Shown here piece after piece: positions 1-64,000 of a stretch of DNA of 64,000 nt. The DNA is from Polynucleobacter sp. MG-27-Goln-C1. Lineage in GTDB: Bacteria; Pseudomonadota; Gammaproteobacteria; Burkholderiales; Burkholderiaceae. The translations under genes were made by a program, and so were the position numbers. Location: contig NZ_JACVPM010000001.1 in the NCBI RefSeq assembly GCF_018881905.1, positions 124,001 through 188,000 of the forward strand. The letters are read 5' to 3'. Below the pieces are notes generated by a model, which searched no databases, was not told the DNA's origin, and was given only the letters and a program-made list of their open reading frames with translations. Within the stretch, counting starts at the first letter, position 1; each line of letters starts with the position of its first letter.

Positions 1-67
1 CGCAGGAGAGGCCAGCAATTCCTGCACCAATAACCGCTACCTTGTTGATTGCTTTACTAGTATTCAT
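1..67 (-). CDS. FAD/NAD-dependent oxidoreductase, N-terminal fragment
   Basis: Only the first 22 codons are in the window; the gene runs off the left edge. The translation begins MNTSKAINKVAVIGAGIAGL, a short lead followed by a beta strand and the GxGxxG dinucleotide-binding loop of a Rossmann fold, typical of the start of amine-oxidase-like or other flavin oxidoreductases. Its ATG overlaps the stop of the AlkB-like gene by four bases (ATGA), so the two are probably co-transcribed and translationally coupled. The exact enzyme cannot be told from this fragment. Confidence 0.75.
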   Translation of the reverse strand, partial: MNTSKAINKVAVIGAGIAGLSC

Positions 68-687
68 ATCCTAGGAAGTATTTTGCGAAAGGTGAGATTG
101 ATTCTTGGGTCTATGACAGCCTTCGTTTTAAGAAGACTGTGATGCCAGTGCTCTTGAATGGGTGGATGCATGATGAGGAGGCTGCCATGCTCCAGAAATA
201 CTGAAGTGGTAGTTTTATCCTGCTTGTGGCGAAATGCAAACTTACGTCGAGCACCTAAGCTAATTGATGCGATAGGGGTCGTACTATCTAGCTCCTTCTC
301 ATTATCACTATGCCAGCCCATGCCTTCAGCACCAGCGTGATACAGATTGAGTAAGCAAGAGTTATAGGTTGAGCCAGTCACTTGTTCAAGCTGAGCCTTT
401 ATTTTCAGCAACTCATTGGTCCAGTTCTGTGGAGTTTTTTGAATTCCAGAATAGGTGTACAGGCATTCTGGATCGCCTACCCAGGCAACTTTTCTTGCGG
501 TTGTAAGCAGTTTCCCAAACATCTGGATTTGGTCCAATTCCCAGGCAAGCGATCCCAATAGAGTCTTAAATAAGCTATCAGAAGCATCTGCATCGAAAAA
601 GTTGTTGATATATTCGGCCCGCCCATCTTTTTCCAATACAACTATTGGTTCGGATGAATTCAAGTGTTCGAATAGGGTGTTTTGCAT
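64..687 (-). CDS. AlkB-like 2-oxoglutarate/Fe(II) dioxygenase
   Basis: A 207-residue protein of the AlkB superfamily, which oxidatively removes alkyl groups from nucleic-acid bases using Fe(II) and 2-oxoglutarate. Iron ligands are visible as the HxD pair in GWHSDNE (His126, Asp128) and a distal His near residue 183 in EHWHHSLLK. The 2-oxoglutarate-binding arginines lie in PRINLTFR (Arg195, Arg201). Length matches the short bacterial AlkB/ALKBH2-like group. The gene is first in a coupled pair with the flavin oxidoreductase at the window edge. Alkylated-base repair is the family expectation; the in vivo substrate is unknown. Confidence 0.9.
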   Translation of the reverse strand: MQNTLFEHLNSSEPIVVLEKDGRAEYINNFFDADASDSLFKTLLGSLAWELDQIQMFGKLLTTARKVAWVGDPECLYTYSGIQKTPQNWTNELLKIKAQLEQVTGSTYNSCLLNLYHAGAEGMGWHSDNEKELDSTTPIASISLGARRKFAFRHKQDKTTTSVFLEHGSLLIMHPPIQEHWHHSLLKTKAVIDPRINLTFRKILPRI

Positions 688-779
688 ACTTAATTAATCT
701 AGATGAGGCGCGTACGTGATTAAGGTAAAAACTCTAAAATAGACCTCATTATGAATTGTTCAAAGCGAATGGGTTAATT

Positions 780-965
780 ATGAAAGCACCAGATAAACGT
801 TGCTGTGGCTCAGGTGTTTGCATCATTAATGATGCAGGTGAGTGTTGGTGTGGCCAGGTGTGGGATGGCGAAAAAATGAGTGCACCACCGCTACTATCGG
901 CAAAGAATCAGCCTGCTGACCCTAGCTCTGAAAACTCTAAACCCGAATCCCAGGACCCTCTTTGA
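780..965 (+). CDS. small Cys-rich protein of unknown function
   Basis: A 61-residue protein starting MKAPDKRCCGSGVC. The ATG at 780 is preferred to an in-frame ATG at 756 because conserved-looking sequence begins here. The front half has five cysteines in the pattern CC-x3-C-x8-C-x-C followed by GQVWDGEKM; the back half is polar and low in complexity (Pro, Ser, Glu). The cysteine spacing suggests metal binding or a small structural fold, but I recognise no family. It is convergent with the secreted-protein gene downstream and the two coding regions overlap by 29 bases. Confidence 0.6.
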   Translation: MKAPDKRCCGSGVCIINDAGECWCGQVWDGEKMSAPPLLSAKNQPADPSSENSKPESQDPL

Positions 966-1269
966 GGCAGGCTTTACTGGCTGACTGTTCTGCTGCCTTT
1001 AGCCAAGCAGGGCGACCTTCGCTTTGATTGAGTTCTTTTATTTGCGCTGGACTGAGATTCGTCATTAGCTGGCGCGTGGCGCATTCGCAGTACTCGGCAA
1101 AAGAATCGGCTGAGATCTCTTTTAGCTTCGTATGTAATTGGACTTGCTGTTTCATGCACGCGTCTTTGTAATTCTGAGTGAACCTCCTCTGATTGACTAC
1201 TTGAGCCTGCGCAGATAGGGCTGTCACTGTGAATAAGCCAGCAATAATGAACTTATTAGATGGCTTCAT
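937..1269 (-). CDS. small exported protein, unknown function
   Basis: A 110-residue protein with a clear Sec signal peptide (positive MKPSNK, hydrophobic FIIAGLFTVTALS, cleavage near AQA-Q). The mature part has several cysteines (ACMKQQ, YCECATR, KACLKEG) that could form periplasmic disulfides, in an alpha-helical context. It is the last gene of a minus-strand operon; its ATG overlaps the stop of the DUF4149 gene by four bases. No function is assigned. Confidence 0.7.
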   Translation of the reverse strand: MKPSNKFIIAGLFTVTALSAQAQVVNQRRFTQNYKDACMKQQVQLHTKLKEISADSFAEYCECATRQLMTNLSPAQIKELNQSEGRPAWLKAAEQSASKACLKEGPGIRV

Positions 1270-1670
1270 AGTGATTTAGTCAGTAAGTAAATAAAAATGC
1301 AGAGTTGAGCGATATTGATAAGTACGCTTAAGCCATGCAGCATGTGGAACTGTTTATTTTTACCCTCGTCTTTTGCGGCATTGATTTTTCCTGTGAGAAA
1401 AAATAGGGTGAAGGCGAACAAAATTGCGCAGGCTATGAGATAAAGCCTACCAGTAGGATCCTGTTCGGTAAATATGGATACCAAAGTAACAAGCCCAAGG
1501 CTGGCATAGTATTTTGGGAAAAAGTTCCGAACATATTTACTAGACCATTCAACGGGGAGCACCTTAAAGACTGTAGGTGCTACTACGACAGTAAAGAACA
1601 GCATGATTCCCACCATGCCGGAAATAAGATAATTGGTAATCATGCTTGCCTTTTCATTTAGTTGATCCAT
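1266..1670 (-). CDS. DUF4149-like inner-membrane protein
   Basis: A 134-residue protein with about four hydrophobic segments (residues ~12-33, ~55-70, ~76-92, ~110-130). The region around VVAPTVFKVLP and FFPKYYASLGLV resembles the DUF4149/TMEM205-like family, whose function is unknown. Its start overlaps the end of the MpaB-like gene by 17 bases, and its stop overlaps the next ATG, so it is translationally coupled on both sides. Confidence 0.7.
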   Translation of the reverse strand: MDQLNEKASMITNYLISGMVGIMLFFTVVVAPTVFKVLPVEWSSKYVRNFFPKYYASLGLVTLVSIFTEQDPTGRLYLIACAILFAFTLFFLTGKINAAKDEGKNKQFHMLHGLSVLINIAQLCIFIYLLTKSL

Positions 1671-2523
1671 AAACCCTGCGGAGGGAGTGAGCAGCTACGC
1701 CATCTTTTAGCGCTTCTCTAACTGGTATTGCCATCATTCGAATAGCAGAAGTCATTGCAAGGCGCTCTAGTCGACTCGGTTCTGGTCGATTAATGATGGG
1801 GTATACCCAATTTGGTAGGTTCAAAAATCCTGCGCGACTGATCATTTTTACAAAAGGCTTCGCGCTGAGACTGCTTGGAAAATTGTCTAGCATTTCAATA
1901 ATGCTTTTAGCTCTATCACCGTAGTGAAGTTGGGGGGTATATTGTTTGATCGCATGCTCAGTAGTGGCATAGGTGTCTGGAAGATCAATGGCTCCTAATT
2001 TCTCTCCGAGTATTTTCATTTCTGCGAAATACTGGTCTTTTTCTTGCGCACGAAGAGATTCACTTCGATATGACTCATAAGAGCGCATAAAGCTACGGGT
2101 TTCTGTTAAGTGAACCCACGCGAGTAGCTCGGGATCATCCGCTCTGTAGGGTTGATTAAACTCATCAAATCCGGTGACCTTTTGATGGATCTGGTTAACG
2201 CGATTGATAGCGCTATTTGCCATTTCATTAGAGCCGTAGGTAGTTGCTGCAATGAAGAATGCAGTTCTTCCTAACCTTCCCTTGAGGTCCTCCCTGAAGC
2301 TAGAGTGGTCCCATACTCCGGCAAGCGCCTTTGGGTGAAGGGCTTGCAGCACTAATGAGCTGATGCCACCGATCATCATGGAAATAAAATCTGCATGCAC
2401 CTTCCATGCTATTGACTCCGGACCGAACAAGCCTCTGTCCCCAGCTGGCTCCAGAAATGCGACGGGTGGACCCCCGCCGCCTACCATTGCACGAATTGAC
2501 CGACGAATTAGCTCATCAATCAT
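1654..2523 (-). CDS. oxygenase MpaB family protein (DUF2236)
   Basis: A 289-residue protein with the features of the DUF2236/MpaB family, which includes fungal MpaB and the haem b rubber oxygenase Lcp. Visible signatures are the FGPESIAWKVHAD segment near residue 33, the ALHPKALAGVWDHS segment near residue 62 and the TRSFMRSYESYR region. Bacterial members of this small size are mostly uncharacterised. It sits between the Lon-domain gene (4-base gap) and the DUF4149 gene (17-base overlap) in one operon. Confidence 0.85.
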   Translation of the reverse strand: MIDELIRRSIRAMVGGGGPPVAFLEPAGDRGLFGPESIAWKVHADFISMMIGGISSLVLQALHPKALAGVWDHSSFREDLKGRLGRTAFFIAATTYGSNEMANSAINRVNQIHQKVTGFDEFNQPYRADDPELLAWVHLTETRSFMRSYESYRSESLRAQEKDQYFAEMKILGEKLGAIDLPDTYATTEHAIKQYTPQLHYGDRAKSIIEMLDNFPSSLSAKPFVKMISRAGFLNLPNWVYPIINRPEPSRLERLAMTSAIRMMAIPVREALKDGVAAHSLRRVYGSTK

Positions 2524-2527
2524 GCTA

Positions 2528-3175
2528 CTAATGAATCACGATATTGCGTAGACCATCATCCTCAATAATCTCGGAAATTAAATCGAGCCGTATTCTGGGA
2601 TTGCTTTGGGCAAGCAAATGATTCTTCTGGGCTAGGGGTAGCGGCAGGAGTTCTGCCAATCTATTGGAAACCCATCCGCAATCATCGAGATTTTCTGGGA
2701 TTTTGAATGCATCCTCCCCAAGTAAATCTTCGGTTTTGATGATGGCAATAATTTCCTGAAGAATTGCGGCTACTTTTTCATGTTCTTTTGGTAATGGTAT
2801 TTCAGGGTCAGCATCAATCAGCTCAACCTGACCCATCCACAAGCCATCGGATTCTTGTTTGATGTGTAAGAGATGAAAGCGCTGCGTTCCATAGGACTTG
2901 GTCATGTAAAGAGCGGGCTGAATCGGATCAAATTCCTCCAATTTCGCTAGGGTGCCAATGTTTGAAAAGTTAGCGAGGGCGTCTGCATCTGAATCAAGCG
3001 GATTGTTTTCAAGAATGCTCACAACGCCAAAAGGCGAATTTTCGCGTAAGCAACGCTTCATCATATCCAGGTAGCGCGCCTCAAAAATTTTGAGAGCGAT
3101 CACACCCCCGGGAAATAGGGTGGTGCCGAGGGGGAAAAGGGGTATCCAGTTGGCTGTTGCAGAAGGTTTTGTCAT
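2528..3175 (-). CDS. LON peptidase substrate-binding domain protein
   Basis: A 215-residue protein consisting of the Lon N-terminal (substrate-binding) domain without ATPase or protease parts. The diagnostic start is IPLFPLGTTLFPGG followed by LKIFEARYLDMMKRCL. Such stand-alone Lon-N proteins are widespread; their role is not established. It is the first gene of the minus-strand operon reaching to 937 and is divergent from the small gene at 3287. Confidence 0.88.
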   Translation of the reverse strand: MTKPSATANWIPLFPLGTTLFPGGVIALKIFEARYLDMMKRCLRENSPFGVVSILENNPLDSDADALANFSNIGTLAKLEEFDPIQPALYMTKSYGTQRFHLLHIKQESDGLWMGQVELIDADPEIPLPKEHEKVAAILQEIIAIIKTEDLLGEDAFKIPENLDDCGWVSNRLAELLPLPLAQKNHLLAQSNPRIRLDLISEIIEDDGLRNIVIH

Positions 3176-3286
3176 GCATTCAATTTAAAGGATTTGCGTT
3201 TAGTTTGCTGAGCGCCCGAATTGGCACCATGTTCAGCAGTAATCCTGGATTTCAGCCAAAATGATGGTGTTCACAGGAGAGTAAAA

Positions 3287-3439
3287 ATGATTCAAAAACT
3301 ACGAGTTAAGCTCGCACGCTGGATTCTTGGCAAACATTGCCCTTGCTATCAAATGGGTTATCACACTATGGTTGATTTTCAGCAGCGCAGCGCTGATCAG
3401 CTTGAAAAAGCCAAACAAGCCAAGGCAGTTAATAACTAG
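3287..3439 (+). CDS. 50-residue hypothetical protein
   Basis: ATG at 3287 is preceded at good spacing by AGGAGAG, a strong ribosome binding site; an earlier in-frame ATG at 3221 has none. The product is basic and short: MIQKLRVKLARWILGKHC, a likely amphipathic helix, then CPCYQMGYHTM and a charged coiled tail rich in Gln, Lys and Ala. No family is recognised. The gene is 28 bases upstream of the DUF2244 gene and may share its transcript. Confidence 0.6.
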   Translation: MIQKLRVKLARWILGKHCPCYQMGYHTMVDFQQRSADQLEKAKQAKAVNN

Positions 3440-3467
3440 GCCGTTAAATTCAGTAAATCCGTATCCC

Positions 3468-3899
3468 ATGATGAAAACCTGGAAGATGAGACGAAATTGC
3501 GCGCTGACCCCGGGTCAGTTGCTCAAGTTCTACATTGCCTTGGTTTGCCTTTCGCTAACTGTAGCCACTGGTTTTCTATTGGCTGGCGTAAAAATTATCC
3601 TCATCTTCACGGCCATTGAGTTGACCGCTGTCACTGCCGGTTTCTTGATTTACTGCCGACATGCCTTAGATTTTGAGGAGATTGAAATTAGCGGAACCCG
3701 CTTAATTGTGAGGAAATTTATCGCCTACAAAGAGACGGTAATTGAATTTAATACTCGCTGGGTCAGACTATCTCGACCAGCAGAGCATGACAAAGTATTT
3801 TTTATTGAACAGACAGGGCAGAGCGTTGAGCTTGGTCAGTTTCTTAGACGTGAGCAATTTAAGCGCCTCCTTGCCGAGCTGAGACCGTATTTGGGTTGA
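3468..3899 (+). CDS. DUF2244 domain protein
   Basis: A 143-residue integral membrane protein starting MMKTWKMRRNCALTPGQ. RRNCALTP followed by two hydrophobic segments and AIELTAVTAGFLIYCRHALD is the hallmark of DUF2244, a family often found near cytochrome oxidase genes in alpha- and betaproteobacteria but of unknown function. The reading frame is open further upstream, but that part overlaps the 50-residue gene in another frame, so I place the start at the Met-Met pair at 3468/3471. Confidence 0.82.
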   Translation: MMKTWKMRRNCALTPGQLLKFYIALVCLSLTVATGFLLAGVKIILIFTAIELTAVTAGFLIYCRHALDFEEIEISGTRLIVRKFIAYKETVIEFNTRWVRLSRPAEHDKVFFIEQTGQSVELGQFLRREQFKRLLAELRPYLG

Positions 3900-3998
3900 T
3901 TGCAACCATGGGTTCATCAGGGTTAAAGCTTGGAGTCCTGCAGAAATAAGCATTTAACTTGATACTCAATTCAATTCAACATATTTGCTAAATTAATC

Positions 3999-4565
3999 AT
4001 GAACGTCAATACAGCAGTTAAGGCCGCCCTAAATACTTTGGTTGACATTGCATCCAATTCAAACAGCGTTCAACCCATCACTGGATTGGAGCTGGCACAA
4101 CGCCAAAAATTATCAATTAGCAGAATTGAGCTTTTACTCAGCGCTTTGCGTGCCGCAGGAATTGTCAAAGGGACCAAGGGTCGCAATGGTGGGTACACGC
4201 TCCTGCAAGATCCCCGAATGGTCACCATTAAAGATGTAGTGCTAGCTATGAACTACATCAAAAAGCGCAAGGTTGAGGCTTGTGACATTGCAAGCGAGCT
4301 CTATCAATCCCTAGAGACTTATATGCTCGGTTGCATGGCTAATATGAACCTCTCCGATGCTATTAAAGATTATGTCCCGCGATTTAGCGAGGCTAAAACC
4401 GCACCAGAGCGCCAGACTTTTTCTTACCCAGAATTGAAGGTGCATAAGCCATCTAAGGGCGAGGTTCAGAGAGTAATTAAAGTGCCGTTTAAGAAGGTGG
4501 AAGATGTTCCTTTGGGACCAAACTCTATTTTTAGTTTCGGTGATTACCTACACAAAGCGGGATAA
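3999..4565 (+). CDS. Rrf2-family transcriptional regulator, non-IscR
   Basis: A 188-residue DNA-binding protein with the Rrf2 winged helix: a helix-turn-helix in ELAQRQKLSISRIELLLSALRAAGIV and the wing GTKGRNGGYTLLQDP. Unlike the IscR encoded at 20498, it lacks the three-Cys cluster in the dimerisation loop; only two separate cysteines follow (VEACDIA, MLGCMAN). The long C-terminal tail after residue ~125 is unusual and of unknown role. It could sense something other than an Fe-S cluster. Targets are unknown; the TPR gene follows 17 bases later. Confidence 0.85.
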   Translation: MNVNTAVKAALNTLVDIASNSNSVQPITGLELAQRQKLSISRIELLLSALRAAGIVKGTKGRNGGYTLLQDPRMVTIKDVVLAMNYIKKRKVEACDIASELYQSLETYMLGCMANMNLSDAIKDYVPRFSEAKTAPERQTFSYPELKVHKPSKGEVQRVIKVPFKKVEDVPLGPNSIFSFGDYLHKAG

Positions 4566-4582
4566 CAATCAGGATCTTGACA

Positions 4583-5053
4583 ATGCAGACAATCAAATGG
4601 AATTTTGCTAGCAAATTCTTTTTATCCCTTGTGCTTGCAATGGCACCATGGGTGGTTTCAGTTGCCGCTGATAGTACTCCAGCTAAATCTGATCCAGTTT
4701 GGCTAACGGATGCCCGCGCCAGCATTAAAGCGAATAATTACGATCAAGCATTAAAGCAATTGCAGTCAGCAAACGAAGTCAGCTCGGCAGACTGGAACAA
4801 TCTCATGGGATACAGTCTTCGTAAAAAGCAGCCACCAGACTTAGCGTTATCTGAAAAGTATTACCAGGCGGCACTCAAGATCGACCCAAGTCATCGGGCT
4901 GCTTTGGAGTACTACGGTGAATTGCTTTTGATGAAAAAGGATTTGCCTGGAGCTGAGGCTATGCTGGCAAGACTCGATAAGGCTTGTTTATTTAGTTGTG
5001 AAGAGTACAGAGACCTCAAAGCGAGTATTGCGAAGTATCAAGGTAAAAAGTAA
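4583..5053 (+). CDS. exported tetratricopeptide-repeat protein
   Basis: A 156-residue protein with a signal peptide (MQTIKWNFASKFFLSLVLAM, cleavage near VAA-D) and about two TPR units around residues 45-115, seen in YYQAALKIDPSHRAALEYYG. The ATG at 4583 has an AGGATC motif at suitable spacing; a TTG six bases earlier is possible. TPR proteins are protein-protein scaffolds, so this is probably a periplasmic adaptor. Partner unknown. Confidence 0.78.
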   Translation: MQTIKWNFASKFFLSLVLAMAPWVVSVAADSTPAKSDPVWLTDARASIKANNYDQALKQLQSANEVSSADWNNLMGYSLRKKQPPDLALSEKYYQAALKIDPSHRAALEYYGELLLMKKDLPGAEAMLARLDKACLFSCEEYRDLKASIAKYQGKK

Positions 5054-5065
5054 TTCTTTCCCCCG

Positions 5066-6529
5066 ATGTCAACGAGTGACCTTGAGTATCCCCCGTTAGC
5101 ATTTGTTGATATCGAGACAACGGGCTCAAATTTTGAGCGCGATCGCATTACTGAGGTGGGTATCAAATCCCTGATTCATGATCAAGTAGAGACTTGGGAA
5201 AGCCTCATCAATCCCCAAACATTTATTCCTCAAAACATACAAGCCTTGACTGGTATCCGTCCGGACATGGTGAGCAAGCAGCCTCCCTTTGAGGGTCTTG
5301 TAACAGAAATCGCCCGAGAGCTCGAGGGAAAGATTTTTGTAGCCCATAACGCTCGATTTGATTATGGTTTCTTGAAGGCCTCTTTTAAGCGAGCGGGCAT
5401 CGATTTCAAGCCTAAAGTGCTGTGCACTGTAAAGCTATCTAGATTGCTATTTCCTGAGCAGGCTAGACACAACCTAGACACCATCATCAGCGCTCATAAG
5501 TTAAAAATTAGCTCTCGGCATCGTGCGCTTGGTGACGCGGATTTATTGCTCCAGTTTTGGCGAGTATGCGAAGCAAAGTTGGGGCGTGAGGCGCTTCTCA
5601 AAGCCATGAACCAACTCATTGGAAATCCGAGCTTGCCGCCCAATATCGATAAAGCTTTGGTGGACTCTATTCCAGAGAAGCCAGGCTGCTATATTTTTTA
5701 TGGTGAGAATCAGGTTCCGATTTATATCGGCAAGAGTATTTCTTTGCGAAGCAGGGTGATGGGGCATTTTCAGGGAGCGCTCACCCAGCGCAAGGAAATG
5801 AAGCTCTCAATGCAGATCAGAGACATTGATTGGATTGAGACTAGTGGAGAGCTAGGCGCACTGATTTTAGAATCTCGGCTCATTAAAGAGCGCATGCCCA
5901 GCATGAACATTAAATTACGTCGCTCAAAAGATCTCTGTGCCTGGAGATTAGAACTCGATGAGGATGGCGTTCTTACTCCGCACCTAGTCGGTCATCGTGA
6001 ATTAGATCCTCGAGTTCAAGAAAACTTGTTTGGTTTGTTCTATAGAAAAAGAGAGGCCAATACTTACCTTAAGGCAATAGCTAAAAAATATCGACTCTGT
6101 GAGGCGCTGCTGGGCTTAGAGAAGCGCATTGAAGGTAAAGCTTGCTTTGGTTATCAGGTAAAGCAATGCGGAGGGGCTTGCATTGGTGGCTCCCCTGTAG
6201 AGTTGCACAATCTTCAACTCAAGACTGCCTTGGAGTTATTTCAGGTTCAGGTATGGCCTTATGCAGGGCCTATTGCAATTAAAGAAGCTGGTCATATGCA
6301 CGTAGTAGATCAATGGCGTTATCTTGGTACTGCGATCAACGAGGAAGAGCTCTATGAATTAGCAGACTCGGGTGAGGCTGAGTTTGACCTAGATATTTAC
6401 AAGATCCTGAAAAAAGCACTGGCCGGAAGCTTTAAGAGCCAGGTGATTCCCTTGGCAGTCAAAGAGGCTGTGCAAACAGCATCCAAAAGGCTAGGTTTTA
6501 AAAAAGCCCAACTTTTCAGATCTAGGTAA
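5066..6529 (+). CDS. DEDDh 3'-5' exonuclease fused to GIY-YIG (UvrC-like) nuclease
   Basis: A 487-residue two-nuclease fusion. Residues ~10-170 form a DNA polymerase III epsilon-like DEDDh exonuclease with ExoI motif FVDIETTG, ExoII HNARFDYGFL and ExoIII HRALGDAD. Residues ~200-290 form a GIY-YIG domain as in UvrC/Cho (KPGCYIFY, then PIYIGKSISLRSRV) with the catalytic Glu probably in ILESRLIKE. The rest resembles the UvrC middle region with four clustered cysteines (CFGYQVKQCGGAC). Similar fusions are known in several bacteria and are inferred to act in DNA repair. Its 3' end overlaps the convergent GIY-YIG gene by 39 bases. Confidence 0.88.
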   Translation: MSTSDLEYPPLAFVDIETTGSNFERDRITEVGIKSLIHDQVETWESLINPQTFIPQNIQALTGIRPDMVSKQPPFEGLVTEIARELEGKIFVAHNARFDYGFLKASFKRAGIDFKPKVLCTVKLSRLLFPEQARHNLDTIISAHKLKISSRHRALGDADLLLQFWRVCEAKLGREALLKAMNQLIGNPSLPPNIDKALVDSIPEKPGCYIFYGENQVPIYIGKSISLRSRVMGHFQGALTQRKEMKLSMQIRDIDWIETSGELGALILESRLIKERMPSMNIKLRRSKDLCAWRLELDEDGVLTPHLVGHRELDPRVQENLFGLFYRKREANTYLKAIAKKYRLCEALLGLEKRIEGKACFGYQVKQCGGACIGGSPVELHNLQLKTALELFQVQVWPYAGPIAIKEAGHMHVVDQWRYLGTAINEEELYELADSGEAEFDLDIYKILKKALAGSFKSQVIPLAVKEAVQTASKRLGFKKAQLFRSR

Positions 6530-6784
6530 TTTCTTCAGCCTAGCCTCTGCCTTGGAGGCTTCAGATCGATCAGGGTGCTCTTGGGTGGCCAAAAGGATTA
6601 CTGGTCTGCGAGCCCTCGTATACCGAGCACCATCCCCTGAATTATGGGCTGCCAAGCGATGTTCTAGGCGGTTCGTAATGCCAGCGTAATAGCTGCCATC
6701 AGAGCACTCTAAGAGGTAAACAAGCCAGGTCAAAATAGGGATAAATTCGCTTAAAAAGAGGTCTAACAGACTTGAAATTATCAA
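6491..6784 (-). CDS. GIY-YIG nuclease family protein (YhbQ/UPF0213-like)
   Basis: A small single-domain GIY-YIG protein. The core reads WLVYLLECSDGSYYAGITN, then RLEHRLAAHNSGDGARYTR and EASKAEARLKKL with the conserved Glu. The longest frame starts at a TTG at 6784 (97 residues), but family members usually begin right before the WxVYLL strand, which favours the TTG at 6733 (80 residues). The longer start would also lie inside the clpB heat-shock promoter. The biological role of this family is poorly known. Confidence 0.8.
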   Translation of the reverse strand: MIISSLLDLFLSEFIPILTWLVYLLECSDGSYYAGITNRLEHRLAAHNSGDGARYTRARRPVILLATQEHPDRSEASKAEARLKKLPRSEKLGFFKT

Positions 6785-6799
6785 GAATGCCCCTATATT
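6771..6799 (+). promoter_or_regulatory. sigma-32 type heat-shock promoter of clpB
   Basis: CTTGAAA at 6771-6777, a 13-base spacer, then CCCTATATT from 6791. This is close to the sigma-32 consensus (CTTGAAA, 13-15 bases, CCCCATNT). It lies about 50 bases upstream of the clpB start codon, as expected for a heat-shock gene. Confidence 0.82.
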
Positions 6800-6848
6800 C
6801 TATAGATAGAAATGTATAAAAATAGATAGAGTTGATAGGACTTACAAA

Positions 6849-9443
6849 ATGAGAATAGATAAATTAACTACTAAATTTCAAGAAGCGCTTAGCGAGGCGC
6901 AAAGCCTTGCTCTGGCAAAAGACAATCAATACATCGAGCCAGCTCATTTGCTCTTGGCGATGTTGCGTGATTCCGATGGTGGCGCCAAGAGTTTATTAAC
7001 CCGTGCTGGCGTTAATGTGTCTGGTCTCGAGAAGGCAACCGAGAAGCTGATTAGCAATCTCCCAGAGGTGCAGGGTACCAGTGGTGAGGTACAGGTCGGC
7101 CGTGATTTAAGTAACTGGCTCAACTTATGTGAAAAAGAAGCCAATAAGCGTAATGATCAATTTATCGCTGGCGAATTGTTTTTGCTGGTTGTGGCGGATG
7201 ATAAGGGTGAGCTCGGCAAGATTGCTCGTGAGAATGGATTAAATCGTAAATCGTTAGAGGCGGCTATTGATTTAGTGCGCGGAGGAGAGTCAGTGAATAG
7301 TGCAGATGCTGAAGGTCAACGTGAAGCCTTAAAAAAATACACCGTCGATTTAACTGAGCGTGCTCGTATGGGTAAGCTTGATCCTGTTATTGGTCGCGAT
7401 GATGAAATTCGTCGCACCATTCAGATCTTGCAACGACGCGGTAAAAACAATCCAGTGTTGATCGGTGAACCAGGCGTTGGTAAGACAGCCATCGTCGAGG
7501 GCTTAGCCCAACGCATTATTAATGGCGAAGTTCCCGAAACCCTCAAGAACAAGCGTGTTCTCGTATTGGATATGGCTTTGTTATTAGCCGGCGCCAAGTA
7601 CCGCGGTGAATTTGAAGAGCGCTTGAAGGCGGTTCTCAGTGACGTTGCTAAAGACGAAGGTCAAACCATCATCTTTATTGATGAGATTCATACGATGGTT
7701 GGCGCAGGCAAAGGAGAGGGCGCGATGGACGCCGGCAATATGCTCAAGCCCGCCTTGGCTCGCGGTGAATTGCATTGCATCGGCGCAACGACTTTGGATG
7801 AGTACCGCAAGTACATCGAAAAAGATCCTGCTCTAGAGCGTCGCTTTCAAAAAGTCATGGTGGAAGAGCCTAGCGTTGAAGCTACCGTCGCTATCTTGCG
7901 CGGCCTGAAAGAGCGCTATGAACTGCATCATGGTATTGAGATTACTGACCCAGCGATTGTTGCAGCTGCTGAACTATCACATCGCTATATTACGGATCGT
8001 TTCTTGCCGGATAAGGCAATCGACCTGATTGATGAGGCTGGCTCACGCATTCGGATGGAGATCGACTCTAAGCCTGAGGTAATGGATAGATTGGAACGTC
8101 GCTTGATTCAGCTGAAGATTGAGCGTGAAGCTGTTAAGAAGGAAAAGGACGATGCTTCGAAAAAACGTCTAGGTCTTATTGAAGATGAAATTAAGCGTCT
8201 TGGCGCTGAGTACGCTGATTTGGAAGAAGTCTGGAAAGCGGAAAAGGGCGCCGTATTGGGTGCAGCTCATCTGAAGGAAGAAATTGAAAAAGTAAGGATA
8301 GATATTGCAAAGCTCCAGCGTGACGGTAAGTTAGAGAAAGTCGCTGAATTGCAATACGGCAAGTTACCTGAGCTTGAGGCGAAGCTGAAGTCTGCCGCCG
8401 CCGCCGAAGCCAAAGGTGATAAAGATGGCGTGGTTAAGAACAAGCTCTTGCGCACTCAGGTAGGTGCAGAAGAGATTGCTGAAGTAGTTTCTCGTGCGAC
8501 TGGTATTCCGGTATCGAAGATGATGCAGGGTGAGCGCGACAAGCTGTTGAAGATGGAAGAGCTGTTACATAAGCGTGTGGTTGGTCAGGAAGAGGCTATT
8601 CGCGCTGTGTCGGATGCTATTCGTCGCTCCCGTGCTGGTTTGGCTGAAGAGAATCGTCCTTATGGTTCATTCTTATTCTTGGGTCCTACAGGTGTTGGTA
8701 AGACCGAGTTGTGCAAAGCCCTGGCAGGTTTCTTATTTGACAGCGAAGATCATCTCATCCGTATCGACATGAGTGAGTTCATGGAGAAGCACAGCGTGGC
8801 ACGTTTAATCGGTGCGCCTCCGGGTTATGTTGGTTACGAAGAGGGTGGTTATTTAACTGAGCAAGTTCGTCGCCATCCTTATAGCGTCATCTTGTTTGAT
8901 GAAATTGAAAAAGCGCATCCAGATGTCTTCAATGTACTCTTGCAAGTATTAGACGATGGTCGCTTGACTGATGGTCAAGGTCGAACCGTGGACTTTAAGA
9001 ACACGGTGATTGTGATGACCAGCAATATTGGCTCACATCTCATCCAGTCAATGACTGATAAGAAGCAATCCGAGATTAAAGATGCGGTATTTGAAGAATT
9101 GAAGAATCATTTCCGACCTGAGTTCTTAAATCGTATTGACGAGATCGTGGTGTTCCATGGTTTGGATAAAGGCAATATCGCCAATATCGCGAAGATCTTG
9201 CTCAAGAACTTGTCAGATCGTTTGGCAAAGGTGGATATGCAATTGGAGGTCAGCGATGCTGCTCTAAGCAAGATTGCAGAAGTCGGCTTTGATCCTGTAT
9301 TTGGGGCAAGACCACTGAAGCGTGCGATTCAGCAATATATTGAGAACCCAGTTTCTAAGATGATCTTGGAAGGTAAGTTTGGCCCTACGGATACGGTTCC
9401 TGTAGGCGTTGATCAGAATGGCGACTTTAGTTTTAGCAAGTAA
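6849..9443 (+). CDS. clpB: ATP-dependent disaggregase ClpB
   Basis: An 864-residue Hsp100 protein of the usual ClpB length. It contains the N-terminal double Clp repeat (residues 1-145), AAA1 with Walker A GEPGVGKT (~206) and Walker B IIFIDEIH, the long coiled-coil M domain (~400-540) that separates ClpB from ClpA, and AAA2 with GPTGVGKT (~612) and [14 protein letters not shown]. It rescues aggregated proteins together with DnaK. A sigma-32 promoter precedes it. A GCAGGAA/TTCCTGC hairpin (9459-9474) follows the stop but lacks a T run. Confidence 0.98.
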
Positions 9444-9491
9444 TACCAAGCAATATCAGCAGGAATTTTCCTGCACCAGTAAACTCGGTAC

Positions 9492-10730
9492 ATGACTGAC
9501 GCTCTGAAAATGAGGCGCGCCAGTGATGTCCGGGTTGTTGGTCTCATTAGCCTGGCTCACGGCAGTTCCCATTTCTTTCATTTAATCCTGCCGCCCATGT
9601 TTCCATGGTTGAAGGCGGAGTTTGGCTTTAACTATGCCGAGCTAGGTCTGCTCATGACCATTTTCTTTGTGGTCTCCTGCATTGTTCAAGCAGCTTCTGG
9701 ATTTTTAGTGGATCGCATTGGTGCTCGCCCCGTATTGTTTGCTGGCGTGGGTTTACTTGCATTGGCTGCGCTGACTTATTCACAAAGCAATGGCTATGCT
9801 ATGTTGGTTTTGGGTGCAGTGATTGCGGGATGTGGCAACGGCGTCTTTCATCCGGTGGATTACACGCTCATCAATCACAAAATTTCCCCGCCCAATTTGC
9901 CTTACGCTTATTCCATTCATGGGGTAACAGGCTATATCGGTTGGGCAGCGGCCCCAGCCTTTATGGTGGCTGTGGCTACTATCGCTGATTGGCGCATTGC
10001 CTTTTTATCTGCTGCAGTCCTTGAAGCCCTGATCCTCTTAACCTTGTGGATTAGTAGGGCGCGCTTAATTGATGATGTTCATGCAAGGCGCGAGGAATCA
10101 CAGGCTAGTCATGCTCAAAGCAATCCTGGCGGTGGGCCGATGAGCACCTTTGGATTTTTAAAGTTACCCGTTGTATGGCTTTGCTGGATTTTCTTTTTCT
10201 TCAGCATGGCTGCAACTACAGGCTTGCAGTCCTTTGCGCCAACTGCGCTTTTTAAGATTTATGACATTGCCGTGAGTTCCGGTAATTACTATTTAACACT
10301 CATGTCTATGGGTGGTGCTGGAGGGATGCTTTTGGGTGGCTATCTTGCTACTAAGTTAAAAGTACCCGAGCGCATTATTACGATCTGCTTTACCGTCAAT
10401 ATCGTGATGGGTCTTTTATTGGCCACTGGTTTAGTGCCTATTGAATTAATTGTGTTTGCCTTCATTGTGATTGGACTTGGTTTGGGTATTGCTGCCCCAT
10501 CGCGTGATTTGATGATTCGCTCTGCGACACCATCAGGGTCATCGGGTAGGGTGTACGGCATTGTGTACTCTGGTATCGATCTAGGCGCCGCTCTAAGCCC
10601 GCTAGTCTTCGGAATCTTCCTGGATGTAGGCTTGCCAAAGCTCTTGTTCATTGGCGTTGCAGTCCTGCAGCTCATGATTATTTTGACTGGATTCAAGGTC
10701 GCCACCATCAGTGCCCCCAAAGCCAGCTAG
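9492..10730 (+). CDS. MFS transporter, Fsr-like
   Basis: A 412-residue major facilitator with about 12 membrane segments and a cytoplasmic loop near residues 195-215. The start SLAHGSSHFFHLILPPMFPW, the loop-2 motif GFLVDRIGARPVLFAG and GNGVFHPVDYTLI resemble the fosmidomycin-resistance (Fsr) group of drug and metabolite exporters. The substrate cannot be read from sequence. It stands alone between clpB and aceA, with its own start 48 bases after clpB. Confidence 0.85.
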   Translation: MTDALKMRRASDVRVVGLISLAHGSSHFFHLILPPMFPWLKAEFGFNYAELGLLMTIFFVVSCIVQAASGFLVDRIGARPVLFAGVGLLALAALTYSQSNGYAMLVLGAVIAGCGNGVFHPVDYTLINHKISPPNLPYAYSIHGVTGYIGWAAAPAFMVAVATIADWRIAFLSAAVLEALILLTLWISRARLIDDVHARREESQASHAQSNPGGGPMSTFGFLKLPVVWLCWIFFFFSMAATTGLQSFAPTALFKIYDIAVSSGNYYLTLMSMGGAGGMLLGGYLATKLKVPERIITICFTVNIVMGLLLATGLVPIELIVFAFIVIGLGLGIAAPSRDLMIRSATPSGSSGRVYGIVYSGIDLGAALSPLVFGIFLDVGLPKLLFIGVAVLQLMIILTGFKVATISAPKAS

Positions 10731-10999
10731 CTAGCTTCTTTCTTTTCATAATGTGAAAAGACATTCCCATACGTAAAATGCAGTGCAACATTCGAGGCTT
10801 GGGATTCTTTCGCCCCTTGAATAGCCATTCCATATTATAAAAAATACTATTTAACTTATTGAATTAATTGAACTAATTATTTTCAGTAATTGCTGAAATA
10901 GTGCTTGCATGCTTTTCCTGGATCCTTAAACTCTTATATAAGACATAAGACTTGAATGTCCAAATATTTGAAGTACTTGTTTAACTTAGGGAGAAAAAC
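10731..10999 (+). promoter_or_regulatory. upstream region of aceA
   Basis: No gene is seen in these 269 bases. They are AT-rich and hold an inverted repeat TTTCAG-N6-CTGAAA (10881-10898) and a perfect palindrome CTTATATAAG (10933-10942). A possible weak sigma-70 pair is TTGCAT-N16-TAAACT just upstream of the palindrome. A good ribosome binding site (AGGGAGAAAAAC) precedes the aceA ATG. The inverted repeat is a candidate operator for glyoxylate-shunt control; which regulator binds is unknown. Confidence 0.4.
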
Positions 11000-12298
11000 A
11001 TGGCAGATCGCAAAGCAGAAATCGCAGCACTACAAAAAGACTGGGATACCAATCCACGCTGGAAGGGTATTACTCGTGGCTACACAGCTGAAGACGTTGT
11101 TCGTCTACGTGGCTCATTGAAGATTGAGCACACCTTGGCTAAGCATGGTGCAGAGCGTCTCTGGGAATTAGTGAATAACGAAGCTTACGTTAACTGTTTA
11201 GGTGCTTTGACTGGTGGTCAAGCAATGCAACAGGTTAAAGCTGGTGTTCAAGCAATTTACTTGTCAGGTTGGCAGGTTGCCGCTGACGGTAACTCATACG
11301 CTGCGATGTACCCAGATCAATCTTTGTATCCAGTTGACTCAGTTCCTAAGATGGTTGAGCGTATTAACAACTCATTCCAACGTGCTGATGAAATCCAAAC
11401 TGCTAAAGGCATCAACAAAGGTGATGCTGGTTATATCGAGTATTTCGCTCCAATCGTTGCTGATGCTGAAGCTGGTTTCGGTGGTGTATTAAATGCATTT
11501 GAATTAAGCAAGGCGTTGATCAAGCAGGGTGCTGCTGGTGTTCACTTCGAGGATCAACTCTCTTCTGTTAAGAAGTGTGGTCACTTAGGTGGCAAGGTAT
11601 TGTTGCCTACCGCTGAGTCAGTGCAGAAGTTGATTTCTGCTCGTTTAGCTGCTGACGTAATGGGTGTTTCAACTATCATTTTGGCTCGTACTGATGCTGA
11701 AGCTGCTGACTTGCTGACATCTGACTACGATGCAAACGATAAGCCATTCTTAACAGGCGAGCGCACTCCAGAGGGCTTCTACAAAACACGTAAGGGCTTG
11801 GATCAAGCGATCTCCCGCGGTTTGGCATACGCTGCATACGCTGATATGGTTTGGTGTGAAACAGGTACACCTGACTTGGAATTTGCTCGTCAGTTCGCTG
11901 AAGCAATTCGTGCGAAGTTCCCAGGCAAGATGTTGGCTTACAACTGCTCACCATCTTTCAACTGGAAGAAGAACTTGGACGACGCAACAATTGCCAAGTT
12001 CCAACGCGAATTAGGCGCAATGGGCTACAAGTATCAGTTCATCACCTTGGCTGGTATTCATTCCATGTGGTACAACATGTTTGACTTGGCTCAAGACTAC
12101 ATGCAGCGCGGTATGACTGCTTACATCGAGAAAGTACAAGAGCCAGAATTTGCTGCTCGTGATCGTGGTTACACATTCGTATCTCATCAGCAAGAGGTTG
12201 GTACTGGTTACTTCGACGATGTCACTACCGTAATTCAGGGTGGCAAGTCTTCGGTAACAGCGTTGACTGGTTCTACAGAAGAAGAGCAGTTCCACTAA
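11000..12298 (+). CDS. aceA: isocitrate lyase
   Basis: A 432-residue enzyme that cleaves isocitrate to glyoxylate and succinate in the glyoxylate shunt, needed for growth on acetate or fatty acids. The catalytic motif [10 protein letters not shown] is present (Cys in KKCGH near residue 193), preceded by [12 protein letters not shown], which binds the metal and substrate. Length matches the proteobacterial AceA. No malate synthase gene is adjacent. The gene has a strong ribosome binding site and ends at a hairpin terminator, so it is probably monocistronic. Its codon use looks strongly biased, as in a highly expressed gene. Confidence 0.98.
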
Positions 12299-12354
12299 GA
12301 AATCCCTAAGTAGTACGTAGCAGTAGCGCAGTAATAAATCTGTCTTTACTGTCC

Positions 12355-12397
12355 CGGCATCTAAATTACCCCACAAGGGTGACTTAGATGCCGTTTT
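12355..12397 (+). terminator. terminator after aceA
   Basis: Arms CGGCATCTAA (12355-12364) and TTAGATGCCG (12384-12393) pair perfectly over 10 bp, with an inner ACCC/GGGT pairing in the loop, followed by TTTT. It sits 57 bases after the aceA stop. Confidence 0.75.
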
Positions 12398-12413
12398 CGT
12401 ATACATTCTTCTC

Positions 12414-12854
12414 ATGACTAATTGCGTACTTTGTAAAGAAGATCTCAATCCTGAGGAGGGTCTATTGATTTGGCGTGGCGATGATTGCCGCGTCATACTC
12501 GTGAACGACCCTGAACTTCCTGGCTTTTGTCGCGTGATCTGGAATCATCATGTCGCTGAAATGACTGATCTCACCTGTGGTGAGCGCGAGCACCTCATGG
12601 CCTTAGTCTTTGCAGTTGAAGAGGCTGTGCGGCATGTGATGCATCCAGATAAGGTGAATATCGCTGCCTTAGGTAATATGGTGCCGCATATTCACTGGCA
12701 TGTGATTCCTAGATATAAAGACGATGTCTTCTTTCCGGGGTCAGCTTGGTCTCAAAAGACTCAGACAACTCCCGCATCAAATTTAGAGGCAAGAAAAAAA
12801 TTGGCTCAAGACCTGCCGACGGCGATTAAGTCCGCAATAGCTGCGTTATCTTGA
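12414..12854 (+). CDS. HIT-family nucleotide hydrolase/transferase
   Basis: A 146-residue histidine-triad protein. The catalytic HxHxHxx motif is present as PHIHWHVIPR near residues 84-93. N-terminal CVLCKED carries a CxxC pair that may bind zinc, as in some family members. HIT proteins hydrolyse or transfer nucleoside phosphates, typically AMP-linked substrates; the exact substrate is not predictable. It starts 21 bases after the aceA terminator and converges on the DUF4239 gene. Confidence 0.9.
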   Translation: MTNCVLCKEDLNPEEGLLIWRGDDCRVILVNDPELPGFCRVIWNHHVAEMTDLTCGEREHLMALVFAVEEAVRHVMHPDKVNIAALGNMVPHIHWHVIPRYKDDVFFPGSAWSQKTQTTPASNLEARKKLAQDLPTAIKSAIAALS

Positions 12855-12870
12855 GCAACTAAATACCGGA

Positions 12871-13665
12871 TTAGTTATTTGAATTGACGGTGCCCAGCAT
12901 CCTCAATGATTCCTCGAGTTGATGGGGTTTGATGGGATTCCACATGCCATAAGGCGAAATGGTGATGTAGAGAAAAGTCATCGCCGTGAGTATGCAAAGC
13001 GAGGCTATTGATAGCGATACTTTCATCGCTTTAAGGCTGCCAAGATGTACGATGCCAACCGAGATCAGTAGCAGAATCGAAGAAATGGGAATGACAATCC
13101 ATTTATTTATATTGTCAGTGTCATATGCTATGGATTGCCTAACTTTACGATTGTGGCGAATGACTGTTAGCTCTGCTTCAAGCTGACTCCCTATGGAAGC
13201 GCGGTGATTAGTTTGATACGCTATCTGGTTGATTGTTTTACTTAAGGCGATAAATTCAGGCAATGCGATCTCTCGATTTTTAGCATCTTTTTCATTCATA
13301 GCAGGCCATTCTTTTTCAATGACTACATTGAGATAGTCTTTTATCGTAGAGATAATTTGCGCCTGATCTTGCGGGGGTAAGACTGTTGAGATATTAACGA
13401 GGCTATCAATTGCGCTTGATTCAGTAATCAAGTTTGAGATAGCTGATTCATGCTTCTCAAATGAAAAGCCCGCAAGAGTGGAAATAGTAAGGCCAAAAAT
13501 AAATGCAGTAATGGATAGGAAAGACGGAACTACTGCATCTGAATCATTAAGCCACCGAGATATGGGCGAGTCATTTAGGACCCAGTAAATCGCATAGGCG
13601 ACTACTGCAATCATGACAATGGATACTGCCGAAAATCTTAATACATCAAGAGTAAAGGGGGTCAT
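12871..13665 (-). CDS. DUF4239-like membrane protein
   Basis: A 264-residue protein with two hydrophobic segments near the N-terminus (residues ~10-30 and ~45-66), a long soluble helical region (~70-185) and two more segments near the C-terminus (~190-210, ~218-238). The layout and the EKEWPAMNE motif after DYLNVVIEK match DUF4239, a family of unknown function. No operon partner is evident. Confidence 0.7.
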   Translation of the reverse strand: MTPFTLDVLRFSAVSIVMIAVVAYAIYWVLNDSPISRWLNDSDAVVPSFLSITAFIFGLTISTLAGFSFEKHESAISNLITESSAIDSLVNISTVLPPQDQAQIISTIKDYLNVVIEKEWPAMNEKDAKNREIALPEFIALSKTINQIAYQTNHRASIGSQLEAELTVIRHNRKVRQSIAYDTDNINKWIVIPISSILLLISVGIVHLGSLKAMKVSLSIASLCILTAMTFLYITISPYGMWNPIKPHQLEESLRMLGTVNSNN

Positions 13666-13696
13666 CGCTTGGTTCCGGAGTGTCTTTATAGTTTGT

Positions 13697-14128
13697 TTAG
13701 TTTAGCTTCTTGAGCGCCTCAAGGTACTTCTCAGGACTAAGCGCTTGCCCTTCACGCTGCGCTTCCCACATCACTTGTCCAAGGCATTCCATCATGGCGT
13801 GCTGTGCTTCGTGTTCGGACCCCAGTTTCTTGGAGAGCTTCTCTGCAATTGCTTTAATGCCTGGCGGTTGATCGATGGAGATTTGCTCGCTAATCGATAA
13901 ATGCATTGATAAATGTAGGAAGGGATTTGTCTCACCACGTTCTGGTGTGTAGTCTTGCGCCACTGCGCTTTCTGGATCTGTAAGGAGGGTATGGTATTCG
14001 GGGTGCTCAAGCATCCAGTCGCTGGCAATCATTTCCATTGGCGTCAGTATCTGATTCTCGGTTTTCTTCTTCCAGGTATCACAGAAAAAGCGACGCACTT
14101 CTTCACGAGTTGGATTAAATATTGCCAC
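13697..14128 (-). CDS. DUF1841 family protein
   Basis: A 143-residue protein starting VAIFNPTREEVRRFF. The frame is open 33 codons further upstream, but the GTG at 14128 is preceded by AAAGGAAAA at ideal spacing and family members begin at this point, so GTG is the likely start; it lies inside the 3' end of nth (14-base overlap). The conserved core ETNPFLHLSMHLSISEQISI with its His pair, plus AMMECLGQVMWEAQR, identifies DUF1841, a betaproteobacterial family of unknown function. Co-transcription with nth and rsxB suggests a link to redox or Fe-S metabolism, which is inference. Confidence 0.88.
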   Translation of the reverse strand: MAIFNPTREEVRRFFCDTWKKKTENQILTPMEMIASDWMLEHPEYHTLLTDPESAVAQDYTPERGETNPFLHLSMHLSISEQISIDQPPGIKAIAEKLSKKLGSEHEAQHAMMECLGQVMWEAQREGQALSPEKYLEALKKLN

Positions 14129-14774
14129 GAACTTTTCCTTTGCCGGTTTTTTGCTTGAATTCACAGAGTGGTTCAACAATACATTGCTCACAATCAGGGC
14201 TACGTGCCTTACAGGTATATCTACCATGCAGAATAAGCCAATGGTGAGCGTCCATTAAAAACTCTTTTGGCACGCGCTTCAGCAATTGTTCTTCTACCTT
14301 TACAACATCCTTACCAGGCGCTAAACCTGTTCGATTTGAGACTCTAAAGATATGGGTATCAACAGCCATAGTAGGTTGGCCAAAAGCGGTATTGAGAATG
14401 ACGTTCGCCGTTTTTCTACCAACACCTGGCAGCGCCTCTAATTCTTCTCTGTTTTGCGGAACTTCGCCGCCATGTTTTTCCAGGAGCAGTCGGCAAGTTT
14501 CTTGGATGTGCCTACCTTTGGCATTGAATAAACCAATGTGCTGAATGAAGGGCTTAACACCTTCCTCACCCAGATTCAAAAGTGCTTGAGGTGTATTGGC
14601 AATCTTAAAGAGCTTACGCGTACCTTTATTCACTGAAATGTCAGTGGCTTGCGCGGATAACAAAACAGCTATGAGTAATTCAAATGGGGAGCTGTATTCC
14701 AGTTCTGTTTCTGGATGGGGATTATTTTCCCGGAGCAATTCAAAAAAGGCTTGGCGCTTTTCGAGATTCATCAT
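14115..14774 (-). CDS. nth: endonuclease III
   Basis: A 219-residue base-excision repair glycosylase/AP-lyase for oxidised pyrimidines. The helix-hairpin-helix LPGVGRKTANVIL with the catalytic Lys, the downstream VDTHIFRVSNR with catalytic Asp, and the C-terminal [4Fe-4S] ligands C-x6-C-x2-C-x5-C in CKARSPDCEQCIVEPLC are all present. The ATG overlaps the rsxB stop by four bases; the gene order rsxB-nth is common in Burkholderiales. Confidence 0.97.
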   Translation of the reverse strand: MMNLEKRQAFFELLRENNPHPETELEYSSPFELLIAVLLSAQATDISVNKGTRKLFKIANTPQALLNLGEEGVKPFIQHIGLFNAKGRHIQETCRLLLEKHGGEVPQNREELEALPGVGRKTANVILNTAFGQPTMAVDTHIFRVSNRTGLAPGKDVVKVEEQLLKRVPKEFLMDAHHWLILHGRYTCKARSPDCEQCIVEPLCEFKQKTGKGKVRGNI

Positions 14775-15463
14775 TTCTTTTGCTGAGCTCTCGCAATGGC
14801 AGCAGCGATGATGGCTCGCTTTCTTTCCTGCTCTTTTATGGCTTCTTCTGAATTTGGATTCTCTGCGTTGACTACTTCTAATTTGGCTGCAGCCTTCTTT
14901 GCCAGCCTCTCATCATTGTCACGCTGTTCGCGATCAAGTCGGACATCACGCGCTTCATATCGAGTACGTGCGAGTTGCGCTAATTCTGGTGACCAAGCAT
15001 CCCAGCCAGTTTTCTCATTAGTGACATCAATCATGGTGATGCAATCTACGGGGCAGGGCGGTATGCAAAGATCGCAGCCAGTGCACCAATCACTCAAGAC
15101 CACGTGCATTTGTTTTGAGGCCCCCACAATCGCGTCTACAGGGCATGCCTGAATACACAAGGTGCATCCGATGCAGGTCTTGGGGTCGATAAAGGCAACT
15201 GGTCTAGGACGCTCTACGCCACATTCAGAATCAATCTGAGGGTGCAGCTCAAAAGCATCCTGAGGAAAGATGGGAGAAAGGATGGCGCTGAGCCTCTGAA
15301 TGCCCTCTACGCCTCCAGGAGGGCAGCGATTAGGCAAAGCCTCACCTGTTGCCATTGCTTCTGCATAGGCTCTGCAGTCTGGATAGCTGCATTTGGTGCA
15401 TTGGGTTTGAGGAAGGATGTCCTCGAGACGATTGGCGAGTTCTTTCGTCTGCTGAATATTCAT
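14771..15463 (-). CDS. rsxB: RnfB/RsxB-like ferredoxin electron carrier
   Basis: A 230-residue protein with the four-cysteine Fe-S domain of RnfB (CTKCSYPDCRAYAEA and NRCPPGG) followed by two [4Fe-4S] ferredoxin motifs, CIGCTLCIQACP and CTGCDLCIPPCP, and a charged Ala/Lys-rich C-terminal tail. It lacks the N-terminal membrane helix of RnfB from full Rnf complexes, and no rnfACDGE genes are adjacent, so it is a stand-alone soluble form. It is probably an electron donor; the acceptor is unknown. The start of this gene heads the rsxB-nth-DUF1841 operon. Confidence 0.92.
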   Translation of the reverse strand: MNIQQTKELANRLEDILPQTQCTKCSYPDCRAYAEAMATGEALPNRCPPGGVEGIQRLSAILSPIFPQDAFELHPQIDSECGVERPRPVAFIDPKTCIGCTLCIQACPVDAIVGASKQMHVVLSDWCTGCDLCIPPCPVDCITMIDVTNEKTGWDAWSPELAQLARTRYEARDVRLDREQRDNDERLAKKAAAKLEVVNAENPNSEEAIKEQERKRAIIAAAIARAQQKK

Positions 15464-15480
15464 TGCAATTGGTGTGCCCT

Positions 15481-15510
15481 AAAACTAGAAGCGCGACCTT
15501 AGAGTCGCGC
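15481..15510 (-). terminator. terminator after phaZ
   Basis: On the minus strand GCGCGAC, a six-base loop and GTCGCGC (15510-15491) are followed by TTCTAGTTTT. It lies between the phaZ stop and the rsxB start. Confidence 0.6.
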
Positions 15511-15517
15511 TGCTGTT

Positions 15518-16816
15518 TTATGCAGACTTTGAGCCTTCTAATTTAGGAGGCCTAGCCCTCGTTTTCTTCTGAACGCCTTGGTGCTCACGAATAAACGATT
15601 TAATTTTTGGATACACCTTTTCACGCCAGCGACGACCAGAGAAGATGCCATAGTGACCAGCACCTGCAACTTCGTAATGATCTTTATCAGTTTTCGGAAT
15701 CCCTGCACACAAGGCATGTGCTGAGCGAGTCTGCCCGCTACCGGAAATATCATCTAACTCACCCTCAACAGTAAGAAGGGCGGTTTTCTTAATATCTTGT
15801 GGCTTAACTAGATTGCCGGATACTTCCCATGTGCCATTTGGCAATGAGTAGTCCTGGAACACAGTCTTAATAGTGTCTAAATAGAACTTCGCATCCATGT
15901 CGAGAACAGCGTTGTACTCATCATAGAAACGGATATGCGCTTCGGCATCTTGTTCATCGCCGCGCACTAAGTTTTGGAAGTAATCCCAATGTGACTGCAA
16001 GTGGTTCTGGGGATTCATGGCAATAAAACCAGTGTGTTGCAAGAAGCCTGGATACACTTTGCGACCAGCACCTGGGTAGCCTGGCGGCACTTTATAAACC
16101 ACATGACTCTCAAACCAATCATAAGACTTTTGATCGGCTAGGTTATTAACAGCAGTTGGTGACTTACGTGCATCAATTGGGCCGCCCATCATGATCATAG
16201 AGGCCGGTGTTACTTCACCGGCAGAGGCCATCAAAGAGATTGCGCCAAGCGTAGGAACTGTTGGCTGGCAAACAGAGATCACATGTAAGTTCTCGGCACC
16301 AATAGCACGGATGAAATCTTGCACGTAATGAACATAGTCATCTAAACCAAAGTCACCCGCATCCGCAGGAACAATGCGAGCATCGATCCAGTCAGTGATG
16401 TATACCTTGTGATCTTGCAATAGTGTGCGCACAGTGTCGCGCAGTAATGTGGAGTGATGTCCAGATAGTGGTGCAACTACCAATACCGATGGATCGTCTT
16501 TGAGTTTCTTGATGACTTCGACATCATCAGAAAACCGCTTGAAGCGAATTAAATTACAAAATGGTTTGGCAACGATCGTTCTTTCATGAATCGCTACTTC
16601 TTTTCCATGCGCCTTTACAGAGCGAATACCAAACTCTGGCTTCTTATAGTCTTTACCTAAGCGGTAGAGCAGTTCGTAACTAGCAGCTAAACGTTCAGAG
16701 CCTGGAACCTTGGATGCGGGATTTGAAGCGTTAATGAAGGCTTCAGAAGCAGCACGAGCCCATGAGCTCATTGGTTGAAGTAAGGCTTTTTGAAATTCAT
16801 GTAGCTGATATAGCAT
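15518..16816 (-). CDS. phaZ: intracellular polyhydroxyalkanoate depolymerase
   Basis: A 432-residue PhaZa-type depolymerase that mobilises stored poly(3-hydroxybutyrate). The active-site Cys lies in HVISVCQPTVPTLG at residue 183, the same position as in the Cupriavidus enzyme, where Cys replaces the usual lipase Ser. The start MLYQLHEFQKALLQPM is also typical. A His near the C-terminus (GAGHYGIFSGRRWR) fits the triad. No PHA synthase gene is nearby. The C-terminus is basic, possibly for granule contact. Confidence 0.95.
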   Translation of the reverse strand: MLYQLHEFQKALLQPMSSWARAASEAFINASNPASKVPGSERLAASYELLYRLGKDYKKPEFGIRSVKAHGKEVAIHERTIVAKPFCNLIRFKRFSDDVEVIKKLKDDPSVLVVAPLSGHHSTLLRDTVRTLLQDHKVYITDWIDARIVPADAGDFGLDDYVHYVQDFIRAIGAENLHVISVCQPTVPTLGAISLMASAGEVTPASMIMMGGPIDARKSPTAVNNLADQKSYDWFESHVVYKVPPGYPGAGRKVYPGFLQHTGFIAMNPQNHLQSHWDYFQNLVRGDEQDAEAHIRFYDEYNAVLDMDAKFYLDTIKTVFQDYSLPNGTWEVSGNLVKPQDIKKTALLTVEGELDDISGSGQTRSAHALCAGIPKTDKDHYEVAGAGHYGIFSGRRWREKVYPKIKSFIREHQGVQKKTRARPPKLEGSKSA

Positions 16817-16858
16817 GGTGACTCCTAGTAAATCAGTGTAGCCGCTTATTACGCGTTG

Positions 16859-18058
16859 TTACGCCAATACGCGGGCGATTGCTTTGGCTACTTTATCAAT
16901 ATTTTTAGTATTGAGGGCAGCCACACAAATACGGCCTGTGGAGAGAGCATAAATGCCATCTTCCTTTTGTAAACGCTCTACCTGCTCGGCACTCAAGCCA
17001 GAGTAAGAGAACATGCCGCGCTGCGCTTCGATAAAAGCAAAGTCTTGCTTCACGCCAGCAGCAGCGAGTTTTTGTACGAGTCCTTGACGCATTGCTTTAA
17101 TGCGATCACGCATCTCGGCTAATTCATCTTCCCAAAGCTTTCTGAGTTCTGGTGAATTCAGAACAGCGGCTGCAATAGCGGCGCCATGAGTTGGAGGATT
17201 GGAATAGTTTGTACGAATCACGCGCTTCAATTGAGACAGTACGCGAGTAGATTCATCTTTGCTTTGAGTCACGATAGACAGAGCACCAACACGCTCACCG
17301 TAAAGCGAGAACGATTTGGAGAAAGAGCTCGATACAAAGAATGACATTCCAGACTCAGCGAACAGGCGAACTGCAATGCCATCTTGCTCAATACCAGCAG
17401 CGAAGCCTTGATAGGCCATATCCAAAAATGGGATGAGTGATTTTGCTTTGCAAATATCAATCACTTGACGCCACTGAGCTTCAGTAATGTCTGCACCGGT
17501 TGGGTTGTGACAGCAAGCGTGCAACAAGACAGTAGTGAACTTTGGGAAAGACTCTAAAGACTTCACCATGCCATCAAAATCAACGCCACGAGTTTTGCCG
17601 TCGAAATAGGTGTACTCAACTACTTCAAAACCTGCGGATTCAAAAATACCGCGGTGGTTTTCCCAAGTGGGGTTACTAATTGCGCAAGGTGCATTTAAAT
17701 TCAGACGCTTAATAAAGTCTGCGCCAACGCGCAATGCACCGGTGCCACCAAGGCACTCAGCAGTTACTACGCGACCATCTTTAATCAGGGAGGAATCAGC
17801 GCCGAACAATAGGTTTTGAACTGCGCTGTTGTATGGGTTTGGACCTTCAATCGGAATATAGCTACGAGGAGAGTGCTTTGCAACAATTGCTTCTTCAGCC
17901 TTAATGACTGCTTTCAAAAGAGGTACCTTGCCTTCGTCGGTGTAGTAAACGCCAACACCCAGATTGACCTTGTCTGCGCGTTGATCGGCGACATAGGCTT
18001 CTGTGAGGCCAAAAATAGGGTCTTTAGGGGCTAGCTGGACTGAAGTGAAAAGGTTCAT
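16859..18058 (-). CDS. aromatic/aspartate amino acid aminotransferase
   Basis: A 399-residue class I PLP aminotransferase of the AspC/TyrB subgroup. Evidence: start MNLFTSVQLAPKDPIFGLTE, the HNPTGADITEAQW segment binding PLP, and the lysine motif SSSFSKSFSLYGERVGAL. The C-terminal substrate Arg lies in STGRICVAALN. It interconverts aspartate or aromatic amino acids with their 2-oxo acids; which is preferred cannot be told. It is divergent from uvrB across 171 bases. Confidence 0.93.
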   Translation of the reverse strand: MNLFTSVQLAPKDPIFGLTEAYVADQRADKVNLGVGVYYTDEGKVPLLKAVIKAEEAIVAKHSPRSYIPIEGPNPYNSAVQNLLFGADSSLIKDGRVVTAECLGGTGALRVGADFIKRLNLNAPCAISNPTWENHRGIFESAGFEVVEYTYFDGKTRGVDFDGMVKSLESFPKFTTVLLHACCHNPTGADITEAQWRQVIDICKAKSLIPFLDMAYQGFAAGIEQDGIAVRLFAESGMSFFVSSSFSKSFSLYGERVGALSIVTQSKDESTRVLSQLKRVIRTNYSNPPTHGAAIAAAVLNSPELRKLWEDELAEMRDRIKAMRQGLVQKLAAAGVKQDFAFIEAQRGMFSYSGLSAEQVERLQKEDGIYALSTGRICVAALNTKNIDKVAKAIARVLA

Positions 18059-18189
18059 TTGAGGGTCGAAAAGGGTGGTTAATAAGGTATTGCAGGGTTA
18101 ATTGACGTTAAATTCAGTTCAATTTACTTTAAATGGCTGTTTTTGAGGCTAGATTCAACTATTTCCAAATAAAAACGGCAAAATCAATG

Positions 18190-18224
18190 TTTGTACAAAA
18201 TTCTCTGTGAACTAATAGTCACAG
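18190..18224. promoter_or_regulatory. two palindromes upstream of uvrB
   Basis: TTTGTACAAA (18190-18199) is a perfect 10-base palindrome. Next to it CTGTGA-N8-TCACAG (18205-18224) is a perfect inverted repeat with 6-base arms, six bases before the first uvrB ATG. The second differs from the LexA consensus CTGT-N8-ACAG because CTGT and ACAG are 12 apart. They may bind a regulator; none is identified. Confidence 0.4.
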
Positions 18225-18229
18225 GTGAA

Positions 18230-20383
18230 ATGATAGCTGAGATGCCCCCTAAGTCGCCTAAAACTTCCTCAAATTCCAAAGTCGCTGAAAGCAAGAAAAG
18301 CCCCGTGGCCGATCCTTTGGGCGAGGTAGGTCACGACCTGGATCCAGCTAAGTTCGTTTCCTTCCCAGATTCACCGTTTCAGCTCTATCAGCCGTTCCCG
18401 CCCGCGGGCGATCAGCCGGCTGCAATTGATGCTCTGGTGGCTGGAATTGAGGATGGATTGACCTTTCAGACCCTTTTAGGGGTCACGGGCTCGGGAAAAA
18501 CCTTCACGATGGCTAATGTGATTGCCAGAACTGGTCGTCCAGCCATCATTTTTGCCCCCAATAAGACCCTAGCCGCCCAGCTCTATAGTGAATTTCGAGA
18601 GTTTTTCCCTAAAAATGCGGTGGAGTACTTTGTTAGCTATTACGACTACTACCAGCCAGAGGCCTATGTCCCAACGCGGGATTTGTTCATTGAAAAGGAT
18701 TCATCAATCAATGAGCATATTGAGCAAATGCGACTGTCTGCCACCAAAAGCTTGCTGGAGAGACGCGATGTCATCATCGTAGCAACTGTCTCTGCAATTT
18801 ACGGTATTGGTAATCCAGGCGACTATCACAGTATGGTGATGACCTTGCGCCCTGGTGACAAGATGAGTCAGCGCGATATTTTGATGCGCTTAATTGCGAT
18901 GCAGTATGACCGCAACGAAACTGATTTCAAGCGCGGTGTTTTTAGAGTTCGGGGCGACACAATTGATATCTTTCCGGCTGAGCATAATGAATTAGCGGTG
19001 CGCGTTGAACTTTTTGATGATGTCATTGAAAGTTTGCAATTCTTTGATCCGCTTACTGGAAGAATTCGTCAGAAAATTCCACGCTTTACTGTCTATCCGA
19101 GTTCGCATTACGTTACGCCGCGCGACACAGTGCTTAAAGCGATTGAAACAATTAAAGCGGAGTTGCGTATTCGCTTGGATGAGTTTGTTAAAGATGGCAA
19201 GCTGGTTGAGGCGCAACGTTTGGAGCAGCGCACTCGCTTTGATTTAGAGATGCTCAATGAGTTGGGCTTCTGTAAGGGTATTGAGAACTACTCCCGCCAC
19301 CTCTCTGGCGCCATGCCTGGTGAGGCTCCGCCCACCTTGGTGGATTACCTGCCCAACGATGCCTTGATGTTCTTGGATGAAAGTCATGTCCTGATAGGTC
19401 AGCTCAATGCCATGTACAACGGTGATAAATCTCGAAAACATACTTTGGTGGAATTTGGTTTTCGTTTGCCATCCGCGATGGATAACCGACCACTCAAGTT
19501 CACCGAGTTTGAAACCAAGATGCGTCAAACCGTCTTTGTCTCCGCAACACCAGCTGATTACGAAAATACGCACACTGGACAAGTGGTGGAGCAAGTGGCT
19601 AGACCAACAGGATTGGTTGACCCGGAAATTGAAGTATTGCCAGCAAGTACACAAGTAGATGATTTGCTAAATCAGATTCATGAGCGAGTCAAAGTGCATG
19701 AGCGCGTTTTAGTAACGGTATTAACAAAACGTATGGCTGAGCAGTTGACGGACTACTTGTCGGATAACGGTGTGAAGGTGCGTTACGTCCACTCCGATAT
19801 CGATACTGTAGAGCGCGTAGAAATTCTGCGTGACTTACGCTTGGGTGTCTTTGATGTTCTAGTCGGTATTAATTTATTGCGTGAAGGCCTGGATATTCCA
19901 GAGGTTTCACTGGTTGCTATTTTGGATGCGGATAAAGAAGGTTTCTTACGCTCCGAGCGTAGCTTGATTCAAACGATTGGTAGGGCGGCACGAAACGTCA
20001 AAGGCAAGGCAATTTTGTATGCTGATCGCATTACCGATTCCATGAAGCGGGCGATGGGTGAGACTGAACGTCGCCGAACCAAGCAAGTTGCCTTTAATAA
20101 GGCGAATGGAATTGAGCCGCGAGGCGTCCAGAAGCGCATCAAGGACATTATTGATGGGGTCTACGACGTCAAGGAGAAGCGCTCTGAGATGCAGGTGGAG
20201 CAGGAGCGGGCTCGGTATGAGGATATGAGCGAGAAGGACCTGGCGGGCGAAATCAAGCGTTTGGAGAAGCAAATGAACTCTGAAGCTAAGAATCTGGAGT
20301 TCGAAAAGGCTGCATCTACCCGCGATCGCCTTACTAAGGTTAAGGAAATGGCTTTTGGGGCGCGCTCCAGAGACGGTATTTAG
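18230..20383 (+). CDS. uvrB: excinuclease ABC subunit UvrB
   Basis: About 717 residues; possible starts are ATG 18230, ATG 18242 or a TTG at 18191. It carries a 40-residue Lys/Ser-rich N-terminal extension before the usual start [18 protein letters not shown]. Helicase Walker [13 protein letters not shown], the damage-probing beta-hairpin [12 protein letters not shown], the DEAD-like DESHV, motif [11 protein letters not shown] and the C-terminal UVR motif ([18 protein letters not shown]) that binds UvrC are all present. It is the central helicase-like loader of nucleotide excision repair. Confidence 0.97.
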
Positions 20384-20440
20384 GACTGTTGTAATCCTGA
20401 GCAAATTAGTGGGGTATATGGTAAAGTTGAGTGGAATGGT

Positions 20441-20453
20441 CGGGTATTACCCG
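20441..20453. promoter_or_regulatory. palindrome in the iscR promoter region
   Basis: CGGGTA-T-TACCCG is a perfect palindrome 45 bases upstream of the iscR ATG, and a further CCCGAC can pair with GTCGGG just around it. IscR usually represses its own operon, so this is a candidate IscR site, but it does not obviously match the E. coli type 1 consensus. Confidence 0.35.
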
Positions 20454-20497
20454 CCCGACTGTTAGCTGTCCATAACAATCCATTACCAAGGTGACAT

Positions 20498-21067
20498 ATG
20501 AGACTTACAACTAAAGGCCGTTTTGCAGTAACCGCAATGATCGATTTAGCCCTGCGTGAGACGCACGGGCCTGTAACTTTGGCTGGAATCAGTCAAAGAC
20601 AGAAGATTTCCCTATCGTATTTAGAGCAGTTGTTCGGCAAGTTACGCCGCTTCAACATCGTTGAGAGCACTCGCGGTCCTGGCGGTGGTTACACCCTGTC
20701 TCGCAAGTCTGAGGAAATTAGCGTGGCCGACATTATTGTGGCCGTCGATGAGCCTCTGGATGCAACTCAATGTGGCGGTAAGGGCAATTGCCATAGCGAT
20801 GAAGACAATCATGGTCGTTGTATGACACATGATCTGTGGTCAAACCTGAATGCCAAGATGGTGGAGTACCTCAGTTCCGTGTCATTGCGTGATTTGGTGC
20901 AACAGCAATCTGGACGTGGAATCGTATTGCAGGATTTACGCCCTAAGAAAATGAAGACTGAAAGTACCAAGGCGGAAAAGCCGGCAACTGCAGTTGCAGC
21001 AGCAAAAGAAGCCGCTCCGAAGCGACCTCTCGTGAATTCTGTTTTTAACCTGGCTCAGCAAAGTTAA
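20498..21067 (+). CDS. iscR: Fe-S cluster assembly regulator IscR
   Basis: A 189-residue Rrf2 regulator starting MRLTTKGRFAVTAMIDLALR. The HTH is in SLSYLEQLFGKLRRFNIV and the wing in GPGGGYTLSRKSEE. The [2Fe-2S] ligands are present: CGGKGNC and, eight residues on, RCMTHDLW (three Cys plus His). Holo-IscR represses isc genes when clusters are sufficient. It is the first gene of iscRSUA-hscBA-fdx. The C-terminal Lys/Ala-rich tail of about 35 residues is longer than in E. coli. Confidence 0.97.
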   Translation: MRLTTKGRFAVTAMIDLALRETHGPVTLAGISQRQKISLSYLEQLFGKLRRFNIVESTRGPGGGYTLSRKSEEISVADIIVAVDEPLDATQCGGKGNCHSDEDNHGRCMTHDLWSNLNAKMVEYLSSVSLRDLVQQQSGRGIVLQDLRPKKMKTESTKAEKPATAVAAAKEAAPKRPLVNSVFNLAQQS

Positions 21068-21105
21068 GAGATTAACTTCTTAGTCTATTAATCGATAAGT
21101 AAAAA

Positions 21106-22365
21106 ATGAACGCACCACAAGACATTCCTCAGAACCCAATACCGATGTTTAGTCCTAAGCACTTCCCGGTATACATGGACTACTCATCTACTACACCGAT
21201 TGATCCGCGTGTAGTGGACAAGATGTTGCCTTACTTGCGCGAGCAATTTGGTAATGCAGCATCTCGTAGTCATGCCTACGGTTGGGCTGCAGAAGAGGCA
21301 GTTGAGTGGGCGCGTTCAGAAGTGGCCCAGTTAGTTCACGCAGATCCAAGAGAGATCGTATTTACTAGTGGCGCAACTGAAAGTATCAATTTGGCACTCA
21401 AAGGTGCTGCTCACTTTTACAAAGAGCGTGGCAATCACATTATTACCGTGAAGACTGAGCACAAGGCGACCTTAGATACTTGCCGTGAGCTCGAGCGCGA
21501 AGGCTTTGAAGTGACTTACTTAGATGTTTTGCCTGATGGCTTGATTGATTTTGCTCAGCTAGAGACAGCAATGAAGCCGGGCACGATCTTGGCATCAGTC
21601 ATGTATGTGAATAATGAAATTGGCGTTGTACAAGACATTCCACGCATTGGTGAGTTATGCCGTTCCCGCGGCGTAATCTTGCACGTAGATGCAGCACAAG
21701 CTACCGGCAAAGTTGAAATTGACTTAGAGAAAATCAAAGTGGATTTAATGAGCTTTTCTGCTCACAAGACTTATGGCCCAAAAGGTATCGGTGCATTGTT
21801 TGTCCGTCGTAAGCCTCGTATTCGCATTGAGGCACAAATTCATGGTGGTGGTCACGAGCGCGGTATGCGTTCTGGAACATTAGCCGTTCACCAAATTGTT
21901 GGTATGGGTGAAGCCTTCCGTATTGCTCGTGTCGAAATGGTCGAAGAGAGTGCGCGTATTCGTGCTTTGCGCGATCGCTTGCTGACTGGCTTAAAAGATA
22001 TTGAAGAGGTCTATGTCAATGGCGACATGGATCACCGTGTTCCACATAACCTGAACATCAGCTTTAACTATGTTGAAGGCGAGTCCATGTTGATGGCATT
22101 AAAAGATTTGGCCATCTCTTCCGGCTCAGCATGTACTTCAGCATCCCTAGAGCCTTCTTACGTATTGCGCGCTCTTGGCCGAAACGATGAATTGGCGCAC
22201 AGCTCAATTCGCTTTACCTTGGGCCGCTTTACTACCGAAGAAGAAGTGGATTTCACAATCAAGTTGGTGAAAGAGAAGATTGCGAAGTTGCGCGAACTCT
22301 CACCACTGTGGGAAATGTTTAAGGATGGTATTGATCTCAGCACCATCCAGTGGGCAGCACACTAA
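21106..22365 (+). CDS. iscS: cysteine desulfurase IscS
   Basis: A 419-residue PLP enzyme that removes sulfur from cysteine as a persulfide for IscU and other acceptors. The PLP lysine is in [16 protein letters not shown], and the persulfide cysteine loop is [16 protein letters not shown]. The N-terminus is about 14 residues longer than E. coli IscS; a later start at the ATG of [18 protein letters not shown] is possible. It follows iscR by 38 bases. Confidence 0.98.
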
Positions 22366-22397
22366 ATAAAATACTAAAGAAATAACGAGGAAATACC

Positions 22398-22784
22398 ATG
22401 GCATATAGCGACAAAGTAATTGATCATTATGAAAATCCCCGCAATGTGGGTTCTTTTGAAAAGGGTGATGACCAGGTAGGCACTGGTATGGTTGGCGCGC
22501 CTGCATGCGGCGACGTCATGAAATTACAAATCCGCGTAAACGATCAGGGTGTAATTGAAGATGCTAAGTTCAAGACCTATGGTTGCGGCTCTGCAATTGC
22601 TTCATCTTCTTTGGTAACCGAGTGGGTCAAAGGCAAGACTTTAGACCAAGCTTTAGAGATTAAGAACTCCTTAATTGCGGAAGAGTTAGCTTTGCCACCT
22701 GTAAAAATTCACTGCTCCATCTTGGCTGAAGATGCCATCAAGGCAGCCGTGGCAAATTACAAAGAAAAGCATCCAGCTAAGTAA
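22398..22784 (+). CDS. iscU: Fe-S cluster scaffold IscU
   Basis: A 128-residue scaffold with the three conserved cysteines in [26 protein letters not shown] and [13 protein letters not shown]. The HscA-binding LPPVK motif precedes the last Cys (ALPPVKIHC). It assembles nascent [2Fe-2S] and [4Fe-4S] clusters from IscS sulfur. Good ribosome binding site (ACGAGGAAATACC). Confidence 0.98.
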
Positions 22785-22803
22785 AGATAAAGAGGCATCC
22801 ATC

Positions 22804-23127
22804 ATGGCAATTACCTTAACTGACAAAGCAGCAAAGCACGTACAGCGCAATTTAGATAAGCGTGGAAAAGGTTGCGGCTTGCGTTTGGGTGTTCGTACGA
22901 CTGGTTGCTCTGGCTTAGCCTATCAACTGGAGTATGTGGATGAGGCTGCTCCTGAAGATGCCAAGTTTGAATCCAATGGCATCACTATTTTTATCGATCC
23001 TAAGAGCTTGGCCTATTTAGACGGTACTGAATTGGATTTTGTGCGTGAAGGCTTGAACGAAGGTTTTAAGTTCCAGAATCCGAATGTAAAAGATGAGTGT
23101 GGTTGTGGTGAATCCTTCCGGGTCTGA
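22804..23127 (+). CDS. iscA: A-type Fe-S carrier IscA
   Basis: A 107-residue A-type carrier starting [17 protein letters not shown] at 22804 after AAGAGGCATCC; the frame is open upstream but overlaps iscU. The three cysteines are in TTGCSGLAY and DECGCGESF. It passes clusters to apoproteins, especially [4Fe-4S] enzymes. Its 3' end overlaps the start of hscB by 35 bases if hscB starts at 23093. Confidence 0.97.
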
Positions 23128-23632
23128 CGATTACTTTCGTTTCTTTGGTTTAGAGCAGAAATTCAATCTCGATTTGTCTGCATTGGATCAGGCGTATCTA
23201 GCGATCCAAAAAGAAGTACATCCAGATCGCCATGCTCGTGGAAGCGATACTGAGCAGCGATTGGCCATGCAAATGGCAACCCTAGCCAATACTGCTTTTC
23301 AGACTCTGAAGAATCCGATTCAGCGCGGCCTTTATCTTTGCCAACTTCATGGTGTTGATGCTCGCCTGGAAACCAATACCGCTATGCCGGCTGCTTTCCT
23401 CATGAAGCAAATGGAATGGCGTGAGAGTCTTGAAGATCAAGATGACGACCTTGGCGCCATGGAAGCCTTGGCCGATGAGGTTGATCAATCCAAGCGCAAT
23501 ACCTTGGTAGAGATTACGCAAGCTATCGATACTGCCAAGAACTATGAGCGTGCTGCTGAGTTGCTCAGGGGCCTTCTATTTATAGATAAGTTTGCGCTCG
23601 AGCTAGATGATGCTATCTCAGCTTTGGTATAG
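23093..23632 (+). CDS. hscB: co-chaperone HscB
   Basis: A 179-residue J-protein. The J domain is residues ~12-85 with the HPD motif in [10 protein letters not shown], and the C-terminal three-helix domain (~95-175) binds IscU. It stimulates HscA ATPase and delivers IscU. The start is uncertain: ATG at 23093 lies within iscA, and a GTG at 23108 would give a shorter overlap. Confidence 0.95.
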
Positions 23633-23650
23633 CTTTAAACTCTAGTCCCC

Positions 23651-25516
23651 ATGGCCTTATTACAAATCTCCGAACCTGGTAAGTCACTCGCTCCGCATCA
23701 ACGTCGGATTGCGGTAGGTATTGATCTGGGTACCACTAATTCCTTGGTGGCGATTGTGCGAGATGCCTTGCCTAAAGTGCTTCCTGATTCCGAAGGGCGA
23801 GAGTTGCTTCCTTCGGTAGTGCGCTACTTGCCTAATGGTAGAACCCAAGCTGGCTTTGAGGCTATCGAAAGTATTGTTTCTGATCCCAAGAACACCATTG
23901 TTTCTGTCAAACGTTTTATGGGTCGCGGTATCGTTGATGTAGAAAACATTGAGAACGCACCTTACGATTTTGTCGATGAGCCCGGTATGTTGAAGTTGCG
24001 AACCGTGGCTGGCGATAAGAGTCCTATTGAGGTCTCTGCTGAAATTCTGGCACGTTTGCGTCAGTTAGCTGAAGACTCGGTAAATGACGACATTGTTGGT
24101 GCAGTGATTACTGTGCCTGCTTATTTTGATGATGCTCAACGTCAAGCAACTAAAGATGCCGCCAAATTAGCTGGTATCGAAGTCTTGCGTTTACTCAATG
24201 AGCCTACTGCCGCTGCGATTGCCTATGGCCTAGATAATGCCTCTGAAGGTATCTACGCCGTTTACGACTTAGGTGGTGGCACCTTTGATATCTCCATTTT
24301 GAAGATGAGTAGGGGTGTGTTTGAAGTGCTATCTACTGGCGGTGATTCTGCTTTGGGTGGCGATGACTTTGATCACCGCCTCTATTGCTGGGTTATCGAG
24401 CAGGCCAAGCTTCAGCCTATCTCGATTCAGGATCATCGCAAGTTATTACTTTCTTGCAAGCACGCCAAAGAACAGTTAAGTCACAACCCATTAGCCCGCG
24501 TACACGAAACACTCACTGATGGCACGGTAGTGAACGTCGGTATCAGCCAAGCCCAGTTCTTTGAGATTACTCAGAACCTGATTAATAAAACACTGGTAGC
24601 CGTAAAAAAGGCTTTGCGTGATGCCGGCCTCAAGGCGGATGAAGTCAAAGGCGTGGTAATGGTTGGCGGCGCAACCCGTATGCCCCATGTACAGCGCGCG
24701 GTTGGCGAACTCTTTGGTACTAAGCCTTTAAACAATCTCAATCCTGATCAAGTGGTTGCCTTAGGTGCTGCTATGCAAGCAGACCTACTTGCCGGCAATC
24801 AAAGTAAGGATGATGAGTGGCTTTTATTGGATGTCATTCCACTCTCCCTTGGTATTGAGACTATGGGTGGTTTGGTAGAAAAAATTATTCCACGCAACAC
24901 ACCGATTCCGGTTGCTCGAGCACAAGATTTCACCACCTTTAAGGATGGCCAAACGGCTTTAGCTATTCAGGTAGCGCAGGGTGAGCGTGAGTTGGCCCAA
25001 GACTGCCGCTCATTAGGTAAATTTGAGCTGCGCGGTATTCCGCCGATGGCTGCTGGTGCTGCCCGTATTCGGGTGACATTCCAGGTGGATGCAGATGGCC
25101 TACTTTCAGTTAGCGCAACAGAGCAGGGTTCGGGTGTGCAGGCCTCGATCGATATTAAGCCGTCGTACGGTCTGACTGATGCTGAGATTGCTCGCATGCT
25201 GCAAGATGGTTTTGCTTCTGCCAAAGTGGATCTATTGGCCAGATCTTTGCGCGAAGAGCAGGTGAATGCACAAAGACTTTTAGATGCCGTACAAACTGCG
25301 TTGGATTCTGATCGTGGATTGTTGAATGCTCAAGAGCAGTCTGTTGTTGATCAAGAGATGGCGGCTTTGCAAAAGATTCTTACAGAAGAAACAGACAGCG
25401 CCATTTTGAGAAAGGCAGTAGATCATGCCGCAAAGGCAACTGATGAGTTTGCTCAGAAACGCATGAACGCGAGTATTCAGAAGGCTTTAGCTGGCAAGAA
25501 TGTTGCAGAAATTTAA
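23651..25516 (+). CDS. hscA: Hsp70-type chaperone HscA
   Basis: A 621-residue specialised Hsp70 for Fe-S assembly. The nucleotide domain shows [39 protein letters not shown] and [12 protein letters not shown]. The substrate domain follows from about residue 390 and ends without the acidic DnaK tail, as usual for HscA. It releases clusters from IscU by acting on the LPPVK motif. It lies 18 bases after hscB. Confidence 0.97.
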
Positions 25517-25534
25517 GAGAAGAAAACTACCGAG

Positions 25535-25873
25535 ATGACTCAAATTGTTGTTCTACCCCATAGTGAATATTGCCCAGAGGGCGCCGTAGTTGAAGTAACA
25601 CCCGGCACCTCCATTTGCGAAGCATTACTAGAAAACAATATTCCAATTGAGCATGCCTGCGATATGGTTTGCGCTTGCACTACCTGTCACGTCATTGTGA
25701 AAGAGGGTTATCAGAGTCTCAATGAGCCTGATGAGAATGAAGAGGACTTACTTGATCGTGCATGGGGTCTTAATCCCCAGTCTCGCTTATCCTGCCAAGC
25801 CATTGTTGCTCGTCAAGATTTAGTGATTGAGATTCCGAAATACTCAATCAATCATGCAAAAGAAAATCACTAA
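25535..25873 (+). CDS. fdx: ISC-type [2Fe-2S] ferredoxin
   Basis: A 112-residue adrenodoxin-type ferredoxin. Ligands are in CDMVCACTTCHVIV (C-x5-C-x2-C pattern) and the distal Cys in SRLSCQAIV. It donates electrons during cluster assembly. This is the last gene of the isc operon; no iscX follows and a strong terminator lies 33 bases downstream. Confidence 0.97.
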   Translation: MTQIVVLPHSEYCPEGAVVEVTPGTSICEALLENNIPIEHACDMVCACTTCHVIVKEGYQSLNEPDENEEDLLDRAWGLNPQSRLSCQAIVARQDLVIEIPKYSINHAKENH

Positions 25874-25905
25874 TTGATTTAAAGCGTTTCAAGATACAAA
25901 CAAAG

Positions 25906-25933
25906 AAAAAGCCACCCCGAGGGTGGCTTTTTT
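25906..25933. terminator. bidirectional terminator between fdx and the Rap1a-like gene
   Basis: AAAAAGCCACCC (25906-25917), loop CGA, GGGTGGCTTTTTT (25921-25933). T runs exist in both directions, so it can end the isc operon and the convergent minus-strand gene. Confidence 0.9.
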
Positions 25934-25967
25934 AATGCCGGATCAGAAGATCAAGCAATTCAATGCA

Positions 25968-26312
25968 TTACTTTCCGCAAGGGAATACACCCTCTAAAAA
26001 CTTCAACATGGTTTCTGCTGCTGGTTTTGGTCCATTAGATGGGTTTGCATTGGCCCAAGCAATGTATTCGTCTACCACTTGAATGCGTGTTGGGGCAGGT
26101 TGCTTGACGCAAATCTTGCTGGGCGCAGTTTTTGGATTGCGTGTTGCAAGATAGGTGTCATAAACGGCCTGACCATAAATTTGGCAAGTTACGTTTGTGT
26201 TTCCGTCACCTTTGCAGTATTGCAATAGCTCATCAGTAGTTGTCGCGTTAGCTGCTTGCATGCTAGCGGCCATTCCGAAGGCTAGGGTAGCGGCAATTAA
26301 AAATTTCTTCAT
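25968..26312 (-). CDS. exported Rap1a/Tai-like protein
   Basis: A 114-residue protein starting MKKFLIAATLAFGMAASM, with cleavage near ANA-T. The ATG at 26312 is chosen because AAAGGA sits six bases upstream; frames starting further upstream lack a site. The mature part matches the Rap1a domain layout: ELLQYCKG, TCQIYGQAVYDTYL, KICVKQPAPTRIQVVDEYI and a C-terminal FPCG, with four cysteines for two disulfides. Serratia Rap1a proteins are immunity factors against a type VI effector, but many chromosomal homologues have no known effector, and none is visible here. Confidence 0.75.
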   Translation of the reverse strand: MKKFLIAATLAFGMAASMQAANATTTDELLQYCKGDGNTNVTCQIYGQAVYDTYLATRNPKTAPSKICVKQPAPTRIQVVDEYIAWANANPSNGPKPAAETMLKFLEGVFPCGK

Positions 26313-26364
26313 GTTCATTCCTTTAATCAATTTTATATATATCAATGTAGATGAGTGCGACTAA

Positions 26365-27597
26365 TTAGCGGCGTCCACGACCGCCACCACCACCAAAGCC
26401 ACCACCGCGGTTACCGCCACCAAAGTGCTCGCCACCGCCATCAAAGCGCGCGCTGCGAGTATCACCAAAGCCGCCACCACCACCAAATCGATCGCCACCA
26501 CCCGAAGGTCTATTGGCGCTGCGATCGCCGCTAAAATTACCGCCACGGTCGCCGCCATCCCTGTCGGGTGTTCGGTCTGCAGCTGCACGATTGCCTGCGC
26601 GATCACCACCCATATTCCCAGCACGATCGCCAGGGCGGTTATTACTTAAGTCACCACGTTGTAAGTTCTGGCGTAATTGATCACGCTCCGCATCACGATT
26701 TGCATTAGCTCCAGCACCGCCACCAAGATTGGCGCTACGACGTTGTTGGTCGGGCTTCCAATCACTAGAACCGCCATTGCGATTGCCATTCCAGTTGTTG
26801 TTAGTGTTCTTGTTGAAGTTGTTGAAGTTATTGTTGTTTACGGTCAATGATCCGCCGCCGTAACCGCCGCCCCAGTGGCAACCACCCCAAAGAGCGGCGC
26901 CAACCGCCATACCAACGCCAAATGAAAGAAGTGCTGTGCCAGCTACATATCCAGGCGGATAGTATGCGTACGGAGGATATGCTGGGTAGGCCCATGCACC
27001 GTAAACAACTGCTGGGTTGTAAGTGGGCACATAGACTACCTGTGGGTTAGCAGGCTCAATGATGATGGTCTGACTGCTACCACTACCTTGTGTTGTCACC
27101 GTCTGTTGTGAATTCGATTGCAATGATCCAGCTTGCTTAGCTTTTGCGCGCAATGCTTGAATCGCACTCATGGTTTCAGATTGCTGTGCCAAAACCGCAT
27201 TGCCAAGTTGCTGTGTCCAGCTCAACTGTGAGCCCATCATCTCCAGCACTGGTGGAAATGACACCAGAGATTTCACACTGGCATCCCACGTCTGCTTTTG
27301 GAGTGCTTGGTTCAGAGCATTGCCCTTAAGCTGGCTATTAGCTTTGGCCCAATTGGATGCCTCCCCAACCTCTAGTGGGTAGGTGGCAGCCATTAGTACT
27401 TGCGAGACAAGTGCGTCTGGATAAAGTGCAATCGGTGCCACTAAAGCCTCTAATTGGGCTTGAGAAAGCTTAGCCGCCTGCTGCTGGCTTGAGTTCTGGG
27501 CGTAAGCCACAGGAGCCGCTGCAGGAATGATGAGTGCAGCCGTAAGTAGGCTTGCTATTAAACGAGATGGAATACCCATCTTCTTTGTCGCCAACAT
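26365..27597 (-). CDS. DUF3300 exported protein with Gly/Arg/Asp-rich tail
   Basis: A protein of about 410 residues; ATG 27597 has AAGGGG at good spacing. A signal peptide ends near AYAQ. Residues ~40-160 are the DUF3300 domain (LEALVAPIALYPDALVSQVL, then SFPPVLEMMGSQLSWTQQLG), followed by VVYVPTYNPAVVYG, a hydrophobic glycine-rich turn that may insert in a membrane, an Asn-rich patch, and a ~130-residue tail of Gly, Arg, Asp and Asn. The tail is repetitive and disordered-looking. Function unknown; DUF3300 proteins are cell-envelope associated by prediction. Confidence 0.85.
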   Translation of the reverse strand: MLATKKMGIPSRLIASLLTAALIIPAAAPVAYAQNSSQQQAAKLSQAQLEALVAPIALYPDALVSQVLMAATYPLEVGEASNWAKANSQLKGNALNQALQKQTWDASVKSLVSFPPVLEMMGSQLSWTQQLGNAVLAQQSETMSAIQALRAKAKQAGSLQSNSQQTVTTQGSGSSQTIIIEPANPQVVYVPTYNPAVVYGAWAYPAYPPYAYYPPGYVAGTALLSFGVGMAVGAALWGGCHWGGGYGGGSLTVNNNNFNNFNKNTNNNWNGNRNGGSSDWKPDQQRRSANLGGGAGANANRDAERDQLRQNLQRGDLSNNRPGDRAGNMGGDRAGNRAAADRTPDRDGGDRGGNFSGDRSANRPSGGGDRFGGGGGFGDTRSARFDGGGEHFGGGNRGGGFGGGGGRGRR

Positions 27598-27780
27598 TGG
27601 CACCCCTTTTTTCTAGGTTGAATATGTTTTGATTCTACAGAATGGCATAAATCTTCAGATATGCACCAAATTGAAGCATAACGCACTTAAAGTAGGCCGG
27701 CTAATGATTGAGGTGAAGGTCGGGGGAATACTATGAACTTGTTGTTCATTCTTTAGTAGCACCTCCATAGATTTTCTTTT

Positions 27781-27810
27781 AAGCCACCCTAAGGGGTGGC
27801 TTTTCTTTTT
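27781..27810 (+). terminator. plus-strand hairpin terminator with no annotated gene upstream
   Basis: AAGCCACCC (27781-27789), short loop, GGGTGGCTT (27794-27802) then TTCTTTTTG. The T run is good only on the plus strand, although the convergent lysR gene is on the minus strand and its TAG stop lies inside the hairpin. The stem core matches the terminator at 25906. Confidence 0.6.
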
Positions 27811-28688
27811 GTGGTCACTTCATCTAGGAAGAACTTCTTAATTTCCTGAGTGATATTTTCACGTGAATGCTTACGTTTTTCTAGGAGACCAACTTTTCGA
27901 TAAATCGTTTTTCCAGGCAGTGCGGATATTTTTAGTTGGCGATCATTTTCCCAAGAAATATTGGCTAACTTAGGAACAATGGAATACCCAAGCCCCTGTC
28001 TTACCAGCTCAATAATTGCCTCGACTGAATTGAGCTCCATACCTTCTTTAATGCTTAATTTATTTGCTCGAATGGTTTGATCCACAAGGTGGCCGGTCCA
28101 GGTATTTCTTTCGAAGCGCATAAACGGGAGTTCATTTGCCAGCTCCTTTGGTGTGGAAACTTTTTTGTTTTTACTTGCCGGAGAAATCAATACCATTGGT
28201 TCTGTATAGAGCTCTGTCCAACGAATATGTTGAGGTAATGCATAAGGTGATTCGGTCACAATCGCCGCATCTAGAGTGCCTTCAATTACCTGATCTAGGA
28301 AGTTATTTGATAGACCTGCAATGAGCTTGATTTCTAGTTCTGGATAATTTTGCTTGAGTTCATTTAACGTGTTTCCAAATGCACCCATTAAAGTGGAAAC
28401 GAGTGCACCTAGTACGATAGTTCCACTAAGCTCAGATTTGAAATCAGAGCCCAGGACCTCATAACGAGCCACAATTTCCTGGATTGGTTCAACTAGCGAT
28501 CTGCCATGATGATTTAAGGACATGGAGCGTTTGGTCCTGTCAAAAAGCTCAACACCAATATCAGCCTCTAGTTGCTGCAATTGTTGTCCCGCAGCAGCAG
28601 CGGTAAGCCCTATTTCACGTGCAGCGGCCGCCACGCTCTTGTGCCTGGAAATGGCTAGAAAGTTCTTGAGTACTCGAATGCTCGACAT
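27789..28688 (-). CDS. LysR-family transcriptional regulator
   Basis: A 299-residue LysR protein. The N-terminal winged HTH is typical (AISRHKSVAAAAREIGLTAA, QQLQQLEADIGVELFDR), and residues ~90-290 form the ligand-binding domain. It is divergent from the SDH-like/fumarase-like operon across 82 bases, the usual arrangement of a LysR activator with its target. The inducer is unknown; a C3-C4 acid such as the pathway substrate is my guess. Nothing resembling a good ribosome binding site precedes its ATG. Confidence 0.92.
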   Translation of the reverse strand: MSSIRVLKNFLAISRHKSVAAAAREIGLTAAAAGQQLQQLEADIGVELFDRTKRSMSLNHHGRSLVEPIQEIVARYEVLGSDFKSELSGTIVLGALVSTLMGAFGNTLNELKQNYPELEIKLIAGLSNNFLDQVIEGTLDAAIVTESPYALPQHIRWTELYTEPMVLISPASKNKKVSTPKELANELPFMRFERNTWTGHLVDQTIRANKLSIKEGMELNSVEAIIELVRQGLGYSIVPKLANISWENDRQLKISALPGKTIYRKVGLLEKRKHSRENITQEIKKFFLDEVTTKRKATP

Positions 28689-28770
28689 GGGATTAAATAT
28701 AAAGTATTTTTTTATCTCAAAGAAAATTATATTCGATTTATTTTTTACTATCTATCGATATAATCAGTCC
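28689..28770. promoter_or_regulatory. divergent promoter region, LysR gene and SDH-like operon
   Basis: 82 AT-rich bases. TATAAT at 28759-28764 is a perfect -10 box only six bases before the operon ATG at 28771, with no clear -35 and no Shine-Dalgarno sequence. AATATAA (28695-28701) and TTATATT (28728-28734) form an inverted repeat that could be part of a LysR site. The arrangement suggests an activator-dependent, possibly leaderless transcript. Confidence 0.5.
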
Positions 28771-29502
28771 ATGTCCAATACAGATCTCAAAGTAAAAGTC
28801 TGGCGCGGTGCTCAAGAGGGTGAGTTTGTTGAGTATTTGGTGCCGCGAAACCCCAACCAAACGGTGCTGGATGTCGTCACCTATATTCAGCGTAAGCTGG
28901 ATCCGACTCTAAGCTACCGCTTTGCTTGTCGAGTTGGCATGTGTGGTTCTTGTGCCATGACAGTGAACGGTGTTGCTCGCTGGACATGTCGCACTCACGT
29001 TTCTCAGATTGTTGAGGGTGATTCACTAGAGATCGCCCCCTTAAATAATCTTCCCGTCATTAAGGATCTCGCAACGGATATGCGAGAGTTCTTCAATAAG
29101 TGGAAAGGCGCAGTTGGCTTCTTCAAGGGCGATAAAACACGCCATGATGATTTTGCAAAGATAGAGCCTGAATCACTGGAACGTCAACTAGCGAATGCTG
29201 GTATTGAATGTATTGGTTGTGGAGTTTGCTATTCCTCTTGTGAGGTTGTTGAAAAACGCGCTAACTATCTTGGCCCTGCGGCTCTGAATCGCGCTTGGAC
29301 ACTAACAAACGACGTGCGTGATGTACAGCAATTAGATCGCCTACGCGCTGTTGCCGGTGATGAAGGTTGCCATGCATGTCATACGCAGGGATCTTGTACT
29401 GAGCGCTGCCCTAAGAAGCTGGAGCCTACAGCCAGTATTGCCGGCCTTAAGAAATTAGTAGCCAGGGCTGCCGTGCGTGGCAGCAAATGGGGTAAGTTAT
29501 GA
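28771..29502 (+). CDS. SDH/fumarate-reductase-like iron-sulfur subunit
   Basis: A 243-residue SdhB/FrdB-like protein. The ATG at 28771 is chosen because homology begins there, although the frame is open upstream. The [2Fe-2S] ligands are Cys53, 58, 61 and 73 (CRVGMCGSC). The second domain has CIGCGVCYSSC (147, 150, 153, 157) and CHTQGSCTERCP (203, 209, 213), spaced as in SdhB; Cys200 is extra. It relays electrons from the flavoprotein to the membrane quinone. Gene order iron-sulfur, two anchors, hydratase, flavoprotein differs from the housekeeping sdhCDAB order, so this is a specialised paralogue. Confidence 0.92.
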   Translation: MSNTDLKVKVWRGAQEGEFVEYLVPRNPNQTVLDVVTYIQRKLDPTLSYRFACRVGMCGSCAMTVNGVARWTCRTHVSQIVEGDSLEIAPLNNLPVIKDLATDMREFFNKWKGAVGFFKGDKTRHDDFAKIEPESLERQLANAGIECIGCGVCYSSCEVVEKRANYLGPAALNRAWTLTNDVRDVQQLDRLRAVAGDEGCHACHTQGSCTERCPKKLEPTASIAGLKKLVARAAVRGSKWGKL

Positions 29503-29849
29503 GCCAGGGCGTATTGCAGGCAAAACTTTGGTATGCCCAAAGAATTAGTGCCATGATTTTGGGGCTCTGTGTCAGCATCCACCTCATCATTATTTTCTAC
29601 GCAATACGCGGCGGCCTCACTGCTGAAGAGATTCTTGGGCGTACGCAAGGCAATATTGCATTTGCCATTTTTTATGAAATTTTTGTTTTGGCCTGTTTTG
29701 TACATGCACCTATCGGCGTGGCTAATATTCTCGAAGAAACATTTTGCAAAGGATGTATTTCCAAGACCCTATCTTGGATTTTGGCAGCCCTCATCATCAC
29801 CCTGGGAACCACGGCAGTGATCGGTGTCTATACCGGAGGTGCTCTATGA
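29499..29849 (+). CDS. SDH-like membrane anchor subunit 1
   Basis: A 116-residue protein with three hydrophobic segments (residues ~15-37, ~53-75, ~88-110). RISAMILGLCVSIHL near the start carries an Arg-Ile-Ser and a His that match the quinone- and haem-facing residues of SdhC/SdhD-like anchors; HAPIGVANILEE is a second His site. ATG overlaps the previous stop by four bases. It probably binds quinone and perhaps haem b with the next subunit. Confidence 0.78.
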   Translation: MSQGVLQAKLWYAQRISAMILGLCVSIHLIIIFYAIRGGLTAEEILGRTQGNIAFAIFYEIFVLACFVHAPIGVANILEETFCKGCISKTLSWILAALIITLGTTAVIGVYTGGAL

Positions 29850-30205
29850 GATCTAGACCAAAGCTCGATTTACGCGCAAAGACACATCTCTCTTACTTTG
29901 CATACGCATGCCATCGTTTCTCTGGACTATTGCTGGCTTGCTTTATCCCCTTACATTTCCTAATGCTTTCTCAGTCTCTACGTGGGGCCAGTGGATTTGA
30001 GCGCTACTTGGAATTAACGGATTTTTGGGTATTCAAATTTGGTGAGTGGGCGCTAGTGATTTTATTGGCAATACATTTGGTGGGTGGAATTCGACTCATC
30101 ATGATTGAGTTTGGTCCGTGGCGCGGGCTGCGTAAGGCTTGGACCCAGGTAGCTATTTTGTTTGGCATTGCTTGCGGCCTTCTATTTTTGTATTTAGCAA
30201 ATTGA
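29846..30205 (+). CDS. SDH-like membrane anchor subunit 2
   Basis: A 119-residue protein starting MRSRPKLDLRAKTHLSYFAY at 29846, after a GGAGGT site and with a four-base overlap with the previous gene. Three membrane segments follow. HRFSGLLLACFIPLHF is the SdhC-type HRxSG motif near the quinone site, and AIHLVGGIRLIMIEFG corresponds to the haem-b His region of SdhC/SdhD. It should form a heterodimeric anchor with subunit 1 and pass electrons to quinone. Confidence 0.82.
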   Translation: MRSRPKLDLRAKTHLSYFAYACHRFSGLLLACFIPLHFLMLSQSLRGASGFERYLELTDFWVFKFGEWALVILLAIHLVGGIRLIMIEFGPWRGLRKAWTQVAILFGIACGLLFLYLAN

Positions 30206-30216
30206 TTGGGTAATTT

Positions 30217-31092
30217 ATGCAGTTGCAAATGAAAGCAGTTGAAGACGCTTGTAAAGAGCTTTATATCCGCGCCTTAAAAGTGCTCCCAGATGATGTTAAG
30301 GCGGGTATTGAGCGCTTAAACCAAGGTGAGTCGGATGCCCGCGCGCAGGTGGTGCTAAAAACCATGATCACCAATATTGCGGTTGCAGAGCGTGAGGACA
30401 ATTTACTTTGCCAGGACACAGGCCTGCCGATCTACAAAGTCAAGATTGGTCGCAATGTTCAGCTTGATGGCATGGAGCTCAAGGCAGCTATTCGTAAAGG
30501 GTGTGAGCGTGCAACCACTGAATATCCATTGCGCTCATCAGTAGTTCATCCAATCACCAGAAAAAATAACCACACCTCATGCGGCATCGATATGCCTGCA
30601 ATCAGCATCGATTTTTGTGACGATGATGAGACGCTTGAAATTGAGATGGTTCCAAAGGGAAGCGGTTCAGAAAATAATTCCTTTTTGAAGATGGCTATTC
30701 CTGCTGATGGGATTAATGGCGTTAAAGCTTTTGTTATTGAGAGTGTTGTTTCTGCTGGAGGTAAGACATGTCCCCCAACGATTGTTGGCGTTGGCGTTGG
30801 TGGCACCTCCGAGCAATGTGTTGCGATGGCTAAACGTGCGGCTACAAGGGCATTGGGTAGTGTTTGTAGTGACGAAGAAGGTGCCAAGTTAGAGCAAGAG
30901 CTAACTGCTGCTGTGAATAAATTAGGTATTGGTCCTCAAGGTTTAGGTGGTGATGGAACAGCATTTGCTGTGCATGTAGAGCTTGCTCACACACACATCA
31001 CCCTCAATCCAGTGGCAGTCAATATGCAGTGCCACTCTGCGCGTAGAGCGCGAGCAACTTTCACACCCGCTGGTGTGACTTACGGATTCTAG
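30217..31092 (+). CDS. class I fumarase/tartrate-dehydratase-like hydratase, alpha subunit
   Basis: A 291-residue protein matching the N-terminal half of class I fumarase (FumA) and the alpha subunit of L-tartrate dehydratase. The [4Fe-4S] cysteines are in DNLLCQDTG, NHTSCGIDMP and GGKTCPPTIVG. The C-terminal AHTHITLNPVAVNMQCHSAR is also characteristic. These enzymes add or remove water across an alpha,beta-unsaturated acid using the cluster as Lewis acid. Its place between SDH-like anchors and flavoprotein implies it hydrates the product of that dehydrogenase. Whether the substrate is fumarate, mesaconate or sulfoacrylate is not determined by sequence. Confidence 0.93.
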   Translation: MQLQMKAVEDACKELYIRALKVLPDDVKAGIERLNQGESDARAQVVLKTMITNIAVAEREDNLLCQDTGLPIYKVKIGRNVQLDGMELKAAIRKGCERATTEYPLRSSVVHPITRKNNHTSCGIDMPAISIDFCDDDETLEIEMVPKGSGSENNSFLKMAIPADGINGVKAFVIESVVSAGGKTCPPTIVGVGVGGTSEQCVAMAKRAATRALGSVCSDEEGAKLEQELTAAVNKLGIGPQGLGGDGTAFAVHVELAHTHITLNPVAVNMQCHSARRARATFTPAGVTYGF

Positions 31093-31100
31093 GAATAACG

Positions 31101-31712
31101 ATGGCCCATTACTACCTGCCAACCCCTGTTAGCGAAGCTGATATTCGTAAGCTACGTATTAATGACACAGTGACACTTCAAAACACTTTGTTTGGGATTC
31201 GGGATGCTACGCAGATTCACCTATTTGATAAGGGTCGGAAAACCCGCTTTGATCTTAATGGTCATGCCGTCATTCATACGGCGCCGAATGTGCGCAAGGT
31301 ACCTGTGAGTGAGGAGTTTCCAGCCGGATATCAACCCATCTGCATTGGCACCACCACCTCAGATCGAATGGAGCGCTTCACTCGACCTTTGATGACTGAG
31401 AATGGAGTGCGCATGATTGTAGGTAAGGGCGGTATGCGCGAAGGATCTGCGGCAGCCTTTCAGGAAATCGGTGGTGTTTACCTTGCGATTATTGGCGGCA
31501 CAGCGGCGCTAGAGACAACTTGGATTGAGCAAATAGAAGATGTCGATATGGATGATCTCAATCCAGAATCCCTCTGGCGCTTCAAGATTAAGGACTTTGG
31601 CCCTTTGCTAGTAGCAATGGATAGCCACGGTGGCAGCATTTATCAAGAAGTAAAAAGCGATGTTGCTCGCAATAAAGAGGCTGTATTAAAGAGCCTGGGA
31701 ATTGCATCATGA
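31101..31712 (+). CDS. class I fumarase/tartrate-dehydratase-like hydratase, beta subunit
   Basis: A 203-residue beta subunit corresponding to the C-terminal half of FumA and to TtdB. Signatures are GRDAT-like GIRDATQIHLFDKG, GTTTSDRME and the glycine-rich GKGGMREGSAAAF followed by YLAIIGGTAALE. It forms the active site with the alpha subunit. It starts 8 bases after the alpha gene and overlaps the flavoprotein ATG by four bases. Confidence 0.92.
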   Translation: MAHYYLPTPVSEADIRKLRINDTVTLQNTLFGIRDATQIHLFDKGRKTRFDLNGHAVIHTAPNVRKVPVSEEFPAGYQPICIGTTTSDRMERFTRPLMTENGVRMIVGKGGMREGSAAAFQEIGGVYLAIIGGTAALETTWIEQIEDVDMDDLNPESLWRFKIKDFGPLLVAMDSHGGSIYQEVKSDVARNKEAVLKSLGIAS

Positions 31713-33427
31713 ATATCACCACTCTTGAAACTGATATCCTGATTCTGGGTTCTGGCGGTGCAGGACTATTTGCAGCTCTACACGCACATCAAACTAATCC
31801 AGATCTTCATATCACTATTGCAGTAAAAGGACTTCTAGGTAAATGTGGCTGCACTCGGATGGTACAGGGTGGTTATAACGTTGCGCTGGCAGAAGGTGAC
31901 TCTGTTGAGCGTCACTTTATGGATACGATTGAAGGCGGTAAATGGCTATCTGATCAAGAATTGGCATGGACCTTAGTTAATAAGGCTGTCGAACGCATTC
32001 ATGAACTTGAGAATGAGCTCGGATGTTTCTTTGATCGCAATCCAGATGGAACGGTGCATCAAAAAGCATTTGCTGGGCAAACCTTTGACCGCACAGTTCA
32101 TAAGGGAGATTTGACGGGCATTGAAATTATCAGTCGATTGGCTGAGCAAGTTTGGGCGAGAGGAATTCATCGTCTTGAGGAATATCGGGCACTTGAGCTA
32201 ATTCACAGTGCTGATGGAAAGTCTCTCGCTGGAGTGCTGATGCTCAATATGCAGACTGGTGAATTCACGCTGGTACGAGCTAAGGCAGTGCTCTTGGCTA
32301 CAGGTGGCGGCCCCACAATGTATAAGTACCATACGCCTTCAGGAGATAAGAGTTGTGATGGCTTAGCTATGGCACTGCGTGCTGGTCTTACATTACGCGA
32401 TATGGAAATGGTGCAGTTTCATCCAACCGGCTTGTTAGCAGGACCTGGGACTAGGATGACTGGAACTGTTCTTGAGGAGGGGCTGCGTGGCGCGGGCGGA
32501 TATTTGCTTAATGGCAATCAAGAGCGCTTTATGGGTAACTACGATCCCCGTAATGAACGCGCTACCCGAGATATTGTTTCTCGCTCCATTAATTCTGAGA
32601 TCAGGGCGGGCAGAGCCACCCCTAATGGCGGTGTCTATATTCAGATGAGCCACCTTGGGCCTGATAACGTCCGTAAGCAATTTAAAGGCATGGTCGAGCG
32701 GTGTGCCGATAGTGGCTTTGACTTGGCTGGAGATCTTGTGGAGGTTGTTCCAACTGCACATTACATGATGGGCGGATTGATATTTAAGGCGGACTGCAGC
32801 ACCGAGTTACCAGGTTTATTTGCGGCAGGTGAAGACACTGGAGGAGTGCACGGAGCCAATCGCCTAGGTGGTAATGGCGTCGCTAACTCCACTGTATTTG
32901 GCGGTATTGCTGGTGAAGAAATGGCGAAGTGGGTTGTGTCCCACAAATTGCAAGAGTGCAATATGGATGAGGTACGCGCCAGTATCAAGGCTCATGAGGC
33001 TCCATTAGAGAGGCCCGCAGGCGATATTGAACTGATTCGCGATGCTCTGGCAGAGTGTATGTGGGATGACGTAGGTATCTCAAGAACAAAAGAGAGTTTG
33101 CTCCGAGCTCGTGCCAAGCTTGATCAGCTTGGTCAGCAGTTACATAAAATTGGTGTAGGTGATATCCAAAGAGAATACAGCATTACATGGCAGGATTGGA
33201 TGAATTTAAATAATCTGATCTTGGTAAGTAAGTCGGTAACCGAGGCTGCGCTTTCTCGTGAAAACTCTCGAGGAGCTCACTATCGCGATGATTTTCCTCA
33301 GCCCGGCTCTTTGGAGGAGTCTTATTTCACAGCAGTTCAATTGGGTGAAGATGGGTTAGACATCAAAAATAGACCAGTTCAATTTACGATGATTAAACCT
33401 GGCGAGACTATTTTGGTAGAGGCCTAA
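31709..33427 (+). CDS. SDH/fumarate-reductase-like flavoprotein with altered active site
   Basis: A 572-residue flavoprotein of the SdhA/FrdA/NadB family. FAD-binding ILGSGGAGLFAA starts at residue ~12. Catalytic positions kept relative to E. coli SdhA are His238 (QFHPTG), Glu257, Arg292 (SRSINSE), His351 (HYMMGG) and Arg385 (GANRLGG). Two changes stand out: Cys48 in GCTRMVQGG replaces the FAD-linking His, and Glu256 in VLEEGLRGAGG replaces a substrate-carboxylate-binding Thr, with about six extra residues just before it. FAD is therefore probably not linked through His, and the substrate is probably not plain succinate. The C-terminal helical domain (~420-570) is present. Confidence 0.9.
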   Translation: MNITTLETDILILGSGGAGLFAALHAHQTNPDLHITIAVKGLLGKCGCTRMVQGGYNVALAEGDSVERHFMDTIEGGKWLSDQELAWTLVNKAVERIHELENELGCFFDRNPDGTVHQKAFAGQTFDRTVHKGDLTGIEIISRLAEQVWARGIHRLEEYRALELIHSADGKSLAGVLMLNMQTGEFTLVRAKAVLLATGGGPTMYKYHTPSGDKSCDGLAMALRAGLTLRDMEMVQFHPTGLLAGPGTRMTGTVLEEGLRGAGGYLLNGNQERFMGNYDPRNERATRDIVSRSINSEIRAGRATPNGGVYIQMSHLGPDNVRKQFKGMVERCADSGFDLAGDLVEVVPTAHYMMGGLIFKADCSTELPGLFAAGEDTGGVHGANRLGGNGVANSTVFGGIAGEEMAKWVVSHKLQECNMDEVRASIKAHEAPLERPAGDIELIRDALAECMWDDVGISRTKESLLRARAKLDQLGQQLHKIGVGDIQREYSITWQDWMNLNNLILVSKSVTEAALSRENSRGAHYRDDFPQPGSLEESYFTAVQLGEDGLDIKNRPVQFTMIKPGETILVEA

Positions 33428-33438
33428 TCATTTTTGAA

Positions 33439-34182
33439 TTGATTGAGCCGGCCTCATTTGCGCTAGCAACTCTAATCGTTCTTTGCGCATTCTTCATCTT
33501 TGGAGTTTCTGGGTTTGGCTCATCAATAGTCTCTGTGCCTTTATTGGTTCAGATGTATCCGCTGAAAGTTGTAGTGCCAATGATGGTGATCATTGATATC
33601 TGCGCTTCGCTGTATGTGGGTAGAAAGTCATCTGGTGATGCCAATATTCAAGAGTTGAAGTGGCTATTTCCTTTCAGCTTAATCGGTATGGTCTTGGGGA
33701 TATTTTTATTGGTAAAGGCCCCGAGCGAGCCTTTGTTACTGATCCTTGGAATCTTTGCAGCTATTAATGGTTTGCGTGTTTTGGCTCAGAGAAATGTCGA
33801 GGCTCGAGATCCAATAAATAAATGGTGGGCAGTGCCATTTGGTTTTTTTGGCGGCGCATTTACAGCTCTTTTTGCTACGGGCGGGCCGGTATATGTCTCT
33901 TATCTAGGTTTAAGAATTAATAATCCTAAGGTACTTCGCGCAACCATGGCCTTCGCCATTTTTATGTTGACATTCTTGAGGCTTACTCTGATGTTGGTAA
34001 CCGGTCTAATCCTGAGTTGGGAGGTTATAGGCCTCGCCATTTTCTTAATGCCAGTCGCATTTTTGGGTATATGGACAGGCTCGCATGTTCATACCAAGTT
34101 GAGCAATATGTCCATGCGGATAGCCTACGGCTCTATATTGGTGTTTGCCGGTTCAATGTTGTTGCTGAGACAGCTTGCATAA
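33439..34182 (+). CDS. TauE/SafE-family anion transporter
   Basis: A protein of about 247 residues with seven to eight hydrophobic segments and the family glycine motifs (FGVSGFGSSIVSVPLLVQ near residue 20, and FGFFGGAFTALFATGGPVYV near residue 130). TauE/SafE proteins export sulfite, sulfoacetate or related anions in several sulfonate degraders. The start is uncertain: no ATG is available and a TTG at 33439 is used. It is the last gene of the LysR-linked operon, 11 bases after the flavoprotein, before a terminator. Confidence 0.88.
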   Translation: MIEPASFALATLIVLCAFFIFGVSGFGSSIVSVPLLVQMYPLKVVVPMMVIIDICASLYVGRKSSGDANIQELKWLFPFSLIGMVLGIFLLVKAPSEPLLLILGIFAAINGLRVLAQRNVEARDPINKWWAVPFGFFGGAFTALFATGGPVYVSYLGLRINNPKVLRATMAFAIFMLTFLRLTLMLVTGLILSWEVIGLAIFLMPVAFLGIWTGSHVHTKLSNMSMRIAYGSILVFAGSMLLLRQLA

Positions 34183-34205
34183 AACCATCAACCATTAGGA
34201 AATAA

Positions 34206-34233
34206 AAAAGCGAGGAAGAATCCTCGCTTTTTT
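34206..34233. terminator. bidirectional terminator
   Basis: AAAAAGCGAGGA (34206-34217), a four-base loop, TCCTCGCTTTTT (34222-34233). It separates the plus-strand operon end from the convergent Bug gene and works on both strands. Confidence 0.9.
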
Positions 34234-34250
34234 CATACTGCTATGAATCA

Positions 34251-35237
34251 TTACTGGGCACTAATATTGCGACCCTTAATCACTTTCTCCCAGTTTGCAG
34301 ACTCAGCTTTAATCTGAGCATCAAAGTCTTTCTGAGAATTCACTACTGGAGTTAAGCCGTTGAGCTCTAAACTCTTTTTCATCGCTTCTGAGCTCACTGC
34401 CTTTACCGTAGCATCGTAAATCTTATCGGTGATCGCTTTTGGAGTGTTGGCAGGGGCAATCAAGCCAAACCAGCCCGTGCTTTCAAATCCAGGAATACCA
34501 CTTTCAGCGACGGTAGGGACATCGGGAAGTTGCTTAACGCGCTTAGCACTGGTAACAGCGATCGGCTTAATTTGCCCAGTTTTTGCAAATCCAGTTGCAG
34601 CTGTCAAGTTGCCAACCATGAAATCAATTTGCCCAGCCACTAGATCATTAATGGCAGCAGACTCACCTTTATAAGGTACATGTGTTGCTGGGATATTGGC
34701 AGAGTAGGTGAGATTTTCACCAGCCATGTGCACTTGGCTGCCGATACCTGCGGAACCAAAATTGAGATCTTTAGTTTTAGCGTAGGTGATAAATTCATTT
34801 AAATTTTTAACGGGTAATTTAGTGCTTACTGACAGCAACATTGGACCGCTGGCAACGTTAGTGATGTTCACAAAATCTTTGCTGTAATTCACTGGCAATT
34901 TTTTATACAAGTTAGGGTTAACTGTGAGCATACTTCCAGAGGCAAGCATGATGGTGTAACCGTCAGCAGGTGATTGCGCTACAAATTCAGCTGCGATATT
35001 GCCGCCCGCGCCGCCTTTGTTTTCAACGATGACGTTCTGTCCTAGGTCTTTTGTTAATTGCTGAGCCAAGAGTCTGCCAAGAATATCGGTAGTTCCTCCA
35101 GCTGCAAATGGGATGACTAATTTAATTGGTTTAGTAGGCCAGGATTGCGCTGTTGCTAATTGAGGTAGTGCAAGGGTGAGTGCGCCAGCAAGTAAAACTA
35201 AACGTCTACTTAACTTATATTTCTGAATCTTCAACAT
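34251..35237 (-). CDS. Bug-family (TTT) periplasmic solute receptor
   Basis: A 328-residue receptor of the tripartite tricarboxylate transport family. A signal peptide is present (RRLVLLAGALTLALPQLATA-Q). Family hallmarks are WPTKPIKLVIPFAAGGTTD, VENKGGAGGNIAAE and GFESTGWFGLIAPA. Bug receptors typically bind carboxylates. No TctA/TctB membrane subunits are adjacent, so it is an orphan that must use a distant permease or act as a sensor. Its place between two sulfonate/dicarboxylate-type clusters suggests the pathway substrate as ligand, which is inference. Confidence 0.93.
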   Translation of the reverse strand: MLKIQKYKLSRRLVLLAGALTLALPQLATAQSWPTKPIKLVIPFAAGGTTDILGRLLAQQLTKDLGQNVIVENKGGAGGNIAAEFVAQSPADGYTIMLASGSMLTVNPNLYKKLPVNYSKDFVNITNVASGPMLLSVSTKLPVKNLNEFITYAKTKDLNFGSAGIGSQVHMAGENLTYSANIPATHVPYKGESAAINDLVAGQIDFMVGNLTAATGFAKTGQIKPIAVTSAKRVKQLPDVPTVAESGIPGFESTGWFGLIAPANTPKAITDKIYDATVKAVSSEAMKKSLELNGLTPVVNSQKDFDAQIKAESANWEKVIKGRNISAQ

Positions 35238-35539
35238 AGGTGACCTCCAGTGGAAATTTGATCTTTGTATCTTAGCTACTTAGTTATCAAAAAAATATAC
35301 TCAATTGCTATTTAATAGTTATATGCATATTCATTACTACTGTCTCCTCCACCCACTATATTGCGCCACTTTGTATTCGTTGCGCCGCACAATGAATTGA
35401 TTCTTGCAAGATATCTAAATCATCTATATGATTCAGATATGTCAGTTATTTTGTTCCCTAAAGCTAAGGCTAGTCAAGCCCTGAAAACCCTGCGTTTTGA
35501 TGGCTCGATTCTGCTTACTTTTTCCCATAGGGGGCATGC
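35238..35539. promoter_or_regulatory. divergent intergenic region upstream of the comC-suyAB cluster
   Basis: 302 bases between the Bug gene and comC. I see no convincing gene. It holds palindromes CTATTTAATAG (35308-35318) and ATATGCATAT (35321-35330) near the Bug side and a large inverted repeat at 35411-35440 near the comC side. Promoters for both divergent genes should lie here. A 60-codon TTG-initiated frame (35361-35543) spans the large repeat and is considered spurious. Confidence 0.55.
35411..35440. repeat. 30-base inverted repeat, candidate operator
   Basis: Left arm ATATCTAAATCAT (35411-35423), spacer CTAT, right arm ATGATTCAGATAT (35428-35440); 12 of 13 positions pair. It lies 100 bases before the comC start. 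It could be the binding site of the GntR regulator encoded at 38089 or a transcript hairpin. No T run follows, so a terminator is unlikely. Confidence 0.6.
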
Positions 35540-36550
35540 ATGAATCTCAGCTATCAGGAATTGCTTAATCTGGCGGATTCAGGCCTGAGGGCTGCAGGTA
35601 TTGGCGCAAAGGCGGCCCATGAAACGGCGCAATTTTTGGCTTTAGCTGAGCTAGACGGCCTTGCATCCCATGGCCTCGCACGGGTAGCTCAATATGCTGG
35701 CCATGCTAAAAATGGCCGCATTGAACTGGATCCGAAGTTGAAGGTTCGGCCATTCAAGACAGCAGCAGCATTAGTTGACGCGCGTGATGGCCTCGCTTTT
35801 CCTGCACTTCGCTTTGCTACCGACCTCTCCGTGAATTTAGCTTCAAAAAATGGCCTTGGTTTGGTGTCGGTTACCAATAGCCATCATTTTGGCGTTGCGG
35901 GTCATTACGTTGAGGCTGCTGCAAGAGCCGGCTACATCTCATTGTTATTTGGCAACACTCCAGCGGCAATGCCAATGGTTGGTGGTGCGAAAGCTATTTT
36001 TGGGACCAATCCTTTGGCTGCCGCTTTCCCAATTTCTGGTGGCGATCCTTTGGTTATCGATATGTCACTTTCTGCGGTTGCCCGCGGAAAATTATTGGTC
36101 GCAGCAAAAAATGGCCAGCAGATCCCCGAAGGTTGGGCATTGACTGCTGACGGTAAGCCAACCACTGATCCTCAAGAAGGCTTGAAGGGTCTGATGGTGC
36201 CTCTGGGCGGTGATAAAGGGGCTTTACTTGCTCTGATCGTTGAATTGCTGGTGGTCGGGCTTTCTGGCAGTAGATTTTCCTACGAGGCAGATTCTTTTTT
36301 TGATCCAAAAGGCAATCGCCCGCGGATTGGTCAGTTGATATTGACGATTGATCCTGGCTTGGCAGGCGCATCTGTTTTTGCTGCTCGAATCCAAGATTTT
36401 TTACAAGTTTTAAGTGCTGATGCTGGGACTCGTCTTCCTGGCCAGCGTCGCTTTAAGCAGCGTGCCACGGGGTTAAAAGATGGTGTCACAGTTTCAGATG
36501 TAGTTGTAGAGGAAATTCAGACTGGTATCCGCCAGTCATGGACTGAGTAG
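35540..36550 (+). CDS. comC: (2R)-3-sulfolactate dehydrogenase-like (malate/L-lactate dehydrogenase family)
   Basis: A 336-residue NAD(P)-dependent oxidoreductase of the MDH2/ComC family, distinct from Rossmann lactate dehydrogenases. The catalytic His is in VTNSHHFGVAGHYVEAAA and the substrate/cofactor loop in GTNPLAAAFPISGGDPLVIDMS. ComC interconverts (R)-sulfolactate and sulfopyruvate. The family also has malate, ureidoglycolate and other members; the sulfolactate call rests on the suyAB genes directly downstream. It would bring sulfopyruvate (for example from cysteate) into the pathway or balance stereoisomers. Confidence 0.8.
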   Translation: MNLSYQELLNLADSGLRAAGIGAKAAHETAQFLALAELDGLASHGLARVAQYAGHAKNGRIELDPKLKVRPFKTAAALVDARDGLAFPALRFATDLSVNLASKNGLGLVSVTNSHHFGVAGHYVEAAARAGYISLLFGNTPAAMPMVGGAKAIFGTNPLAAAFPISGGDPLVIDMSLSAVARGKLLVAAKNGQQIPEGWALTADGKPTTDPQEGLKGLMVPLGGDKGALLALIVELLVVGLSGSRFSYEADSFFDPKGNRPRIGQLILTIDPGLAGASVFAARIQDFLQVLSADAGTRLPGQRRFKQRATGLKDGVTVSDVVVEEIQTGIRQSWTE

Positions 36551-36582
36551 TTTTTATAAACGAGATTATTGAGGAGATAGTA

Positions 36583-36864
36583 ATGATCCACTTTGTCGTG
36601 CATGAGCCAGCAGATGGCGTAGGTGTAGTGGTAGTTGAGGGTGTTAAAGCCGGAACCGACTTGATTGGTTGGGTAATGGATGGTGACCTTACTTTAAATA
36701 TCAAATCTGAAAGTGATATTCCAATTGGTCACAAAATTTCATTGAACGATTTCAAGCCAGGTGACACGGTAATGAAATACGGCGTTGATATTGGAAAAGT
36801 GGTAGCCCCAATTAAAAAAGGTGAGCACCTCCACGTCCAAAACGTAAAAACTAAGCGCTGGTAA
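36583..36864 (+). CDS. suyA: 3-sulfolactate sulfo-lyase, small subunit SuyA
   Basis: A 93-residue SAF-domain protein, the counterpart of the N-terminal part of UxaA altronate dehydratase. It starts MIHFVVHEPADGVGVVVVEG after a GAGGAG site and includes HKISLNDFKPGDTVMKYG and a basic end (NVKTKRW). With SuyB it splits 3-sulfolactate into pyruvate and sulfite. Sequence alone could allow another UxaA-type hydro-lyase; the neighbouring sulfolactate dehydrogenase, sulfate exporter and sulfite dehydrogenase genes make SuyA by far the best reading. Confidence 0.9.
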   Translation: MIHFVVHEPADGVGVVVVEGVKAGTDLIGWVMDGDLTLNIKSESDIPIGHKISLNDFKPGDTVMKYGVDIGKVVAPIKKGEHLHVQNVKTKRW

Positions 36865-36906
36865 TCCAGCCCCCTTACCTACCTATTCATTGAGAGAGAT
36901 ATAAAA

Positions 36907-38079
36907 ATGACTAATTTGAAAGACGCAACCTTTTTAGGTTATCGCCGTGAAAACGGACGCATGGGTATTCGCAATCATGTATTGATTTTGCCTTTAGATG
37001 ACTTGTCTAACGCAGCCTGCGAAGCAGTAGCAAATAACATCAAAGGAACGATGGCAATTCCTCATTCCTATGGTCGTTTACAGTTTGGAGCTGACTTAGA
37101 TTTGCATTTCCGCACTTTGATTGGAACTGGTTGCAATCCAAACGTGGCAGCAGTAGTGGTGATTGGTATTGAGCCACAGTGGACAAAAATTATTGTCGAT
37201 GGCATCAAGGCATCAGGTAAGCCAGTTGAGGGATTCTGGATTGAAGGTAATGGCGATACAGCAACGATTGCCTCTGCCAGCAAAGCTGCATATAGCATGA
37301 TGAAGCATGCATCTAAGCAAAAACGCGTTTCTGCTCCTCTTTCAGAGTTGTGGGTTTCTACAAAATGCGGTGAATCTGACACGACTTCTGGTTGCGGTGC
37401 AAATCCAACTGTCGGCGATGCTTTCGATAAGCTTTATGGAATTGGTTCTACCTTGGTATTTGGTGAGACTACCGAATTGACTGGTGGCGAACATTTAGTT
37501 GAGGCACGTTGCCGCACTCCTGAGGTGAAGAAGAAGTTCCGTGAGATGTTTGATCGTTACCAAGATGTGATTGAGCGTCATAAGACGAGCGATCTATCTG
37601 ACTCTCAGCCAACCAAAGGCAATATTGCAGGTGGTTTAACAACCATCGAAGAGAAGGCTTTGGGCAATATCCAAAAAATCGGTAAGAAATGTATTGTGGA
37701 TAGCGTGCTTGATAAGGGTGAAGAGCCAACTATTCCTGGACTGCATTTCATGGACTCATCATCAGCTGCTGCTGAAATGGTCACCTTGTGTGCAGCTGCT
37801 GGCTTTACAGCTCACTTCTTCCCAACAGGGCAGGGTAACGTGATTGGTAATGCAATTCTTCCAGTAATTAAGATTTGCGCTAATCCAAAGACTGTTCGCA
37901 CTATGGGTGAGCATATCGACGTTGATGTGTCAGGCTTATTGCGTCGTGAAGAGAATATGGATGATGCAGGCAACAAGTTGTTAGATTGTTTGAAGCGTAC
38001 AGCCGATGGTGAATTGACTGCTTCTGAGATTCTCGGTCATCGTGAGTTTGTATTGACTCGTTTATACGAATCAGCATAA
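36907..38079 (+). CDS. suyB: 3-sulfolactate sulfo-lyase, large subunit SuyB
   Basis: A 390-residue UxaA C-terminal-type protein that carries the iron-dependent active site of the lyase. It opens with [20 protein letters not shown] and has cysteine motifs [25 protein letters not shown] and KICANPKT that can bind metal. The reaction is (R)-3-sulfolactate to pyruvate plus sulfite in the cytoplasm. Length equals known SuyB. It follows suyA by 42 bases and precedes the GntR gene by 9, so it is in the same operon. Confidence 0.92.
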
Positions 38080-38088
38080 GACTGCAGC

Positions 38089-38808
38089 ATGAGAAACCTG
38101 ACCGCTTATCAAGAAGTTAAGCAAAAGATCACCGAGGATCTGGTCAGGGGTCGCTATCCTATGGGGCAGGCATTGCCTGCCGAAAAGGATTTATCAAAAG
38201 AGTTAGATGTATCTATAGGAACCCTGCGCAAGGCGGTGGATGAGTTGGTCGCGGAAGGTATCGTGGTTCGGCGCCAAGGCAGGGGTACCTATGTTGTTGA
38301 GCATGATCTCAAAAGGCTTTTATATTATTTTTTCCATATCGTAAAACACGATGCTGAAAAAAAGGTTTACCCAAAAGTTGAACTGGTTTCCTTAAATAGC
38401 GCTTCCGCCAATAAAGAAGAGGCAGGCAAGCTGGAAATTAAAGAGGGGTCGCCTGTTTGGAGGGTGACTAATCGCCTTTCTTTGGAAGGGCAGTGCGTCA
38501 TGATCGATCAGATCACGCTAGATAAGCAAAGATTTAAAGATTTAACCCGATCGGACTTCATTGATCGTAAGGGCAGTATTTATCAGATGTATCAAATGGA
38601 ATACGGTCAGACCGTTGTGCGTAGTAGCGAGCGTTTGCGAGCTGGGCTAGCTGGTAAGCAGCATGGCGATTGGCTTGGATTGAGCCCAGATGCCCCGGTC
38701 ATTGTTATCCGAAGAGTGGCGCTCGGTATCCAGGATGAACCTTTGGAATGGCGCGTCTCCACTTTAAATACTACTCAACATGAGTATTTTAGTGAATTGG
38801 TCGCTTAG
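38089..38808 (+). CDS. GntR/HutC-family regulator
   Basis: A 239-residue regulator with an N-terminal winged helix (GQALPAEKDLSKELDVSIGT, RKAVDELVAEGIVVRRQGRG) and a UTRA ligand domain (residues ~85-235) ending in EWRVSTLNTTQHEYFSELVA. HutC-type proteins are usually repressors released by a pathway metabolite. Placed inside the suy cluster, it probably senses sulfolactate or a related compound and controls the cluster, possibly through the inverted repeat at 35411. Confidence 0.9.
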   Translation: MRNLTAYQEVKQKITEDLVRGRYPMGQALPAEKDLSKELDVSIGTLRKAVDELVAEGIVVRRQGRGTYVVEHDLKRLLYYFFHIVKHDAEKKVYPKVELVSLNSASANKEEAGKLEIKEGSPVWRVTNRLSLEGQCVMIDQITLDKQRFKDLTRSDFIDRKGSIYQMYQMEYGQTVVRSSERLRAGLAGKQHGDWLGLSPDAPVIVIRRVALGIQDEPLEWRVSTLNTTQHEYFSELVA

Positions 38809-38812
38809 TTTT

Positions 38813-39805
38813 ATGCTGACTAACACTCGAAAAAATATTCCAGGACTTTTAGTCTGCTTGGTCATCGCTATGTCGACCAGCTTTCTTTCTGAGAACTATG
38901 GTGGTCCACAGTTGTTATATGCCTTGCTGATCGGCTTATCACTTCATTTTCTATATCTCAATGAGACGGTTAAACCGGGAATCGATTTCTGCGCGAAAAC
39001 AGTTTTACGTTTAGGTGTTGCATTCCTAGGTATCCGCATTACATTTGCTGATATTGGCGCAATCGGTTGGAATACCGGGTTAATGGTGATGTTTGCCGTT
39101 GGCACGACGGTATGTCTTGGCTTCTTCCTTGCCAAGCTATTGAGGCTGTCTCCTGACTTTGGTCTGATCGCAGGTGGGTCTGTAGGCATTTGCGGGGCAT
39201 CTGCAGCTTTGGCAGTTGCCTCAGTTCTTCCAAAAACAAAAGAGAATGAGCGCTTTACTTTGCTCGTAGTGGTTGGGGTAACTGTTCTTTCAACTATTGC
39301 AATGGTGGTGTATCCCTTTGCTCTACAGTTACTCAATATTACCGATTTACCTGCAGGCATCTTTTTAGGTGCAACCATTCATGATGTTGCGCAGGTAGTT
39401 GCTGCTGGTATGTTATTTGGCCCTGAGGCGGGCGATGTAGCTACGGTTGTTAAGCTATTCCGAGTTGCGCTGCTATTGCCGGTAGTTTTATTTATTTCTA
39501 TTTTCTTTGGCGCTGAAAAATCGTCTCAACGCTTAGGTTGGGGAAGTTTGCGTCTGATACCAACCTTCCTATTAGGATTTGTTGCCTTATCTGTTGTTGC
39601 ATCCATGCAGATTTTGCCAAGCTCTATAACTCACTCTATTGGTGGCATATCTCGCTGGATGCTCGTGATTGCTATCGGCGCTGCTGGGCTAAAAACAAAC
39701 TTTCAGGAGTTAGCAAAGCTCGGCTGGCAACCGGTTGTGATGTTGGTAGTGGAAACCCTATTTATTGCTTCAATAGGCTTAATTTTTATCCTGAATCTAG
39801 CTTAA
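38813..39805 (+). CDS. YeiH-family putative sulfate exporter (SuyZ-like)
   Basis: A protein of about 330 residues with about ten membrane segments (PF03601-type). Family motifs are LYALLIGLSLHFLYLNE, AGGSVGICGASAALAVASVL and GATIHDVAQVVAAG. Members linked to sulfonate degradation (SuyZ, CuyZ) are proposed exporters of sulfate or sulfite. The ATG at 38813 is 4 bases after the GntR stop; an upstream ATG at 38780 inside that gene would add 11 residues. Confidence 0.88.
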   Translation: MLTNTRKNIPGLLVCLVIAMSTSFLSENYGGPQLLYALLIGLSLHFLYLNETVKPGIDFCAKTVLRLGVAFLGIRITFADIGAIGWNTGLMVMFAVGTTVCLGFFLAKLLRLSPDFGLIAGGSVGICGASAALAVASVLPKTKENERFTLLVVVGVTVLSTIAMVVYPFALQLLNITDLPAGIFLGATIHDVAQVVAAGMLFGPEAGDVATVVKLFRVALLLPVVLFISIFFGAEKSSQRLGWGSLRLIPTFLLGFVALSVVASMQILPSSITHSIGGISRWMLVIAIGAAGLKTNFQELAKLGWQPVVMLVVETLFIASIGLIFILNLA

Positions 39806-39810
39806 CGTCA

Positions 39811-39838
39811 TTGCCAATCAGTATTTAGTCGGTATTCT
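39811..39838 (+). promoter_or_regulatory. candidate sigma-70 promoter of soxC
   Basis: TTGCCA (39811-39816), 16-base spacer, TATTCT (39833-39838), 52 bases before the soxC ATG. An AAGGTGAG ribosome binding site lies just before the gene. It implies that the sulfite-oxidation pair may be transcribed independently of suyAB. Confidence 0.45.
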
Positions 39839-39890
39839 CTAAAAAATGCGTTCTTAATTGATGCGTGTATTTTAAAAAGGTGAGCTACCT

Positions 39891-41150
39891 ATGTCGGACA
39901 AAAGCAATATTTCTAACCGTCGTAAATTTCTTAAAAATTCTGCTGGTGTAGGTGCGAGCCTTGGTGCTGCAATGGTCTCTGGCAATGCCTTAAGTCAAAC
40001 CTCACCCAGTGAATTTTTGGAAGTTGATCCATGGACCAAGGTGCAGGGTTCGACTTTCATTAATCCACCTTATGGATTGCCTTCAAAATACGAGAAGAAT
40101 GTAGTTCGAGTCTTGCCATCTCCTGCCCCAACATTTTTAACTGGATCGCGGACGCCATTGCAAAACCTGCATGGCATCATCACGCCAAATGGACTCTTCT
40201 TTGAGAGGCATCACGCTGGCGTGCCGGATATTAATCCCGATCAGCATCGCTTAGTCATTCATGGCATGGTGGATAGACCTCTGATGCTATCCATGGAAGA
40301 CATTGTTCGGTTCCCATCGGAATCTCGTATTTATTTTCTAGAGTGCTCTGGCAATAGTGCCGCTGAGTTAAAAAAGGCAAGCGGTAAAACTGCCCAAGAG
40401 ATCCATGGGCTACTTTCTTGTTGTGAGTGGACTGGAGTTCGTTTATCTACCATTCTTCAGGAGTGTGGAGTTCAACCAGGTGCTACATGGGCTTTAGCGG
40501 AAGGTGCGGATGGGGCTGCAATGACTCGAAGTATTCCGATGAGCAAGATGATGGACGATGCTTTATTGGTATATGCCCAGAATGGTGAGATGTTACGAGC
40601 GGAGCAAGGATATCCACTGCGCCTTTTCTTGCCGGGATTTGAAGGCAATATGAGTATTAAGTGGTTAAGACGGATTAAATTAGGTACCGAGCCCTGGCAA
40701 ACACGTGAAGAAACGTCTGCTTATACCGACTTACAAAAGGATGGCAAGGCTCAGCAATTTACGTTTGCAATGGACGTGAAGTCTGTTATTACGCAACCAT
40801 CCGGCATGATGAAGCTCAAGTCCAAGGGATTCTATGAGGTTTCGGGTGTTGCTTGGTCTGGCAATGGAAAAATTAAAAAGGTTGAGGTATCAACCGATGG
40901 CGGAAAGTCTTGGGGTGATGCCATTTTGCAAGAGCCGGTCATGGATAAGTCTTTGGTGCGCTTTCGCTATCCCTGGGTTTGGAATGGTGAACCGACAGTG
41001 TTTATGAGTCGAGCGATCGACTCTAGTGGTGATACTCAGCCAAGCATGGAAGCTTTATTAAAAGTGAAGAGCCCTAATAGTTTTTATCACAACAATGCAA
41101 TTCAGCCATGGCGTGTTGCTGCTAACGGGGAGATTACAAATGGTCGTTAA
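39891..41150 (+). CDS. soxC: SoxC-type sulfite dehydrogenase, molybdopterin subunit
   Basis: A 419-residue sulfite-oxidase-fold enzyme. A twin-arginine signal is visible (SNRRKFLKN, then AGVGASLGAAMVSGNALSQ), so it is exported folded with its molybdenum cofactor. The Mo-ligand Cys is in YFLECSGNSAAE (Cys152), and HGLLSCCEWTGVRLSTILQE, LPGFEGNMSIKWLRRI are SoxC hallmarks. A C-terminal dimerisation domain follows residue ~300. Without SoxXYZAB nearby it probably oxidises free sulfite from SuyAB in the periplasm, passing electrons to the cytochrome encoded next. Confidence 0.92.
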   Translation: MSDKSNISNRRKFLKNSAGVGASLGAAMVSGNALSQTSPSEFLEVDPWTKVQGSTFINPPYGLPSKYEKNVVRVLPSPAPTFLTGSRTPLQNLHGIITPNGLFFERHHAGVPDINPDQHRLVIHGMVDRPLMLSMEDIVRFPSESRIYFLECSGNSAAELKKASGKTAQEIHGLLSCCEWTGVRLSTILQECGVQPGATWALAEGADGAAMTRSIPMSKMMDDALLVYAQNGEMLRAEQGYPLRLFLPGFEGNMSIKWLRRIKLGTEPWQTREETSAYTDLQKDGKAQQFTFAMDVKSVITQPSGMMKLKSKGFYEVSGVAWSGNGKIKKVEVSTDGGKSWGDAILQEPVMDKSLVRFRYPWVWNGEPTVFMSRAIDSSGDTQPSMEALLKVKSPNSFYHNNAIQPWRVAANGEITNGR

Positions 41151-41676
41151 ATCTTTTGTGAAACTTCCTCTAGCCATAGCATTGGCTGGGGTTTTAGCGG
41201 CATGTACCAGCGGATATCACACGACTGGACCAGTTGGCCTTGGTAAGCCAGTTACTGAAAACCAAATCAAAGCGTGGAATATTGACATTGGCCCAAGCGG
41301 TGCAGGTTTACCGGCCGGATCTGGAACGGCTGCAACAGGTGAAATTATTTATCAGCAAAAATGTTCATCCTGTCATGGTGATAAGGGGCAGGGTGGAATT
41401 GCTAATCGATTGGTTGGTGGAGGCCAGCTTAATACAGATAAGCCAGTTAAGACAGTAGGTAGTTTTTGGCCTTACTCCACAACTATATTTGATTACGTAA
41501 GAAGAGCTATGCCGCATCAAGCTCCGCAATCACTCACCGATGATCAGGTGTATGCCTTAACTGCTTATATCTTATATATGAATAAGATTGTTTCAAAGGA
41601 CGAGGTAATGAATGCGAACTCATTGCCGTTGGTAAAGATGCCAAATCGAGATGGATTTATTCCGATCGTAAAGTAG
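41140..41676 (+). CDS. SoxD-like monohaem cytochrome c lipoprotein
   Basis: A 178-residue protein starting at ATG 41140, overlapping soxC by 11 bases. The signal ends in a lipobox (LAAC at residues ~19-22), so it is probably lipid anchored. One haem motif CSSCH is present with a distal Met in AMPHQAPQSL. GLGKPVTENQIKAWNIDIGPSG and PVKTVGSFWPYSTT resemble the N-terminal haem domain of SoxD, but the second SoxD domain is missing. It accepts electrons from SoxC. Confidence 0.88.
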   Translation: MVVKSFVKLPLAIALAGVLAACTSGYHTTGPVGLGKPVTENQIKAWNIDIGPSGAGLPAGSGTAATGEIIYQQKCSSCHGDKGQGGIANRLVGGGQLNTDKPVKTVGSFWPYSTTIFDYVRRAMPHQAPQSLTDDQVYALTAYILYMNKIVSKDEVMNANSLPLVKMPNRDGFIPIVK

Positions 41677-41695
41677 TTATCTGTATTGAGTTTGC

Positions 41696-41860
41696 TTAAG
41701 CGTAAGAGTCCTCAAACTCTTCCATCTTGATAGTAGTCATCAAGAACAGAATTCTGCGCTGGAAACTTTTGCGCTCACTGACATTCTCATGGGGCAGCTG
41801 ATCATGCTGGCGCAGTAGTTGAGTAATGATTGGGTTGTAGTGTTCGCGTACGGGTGACAT
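41696..41860 (-). CDS. 54-residue hypothetical protein
   Basis: A short gene with a good ribosome binding site: on the minus strand AAGGAAACGAG precedes the ATG at 41860. The product starts MSPVREHYNPIITQLLRQHD, continues QLPHENVSERKSFQRRIL and ends KMEEFEDSYA. It is charged, probably helical and soluble. No family is recognised. It is convergent with the SoxD-like gene (19-base gap) and lies downstream of fpr on the same strand. Confidence 0.6.
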   Translation of the reverse strand: MSPVREHYNPIITQLLRQHDQLPHENVSERKSFQRRILFLMTTIKMEEFEDSYA

Positions 41861-41907
41861 CTCGTTTCCTTGGTAAATATCTCGTTATGGATAATTTACC
41901 AAGGCAT

Positions 41908-41957
41908 CTATATATCCACAAGGAATATATAGCGATATCTAAATTACTTTTAGATAT
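41908..41957. repeat. two adjacent AT-rich inverted repeats
   Basis: CTATATATCC (41908-41917) pairs with GGAATATATAG (41922-41932) apart from one bulged base; ATATCTAAA (41935-41943) pairs perfectly with TTTAGATAT (41949-41957). They lie between fpr and the 54-residue gene. They may terminate fpr poorly or serve as protein sites for the small gene's promoter. Confidence 0.5.
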
Positions 41958-41967
41958 ATAAGGCAGA

Positions 41968-42744
41968 TTACTTTTCTACGAATGCCCGTTCGAATACGTA
42001 GTCGCCTAGCTGACCCAAGCTGGGGGATACCTTGAAGCCTTTGGCATCCAGCATCTCAGCAGTTTCTTTCAGCATAGATGGGCTACCGCAGATCATCGCG
42101 CGATCGACTGCTGGATCTAGTGGGGGTAGGCCAATATCTTTAAAGAGTTGCCCAGATTCAATGGCGGTAGTTAAGCGACCGGTGTGCTTAAAAGCCTCAC
42201 GTGTCACGGTTGGGTAGTAGATTAATTTCTCGCGAATGATTTCACCGATGTATTCGTCTTGAGTGAGTTCATTCTTAATGTAGTCGGCATAGGCTAGTTC
42301 GCTTACCAAGCGCACACCATGAATCAGGACGACTTTTTCAAACTTCTCGTACGTATCTGGATCGCGAATGATGCTCATAAATGGCGCTAATCCTGTGCCA
42401 GTGCTAAATAAGTAGAGATGTTTTCCTGGGTTTAGATCGTCAATTACTAGGGTGCCAACAGATTTTTCGCTCACCAAAATAGGGTCACCAACCTGAATCT
42501 TCTGGAGGCGGGAGGTAAGTGGGCCATCTTGAACCTTGATACTCAAAAACTCTAAATGCTCTTCATAGTTAGGGCTTGCCACACTATAGGCGCGAACCAA
42601 TGGCTTACCTTCAACCTCTAAGCCAATCATCAAAAAATGGCCGCTACGAAAGCGCAGACCTTTGTTTCTGGTGGTGGTAAAGCTAAAGAGGGTGTCGTTC
42701 CAGTGATGGACTGTGAGGACGGTTTCGGTGTTGTAGGCTGCCAT
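41968..42744 (-). CDS. fpr: ferredoxin--NADP reductase
   Basis: A 258-residue FAD enzyme exchanging electrons between NADPH and ferredoxin or flavodoxin. The FAD motif RAYSVASPNYEEHLEF is at residue ~54, the NADP loop STGTGLAPFMSIIRDP at ~115, and the C-terminal GQLGDYVFERAFVEK is typical of the subclass I bacterial FPRs that end in VEK-like tails. It could feed Fdx of the isc operon or RsxB. It appears monocistronic. Confidence 0.95.
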   Translation of the reverse strand: MAAYNTETVLTVHHWNDTLFSFTTTRNKGLRFRSGHFLMIGLEVEGKPLVRAYSVASPNYEEHLEFLSIKVQDGPLTSRLQKIQVGDPILVSEKSVGTLVIDDLNPGKHLYLFSTGTGLAPFMSIIRDPDTYEKFEKVVLIHGVRLVSELAYADYIKNELTQDEYIGEIIREKLIYYPTVTREAFKHTGRLTTAIESGQLFKDIGLPPLDPAVDRAMICGSPSMLKETAEMLDAKGFKVSPSLGQLGDYVFERAFVEK

Positions 42745-42893
42745 AAATGCTTAATAATGAGGTGTAAACCTCAATTATCCCCATTCTTGGGATGGTTCTA
42801 TAGATAAAAAAGTATTTAGCTTATAAAAAGGGATTCTTTTACTTATGCTCGCCAGTTCCCTATGATCATTTCATACCCAATCGAAAGAGTCAT

Positions 42894-43166
42894 ATGTCTA
42901 CTAAGCCTGCCATCCAGAAGTCTTTATTTCTGACCATCATCCAGATATTTCTGGGTTTGGCCCTGTTGAGCCTGTCTACTCATCTAGCGTTGGAAAGCTC
43001 TCTCTATCTTGAGGTCCTTAATCAGAGCGGCCTGAATCAATACCATGCCTTTGGCGTGCTGGTTTGCCTAAGTTTTATTTCAGGCGTGTTTCTTATTGCG
43101 CAGCATGTCCTCACACAAGATCAGGCCAGTATTGATGATCACTTTATTCGGGCCCTGAACTACTAA
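42894..43166 (+). CDS. small two-helix membrane protein
   Basis: A 90-residue protein with two hydrophobic helices (residues ~12-30 and ~50-70) joined by a polar stretch, and an acidic C-terminal end. No recognised family. It precedes the methyltransferase-like gene by 40 bases and may be co-transcribed. Confidence 0.6.
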   Translation: MSTKPAIQKSLFLTIIQIFLGLALLSLSTHLALESSLYLEVLNQSGLNQYHAFGVLVCLSFISGVFLIAQHVLTQDQASIDDHFIRALNY

Positions 43167-43206
43167 AGGAAGATAGACTGTGGTCTTATCTCTATAAGGT
43201 CACAAT

Positions 43207-43692
43207 ATGAATTCATCGCGCCATAAATCTATCTTCGAGAGAGGTGCGTGGTATGTGGTGGTTCAGGGAATCTTGATTGGTCTGATCTTATTCGGACCCC
43301 AGGGATTTCCTCTCATCACCTCGGAGCCTCTCACTACCATTCTTCAATCCTGTGGCATTGCCATTGGTTTGCTAGCCTGTTTAATTATGGCAATTGCAGT
43401 AATTAATCTAGGTAAAAATCTCACTCCCTTACCTTGCCCCAAAGATGATGCTGTCCTGATTCAGATTGGCTCATACCAATATGTTCGTCACCCGATTTAT
43501 TTCGGAGTGCTATTGGCGGCTCTGGCCTGGCTACTCATTTTCCCTGGGCTCTATATATTGGCTTATTCGATCTGCTTATTTGTATTGTTTGACATCAAAG
43601 CTAGGCGAGAGGAGATGTGGTTAGTAGAGCGTTTCCCAAACTACCGCGACTATCAGACTAGAGTCAAAAAATTAATCCCTGGCATCTATTAA
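43207..43692 (+). CDS. isoprenylcysteine carboxylmethyltransferase-like membrane protein
   Basis: A 161-residue ICMT/PEMT-type membrane protein with four to five hydrophobic segments. The C-terminal cofactor-binding part is recognisable: YQYVRHPIYFGVLLAALAWL and RREEMWLVERFPNYRDYQTR. Bacterial members are presumed S-adenosylmethionine-dependent methyltransferases of unknown substrate. Confidence 0.85.
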   Translation: MNSSRHKSIFERGAWYVVVQGILIGLILFGPQGFPLITSEPLTTILQSCGIAIGLLACLIMAIAVINLGKNLTPLPCPKDDAVLIQIGSYQYVRHPIYFGVLLAALAWLLIFPGLYILAYSICLFVLFDIKARREEMWLVERFPNYRDYQTRVKKLIPGIY

Positions 43693-43720
43693 TATAGAGT
43701 TTTAAGTTATTGGAGCATCT

Positions 43721-44173
43721 ATGAGTGGCGAACCTTCCGTAAGACTTGTCCAGCAAGCTGATTATCAATTTGCTATTTATTACAACGAAGAGCGCGATCC
43801 TATTTATGGGGATGAGCCGCCGCCATTAGGTAGATCTCAAGGCGCCACACCGTCACAGTTTTTATTGGCTGGAGTGGCTAATTGCCTATCTGATTCTTTG
43901 CTATTTGCATTAAGAAAGTTCAAGCAGAATCCTGAGCCAATCGAAACTAAAGCCAGTTGCGAGATTGGTAGAAATGTAGAAAACCGCCTGCGTATTCTGG
44001 CAATCCAGGTAGAGATTCGTATTGGTGTGCCAGGAAAGACTTTGGAAAACCTTGATCGCGTATTGGCGCAATTTCAAGATTTCTGCACTGTATCTTCTAG
44101 TGTCAGTCTGGGTATTCCGGTCAATGTTACGGTAATCGATAGCGAGAATACGAAGTTATATCCCGCTACCTAA
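43721..44173 (+). CDS. OsmC-family protein
   Basis: A 150-residue OsmC-like protein. It has the first active-site Cys in LAGVANCLSDSLLFAL and the second in FQDFCTVSSSVSLGIPV, with a preceding Glu region. The family includes peroxiredoxin-like organic hydroperoxide reductases (Ohr/OsmC) and members of unknown role; this one is closer to the general OsmC-like group. Ribosome binding site TTGGAGC. Confidence 0.9.
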   Translation: MSGEPSVRLVQQADYQFAIYYNEERDPIYGDEPPPLGRSQGATPSQFLLAGVANCLSDSLLFALRKFKQNPEPIETKASCEIGRNVENRLRILAIQVEIRIGVPGKTLENLDRVLAQFQDFCTVSSSVSLGIPVNVTVIDSENTKLYPAT

Positions 44174-44194
44174 GTATCTATCAGTTGCATAAAG

Positions 44195-44228
44195 AAAAAA
44201 GCCGCAGAGCTTAAATTCTGCGGCTTTT
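44195..44228. terminator. bidirectional terminator between OsmC gene and lysS
   Basis: An A run then GCCGCAGA (44201-44208), loop, TCTGCGGC (44217-44224) and TTTT. It serves both convergent genes. Confidence 0.88.
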
Positions 44229-44257
44229 GTATTTCTAGGTAGTGCTAGTCGGACTAA

Positions 44258-45814
44258 TTATTCTTCTTCGCGACGCAGATGTGGGAAGAGAATGACATCA
44301 CGAATATTGGGCGCGTCAGTCAACAACATGACTAGGCGGTCAATACCGATACCGCAACCACCTGTTGGAGGCATGCCGTATTCCAGCGCGCGAATGAAGT
44401 CATGGTCAAAGTACATTGCCTCTTCGTCGCCGGCTTCTTTTTGCTCTACTTGTTTGCGGAAGCGATTGGCTTGATCTTCTGCATCATTTAACTCTGAGAA
44501 GCCGTTGGCAATCTCGCGACCGGTAATGAATAATTCAAAACGCTCGGTAATGCCAGGGCGTGTATCGGATTCACGAGCTAGAGGGCTTACTTCGATTGGG
44601 TAATCGATGATGTAAGTTGGCTCCCACAGGTGTGACTCGGCAACCAATTCAAATAAGGCTAATTGAAGGGCGCCAATACCAGCATTCTTTAAAGTAGGGG
44701 AATCTGGATTCTCACCACCTTTTTTCAGCTCAGCACGAATAAATGCTGCATTTTCTAATTGGGCTGGCTCATAGCTCTTATTGGACTGGCCGCAATACTT
44801 CAGAATTGCTTCGGTAATAGTTAAGCGCTGAAATGGCTTGCTCAAATCCAGTTCACGACCTTGGTGGGTCAATACAGCAGTGCCTTGGGCATCCATTGCG
44901 GCAGAACGAATTAAGCTTTCCGTAAAATCCATCAACCAACGGTAATCCGTATAGGCCGCATAGAACTCCATCATCGTGAATTCTGGGTTGTGACGTGGGC
45001 TAACGCCCTCGTTACGGAAATTGCGGTTAATTTCAAAGACACGTTCAAAGCCGCCAACTACCAAGCGCTTCAAATATAGCTCTGGTGCAATACGCAAGAA
45101 CATCTGCATATCTAAAGCATTGTGGTGTGTGATGAAAGGTTTTGCTGTAGCGCCACCAGGAATCGGGTGGAGCATTGGTGTTTCGACTTCCATGAAGTCT
45201 GCATCCAGCATGTGGCGACGCAAGGAAGCGATCGTATTGCTACGCGCTCTGAAAGTATTGCGACTCTCGGGATTCACAATCAAATCAACATAACGTTGAC
45301 GGTACTTGGTCTCTAAATCTGAGAGGCCATGAAATTTATCTGGAAGAGGGCGCAAGGATTTGCTTAGGAGACGTAGATTGCTACATTCAACTGAGAGCTC
45401 ACCCTTATTGGTTTTAAATAGATTCCCTTCAGCAGAGATAAAGTCACCCATATCCCAGTGCTTAAAAGCACCATGGGTATCTGCACCACTGATTTCATCG
45501 TTGATGTAGAACTGAATCTGACCACTGCGATCTTGAATAGTCGCAAAGCTGGCCTTACCCATCACGCGCTTCAGCACCATGCGGCCGGCAACTTTGACAT
45601 GTACCTTTTTGGCAGCCAATTCTTCTTTGGTGAGGCTGTCGTAGTGGGTGTGGAGATCAGCCGCTAAGTGGGTTGGCACGAAGTCATTTGGAAAGGCTAC
45701 TCCGCCTTCGCGTAACTTGGCTAATTTCTCGCGACGCTCAGCAATGATGTGGTTTTCATCAACAGCTTCAGTAGCTGCAGCTTGGTTAGGATTGGAGTTC
45801 ACTTGATCGTTCAT
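44258..45814 (-). CDS. lysS: lysyl-tRNA synthetase, class II
   Basis: A 518-residue class II synthetase charging tRNA-Lys. The OB-fold anticodon domain occupies residues ~60-160 ([20 protein letters not shown]). Motif 2 [20 protein letters not shown] and motif 3 [13 protein letters not shown] are present. It follows prfB on the same strand, in the order recJ-prfB-lysS common in proteobacteria. Confidence 0.98.
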
Positions 45815-45848
45815 ATGGAATATTAATAACTGGAATAGAGGTAATGAA

Positions 45849-46953
45849 TCAAACGCCTTGCTTCAGGCTAGCTTCAATAAAGGCATCGAGATCACCATCC
45901 AATACCTTTTGTGTATTGGAGATCTCAACGTTAGTACGCAAGTCTTTAATGCGACTTTGATCCAGAACATAGGAGCGGATCTGATGACCCCAACCCACAT
46001 CGGTTTTGCTGGCTTCAAGCTTGTCCTGTTCAGCGCGACGCTTTTGCATCTCGTGCTCATATAGACGTGACTTCAACATCGTCATGGCTTCAGCTCTATT
46101 ACGGTGTTGGCTTCGGTCGTTCTGACACTGAACCACAATTCCGGTTGGAAGGTGGGTTAAACGAACCGCTGAGTCAGTTTTGTTAATGTGCTGACCACCT
46201 GCACCGGAGGCGCGGTAGGTGTCGGTACGAATGTCTGCTGGATTAACGTCAATCTCAATCGAGTCATCAATCTCTGGATATACATAGATGCTGGCAAAAG
46301 AAGTATGTCGACCATTGGATGAGTCAAATGGTGACTTACGGACTAAACGGTGAACACCAGTCTCTGAACGGAGATGGCCGTATGCATACTCACCATCTAC
46401 CTTGATAGTCGCGCTCTTAATGCCCGCGACATCGCCATCAGATTCTTCTAAGATTTCTGTCTTGTAGCCTTTGCGCTCGCAATATTTAAGGTATTGGCGC
46501 AGGAGAATGCTAGCCCAATCACAAGCCTCTGTTCCGCCAGCACCTGCTTGAACATCAATAAAGCAACTGCATGAATCCATTTCGTTATGGAACATACGGC
46601 GAAACTCAAGATCATGGATGATCTTGCTATAGCTCTCAACGTCTTGTTCGATCGCACCAATCGTTTCAAAATCACTTTCTTCTTTAGCCATGTCGAATAA
46701 TTCGAGGGCACCAGTGATGTTGCTATTTAAATCGGTGAGGGTGGCAACAACGCCATCGAGCAATTTCTTTTCTTTGCCGAGGGCTTGTGCTTTCTTTTGA
46801 TCATCCCAGATAGTGGGATCTTCAAGAATAGAGTTAACTTCAGTAAGGCGTCGTGACTTTACTTCGAAGTCAAAGATACCCCCGAAGTGCTTGCTCACGA
46901 GTGAGCAGATCGGACAGGGTATTTGAAATAATATTGAGTTGTTCGGCTTCCAT
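45849..46953 (-). CDS. prfB: peptide chain release factor 2, programmed +1 frameshift
   Basis: RF2 recognises UGA and UAA stops. Translation starts at ATG 46953 ([17 protein letters not shown]), reaches TGA at 46872-46870 after 27 codons and must shift +1 at CTT TGA C, skipping T at 46872, to continue with DFEVKSRRL; the total is 367 residues. The shift site GGGGG-TAT-CTT-TGA-C matches E. coli, including the internal Shine-Dalgarno-like G run. The SPF stop-codon tripeptide (KSPFDSS) and the GGQ motif ([12 protein letters not shown]) are present. Confidence 0.97.
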
Positions 46954-46981
46954 CCCCTAATTATAAGGGGGTTATTGCGAC

Positions 46982-48727
46982 TCAGCCCTCGTCGTGGGCC
47001 TCAATCATGAGTTGCACACGTGCCTGCCCTTGAAAGCGGTCTGTCACTAGGCGATAGGCCAGCTTGGCCTTGGCTGGTAAGGGCTGGGTCCGATTGAACC
47101 AAACCCCTGTAAATGGTTTGCTAGCCAGTTGACCATCTCCAATGGGGCGAAGCTGCAAACGCAGATGTTTTTCTTTCATGAGGCTTTGTTGCCCAACTTC
47201 GAATTCCCCATAAAAAATCGGCTGAGGAAAGCCTTGGCCCCAGATTTCTTCAGCAAGGAGGTCCCCAGTTTCGGGTGTGAATTCAGAAAGATCGAGCGAG
47301 CCATCATGAATGTGGCGACGCACTAACAATTCATCGTCCAGTAAGTCATTAGCAACTTGCTGAAACACCGTATCAAACTTTTCAAAATCGGCTTTTCTAA
47401 TGCTCAGACCTGCCGCCATAGCATGACCACCAAATTTAAGAATCAGACCTGGCTCACGCTTGGAGACAATATCCAAGGCGTCGCGTAGATGAAAGCCTGT
47501 TAGCGATCTACCGGAGCCGCGTAATTCTTCTCCACTAGCGCCATCAGCGGGAGCAAAAACAATTGCAGGGCGATTGAAGCGCTCCTTAAGGCGTGAAGCT
47601 ACGATGCCAACAACGCCTTGATGCCATTCTTTATTCCAAAGACAAATGCTCGAACGCTCTGCCATTGTTCCTGCCAACTGATCCTCAGCAAGGTGGGCGA
47701 GAGCGGCTTCTTGCATACCACCTTCAATCACGCGTCGCTCGCGATTAATGCGATCAAGCTCATAAGCCAGCTCGACGGCTTCTTCTGTCTTATCGCTCAG
47801 CAAGAGACGAATACCCAGAGTCATGTCCGCTAAGCGTCCAGCAGCATTCAGGCGAGGTCCAATAGCAAAACCTAAGTCAAAGGTATTAGCTTTGCGAGGA
47901 TCTCGTACAGCCGCTTGAAACAGTGCTTGAATACCTGCTTGTGAAACTCCGGCACGAATGCGCTTCAAGCCATTGGAAACCAAAATGCGATTATTACGAT
48001 CGAGCTGCGCCACATCTGCGACGGTTCCCAAGGCTACAAGATCGAGTAGGTTCTCAATTTTGGGTTGAGTCTCTGCAGTGAATTTGCCGCGCTGACGAAG
48101 CTCTGCACGCAGAGCAACCAATAAATAGAACATTACCCCCACACCCGCAAGCGCTTTGCTTGGAAAAGTGCAGCCAGGCTGATTAGGATTGACGATTGCA
48201 GTAGCTTTGGGTAATCGATCACCAGGCAGATGATGGTCAGTCACAATCACTTCCATTCCTAGCTCGCGAGCTCGATCTACACCAGCTTCACTAGCAATGC
48301 CGTTATCCACTGTGATGAGATATTTCGGTTTGGGGATTTGTTGAGCGGCCAGCTCTACTACCTCTGGAGTTAAGCCGTAGCCCATCGTAAAACGGTTTGG
48401 CACCAAGAACTGAATCGGGGTATCTACACCACCCAGCATCTTCAAGCCGCGGAGCGCAACAGCGCAAGCAGTAGCGCCATCGCAGTCATAGTCAGCCACT
48501 ACCAGCATCGACTCCTTACGCTCCAGAATATCGGCTAGCAGGGCTGCAGTGCTGATGCAGTTCTTTAACTCCACTGGGGAGAGTAGTTGCTTCAGATCTA
48601 AAGAGAGTTCATCTGGTTTATCAATGCCACGGGCTGCATACAGCCTGGCTAGCAATGGATGTAGGCCACTTTGCTGTAACCAGCTAGCCGTCCTATCAGA
48701 GAAGGGGCGCTTGGAAAATATGCTCAT
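46982..48727 (-). CDS. recJ: single-stranded-DNA exonuclease RecJ
   Basis: A 581-residue 5'-3' exonuclease of recombination and mismatch repair. DHH-family motifs are [29 protein letters not shown] and [12 protein letters not shown], followed by the DHHA1 motif [11 protein letters not shown] and a C-terminal OB domain. The ATG at 48727 overlaps the stop of the upstream RpfE-like gene by four bases; an upstream frame extension overlaps that gene and is unlikely. Confidence 0.96.
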
Positions 48728-49704
48728 GCTGAAATGATTTCTTTCCAAGTTAAAGGCTCTGATTTTTTCCAGAATGCCCATGACTTTTTATTCAAGTCTT
48801 TGGCCGTAAAGATTCTGTGGCGAGTCTGACCCTTAGGAAAATCGATGATTTCAATTTCTTCTAACTCACGACTCAAAAGAGTTCTTCTTAAGTCATCCCA
48901 AATACTTTCGGGTCGATCAATCCACGCAAAGGTATTTTGCAGTTTTGAAAAATCAATTTCATTCTGTTGTGGGACTTCAAGGTAATTAGCCAACCCAGTT
49001 AGGAGGGGATGATTTCCATATATCTGATTTACATTCTTCAGTAATGTAGGAATCTGAATATCAGCCAGCTTGCCAATACCGCTAATCCAAAGGGAGTTAA
49101 TACTTGGCAGTCCGCGTTGTGCACGTTCTTCATTCACAGGATCAATGTGCCAGAGCATTTGAATTTCATTTTGAAGTTTGCGCCAAATCTTAGCGATACC
49201 AACTTCGCTAGTATCGCGCGGCATCCACCAATCAATATTGCGACCATGCGCCTGATCAATAGAGTGTGTTGCTAAGCTAACAAATGGCCCCGCTGGAATG
49301 AACCAATCACGTTGTCCTTGGAATATGACTTTGTTACCAAAATCCTCTTCGATAAAAGGGAGTGCAACCTCTAGCAACTTGGCGGATTCATTTGCTGTCA
49401 GATCAATCTGACTTTGAGCCATTAGGATTAAATGATCTCTGGTAGCGTGAAAATGGATCGGCTGGAGGCAGGCAATAGTTTCATTTGGGTTGACTGCTAA
49501 ATCACTCTGACCTAAGAGCAAGACTGGGGCTATTGGTAAACGATCACCCAATAGAAAGCGCTCTTGCGGTAATCCGCTGGGCGGAGCATTCTGCTCAAAT
49601 CCAGCGTCAAGAGCATCTTCCCCTGACACCATAAGGGTAAAGCGTCGCGAAGCGCTTGTTTGGGAGGTCAAATTAGCAGTCATTCCCCTGATTTTAGGTG
49701 GCAT
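48724..49704 (-). CDS. RpfE-like/phosphoglycerate-mutase-like protein
   Basis: A 326-residue protein resembling the RpfE-type protein found next to recJ in Xanthomonas and many betaproteobacteria, sometimes described as related to cofactor-independent phosphoglycerate mutase. I see no confident catalytic motif. Recognition is mainly by position (directly before recJ-prfB-lysS, with an ATGA overlap to recJ) and by overall look (WFIPAGPFVSLATHSIDQA, LWISGIGKLADIQIP). A later Met at 49683 is a possible start. Function unknown. Confidence 0.65.
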   Translation of the reverse strand: MPPKIRGMTANLTSQTSASRRFTLMVSGEDALDAGFEQNAPPSGLPQERFLLGDRLPIAPVLLLGQSDLAVNPNETIACLQPIHFHATRDHLILMAQSQIDLTANESAKLLEVALPFIEEDFGNKVIFQGQRDWFIPAGPFVSLATHSIDQAHGRNIDWWMPRDTSEVGIAKIWRKLQNEIQMLWHIDPVNEERAQRGLPSINSLWISGIGKLADIQIPTLLKNVNQIYGNHPLLTGLANYLEVPQQNEIDFSKLQNTFAWIDRPESIWDDLRRTLLSRELEEIEIIDFPKGQTRHRIFTAKDLNKKSWAFWKKSEPLTWKEIISA

Positions 49705-49750
49705 TTACAGAATCCATCGGTTTGCTCATTTAATTCACTAAACTGTAGCT

Positions 49751-51013
49751 ATGTTGAGACTTCCTATTGAGCTAGAAATTGGCCTGCGCTATACCCGATC
49801 CAAGCGTCGTAAGACAGTGGGTAAGCGTGATGGCTTTCTCTCTTTTATTTCCGGAATCTCTACCGCAGGCATTGCTTTAGGCGTTGCAGCCTTGATTGTG
49901 GTTCTCTCAGTCATGAATGGCTTTCAGAAGGAAGTGCGCGACCGCATGCTGTCCGTACTCTCCCATATTGAAATTACCGCCCCAGATGGTTTGGCTAATT
50001 GGCAGCCGATTGCGCTGAAGGTGGCTGCTCAGCCCCACGTAGTTGGTGTCGCCCCAATGGTGAGTTCCCAAGGCTTGTTGAGCCGGGAGAACGTCATGCG
50101 TGGCGTGGCTATTCGCGGTGTATTGCCAAGTGAAGAGGGTAAGGTTTCTGATTTACCAAAGCAGTTCGTTGCTGGCAGTATTGAAGATCTCAAGCCGGGC
50201 GCTTTCGGGGTTGCCTTGGGTGCACAGCTTGCCAATATTGTTGGTGCGCGTGTGGGTGATCGTATTAATTTGATCGTGCCAGAAAGTGATCTCACACCTG
50301 CAGGGGCCATGCCCAGAATGCGAACACTGCAAGTGGTTGGCATTGTGGATAGCGGCCATTATGAATATGACAGTTCCTTGGCGATCATGCATTGGAAAGA
50401 TGCCGCTGCTTTATTACGCTTGCAAGACCCATCCGGTTTACGAGTGAAGGTGGATGATATGCAGCGTGCCCCAGAAATTGCCGCTGAATTAGCCCAGGTA
50501 GTTCCGCAAGCTTTATGGGTCAGCGATTGGTCACGTTCTAACCGAAATTGGTTTGCTGCTGTTCAAACCGAAAGAAAGATGATGTTCATCATCCTCACAT
50601 TAATTATTGCTGTAGCTGCATTTAATTTAGTCTCTACCTTAGTGATGACCGTAAACGAGAAGCAAGCCGACATTGCGATCTTAAGAACTATGGGTGCAAG
50701 CCCAGGACTTATTCAGCGGATCTTCTTAGTGCAAGGCTTAGCGATTGGCTTGCTAGGCTCTCTAGCAGGTGTTGGCCTGGGTCTTCTAATTGCATTAAAT
50801 ATCGATGTGATCGTTCCGGCCATTGAAGCGATCTTCCGCGTGCGCTTCTTGCCACGCGATGTGTACTTTATTAGTGAGTTACCTTCGGATGTTCGCTTGT
50901 CTGATGTGGTTACGGTTGGCTTGATGGCCTTTGGTCTCTCTGTATTGGCCACCTTGTATCCAAGTCGCCGTGCCGCCCAAGTTCAGCCTGCGGAGGCATT
51001 GCGCTATGAGTAA
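49751..51013 (+). CDS. lolC: lipoprotein-releasing ABC permease LolC/LolE
   Basis: A 420-residue permease with an N-terminal helix ([20 protein letters not shown]), a large periplasmic domain (residues ~50-270) and three C-terminal helices of the FtsX fold ([20 protein letters not shown]). It extracts lipoproteins from the inner membrane for LolA. Only one permease gene is present before lolD, as in the single-permease arrangement of many beta- and alphaproteobacteria. Confidence 0.95.
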
Positions 51014-51701
51014 TTCCAATCCAATCATTCTGAGTGCTTCAGGTCTAGCAAAGACCTATGGCAAAGGTACAACAGCGGTTCATGTCCTTCAGGAAATTGA
51101 TTTGCAGGTGAGTGCTTCTGAGAAAGTTGCCATCGTAGGGTCTTCTGGTTCAGGAAAAAGCACCTTATTGCATCTATTGGGTGGTTTAGATACACCGAGC
51201 GCAGGCACAGTGATATTGGCCGGAGAGAATCTCCATAAGCTGCCCGTTAGAAAATTAGATCAACTGCGTAACCACAGTCTAGGATTTATTTATCAATTCC
51301 ATCATCTCTTAGATGAGTTCAGCGCCGTTGAGAATGTAGCATTACCTTTACGTATTCGTGGACTGAGCAACGAAGAGTCTATGGAGCGAGCAAACACAAT
51401 GTTGCATGCAGTTGGCTTAGCAAAGCGAGTTCAGCACACACCAGGTGAGCTATCTGGTGGCGAACGTCAACGTGTTGCAGTCGCCCGCGCATTAGTGGGA
51501 AATCCCTCTTGCGTCTTGGCTGATGAGCCAACGGGTAATCTCGATACTGAAACTGCCGATGGCGTATTTGACTTGATGTTGGATATTGCTCGTGAGCAGG
51601 GCACCGCTTTTGTGATCGTGACCCATGATCCTATTCGCGCAAAGCGTTGTGACCGGATTTTGCATTTAGAGCGCGGAGTATTAAAGACATTCGCGCAATG
51701 A
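51006..51701 (+). CDS. lolD: lipoprotein-releasing ABC ATPase LolD
   Basis: A 231-residue ATPase; ATG 51006 overlaps lolC by 8 bases. Walker [10 protein letters not shown], signature [15 protein letters not shown], Walker B CVLADEP and H-loop VTHDP are intact, as is the Lol-specific [21 protein letters not shown]. It powers LolC and couples translationally with the TatD gene (ATGA overlap). Confidence 0.97.
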
Positions 51702-52558
51702 GCGATGCCAGTACAGGGCTCGCATGGGTTGATACCCATTGCCATCTAGATGCGCCAGAATTCAGAGATACTCTTTCAGAAATCGTTTTAAGAGCATCGA
51801 GTAAGGGTGTTAAAGCCCTATTGATGCCCACGGTTCAAGCTTCTGATTGGGATCAAGCTAAAAAATTAGCAAACCAATACGGCAATCAAATTCCAGGTTT
51901 GGTCTATACGCTAGGCATTCATCCTTTGTATATCAATCAAGCCCAAGACAGTGATGTTGATATTCTTAAAAATCAAATCGAGCAATCATTGGATGATCCG
52001 CGATTTGTAGGTATTGGTGAGATTGGTTTAGATTATTTTGTTGAGGGCCTAGATCCTCAGCGCCAAGAGTATTTCTTCCACAAGCAACTCGATTTGGCTC
52101 AGCAATTTCAGTTGCCAGTGATTTTGCATGTGCGTCGTTCACAAGATGCCATTCTCAAGGCTCTGAGTAAAAGAAGAGTCCCCAGTGGCATAGCGCATGC
52201 TTTTAATGGTAGTCATCAGCAAGCTGAGCAATTTATTGAGCTAGGTTTCAAGCTGGGTTTTGGTGGCGCTGCAACCTATGATCGTGCGTTACAAATTCGC
52301 CGACTCTTACAAGATCTGCCATCGGACAGCATTGTTACCGAAACTGATGCGCCGGATATTCCGCCGGCTTGGCTTAAGGAGGAGGGCGGTCGATTTAATG
52401 AGCCAGCCTTACTCCCCAGAATAGCTCGGCAATTGGCTGGCATTCGGGGCATTGGTGAAAAAGAGTTTTCAAAGGCAGTTTGGCAAAATGCCATGCAAGC
52501 ATTACCCCGTTGGTCATCTCTAATGACTGGCAACCCAAACCCACAATCCGCTTCCTAA
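51698..52558 (+). CDS. TatD-family metal-dependent hydrolase
   Basis: A 286-residue TIM-barrel hydrolase. Metal ligands appear in [36 protein letters not shown] and [10 protein letters not shown]. TatD proteins are Mg-dependent DNases that act on 3' ends. It follows lolD with a four-base overlap. Exact role here unknown. Confidence 0.93.
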
Positions 52559-52562
52559 GAAC

Positions 52563-55052
52563 TTGCGCATCAATATTGCGGCGTTCATCGCCGGGGGATC
52601 GCTTCTTCTATTTTTGCCTGCCGTACCGGAGTATTGGGCTTGGCTATGTATAGCTAGCACTTTTATCTCCCTAGTCGGCGTTTACATCAACTACTCCGTA
52701 ATCCAAAATCGCTATGCGAGCAGTGTATTGCTAGTGGTCTGTTGCTTCACTCTGGGATTTTCTTGGAATGCACACTACGCACAAAGTCGTTTAGCTCATA
52801 TCCTGCCCACGGAATATGAAGGCAAAGATCTTATTCTTGAGGGCAGAGTTAATGCCTTGCCACAGAGCTCTCCCAGCGGTGCAAAGTTTTCTTTTGGGGT
52901 GGATAAAGCCTTTTTGGGTAAGGAACGGATTGAATCATTTCCACCGCAGGTGTATCTGAGTTGGCAGCCAGCATGGCGTAATCCTCAAGATGTTCCCGAG
53001 GTCATTCCGGGTCAGCGCTGGGAATTCAAGGTCAAAATCAAAAGACCTTATGGATCCCTCAATCCCTATACCTTTGATTTTGAGCGTTGGTCTTTTCATC
53101 AGGACTTTGGTGCCAGTGGATCGGTGCGATCTGGAATATTAATTACTGAGAAAGATATTCGTTTTACTGAATTTGCTTTAGCCATGGAGTATCAGCGCTG
53201 GAAATTAAGGCAAAAGATTCAGCGTTTACTACCAAAGGATGCGCGCTATGGCGGTGTGATTGCAGCGCTCGTGATGGGCGATCAGAATGCGATCGATCAA
53301 GAAGATTGGCGTGTATTTAATGCCACTGGTATTGGGCATCTTATTTCCATCTCAGGACTCCACGTAACCATGCTGGCTGGATTTGGTGCCATGCTTGCCT
53401 CATTTTTATGGCGTCGCAATACTCTCCCGCTATTAATCCCCGTCAGTAAGGTTGCTGCAGCTGTGGGATTCCTAACGGCATTTGTGTATGCCTGGTTAGC
53501 AGGATTTCAGATTCCGGCTCAGCGAACTATGTATATGGTGGGCGTAGTTGCCTTTGCACTTTGGTCTGGCAGAAATCCGCGGCCATTTGATATTTGGTGG
53601 TGGGCGTTAGCTTTTGTACTTCTCATCGATCCAATGGCGCCCTATACGCCAGGGTTCTGGCTCTCGTTTGGGGCGGTAGCAGCAATTTTGTATGCCATGC
53701 AGGAATCAGATGGTTTGTTGGGGCTACCTACTGGCAGGGAGCTAGAGCTTGATTGGCAACATAGAGTGACTCAAGCCCTAAGGGAGGCTTGTCGAGTGCA
53801 GGCGGTTGTTACCATCGCGCTTTTGCCGTTGACTTTGTATTGGTTTTATCAAGTCTCGGTAGCCTCTCCTTTGGCAAATGCTGTTGCTATTCCGGTGGTG
53901 AGTTATATCGTGACGCCACTAGCCATAGCTGGTGCTTTATTGCCTGACTTCATTGGTAAATGGTTGTTGATACCAGCGCATGCCACGATGGACTATTTAG
54001 CCATTATGCTCACTTGGATGGCGAGTTGGAAGTGGGCAATTGCCTGGTCAAGTCAGCCCGCTTGGTGGGCAGTAGCGCTATCCACGATCGGTATTGCAAT
54101 AACCATTCGTCCGGGATCTATTCGGGAGAGTTGGCCATCCAGGGTGATTGGCCTTGTATTGTGTGCAACTTTATTTATTCAGCCGCTGAGCAATAGCAGT
54201 TTGGCAAAAGGCGAGTTTCGGGCAATTGTTCTTGATATTGGCCAGGGTACGGCAGTACTTATCGAAACCAAAACAAAACGATTGCTATACGACGCTGGAC
54301 CGATTCAAGGAAAAGATAATGCTGGCCAAAGAATTATCTTGCCCTACCTGAGAGGGCAAGGAATCAGTCATGTTGATCGCATGGTAATTAGTCATAGTGA
54401 CAGTGATCACATTGGAGGCGCTGCAAGCTTGCTGAAAGAAATTAGCTTCGATTCCATGATGGGGTCCTTGCCAAGCACTAATCCATTACTCGTCAACTTA
54501 GAGGAAAGAGGAGTCTCCGCCATTCCCTGTCGCTTTGGTCAGCAATGGGCATGGGATGGAGTGGAGTTTCATGTATGGCATCCAAATGAGCTGACAGTCT
54601 TTGAGGATCAGCACCCTAGAAAACCTAATGAGGGGAGTTGCGTACTGGAAGTCCGTAATCAATCAACTTCATTCTGGTTGACGGGGGATGTAGAGAAGCA
54701 AGGTGAGGCTGAGATCGTTGAGCGACTAACTCAAGATGCTCTCAATGGTTTAAAAGATAGAGCGCTGATATTCATGGCGCCACATCACGGTAGCAAAACA
54801 TCTTCATCTCAAGAGCTCTTAACGGCATTAAGTCCTGATGAAGCATTTGCACAAAATGGGTATCGCAATCGATATGGTCATCCACATCCAACAGTCACAG
54901 CCCGATACGAAGGTATGGATATTCCGTTTTATCAAACACCAGCTACCGGCGCACAGGTTTGGGAATTTCCAGTCAAATCGGACCCGCAAGAAAGGAAGCC
55001 CCTATTTTGGCGACAGCACAGCAAGCGCTTATGGCATAGGAAGTCTCAATAG
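52563..55052 (+). CDS. comEC: DNA uptake channel ComEC/Rec2
   Basis: An 829-residue competence protein that carries single-stranded DNA across the inner membrane. An N-terminal DUF4131 region and several helices are followed by the competence domain (FNATGIGHLISISGLHVTML near residue 255) and a C-terminal metallo-beta-lactamase domain (DIGQGTAVLI near 555, VISHSDSDHIGGAASLL near 610, PHHGSKTSS near 740). The start is a TTG at 52563 four bases after the TatD stop. It suggests natural transformation, though other com genes are not in the window. Confidence 0.94.
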   Translation: MRINIAAFIAGGSLLLFLPAVPEYWAWLCIASTFISLVGVYINYSVIQNRYASSVLLVVCCFTLGFSWNAHYAQSRLAHILPTEYEGKDLILEGRVNALPQSSPSGAKFSFGVDKAFLGKERIESFPPQVYLSWQPAWRNPQDVPEVIPGQRWEFKVKIKRPYGSLNPYTFDFERWSFHQDFGASGSVRSGILITEKDIRFTEFALAMEYQRWKLRQKIQRLLPKDARYGGVIAALVMGDQNAIDQEDWRVFNATGIGHLISISGLHVTMLAGFGAMLASFLWRRNTLPLLIPVSKVAAAVGFLTAFVYAWLAGFQIPAQRTMYMVGVVAFALWSGRNPRPFDIWWWALAFVLLIDPMAPYTPGFWLSFGAVAAILYAMQESDGLLGLPTGRELELDWQHRVTQALREACRVQAVVTIALLPLTLYWFYQVSVASPLANAVAIPVVSYIVTPLAIAGALLPDFIGKWLLIPAHATMDYLAIMLTWMASWKWAIAWSSQPAWWAVALSTIGIAITIRPGSIRESWPSRVIGLVLCATLFIQPLSNSSLAKGEFRAIVLDIGQGTAVLIETKTKRLLYDAGPIQGKDNAGQRIILPYLRGQGISHVDRMVISHSDSDHIGGAASLLKEISFDSMMGSLPSTNPLLVNLEERGVSAIPCRFGQQWAWDGVEFHVWHPNELTVFEDQHPRKPNEGSCVLEVRNQSTSFWLTGDVEKQGEAEIVERLTQDALNGLKDRALIFMAPHHGSKTSSSQELLTALSPDEAFAQNGYRNRYGHPHPTVTARYEGMDIPFYQTPATGAQVWEFPVKSDPQERKPLFWRQHSKRLWHRKSQ

Positions 55053-55068
55053 AGCGTAAACTTTAATT

Positions 55069-55404
55069 ATGATGAAATTCATTACGCTACTTTTTTGCAG
55101 CCTCTTCGTCAGCCAAATTAATGCTGCGATGATGCCTGTCGATTTAAATGTGGCAAATAGCACGGCTTCTGTCGTTAGCCACGATCATTGCCAGGTGGTC
55201 GAGCCGGCCAGCCTAGCTGAAAATGGTAAGTTGAGCGGTAATGCAAGTACAACCCATTATTGCTGTGCTGTGTTGGCGATCTTGGCAATTTCACCCGCAT
55301 TCTCAGTATCCAAACAAGTCGATATCTATTTGCAGGGCAATCTTTCAACGCCCGACTCTAATGTTCTCGAGTCTATTTATAAGCCCCCCAGAAATTATCT
55401 GTAA
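55069..55404 (+). CDS. small exported protein with His/Cys motifs
   Basis: A 111-residue protein with a signal peptide (MKFITLLFCSLFVSQINA-A). The mature part has VVSHDHCQVVE and THYCCAVLAILAIS, a His-x-His/Cys pattern and a vicinal Cys pair before a hydrophobic stretch. This resembles small envelope proteins found with metal-related genes, but I assign no family. It is 58 bases upstream of the Met/His-rich membrane gene. Confidence 0.65.
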   Translation: MMKFITLLFCSLFVSQINAAMMPVDLNVANSTASVVSHDHCQVVEPASLAENGKLSGNASTTHYCCAVLAILAISPAFSVSKQVDIYLQGNLSTPDSNVLESIYKPPRNYL

Positions 55405-55462
55405 TCAGTTTTGCTTGTGGCATCTAAATGCCCTTAGATAATTTTCGCTTTGGAGAATAACA

Positions 55463-56098
55463 ATGAACATGACTCACTACATGCAGTTATTGGCTGATAA
55501 CCAGCCCTGGAATTTATTGATTTTTATGGCTATACCAATAGTGCTAGCCGAGACTTTGGCAATCACAGAGTTGTACATTCTTTTTACCCGCAAGTTTGAT
55601 GGCTTTGTTTATCACCTGAATCGATTTTCAGGAACGACAGTGGGTTTGTATTTCATTGGCGTCATTGTCTATTTAATGACAACTGCCGTGCTACCGATTA
55701 CCAGAAATAATGAATGGCGCACTGCAATTGATGTGATAGCGGTTGGTAGTTATTTGATTGGCGGCCTGCCTTTAATTTGGATAGCCTTGCAGGAGTTTGG
55801 TTTTGTGAACAAGGCTTTAGACCAAATGGGTAAGCTCAGGATTCATGCGATCTGCGTTGCATTGTTTTTGGTGTTTGGGCATATCGCTATGATTGCCGGC
55901 ATGCTTGACCCTTCGCTATTGGGTTATCAGGGTGCTGATACTCATCAAATGGGTAGCAGTAGCGCTAATCATGAGTATTGCGATCCAGCGATGCATGAAG
56001 GGATGAAGGCCATGCATCAGCAAATGATGAATGGCGGAAATATGCCCAACGGTAATCCCAATAAAATGCCAATGAACTCACAAGGCCATTCGCATTAA
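55463..56098 (+). CDS. membrane protein with Met/His-rich C-terminus (DUF6803-like)
   Basis: A 211-residue protein with about four hydrophobic helices (residues ~18-40, ~55-78, ~92-112, ~127-148). The last ~55 residues are rich in Met, His, Asn and Gly (HQMGSSSANHEYCDPAMHEG, MKAMHQQMMNGG) and end HSH, a composition typical of copper or other soft-metal binding. The membrane part looks like the DUF6803 family. The role in metal handling is an inference from composition. Confidence 0.75.
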   Translation: MNMTHYMQLLADNQPWNLLIFMAIPIVLAETLAITELYILFTRKFDGFVYHLNRFSGTTVGLYFIGVIVYLMTTAVLPITRNNEWRTAIDVIAVGSYLIGGLPLIWIALQEFGFVNKALDQMGKLRIHAICVALFLVFGHIAMIAGMLDPSLLGYQGADTHQMGSSSANHEYCDPAMHEGMKAMHQQMMNGGNMPNGNPNKMPMNSQGHSH

Positions 56099-56117
56099 GT
56101 AAAAATTTAAGAGTGTA

Positions 56118-56143
56118 AAAAAACCGCCTCCGGGCGGTTTTTC
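56118..56143 (+). terminator. terminator after the Met/His-rich membrane gene
   Basis: AAACCGCC (56121-56128), loop TCCG, GGCGGTTT (56133-56140) then TTC. An A run precedes the stem, so it may also end the convergent minus-strand gene. Confidence 0.88.
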
Positions 56144-56160
56144 ATTGGGTGATTCAGAAG

Positions 56161-56373
56161 TTACTCTTCCCAGGGAAACCGTTCGCGACTTAACTCTTCC
56201 ATAATTTCTCGCTTACTCTTAGCGGCATTTGTTGGGCGATTGGCCCCGTGCTTTTCACCTTCTGTCGTACATGAATCGGTATTACCCAGCCCATTGATTG
56301 AGTCATCAGTTAAAGAAGTTGGCTTCTCGGTCTCGACTTTTTCTAAGTGCTCTGGATTAGATTTATCTGTCAT
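56161..56373 (-). CDS. 70-residue hydrophilic hypothetical protein
   Basis: A short, highly charged protein with a disordered front (MTDKSNPEHLEKVETEKPTS) and a helical end AKSKREIMEELSRERFPWEE. No family recognised. A ribosome binding site (AAGGAACTTAGCC) lies upstream on the minus strand. Confidence 0.55.
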   Translation of the reverse strand: MTDKSNPEHLEKVETEKPTSLTDDSINGLGNTDSCTTEGEKHGANRPTNAAKSKREIMEELSRERFPWEE

Positions 56374-56499
56374 GGCTAAGTTCCTTGATTGGGCTTGCTC
56401 TGATTAGAGCATTTAGTCGTGACCAGTGAAAGCAGGGGGTTTGGAGAGCTCAAACTCATTAATTTGATGCTTATGCATATTTAATTGAAACCCAGAAAA

Positions 56500-56526
56500 G
56501 CAAAAAGCCCTTAAAAATAAGGGCTT
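56500..56526 (-). terminator. terminator downstream of tRNA-fMet
   Basis: On the minus strand AAGCCCTTA (56526-56518), a four-base loop, TAAGGGCTT (56513-56505) then TTTGC, 14 bases after the tRNA 3' end. Confidence 0.85.
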
Positions 56527-56539
56527 AAAGCATAAATCT

Positions 56540-56616
<77 letters not shown>

Positions 56617-56772
56617 TCTGAAGCTGAGATTCTACCATTTTTTAGGGGTCCCTGTCGAGGTATACCTTCAAATGGAGTTGAAATAAGCGGTTTTGAGAGG
56701 TAAATATCACTCCTGAGTCATGCTGCATAAGGAGTAACATATTGCCACGCAACATTGTTATGAGGCCCATTA

Positions 56773-58716
56773 ATGTCAGTCAGTAACCAAGAGTTTTCCC
56801 AATCCTCTTTATTGAGGCCGGTTGAGATTTCTCGGCAAGAGCATGGTCACCCAAAGGGGGCCTCATTTTCTCTCATGCTTGCAGCAATTGGAGTTGTCTT
56901 CGGAGATATCGGAACAAGTCCGCTTTATGCGCTTAAAGAATGTTTCAGCCCAGAGCATGGCATCCCTTTTTCTAATGAGGCTGTCTATGGTGTGATTTCG
57001 ATGGTTTTTTGGGCCTTCACCATTGTGGTTTCACTCAAGTACGTGATGTTTGTGATGCGTGCAAACAATCATGGTGAGGGCGGCATTCTGGCTTTGATGG
57101 CCTTAGCTTTGCGAACAGCACCTACTGGCTCGAAGCGTTCCCTGTTGATCATCATGGCTGGAGTTTTTGGCGCCTGTATGTTTTATGGGGATGCCATCAT
57201 TACACCAGCGATCTCCGTTCTCTCCGCGGTGGAAGGTTTAGAGGTGATTTCACCGGAGTTAACGCGCTTTGTTATTCCGGGCACGATTATTATTTTGGTG
57301 GCGCTATTTTTCATTCAGAAAACGGGTACCGCTGTAGTGGGTAATTTATTTGGGCCGGTGATGTTGGTCTGGTTTTTGGCTATTGGTCTGATGGGGCTTT
57401 ATCAAGTGATTGAGAATCCCCAAATTTTTGCAGCTATCAACCCTCTGTATGCCATTCGATTTATGGGGGAGCACGCGCTCCAGGGATTTATTGTTCTTGG
57501 CGCAGTCTTCTTAGTGCTTACAGGTGCTGAAGCGCTATATGCGGATATGGGGCACTTTGGTATCAAGCCCATCCGAATGGGTTGGTTCTTATTTGTGATG
57601 CCTTGCTTGCTTTTAAATTATTTCGGTCAAGGCGCAATGTTTTTGAGTCATCCCGAGAACATCACCAATCCATTTTTCTTAATGGTGCCTGATGCCTTTG
57701 TAATTCCCTTGGTGATCTTGGCCACACTTGCTACCGTCATTGCCTCCCAGGCTGTAATTTCTGGCGCGTTTTCTATGACGAGTCAGGCTATCTTGCTGGG
57801 CTTTGTACCGCGCATGAAAATTCGCCACACATCTGATCGTGAAATTGGGCAGATCTATATGCCGCTGGTGAACTGGACCTTATTGGTTTTAGTGATTGCC
57901 GTGGTTCTAGCATTTAAGCAATCCGCTAATTTAGCTGCTGCCTACGGTATTGCAGTGACTACCACCATGATCGTGACGACATTCTTGGCTGCTATTGTCA
58001 TGCGCGTTGTGTGGCGCTGGAATACGCTACTCGTTACTCTAGTGATTAGTGCTTTTCTGATTGTTGACCTCGCCTTTTTGGCTGCCAACCTCTTGAAGAT
58101 TATGGAAGGTGGTTGGTTCCCGCTGCTACTAGGCGCAGCTTGCTTCTTGTTGCTAATGACTTGGTATCAGGGAAGAAAGTTGCTGCGTCAACGCGCCATG
58201 GAAGAGGGTATTGAGCTCAAAGGATTCATTGATGTATTGATGAAAAATCCTCCTCATCGTGTTGAGGGTACGGCTATCTTTTTGACTGCTCATGTTGACT
58301 ACCTGCCAGTTTCTTTCTTGCATAACCTCAAGCACAACCACGTTCTGCATGAGAGGGTTTTCTTTCTTAAGGTGAGTATTTGGGATGTCCCTTATGTCAA
58401 GGATGAAGAGCGCATCACTTTGCGAGACTTGGGAAATAATATTTTCGTAGTACGCGCGGTATACGGCTTTAATGAGACTCCAGATATGGGTAGGATCATT
58501 GAGTTGATTGAGAAATCATCCGGTCTTAAATTTAACTTGATGGACACTTCCTTCTTTTTATCTCGTGACACTATCGTTGCTACTGATGCTCCTGGAATGG
58601 CTTTGTGGCGCGAGCGCCTGTTCTGCTGGATGTATCAGAACGCGGGTCGCCAATCTGACTTCTTCAAGATTCCTGCCAATCGTTTGGTTGAGCTTGGTGC
58701 AAAGGTAGAGATTTGA
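56773..58716 (+). CDS. kup: KUP-type potassium transporter
   Basis: A 647-residue K+ uptake protein with 12 predicted helices and a C-terminal cytoplasmic domain. The signature [19 protein letters not shown] is in helix 1, and [19 protein letters not shown] in helix 3-4 region. It mediates proton-coupled potassium uptake. No c-di-AMP riboswitch or other recognised element is visible in its 156-base leader. Confidence 0.97.
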
Positions 58717-59222
58717 GAAAGCCGATTACTTTTCGTTCACTGCTTTCATTGGGGGCATTCCTACTGGTTTGCTCCTTTAGCAGTCTGGTGCTCGCTACGC
58801 CTGCTGAAGAGGCGCAGCTAGAGCAACTGGACAAGATTGAAGGTGAATTAGAGTTACAGCGCGATTGGGCTAAATATCGTTGGGATAAAAAGAACTCTGA
58901 GTGTTATCAAAACTACTGGGTCAATAGCTGCCTCAGGGACTCTCGTGCTGAGTATCGTAAGGAGATAGATCCTATTCGTGTGCAAGAAGTAGAGTTGCAT
59001 GAAGTGCAGCGTAAGTTACGCGCAAGTATTAAGGATCAACGTGATGCGGCGAAGATTGCTGAGCGGGCCTCTGCTGAAAAAGCAGCTGAGCGTATAGCCA
59101 ATCAAAAAGAATTTGAAGAGAAGCAAAAGGCAGCCGCTGCCCGTGCAGCAGATGTTGAGCAACGCCGTAAAGATGCGCCTAAGCGTGCTCAAGAGAATAA
59201 AGCGGGCACACAGCTCGATTAA
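58713..59222 (+). CDS. exported coiled-coil protein, unknown function
   Basis: A 169-residue protein; a TTG at 58713 overlaps the kup stop (TTGA). The signal peptide runs [23 protein letters not shown]. The mature protein is a charged helix throughout: [20 protein letters not shown], a cysteine pair ([20 protein letters not shown]) and a C-terminal Ala/Glu/Lys/Arg coiled coil. The YxxNxCLRD-like part recurs in small betaproteobacterial periplasmic proteins of unknown role. Confidence 0.75.
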
Positions 59223-59263
59223 CTGATTTTTACTGCTGCACTCACTAATTACTAGGTAATACT

Positions 59264-60628
59264 TTGGCCAAGATTAAAACAATCTATATCTGTCAGTCAT
59301 GCGGTGGAACCTCTGCCAAGTGGCAAGGACAGTGCCCTTCATGCCAAGCATGGAATACGCTTGAAGAGGGCTTACCTGAGGTGAGCTCGAATACCCGCTT
59401 TCAAGGCCTAGCTCAATCTCTCCCACGTCAAAAGCTCTCAGCAATTAGCGCGGAAGATCTCCCACGTTTTAGTACTGGCGTAGAAGAGTTTGATCGCGTA
59501 CTGGGTGGTGGATTAGTCCCTGGAGGCGTAGTGCTCTTGGGCGGTGATCCAGGCATTGGTAAATCCACTTTATTGCTACAGGCGCTCGCTGAAATGAGTG
59601 CTGCAGGTATGAACGTCCTCTACAGTAGCGGTGAAGAATCTGCTGCTCAAATTGCACTCCGAGCAAAACGTATTGCATTGGATGCTCCTCAATTAGAAGT
59701 ACTGGCTGAGATTCAATTGGAAAAGCTGTTGTCCATTATGGATACGGTAAAGCCCCAGGTCTTGGTAGTCGACTCTATTCAGACTTTGTATTCAGAAGTG
59801 TTGAGCTCTGCTCCGGGCTCAGTTGCGCAAGTACGAGAGTGTGCTGCGCAATTAACTAGGGCTGCTAAATCTAGTGGTATTTGCGTCTTAATGGTGGGTC
59901 ACGTGACGAAGGATGGTCACTTAGCTGGTCCTCGCGTGCTTGAGCATATTGTGGATACTGTTCTCTACTTTGAGGGTGATACCCATTCTTCATTTAGATT
60001 GGTGCGCTCGATTAAAAACCGTTTTGGCGCAGTCAATGAGCTCGGCGTATTTGCCATGACTGAAAAAGGTCTTCGTGGAGTTGCCAATCCTTCAGCTATC
60101 TTCTTATCGCAACATGCCGAGATGGTGCCTGGTGCTTGCGTATTGGTTACGCAAGAGGGCAGTCGTCCACTCTTGGTAGAGATTCAGGCGCTCGTAGATA
60201 CTGCGCATATCCCCAATCCTCGACGCTTGGCTGTCGGCTTGGAGCAGGCGCGTTTGGCTATGCTTTTGGCGGTATTGCATCGTCACGCTGGTGTTGCCTG
60301 TTTTGATCAAGATGTCTTCTTGAACGCAGTAGGTGGCGTGAAGATCTCAGAGCCAGCTGCCGACTTGGCAGTGTTATTGGCAATCCAATCTTCGATTCGC
60401 AATAAGGCCCTACCAAAAGAATTGATTGTCTTTGGTGAGGTTGGTCTTGCTGGAGAGATTCGTCCATGCCCACGTGGCCAGGAGCGCCTGAAAGAAGCCG
60501 CTAAGCTTGGCTTCACAGTCGCAATTATTCCAAAGGCCAATATGCCGAAGACGAAGATTCCGGGATTAAGAGTGATACCAGTAGAGCGGATTGATGAGGC
60601 TATCTCTGCAGCAGCAGAGCTAAGCTAA
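59264..60628 (+). CDS. radA: DNA repair protein RadA
   Basis: A 454-residue recombination helicase. The N-terminal zinc finger is CQSCGGTSAKWQGQCPSC, Walker A is GGDPGIGKST (~95), the RadA-specific KNRFG motif is RSIKNRFGAVNELG, and the C-terminal Lon-like domain begins near residue 290. It drives branch migration in recombination and in natural transformation. The start is TTG at 59264. Confidence 0.97.
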   Translation: MAKIKTIYICQSCGGTSAKWQGQCPSCQAWNTLEEGLPEVSSNTRFQGLAQSLPRQKLSAISAEDLPRFSTGVEEFDRVLGGGLVPGGVVLLGGDPGIGKSTLLLQALAEMSAAGMNVLYSSGEESAAQIALRAKRIALDAPQLEVLAEIQLEKLLSIMDTVKPQVLVVDSIQTLYSEVLSSAPGSVAQVRECAAQLTRAAKSSGICVLMVGHVTKDGHLAGPRVLEHIVDTVLYFEGDTHSSFRLVRSIKNRFGAVNELGVFAMTEKGLRGVANPSAIFLSQHAEMVPGACVLVTQEGSRPLLVEIQALVDTAHIPNPRRLAVGLEQARLAMLLAVLHRHAGVACFDQDVFLNAVGGVKISEPAADLAVLLAIQSSIRNKALPKELIVFGEVGLAGEIRPCPRGQERLKEAAKLGFTVAIIPKANMPKTKIPGLRVIPVERIDEAISAAAELS

Positions 60629-60641
60629 GGCGACGCTAAAC

Positions 60642-61538
60642 TTAGCGTAAGTCTTCCGCTTGAATCAGTAACACTTGCTCATCGCCCGCAGATACTTCCA
60701 TCCAAATAACGGGGATCTGCGGAAACGCTCTTTTAAAGTGCTCATACTCGTTACCAATCTCAATCAGAATGGCACCACGTTCAGATAGGTAGTCAGGAGC
60801 ACCAGCAATAATCTTGCGAATAAGATCCATGCCGTCATCGCCACCTGCTAATGCAAGAGCAGGCTCCGCATGATATTCAGCAGGAAGGACATTCATGGAA
60901 TTAGCGTTGACGTAAGGCGGGTTGCAAATGATGAGATCAAAGAGATTATCTTCATGCGGTTCTGGAAGTGCATCCCAAAGATCGCCCTCAAAAAGTTCCA
61001 CTTGAGAAGTAAGGCTATGTCGATCAAGATTGCGAGATGCCACTGCTAATGCGGGTAAGCTGATGTCACAAGCACTCACACGAATATCTGGGCAGGCTAA
61101 GGCCAGCAAAATCGCTAGAGAGCCGTTGCCGGTACAGAGATCTAGAGCTTTGCCATCTGCCGGCAGCCAAGGCTCGAGAGAGCCATCAACGATAAGTTCG
61201 GCAATCCAGGAGCGGGGAACAATGCTTTGCTCGCTGGAGAAAAAAGGCACACCCATTAGCCAGGCTTCACCCAAGATATAGGCCAAAGGCTTGCGTGAAG
61301 AGATGCGAATTTCTGCAACCTCAAATGCCTTCGCAATTTGCTCAGCACTCATTGTTTGTTCTAAGTGATCCAGCGCATCAGCAGGGCTGAGATCGAACTG
61401 TTTGCTGGCAATCCACAGAGCTTCACTCCGAGCATCGATGGCGCCATGGCCATAATGTAAATCTGCTGCTTCTAGTCGTTGTGCAATTTGATCAATACAT
61501 TGATCAAGCGTCAGAGATTGCTGGGGCGAAGGGTCCAT
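60642..61538 (-). CDS. prmB: ribosomal protein L3 glutamine methyltransferase PrmB
   Basis: A 298-residue SAM-dependent methyltransferase that methylates a Gln of L3. The SAM loop is ALDLCTGNGSLAILLA (~137), the catalytic motif is ICNPPYVNANSM, and AEPALALAGGDDGMDL marks PrmB rather than PrmC. It follows dapE in the common dapD-dapE-prmB order. Confidence 0.95.
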   Translation of the reverse strand: MDPSPQQSLTLDQCIDQIAQRLEAADLHYGHGAIDARSEALWIASKQFDLSPADALDHLEQTMSAEQIAKAFEVAEIRISSRKPLAYILGEAWLMGVPFFSSEQSIVPRSWIAELIVDGSLEPWLPADGKALDLCTGNGSLAILLALACPDIRVSACDISLPALAVASRNLDRHSLTSQVELFEGDLWDALPEPHEDNLFDLIICNPPYVNANSMNVLPAEYHAEPALALAGGDDGMDLIRKIIAGAPDYLSERGAILIEIGNEYEHFKRAFPQIPVIWMEVSAGDEQVLLIQAEDLR

Positions 61539-61571
61539 TAATTTTTAGGATAAGTAATTGGCTAAATATTC

Positions 61572-62723
61572 TTAAGCAACAAGTTGCTCGAGAGTCTTGC
61601 GGAAGATATTTTTGAGTGGCACAACATCATCCACAATCACGCACTCATCAATTTTGTGGCTGGTTGCATTGAGTGGGCCAAACTCAACCACCTCTTTGCA
61701 GATCTTAGCAATGAAGCGACCGTCGCTTGTGCCGCCAGTGGTAGACAGCTCTGTATCAATTTTGGTTTCAGCTTTGATAGCTTTGCGTAATGCGCCAGCA
61801 AGGGCGCCATCACCGGTAATGAATGGGCTACCGCCTAAGACCCAATCAATCTCAAAGTCGAGACCTGCAGCAGTGAGAATTCCCTCTAGACGACTACGCA
61901 ACTCTTCTGGCTTGCTCTCGGTGGAGAAGCGGAAGTTGAAATCAATTGCCAGCTCGCCAGGAATGACGTTGTTTGCGCCAGTGCCCGCATGAATATTGGA
62001 AATCTGAAAGCTAGTAGGTTGGAAATACTGATTACCTTTATCCCATTCAGTCTCAACTAGCGCTTGAATTGCTGGTGCTGAAAGATGGATGGGATTTTTG
62101 CCTAGGTGAGGATAGGCGATATGTGCCTGAATACCTTTAACCCGAAGCTTGCCTGAAAGTGACCCACGACGACCATTCTTAATCATGTCGCCCAATTGGT
62201 CGACTGAGGTTGGCTCGCCAATGACGCAGTAATCTAAACGCTGCCCTTGTTTTTGCAAGCGCTCGCACATGATGACGGTGCCATCATTGGCTGGACCTTC
62301 TTCATCACTGGTAATCAAAAAGGCAATCGAGCCTTTGTGATTTGGATGGGTGATTACGAATTCTTCTGTAGCAACAACGAATGCAGCAAGAGAGGTTTTC
62401 ATATCCGCAGCGCCGCGGCCATAGAGCATGCCGTCACGAATGGTTGGGGTAAATGGATCATTAGTCCATTTTTCGAGCGGGCCAGTAGGTACTACGTCAG
62501 TGTGACCGGCAAACACCAATACTTCACCTTGATCACCTGCTACACCTTTTTTAATAGCCCACAGATTGGTTACCTGAAAACTCTCAGGACCACTGACAAC
62601 ACTCTCAGTATGAAAGCCAATAGCTTGCAAGCGTTTAGCAATGAGCTCCTGACAGCCCCCGTCCGCTGGGGTTACCGAGCGGCAGGAGATAAGGGCTTCA
62701 GTAAGCTCAAGGGTAGCGCTCAT
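61572..62723 (-). CDS. dapE: succinyl-diaminopimelate desuccinylase
   Basis: A 383-residue M20 metallohydrolase of the succinylase branch of lysine/diaminopimelate synthesis. Zinc ligands are in [27 protein letters not shown] and [12 protein letters not shown], with the C-terminal GTSDGRF and NATSHKIDE. It yields LL-diaminopimelate and succinate. Nine bases separate it from dapD. Confidence 0.98.
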
Positions 62724-62732
62724 AAATTCAGC

Positions 62733-63560
62733 TTAATCGCGTAAGAGTTCGTTAATGGCAGTCTTGGCTCTAGTTTGAGCATCGACCTTTTTCACGATGA
62801 TCGCAGCGTACAGGCTGTACTTGCCACAAGCAGAAGGGAGTGAGCCGGGAACCACAACAGAGCCTGCTGGTACACGTCCGTAATGGATCTCACCAGTTTC
62901 ACGGTCGTAGATCTTGGTGCTTTGACCAATGTATACGCCCATAGAGAGAACGGCGTTTTCTTCAATAACCACGCCTTCAACGACCTCAGAACGGGCGCCA
63001 ATAAAGCAGTTATCTTCAATAATCACCGGGCCAGCTTGGATTGGCTCTAAAACACCACCAATACCAACACCACCAGAAAGGTGAACGTTTTTACCGATTT
63101 GGGCACATGAACCTACAGTTGCCCAGGTATCAACCATGGTGCCTTCGCCTACATAAGCGCCAATATTGACGTATGAAGGCATTAAAACGGCATTTTTGCC
63201 AATAAATGAGCCACGGCGAGCCATTGCAGGCGGAACTACGCGGAAACCGCCATTGGCGAAGTCTTCAGCGGTGTAGTGCTCAAACTTACTTGGCACCTTG
63301 TCGTAGAACTGGGTATAGCCGCCAGCACCCATGGGTTTGTTATCTTCCAGGCGGAAAGAGAGCAAAACTGCCTTCTTTACCCACTGGTTTACTTCCCATT
63401 TGCCGACGCTGCGGCGTTCTGCTACGCGAATACTGCCCGTATTAAGGCCTTCGAGTACGGCGTTGACGGCGTTGCGGATTTCCCCAGAAACGGCCTCAGG
63501 AGACAGGTTTGCGCGGTTTTCCCAGGCTTGTTCGATGATGCTTTGTGGTGATTGGCTCAT
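62733..63560 (-). CDS. dapD: tetrahydrodipicolinate N-succinyltransferase
   Basis: A 275-residue left-handed beta-helix acyltransferase, with hexapeptide repeats around residues 110-230 ([40 protein letters not shown]). It succinylates tetrahydrodipicolinate just before the aminotransferase and DapE steps. It is divergent from smc. Standard length and start. Confidence 0.98.
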
Positions 63561-63734
63561 GCTTTTCAGTTAACTATCAGATTGTTAAGGGGTTTTGCCC
63601 CTGGAAGTAGATTAGTCATTATATCGGTGGGGCAAAAACCCGTGTGAGGAGCCTTAAGCTTGCTATCATCTTCCCACTTTAGTAATAATTTTTACCCCCT
63701 TATTTGAACCCCTTTTTTCCCTGCAAAGTACGCC

Positions 63735-64000
63735 GTGCAACTGAAATCCATCAAACTTTCCGGCTTTAAGTCCTTCGTCGATCCAACCCACTTTGAAATG
63801 CCAGGTCAATTGATCGGTGTTGTGGGTCCTAACGGTTGCGGAAAGTCGAATATTATTGACGCTGTGCGCTGGGTTTTGGGTGAGTCTCGCGCTAGTGAAT
63901 TGCGTGGCGAATCCATGCAGGACGTTATTTTTAATGGTTCTGGTTTACGTAAACCATCTGGTCGTGCCAGCGTAGAACTCATTTTTGACAATTCTGAAGG
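63735..64000 (+). CDS. smc: chromosome segregation protein SMC, N-terminal fragment
   Basis: The first 88 codons, cut by the right edge. It starts at GTG 63735 with [17 protein letters not shown], then Walker [21 protein letters not shown] and the conserved SASxLRG-like [20 protein letters not shown] organises and segregates the chromosome together with ScpAB. Confidence 0.97.

What the first reader, a model, noticed from the sequence alone, without database searches (positions are those of the whole stretch)
28771..41676. Candidate 3-sulfopropanoate degradation system: SDH-like dehydrogenase and fumarase-like hydratase feeding SuyAB
Two adjacent clusters fit end to end. The first encodes a complete succinate-dehydrogenase-like complex interleaved with a two-subunit class I fumarase-like hydratase and a TauE/SafE transporter. 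The second encodes a ComC-like dehydrogenase, SuyAB, a sulfate exporter candidate and SoxC with a cytochrome. Replace one carboxylate of succinate by sulfonate and the first cluster would do 3-sulfopropanoate to sulfoacrylate to 3-sulfolactate, the SuyAB substrate. Stereochemistry agrees: the spatial equivalent of (S)-malate, the normal fumarase product, is (R)-sulfolactate because the CIP priorities swap, and SuyAB uses the R form. 3-Sulfopropanoate is a known end product of homotaurine use by some Burkholderiales. The SuyAB and sulfite-oxidation half is established biochemistry; the upstream half is inference. Methylsuccinate/mesaconate or another succinate analogue is the main alternative.
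Basis: partly seen in the sequence, partly recalled or inferred. Interest (0 to 1): 0.93.

Follow-up and report, generated by a model that had tools for sequence, protein, structure and literature searches.

The report
Sulfonate-tuned "Krebs" enzymes for 3-sulfopropanoate
A bacterium most likely of the genus Polynucleobacter carries a spare succinate-dehydrogenase-like complex and a spare fumarase-like enzyme beside genes named for breaking down sulfolactate, and the spare enzymes are predicted to turn the sulfur compound 3-sulfopropanoate into sulfolactate, which would supply candidate genes for a route so far reported only as chemistry.

Summary
In detail: one operon encodes SdhB-SdhC-SdhD-FumA-FumB-SdhA-TauE, the next ComC-SuyA-SuyB-GntR-YeiH-SoxC-cytochrome. 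The host also has an ordinary SdhA and a second class I fumarase gene, so this set is extra. In 299 Burkholderiaceae genomes the window-type module (type I, 28 genomes) co-occurs with SuyB in 28 of 28, within 13 kb in 26; SuyB is in 25 of 262 genomes without a module. Forty random stretches of module-bearing contigs gave no SuyB or TauE hit. The same dehydrogenase family lies about 19 kb from SuyAB in Rhodococcus jostii, and occurs in Roseovarius nubinhibens ISM, reported (second hand, from a thesis) to pass 3-sulfopropanoate through sulfoacrylate and sulfolactate. A further finding: a second module type keeps the dehydrogenase (median 62-65% identical) but has a different hydratase (32-35%), has SuyB nearby in only 3 of 105 loci, and in one subgroup sits beside malonate-semialdehyde dehydrogenase. 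That suggests a second route in which hydration itself releases sulfite.

The parts
27789..28688 (-). LysR-type regulator, divergent from the operon
   Evidence: Pfam HTH_1 and LysR_substrate; LysR marker near 24 of 28 type I modules against 1 of 40 random stretches
28771..29502 (+). SdhB-like iron-sulfur subunit
   Evidence: TIGR00384 186 bits, cut-off 88
29499..29849 (+). SdhC/D-like membrane anchor 1
   Evidence: Pfam Sdh_cyt
29846..30205 (+). SdhC/D-like membrane anchor 2; start placed at the ATG that overlaps the previous stop
   Evidence: Pfam Sdh_cyt; TIGR02970 60 bits, cut-off 52.3 (run from 29834, four codons upstream); ATG checked
30217..31092 (+). FumA-like hydratase alpha subunit with the KGxGSEN motif (type I)
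   Evidence: PRK06246 312 bits, cut-off 276; motif in 29 of 29 type I rows
31101..31712 (+). FumB-like hydratase beta subunit
   Evidence: Pfam Fumerase_C; TIGR00723 140.2 bits, just under its cut-off 145.15
31709..33427 (+). SdhA-like flavoprotein of the family described: FrdA His44 position is Cys48, Thr244 position is Glu256
   Evidence: Pfam; below the cut-off of each of the 25 models listed; residue counts
33439..34182 (+). TauE/SafE transporter, likely sulfonate or sulfite transport (TTG start)
   Evidence: Pfam TauE 104.8 bits; enriched near modules
34251..35237 (-). TctC-type substrate-binding protein, candidate 3-sulfopropanoate uptake
   Evidence: Pfam TctC; TctC marker near 19 of 28 type I modules, 3 of 40 random
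35540..36550 (+). ComC/Ldh-family dehydrogenase, sulfolactate dehydrogenase candidate
   Evidence: Pfam Ldh_2 321 bits; best NCBIfam is sulfolac_dhydr 213 bits, below cut-off 500
36583..36864 (+). SuyA, small subunit of sulfolactate sulfo-lyase
   Evidence: weak match to the N-terminal part of galactarate dehydratase (30.7 bits), no Pfam match; assigned by its place next to SuyB
36907..38079 (+). SuyB, large subunit of (2R)-sulfolactate sulfo-lyase
   Evidence: Pfam GD_AH domains; close homologues carry this name in JGI; 74.6% identical to a protein on a Cupriavidus pinatubonensis plasmid
38089..38808 (+). GntR/UTRA regulator
   Evidence: Pfam GntR and UTRA
38813..39805 (+). YeiH-family sulfate exporter candidate (start moved to the ATG after the GntR stop)
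   Evidence: Pfam PF03601 229 bits; TIGR00698 138 bits, below cut-off 232.6 (run from 38780)
39891..41150 (+). SoxC-type sulfite dehydrogenase
   Evidence: TIGR04555 612 bits, cut-off 420
41140..41676 (+). c-type cytochrome partner
   Evidence: Pfam Cytochrome_CBB3 47 bits

Best explanation
The window encodes a second, divergent succinate-dehydrogenase-like complex and a two-subunit fumarase-like hydratase next to SuyAB, and together they are predicted to carry 3-sulfopropanoate through sulfoacrylate to (R)-3-sulfolactate, which SuyAB would then split into pyruvate and sulfite. Shown by sequence and survey: the genes, their operon order, their linkage to SuyB and TauE, and their presence beside the host's own ordinary SdhA and a second fumarase gene. 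Inferred: TctC and/or TauE import the sulfonate; the complex passes two electrons to quinone; the hydratase binds the carboxylate end at its iron-sulfur cluster and puts OH on C2, giving the R product directly; SoxC with its cytochrome oxidises sulfite and YeiH exports sulfate.
For: Co-occurrence: SuyB (70% identity or more) in 28 of 28 genomes with the window-type module, 26 within 13 kb; 25 of 262 genomes without any module. Random stretches of module-bearing contigs: SuyB 0 of 40, TauE 0 of 40. The family recurs with SuyAB elsewhere: Methylobacterium oryzae; Rhodococcus jostii RHA1, with SuyBA about 19 kb and ComC-like, HADH-like and YeiH-like genes within about 24 kb; Paracoccus versutus, where the module, two sulfolactate-dehydrogenase-like genes, an HpsNOP-like trio, SuyAB, exporter and sulfite oxidase lie within about 35 kb. 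Of 18 plasmid records with the dehydrogenase and 13 with SuyB, out of 72,556, six are the same record. R. nubinhibens ISM carries the family and is reported to use 3-sulfopropanoate > sulfoacrylate > sulfolactate (second hand). The host has its own SdhA (TIGR01816 866 bits, cut-off 727) and another class I fumarase-family gene. The FrdA Thr244 position is Glu in 138 of 138 rows while H232, R287, H355 and R390 positions are kept (residue roles recalled). The window cluster lacks the HADH-type second sulfolactate dehydrogenase seen in 20 of 28 type I stretches, as expected if the R form is made directly.
Against: No activity is known for any member. The flavin-linking His of SDH/FRD is Cys in 137 of 137 rows with a residue there; in E. 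coli FrdA loss of that His is recalled to cost succinate oxidation more than fumarate reduction, so the direction could be reversed unless Cys forms a linkage or potentials differ. A Glu in place of the carboxylate-binding Thr is not an obvious way to hold a sulfonate. Twenty of 28 type I stretches do have the second dehydrogenase that racemises sulfolactate, which the R-specific hydratase would make needless there. Type II modules are mostly without SuyB nearby (3 of 105; 3 of the 81 with at least 8 kb on both sides). YeiH and sulfite-oxidase markers are near few type I modules (5 and 2 of 28). The archaeal neighbours are weaker support than they look: their UxaA-family protein is only 35-37% identical to the window's SuyB, no closer than the 40% paralogues I did not count as SuyB. 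Genomes surveyed are related, so counts are not independent.
Confidence: 0.68

Rival explanations
1. The complex and hydratase act on another succinate analogue, such as methylsuccinate to mesaconate to citramalate, and SuyAB is a neighbour for other reasons.
For: Nine of 90 type IIb loci, R. nubinhibens among them, have a family III CoA-transferase marker hit; in R. nubinhibens it lies between FumA and FumB, and its best models are succinate-glutarate and mesaconate CoA-transferases, both below cut-off.
Against: Type I: 0 of 28 loci with that CoA-transferase, SuyB 26 of 28, TauE 22 of 28. The Paracoccus and Rhodococcus islands are C3-sulfonate islands. No citramalyl-CoA lyase was recognised by eye in the R. 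nubinhibens stretch, but no family search for it was run.
Confidence: 0.1
2. The module runs in reverse: sulfolactate is dehydrated to sulfoacrylate, which the complex reduces to 3-sulfopropanoate as an electron sink.
For: Missing flavin-linking His, as in flavoproteins that work as reductases (the link to direction is recalled).
Against: SuyAB, SoxC-cytochrome and the exporter in the window point to catabolism that ends in sulfate; the R. nubinhibens report runs in the oxidative direction.
Confidence: 0.08
3. An ordinary duplicate of succinate dehydrogenase and fumarase serving the Krebs cycle or tartrate use.
For: Fold families, and FumA meets the fumarate hydratase model PRK06246.
Against: SdhA-like is below the cut-off of each listed model while the host's own SdhA meets TIGR01816; family-wide changes at the active site; linkage to sulfonate genes.
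Confidence: 0.06
4. 3-Nitropropanoate or 3-sulfinopropanoate is the substrate of part of the family, above all type II.
For: Both are succinate analogues (recalled); a nitroreductase-family marker is near 21 of 105 type II loci, and MmsA, a malonate-semialdehyde consumer, near 12 of 105.
Against: TauE near 67 of 105 type II loci; Bradyrhizobium Ec3.3 and Methylobacterium nodulans have SoxC-type sulfite dehydrogenase, exporter and TauE beside the module.
Confidence: 0.08

Closest known systems
Succinate dehydrogenase / fumarate reductase (complex II)
   Same: FAD and iron-sulfur subunits, two anchors; H232, R287, H355, R390 (FrdA numbering) kept
   Different: His44 position is Cys, Thr244 position is Glu, Glu250 position is Ala (137 of 138); below the curated cut-offs listed
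Class I fumarase, two-subunit type (PRK06246; solved relative 7xky)
   Same: Alpha and beta halves, KGxGSEN motif; alpha meets PRK06246
   Different: Encoded inside the dehydrogenase operon; beta just short of TIGR00723; substrate predicted to be sulfoacrylate
SuyAB sulfolactate pathway (C. pinatubonensis JMP134, P. pantotrophus NKNCYSA; as described in PMC6278857 passages)
   Same: SuyAB, sulfite dehydrogenase, exporter
   Different: Sulfolactate would come from 3-sulfopropanoate instead of DHPS or cysteate
R. nubinhibens ISM homotaurine route (Mayer thesis, cited in PMC11489063)
   Same: Same intermediates proposed
   Different: Genes not named in the passages I saw; this strain has a type II module and Xsc, and no SuyB hit
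Bacterial coenzyme M enzymes XcbC/XcbD
   Same: ASL-superfamily enzymes of sulfonate chemistry (sulfoacrylate as intermediate is recalled)
   Different: The archaeal ASL-like protein is below the XcbC cut-off (260 of 575) and meets argH (323, cut-off 279.5)

Membership tests
Succinate dehydrogenase (SdhA) | Curated NCBIfam SdhA/FrdA score | tested here: not met
   TIGR01812 440.6 of 567.3; TIGR01816 347.9 of 727.35; the host's own SdhA 866
Succinate dehydrogenase (SdhA) | Flavin-linking histidine | tested here: not met
   Cys in 137 of 137 rows with a residue; the 80 loci came from a scan in which one of two patterns covered this stretch, so for them it is partly selected
Succinate dehydrogenase (SdhA) | Catalytic H232, R287, H355, R390 | tested here: met
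   138 of 138 rows each (roles recalled)
Complex II | Iron-sulfur subunit and membrane anchors | tested here: met
Class I fumarase | Alpha subunit model and KGxGSEN motif | tested here: met
   PRK06246 311.7 of 276; motif in 29 of 29 type I rows
Class I fumarase | Beta subunit model | tested here: inconclusive
   TIGR00723 140.2 of 145.15; Pfam Fumerase_C well over its cut-off
Class I fumarase | Acts on fumarate | not testable with these tools
   needs assay
SuyAB | Separate small and large UxaA-type subunits, close homology to SuyB of sulfolactate users | tested here: met
   74.6% to a C. pinatubonensis plasmid protein (strain not identified)
SuyAB (archaeal neighbours) | Close homology to SuyB | tested here: inconclusive
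   35-37% to the window's SuyB; galactarate-dehydratase model 147 of 731
SuyAB | Cleaves (R)-sulfolactate | not testable with these tools
   needs assay
SoxC sulfite dehydrogenase | TIGR04555 cut-off | tested here: met
   612.1 of 420
Sulfolactate dehydrogenase ComC | NF040650 cut-off | tested here: not met
   212.7 of 500

The most novel reading that the evidence does not exclude
One sulfopropanoate dehydrogenase, three hydratases, two fates. In the type II modules the hydratase (KGGLFG instead of KGxGSEN in 104 of 104 rows) binds sulfoacrylate the other way round and adds water to the sulfonate-bearing carbon; the resulting alpha-hydroxysulfonate falls apart into sulfite and malonate semialdehyde, which MmsA turns into acetyl-CoA. 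This would be a new way of breaking a C-S bond: desulfonation by regio-flipped hydration, with no sulfo-lyase.
Probability: 0.27. Interest if true: 0.92.

Novelty: new variant of a known kind. Interest (0 to 1): 0.78.

Why it matters
3-Sulfopropanoate is made from homotaurine and by gut sulfoglycolysis, and PMC11489063 (passages) says that its bacterial degradation had not been reported before, apart from a thesis; the same paper finds that Bilophila can respire it, and PMC12890257 (passages) calls that mechanism unclear. Named candidate genes make the aerobic route testable in sequenced strains. It would show Krebs-cycle enzymes re-tuned from a carboxylate to a sulfonate, with deeply different hydratases recruited to one dehydrogenase, and would give a marker to trace this compound in genomes. 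The type II variant, if right, would add a desulfonation chemistry beside SuyAB, Xsc and CuyA.

Tried and rejected
MmsA as a general partner: rejected, 0 of 28 type I and 0 of 90 type IIb loci; only the type IIa set. That set of 14 was drawn after I had seen the markers, and in the tree it is not one clade, so 12 of 14 is not an independent count; the unselected figures are 12 of 105 type II loci and 9 of 17 type II stretches against 0 of 40 random.

TPP enzyme near some modules as Xsc: rejected, 158-175 bits against cut-offs of 676 and 620.

SuyB at 63% identity or more is in 17 of 51, two more (G226, G251) have only a 40% paralogue, 32 have no hit at E 1e-60. Xsc is over its cut-off in 44 of 51, so most could use the Xsc route and the type II hypothesis is not forced. 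Three genomes (loci L061, L069, L073) have neither; the CuyA superfamily model (TIGR01275, wider than CuyA) has no hit for L061, one over cut-off for L069, two below it for L073.

Archaeal SuyAB: I first took the UxaA-family pair of Natribaculum and Haloarcula as SuyAB. One search shows 35-37% identity to the window's SuyB, so this is left open; I lowered the main confidence from 0.70 to 0.68 for it. In some searches the archaeal loci carry a SuyB label only because their own protein was among the markers. A wider archaeal survey was not possible.

Weak markers: of the 12 type II loci with a sulfite-oxidase-type hit, nine are at 29-33% identity and may be other molybdenum proteins, and two are the loci that the marker came from; three of the 12 YeiH hits are likewise their own markers.

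Literature: sulfoacrylate occurs in 2 held papers, 3-sulfopropanoate with dehydrogenase in 3, 3-sulfopropionate in 7; further searches. I saw passages of PMC11489063, PMC5592240, PMC12890257, PMC11659671, PMC6278857 and PMC11382572, and listings of the rest. None of what I saw assigns genes to this step, but most subscription papers are not held and the thesis was not seen.

Rows dropped: proteins with internal stops and hits covering half of the marker or less were left out; SdhA has 138, FumA 134, FumB 99 of 139 loci. 24 of the 105 type II loci have under 8 kb on one side or the other. The tree used 84 rows, a part of those; one of its two outgroup rows (L002) was translated on the wrong strand by mistake, so its root is not to be trusted. 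Searches do not use that row in the alignments.


Full report
Anatomy. The first operon (28771-34182, plus strand) encodes SdhB, two Sdh_cyt anchors, FumA, FumB, SdhA and TauE, with 4-base overlaps at three junctions, and a divergent LysR gene in front. A TctC-type binding protein lies on the other strand (34251-35237). The second cluster (35540-41676) encodes a ComC-family dehydrogenase, SuyA, SuyB, a GntR regulator, a YeiH-family exporter, SoxC and a cytochrome. Kinship: three same-genus genomes have contigs of exactly the lengths of Polynucleobacter contigs in the protein database, so the host is most likely a Polynucleobacter.

The set is extra. The host has an ordinary SdhA (TIGR01816, 866 bits, cut-off 727) and an ordinary NadB, a second class I fumarase-family gene, and a FumC-like protein (474 bits over a partial stretch, cut-off 665). 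The window's SdhA-like protein misses the cut-off of each of the 25 models listed (of 36 matched).

Survey. One search found the SdhA-like family in 37 of 299 Burkholderiaceae genomes (E up to 1e-150) and in 11 of 398 genomes across the phylum (E up to 1e-140). Neighbourhoods fall into two orders. Type I, as in the window: B-C-D-FumA-FumB-A. Type II: B-C-D-A-FumA-FumB. Among the 37 genomes, 28 are type I and 9 type II. SuyB at 70% identity or more is in 28 of 28 type I genomes, 26 within 13 kb; in the two others (G219, G233) the module lies on a contig that ends close by, and in G219 a partial SuyB match is in the stretch. For type II it is 7 of 9 anywhere, 1 within 13 kb. Without a module it is 25 of 262. 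Fisher p for module against SuyB is 5e-27, but the genomes are related.

Control. Forty random stretches of 19.7 kb from 40 module-bearing contigs, against 28 type I and 17 type II stretches, given as random of 40, type I of 28, type II of 17: SuyB 0, 26, 1; TauE 0, 22, 12; ComC/Ldh 0, 23, 1; HADH 0, 20, 1; TctC 3, 19, 9; LysR 1, 24, 5; TPP enzyme 0, 11, 4; MmsA 0, 0, 9; YeiH 0, 5, 0; sulfite-oxidase type 0, 2, 1. These are marker hits at set identity limits, not proofs of function.

Distant relatives. Methylobacterium oryzae has the type I order with two UxaA-family genes (SuyB 66% identical to the window's), TauE and dehydrogenase candidates. Rhodococcus jostii RHA1 pRHL1 has SdhB-SdhA-FumA-FumB and, within about 24 kb, ComC-like, HADH-like, SuyBA (59%) and YeiH-like genes. 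Paracoccus versutus pTAV3 has a type II module and, within about 35 kb, two sulfolactate-dehydrogenase-like genes, a histidinol-dehydrogenase/SDR/alcohol-dehydrogenase trio that resembles HpsNOP, SuyAB, a sulfate exporter and a sulfite oxidase (the HpsNOP naming is my inference from PMC11382572 passages). Natribaculum and Haloarcula plasmids carry SdhA-like and SdhB-like genes with TauE, two UxaA-family genes and, in place of the fumarase, an ASL-family protein. That protein scores 323 bits on argH (cut-off 279.5) and 260 on XcbC (cut-off 575), and the UxaA protein is only 35-37% identical to the window's SuyB, so both archaeal roles are inferred from position alone.

Literature link. PMC11489063 (passages) says that a Konstanz thesis reported homotaurine use by R. 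nubinhibens ISM through 3-sulfopropanoate, sulfoacrylate and sulfolactate. The same strain was among the 80 named loci (L067). PMC6278857 (passages) says this strain breaks sulfolactate by way of sulfopyruvate and Xsc; searches agree: no SuyB hit, one Xsc over the cut-off.

One dehydrogenase, several hydratases. Median identity to the window is 65% (IIa) and 62% (IIb) for SdhA, but 35% and 32% for FumA and 25% for FumB. Columns with different majority residues in type I (90% or more) and IIb (85% or more): 22 in SdhA, 72 in FumA, 60 in FumB. The KGxGSEN motif is in 29 of 29 type I rows and in Rhodococcus; all 104 type II rows (14 IIa, 90 IIb) have KGGLFG. In the SdhA tree type I is one side of a branch with SH-aLRT 90 (root not reliable). 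In SdhA, the FrdA positions T244 and E250 are Glu (138 of 138) and Ala (137 of 138), the flavin His is Cys (137 of 137), and the four catalytic residues are kept.

Type II. SuyB is near 3 of 105 loci of that gene order and TauE near 67; among the 81 with at least 8 kb on both sides of SdhA it is 3 and 57. The 105 include Rhodococcus, whose hydratase is canonical and whose SuyB lies beyond the 10-kb flank, as does that of Paracoccus versutus is not among the 105 misses explained otherwise: its SuyB is about 21 kb away. In the IIa set (Cupriavidus, Pseudomonas MPC6, Methylobacterium nodulans and a relative; drawn after seeing the markers) MmsA is near 12 of 14 and an Amidohydro_2 protein near 13 of 14; in Pseudomonas MPC6 MmsA starts at the FumB stop. 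M. nodulans and Bradyrhizobium Ec3.3 have SoxC-type sulfite dehydrogenase, exporter and TauE beside the module and no SuyB marker there; the Bradyrhizobium genome gave no SuyB or Xsc hit at the limits used. These facts suggest, but do not show, that type II hydration itself releases sulfite. Against it: the R. nubinhibens report names sulfolactate although its module is type II; 44 of 51 type II genomes have Xsc; IIb has no MmsA marker nearby (0 of 90).

Verdict. The dehydrogenase step, the hydratase step and their stereochemistry remain untested.

Noticed in passing
L034:13415-14905; L194-L201, L040, L045, L204: Methylmalonate/malonate-semialdehyde dehydrogenase gene beside these type II modules; basis of the regio-flipped hydration idea.
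   Followed up: partly
L067:12747-13892: In R. nubinhibens a family III CoA-transferase gene lies between the two hydratase subunit genes; the same marker is near 9 of 90 type IIb loci. Role unexplained.
   Followed up: partly
L035:20149-21722, L113:14991-17633: Sulfolactaldehyde-reductase-like (L035) or alcohol-dehydrogenase (L113) genes with succinate-semialdehyde-dehydrogenase-like genes beside the module, perhaps feeding 3-sulfopropanoate from 3-hydroxypropanesulfonate.
   Followed up: no
L036:14353-14667, L073:13439-13756: NIPSNAP-family gene next to some type II modules (12 of 105 loci); role unknown.
   Followed up: no
L047:13691-14530: Amidohydro_2 protein next to 13 of 14 type IIa modules; no NCBIfam match.
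   Followed up: partly
G269 and G241 (L168, L171): Two same-genus relatives show one in-frame stop within the SdhA match, and L168 also shows split FumA and TauE matches: possible decay or sequencing errors.
   Followed up: no
L039:5500-6996, L043:5434-6935: Archaeal UxaA-family pair beside the dehydrogenase, too divergent from SuyAB to name; could be a new sulfonate lyase or an unrelated dehydratase.
   Followed up: partly
L120: Record titled Oceanobacillus holds an SdhA that groups with alphaproteobacterial rows; the label is probably wrong.
   Followed up: no
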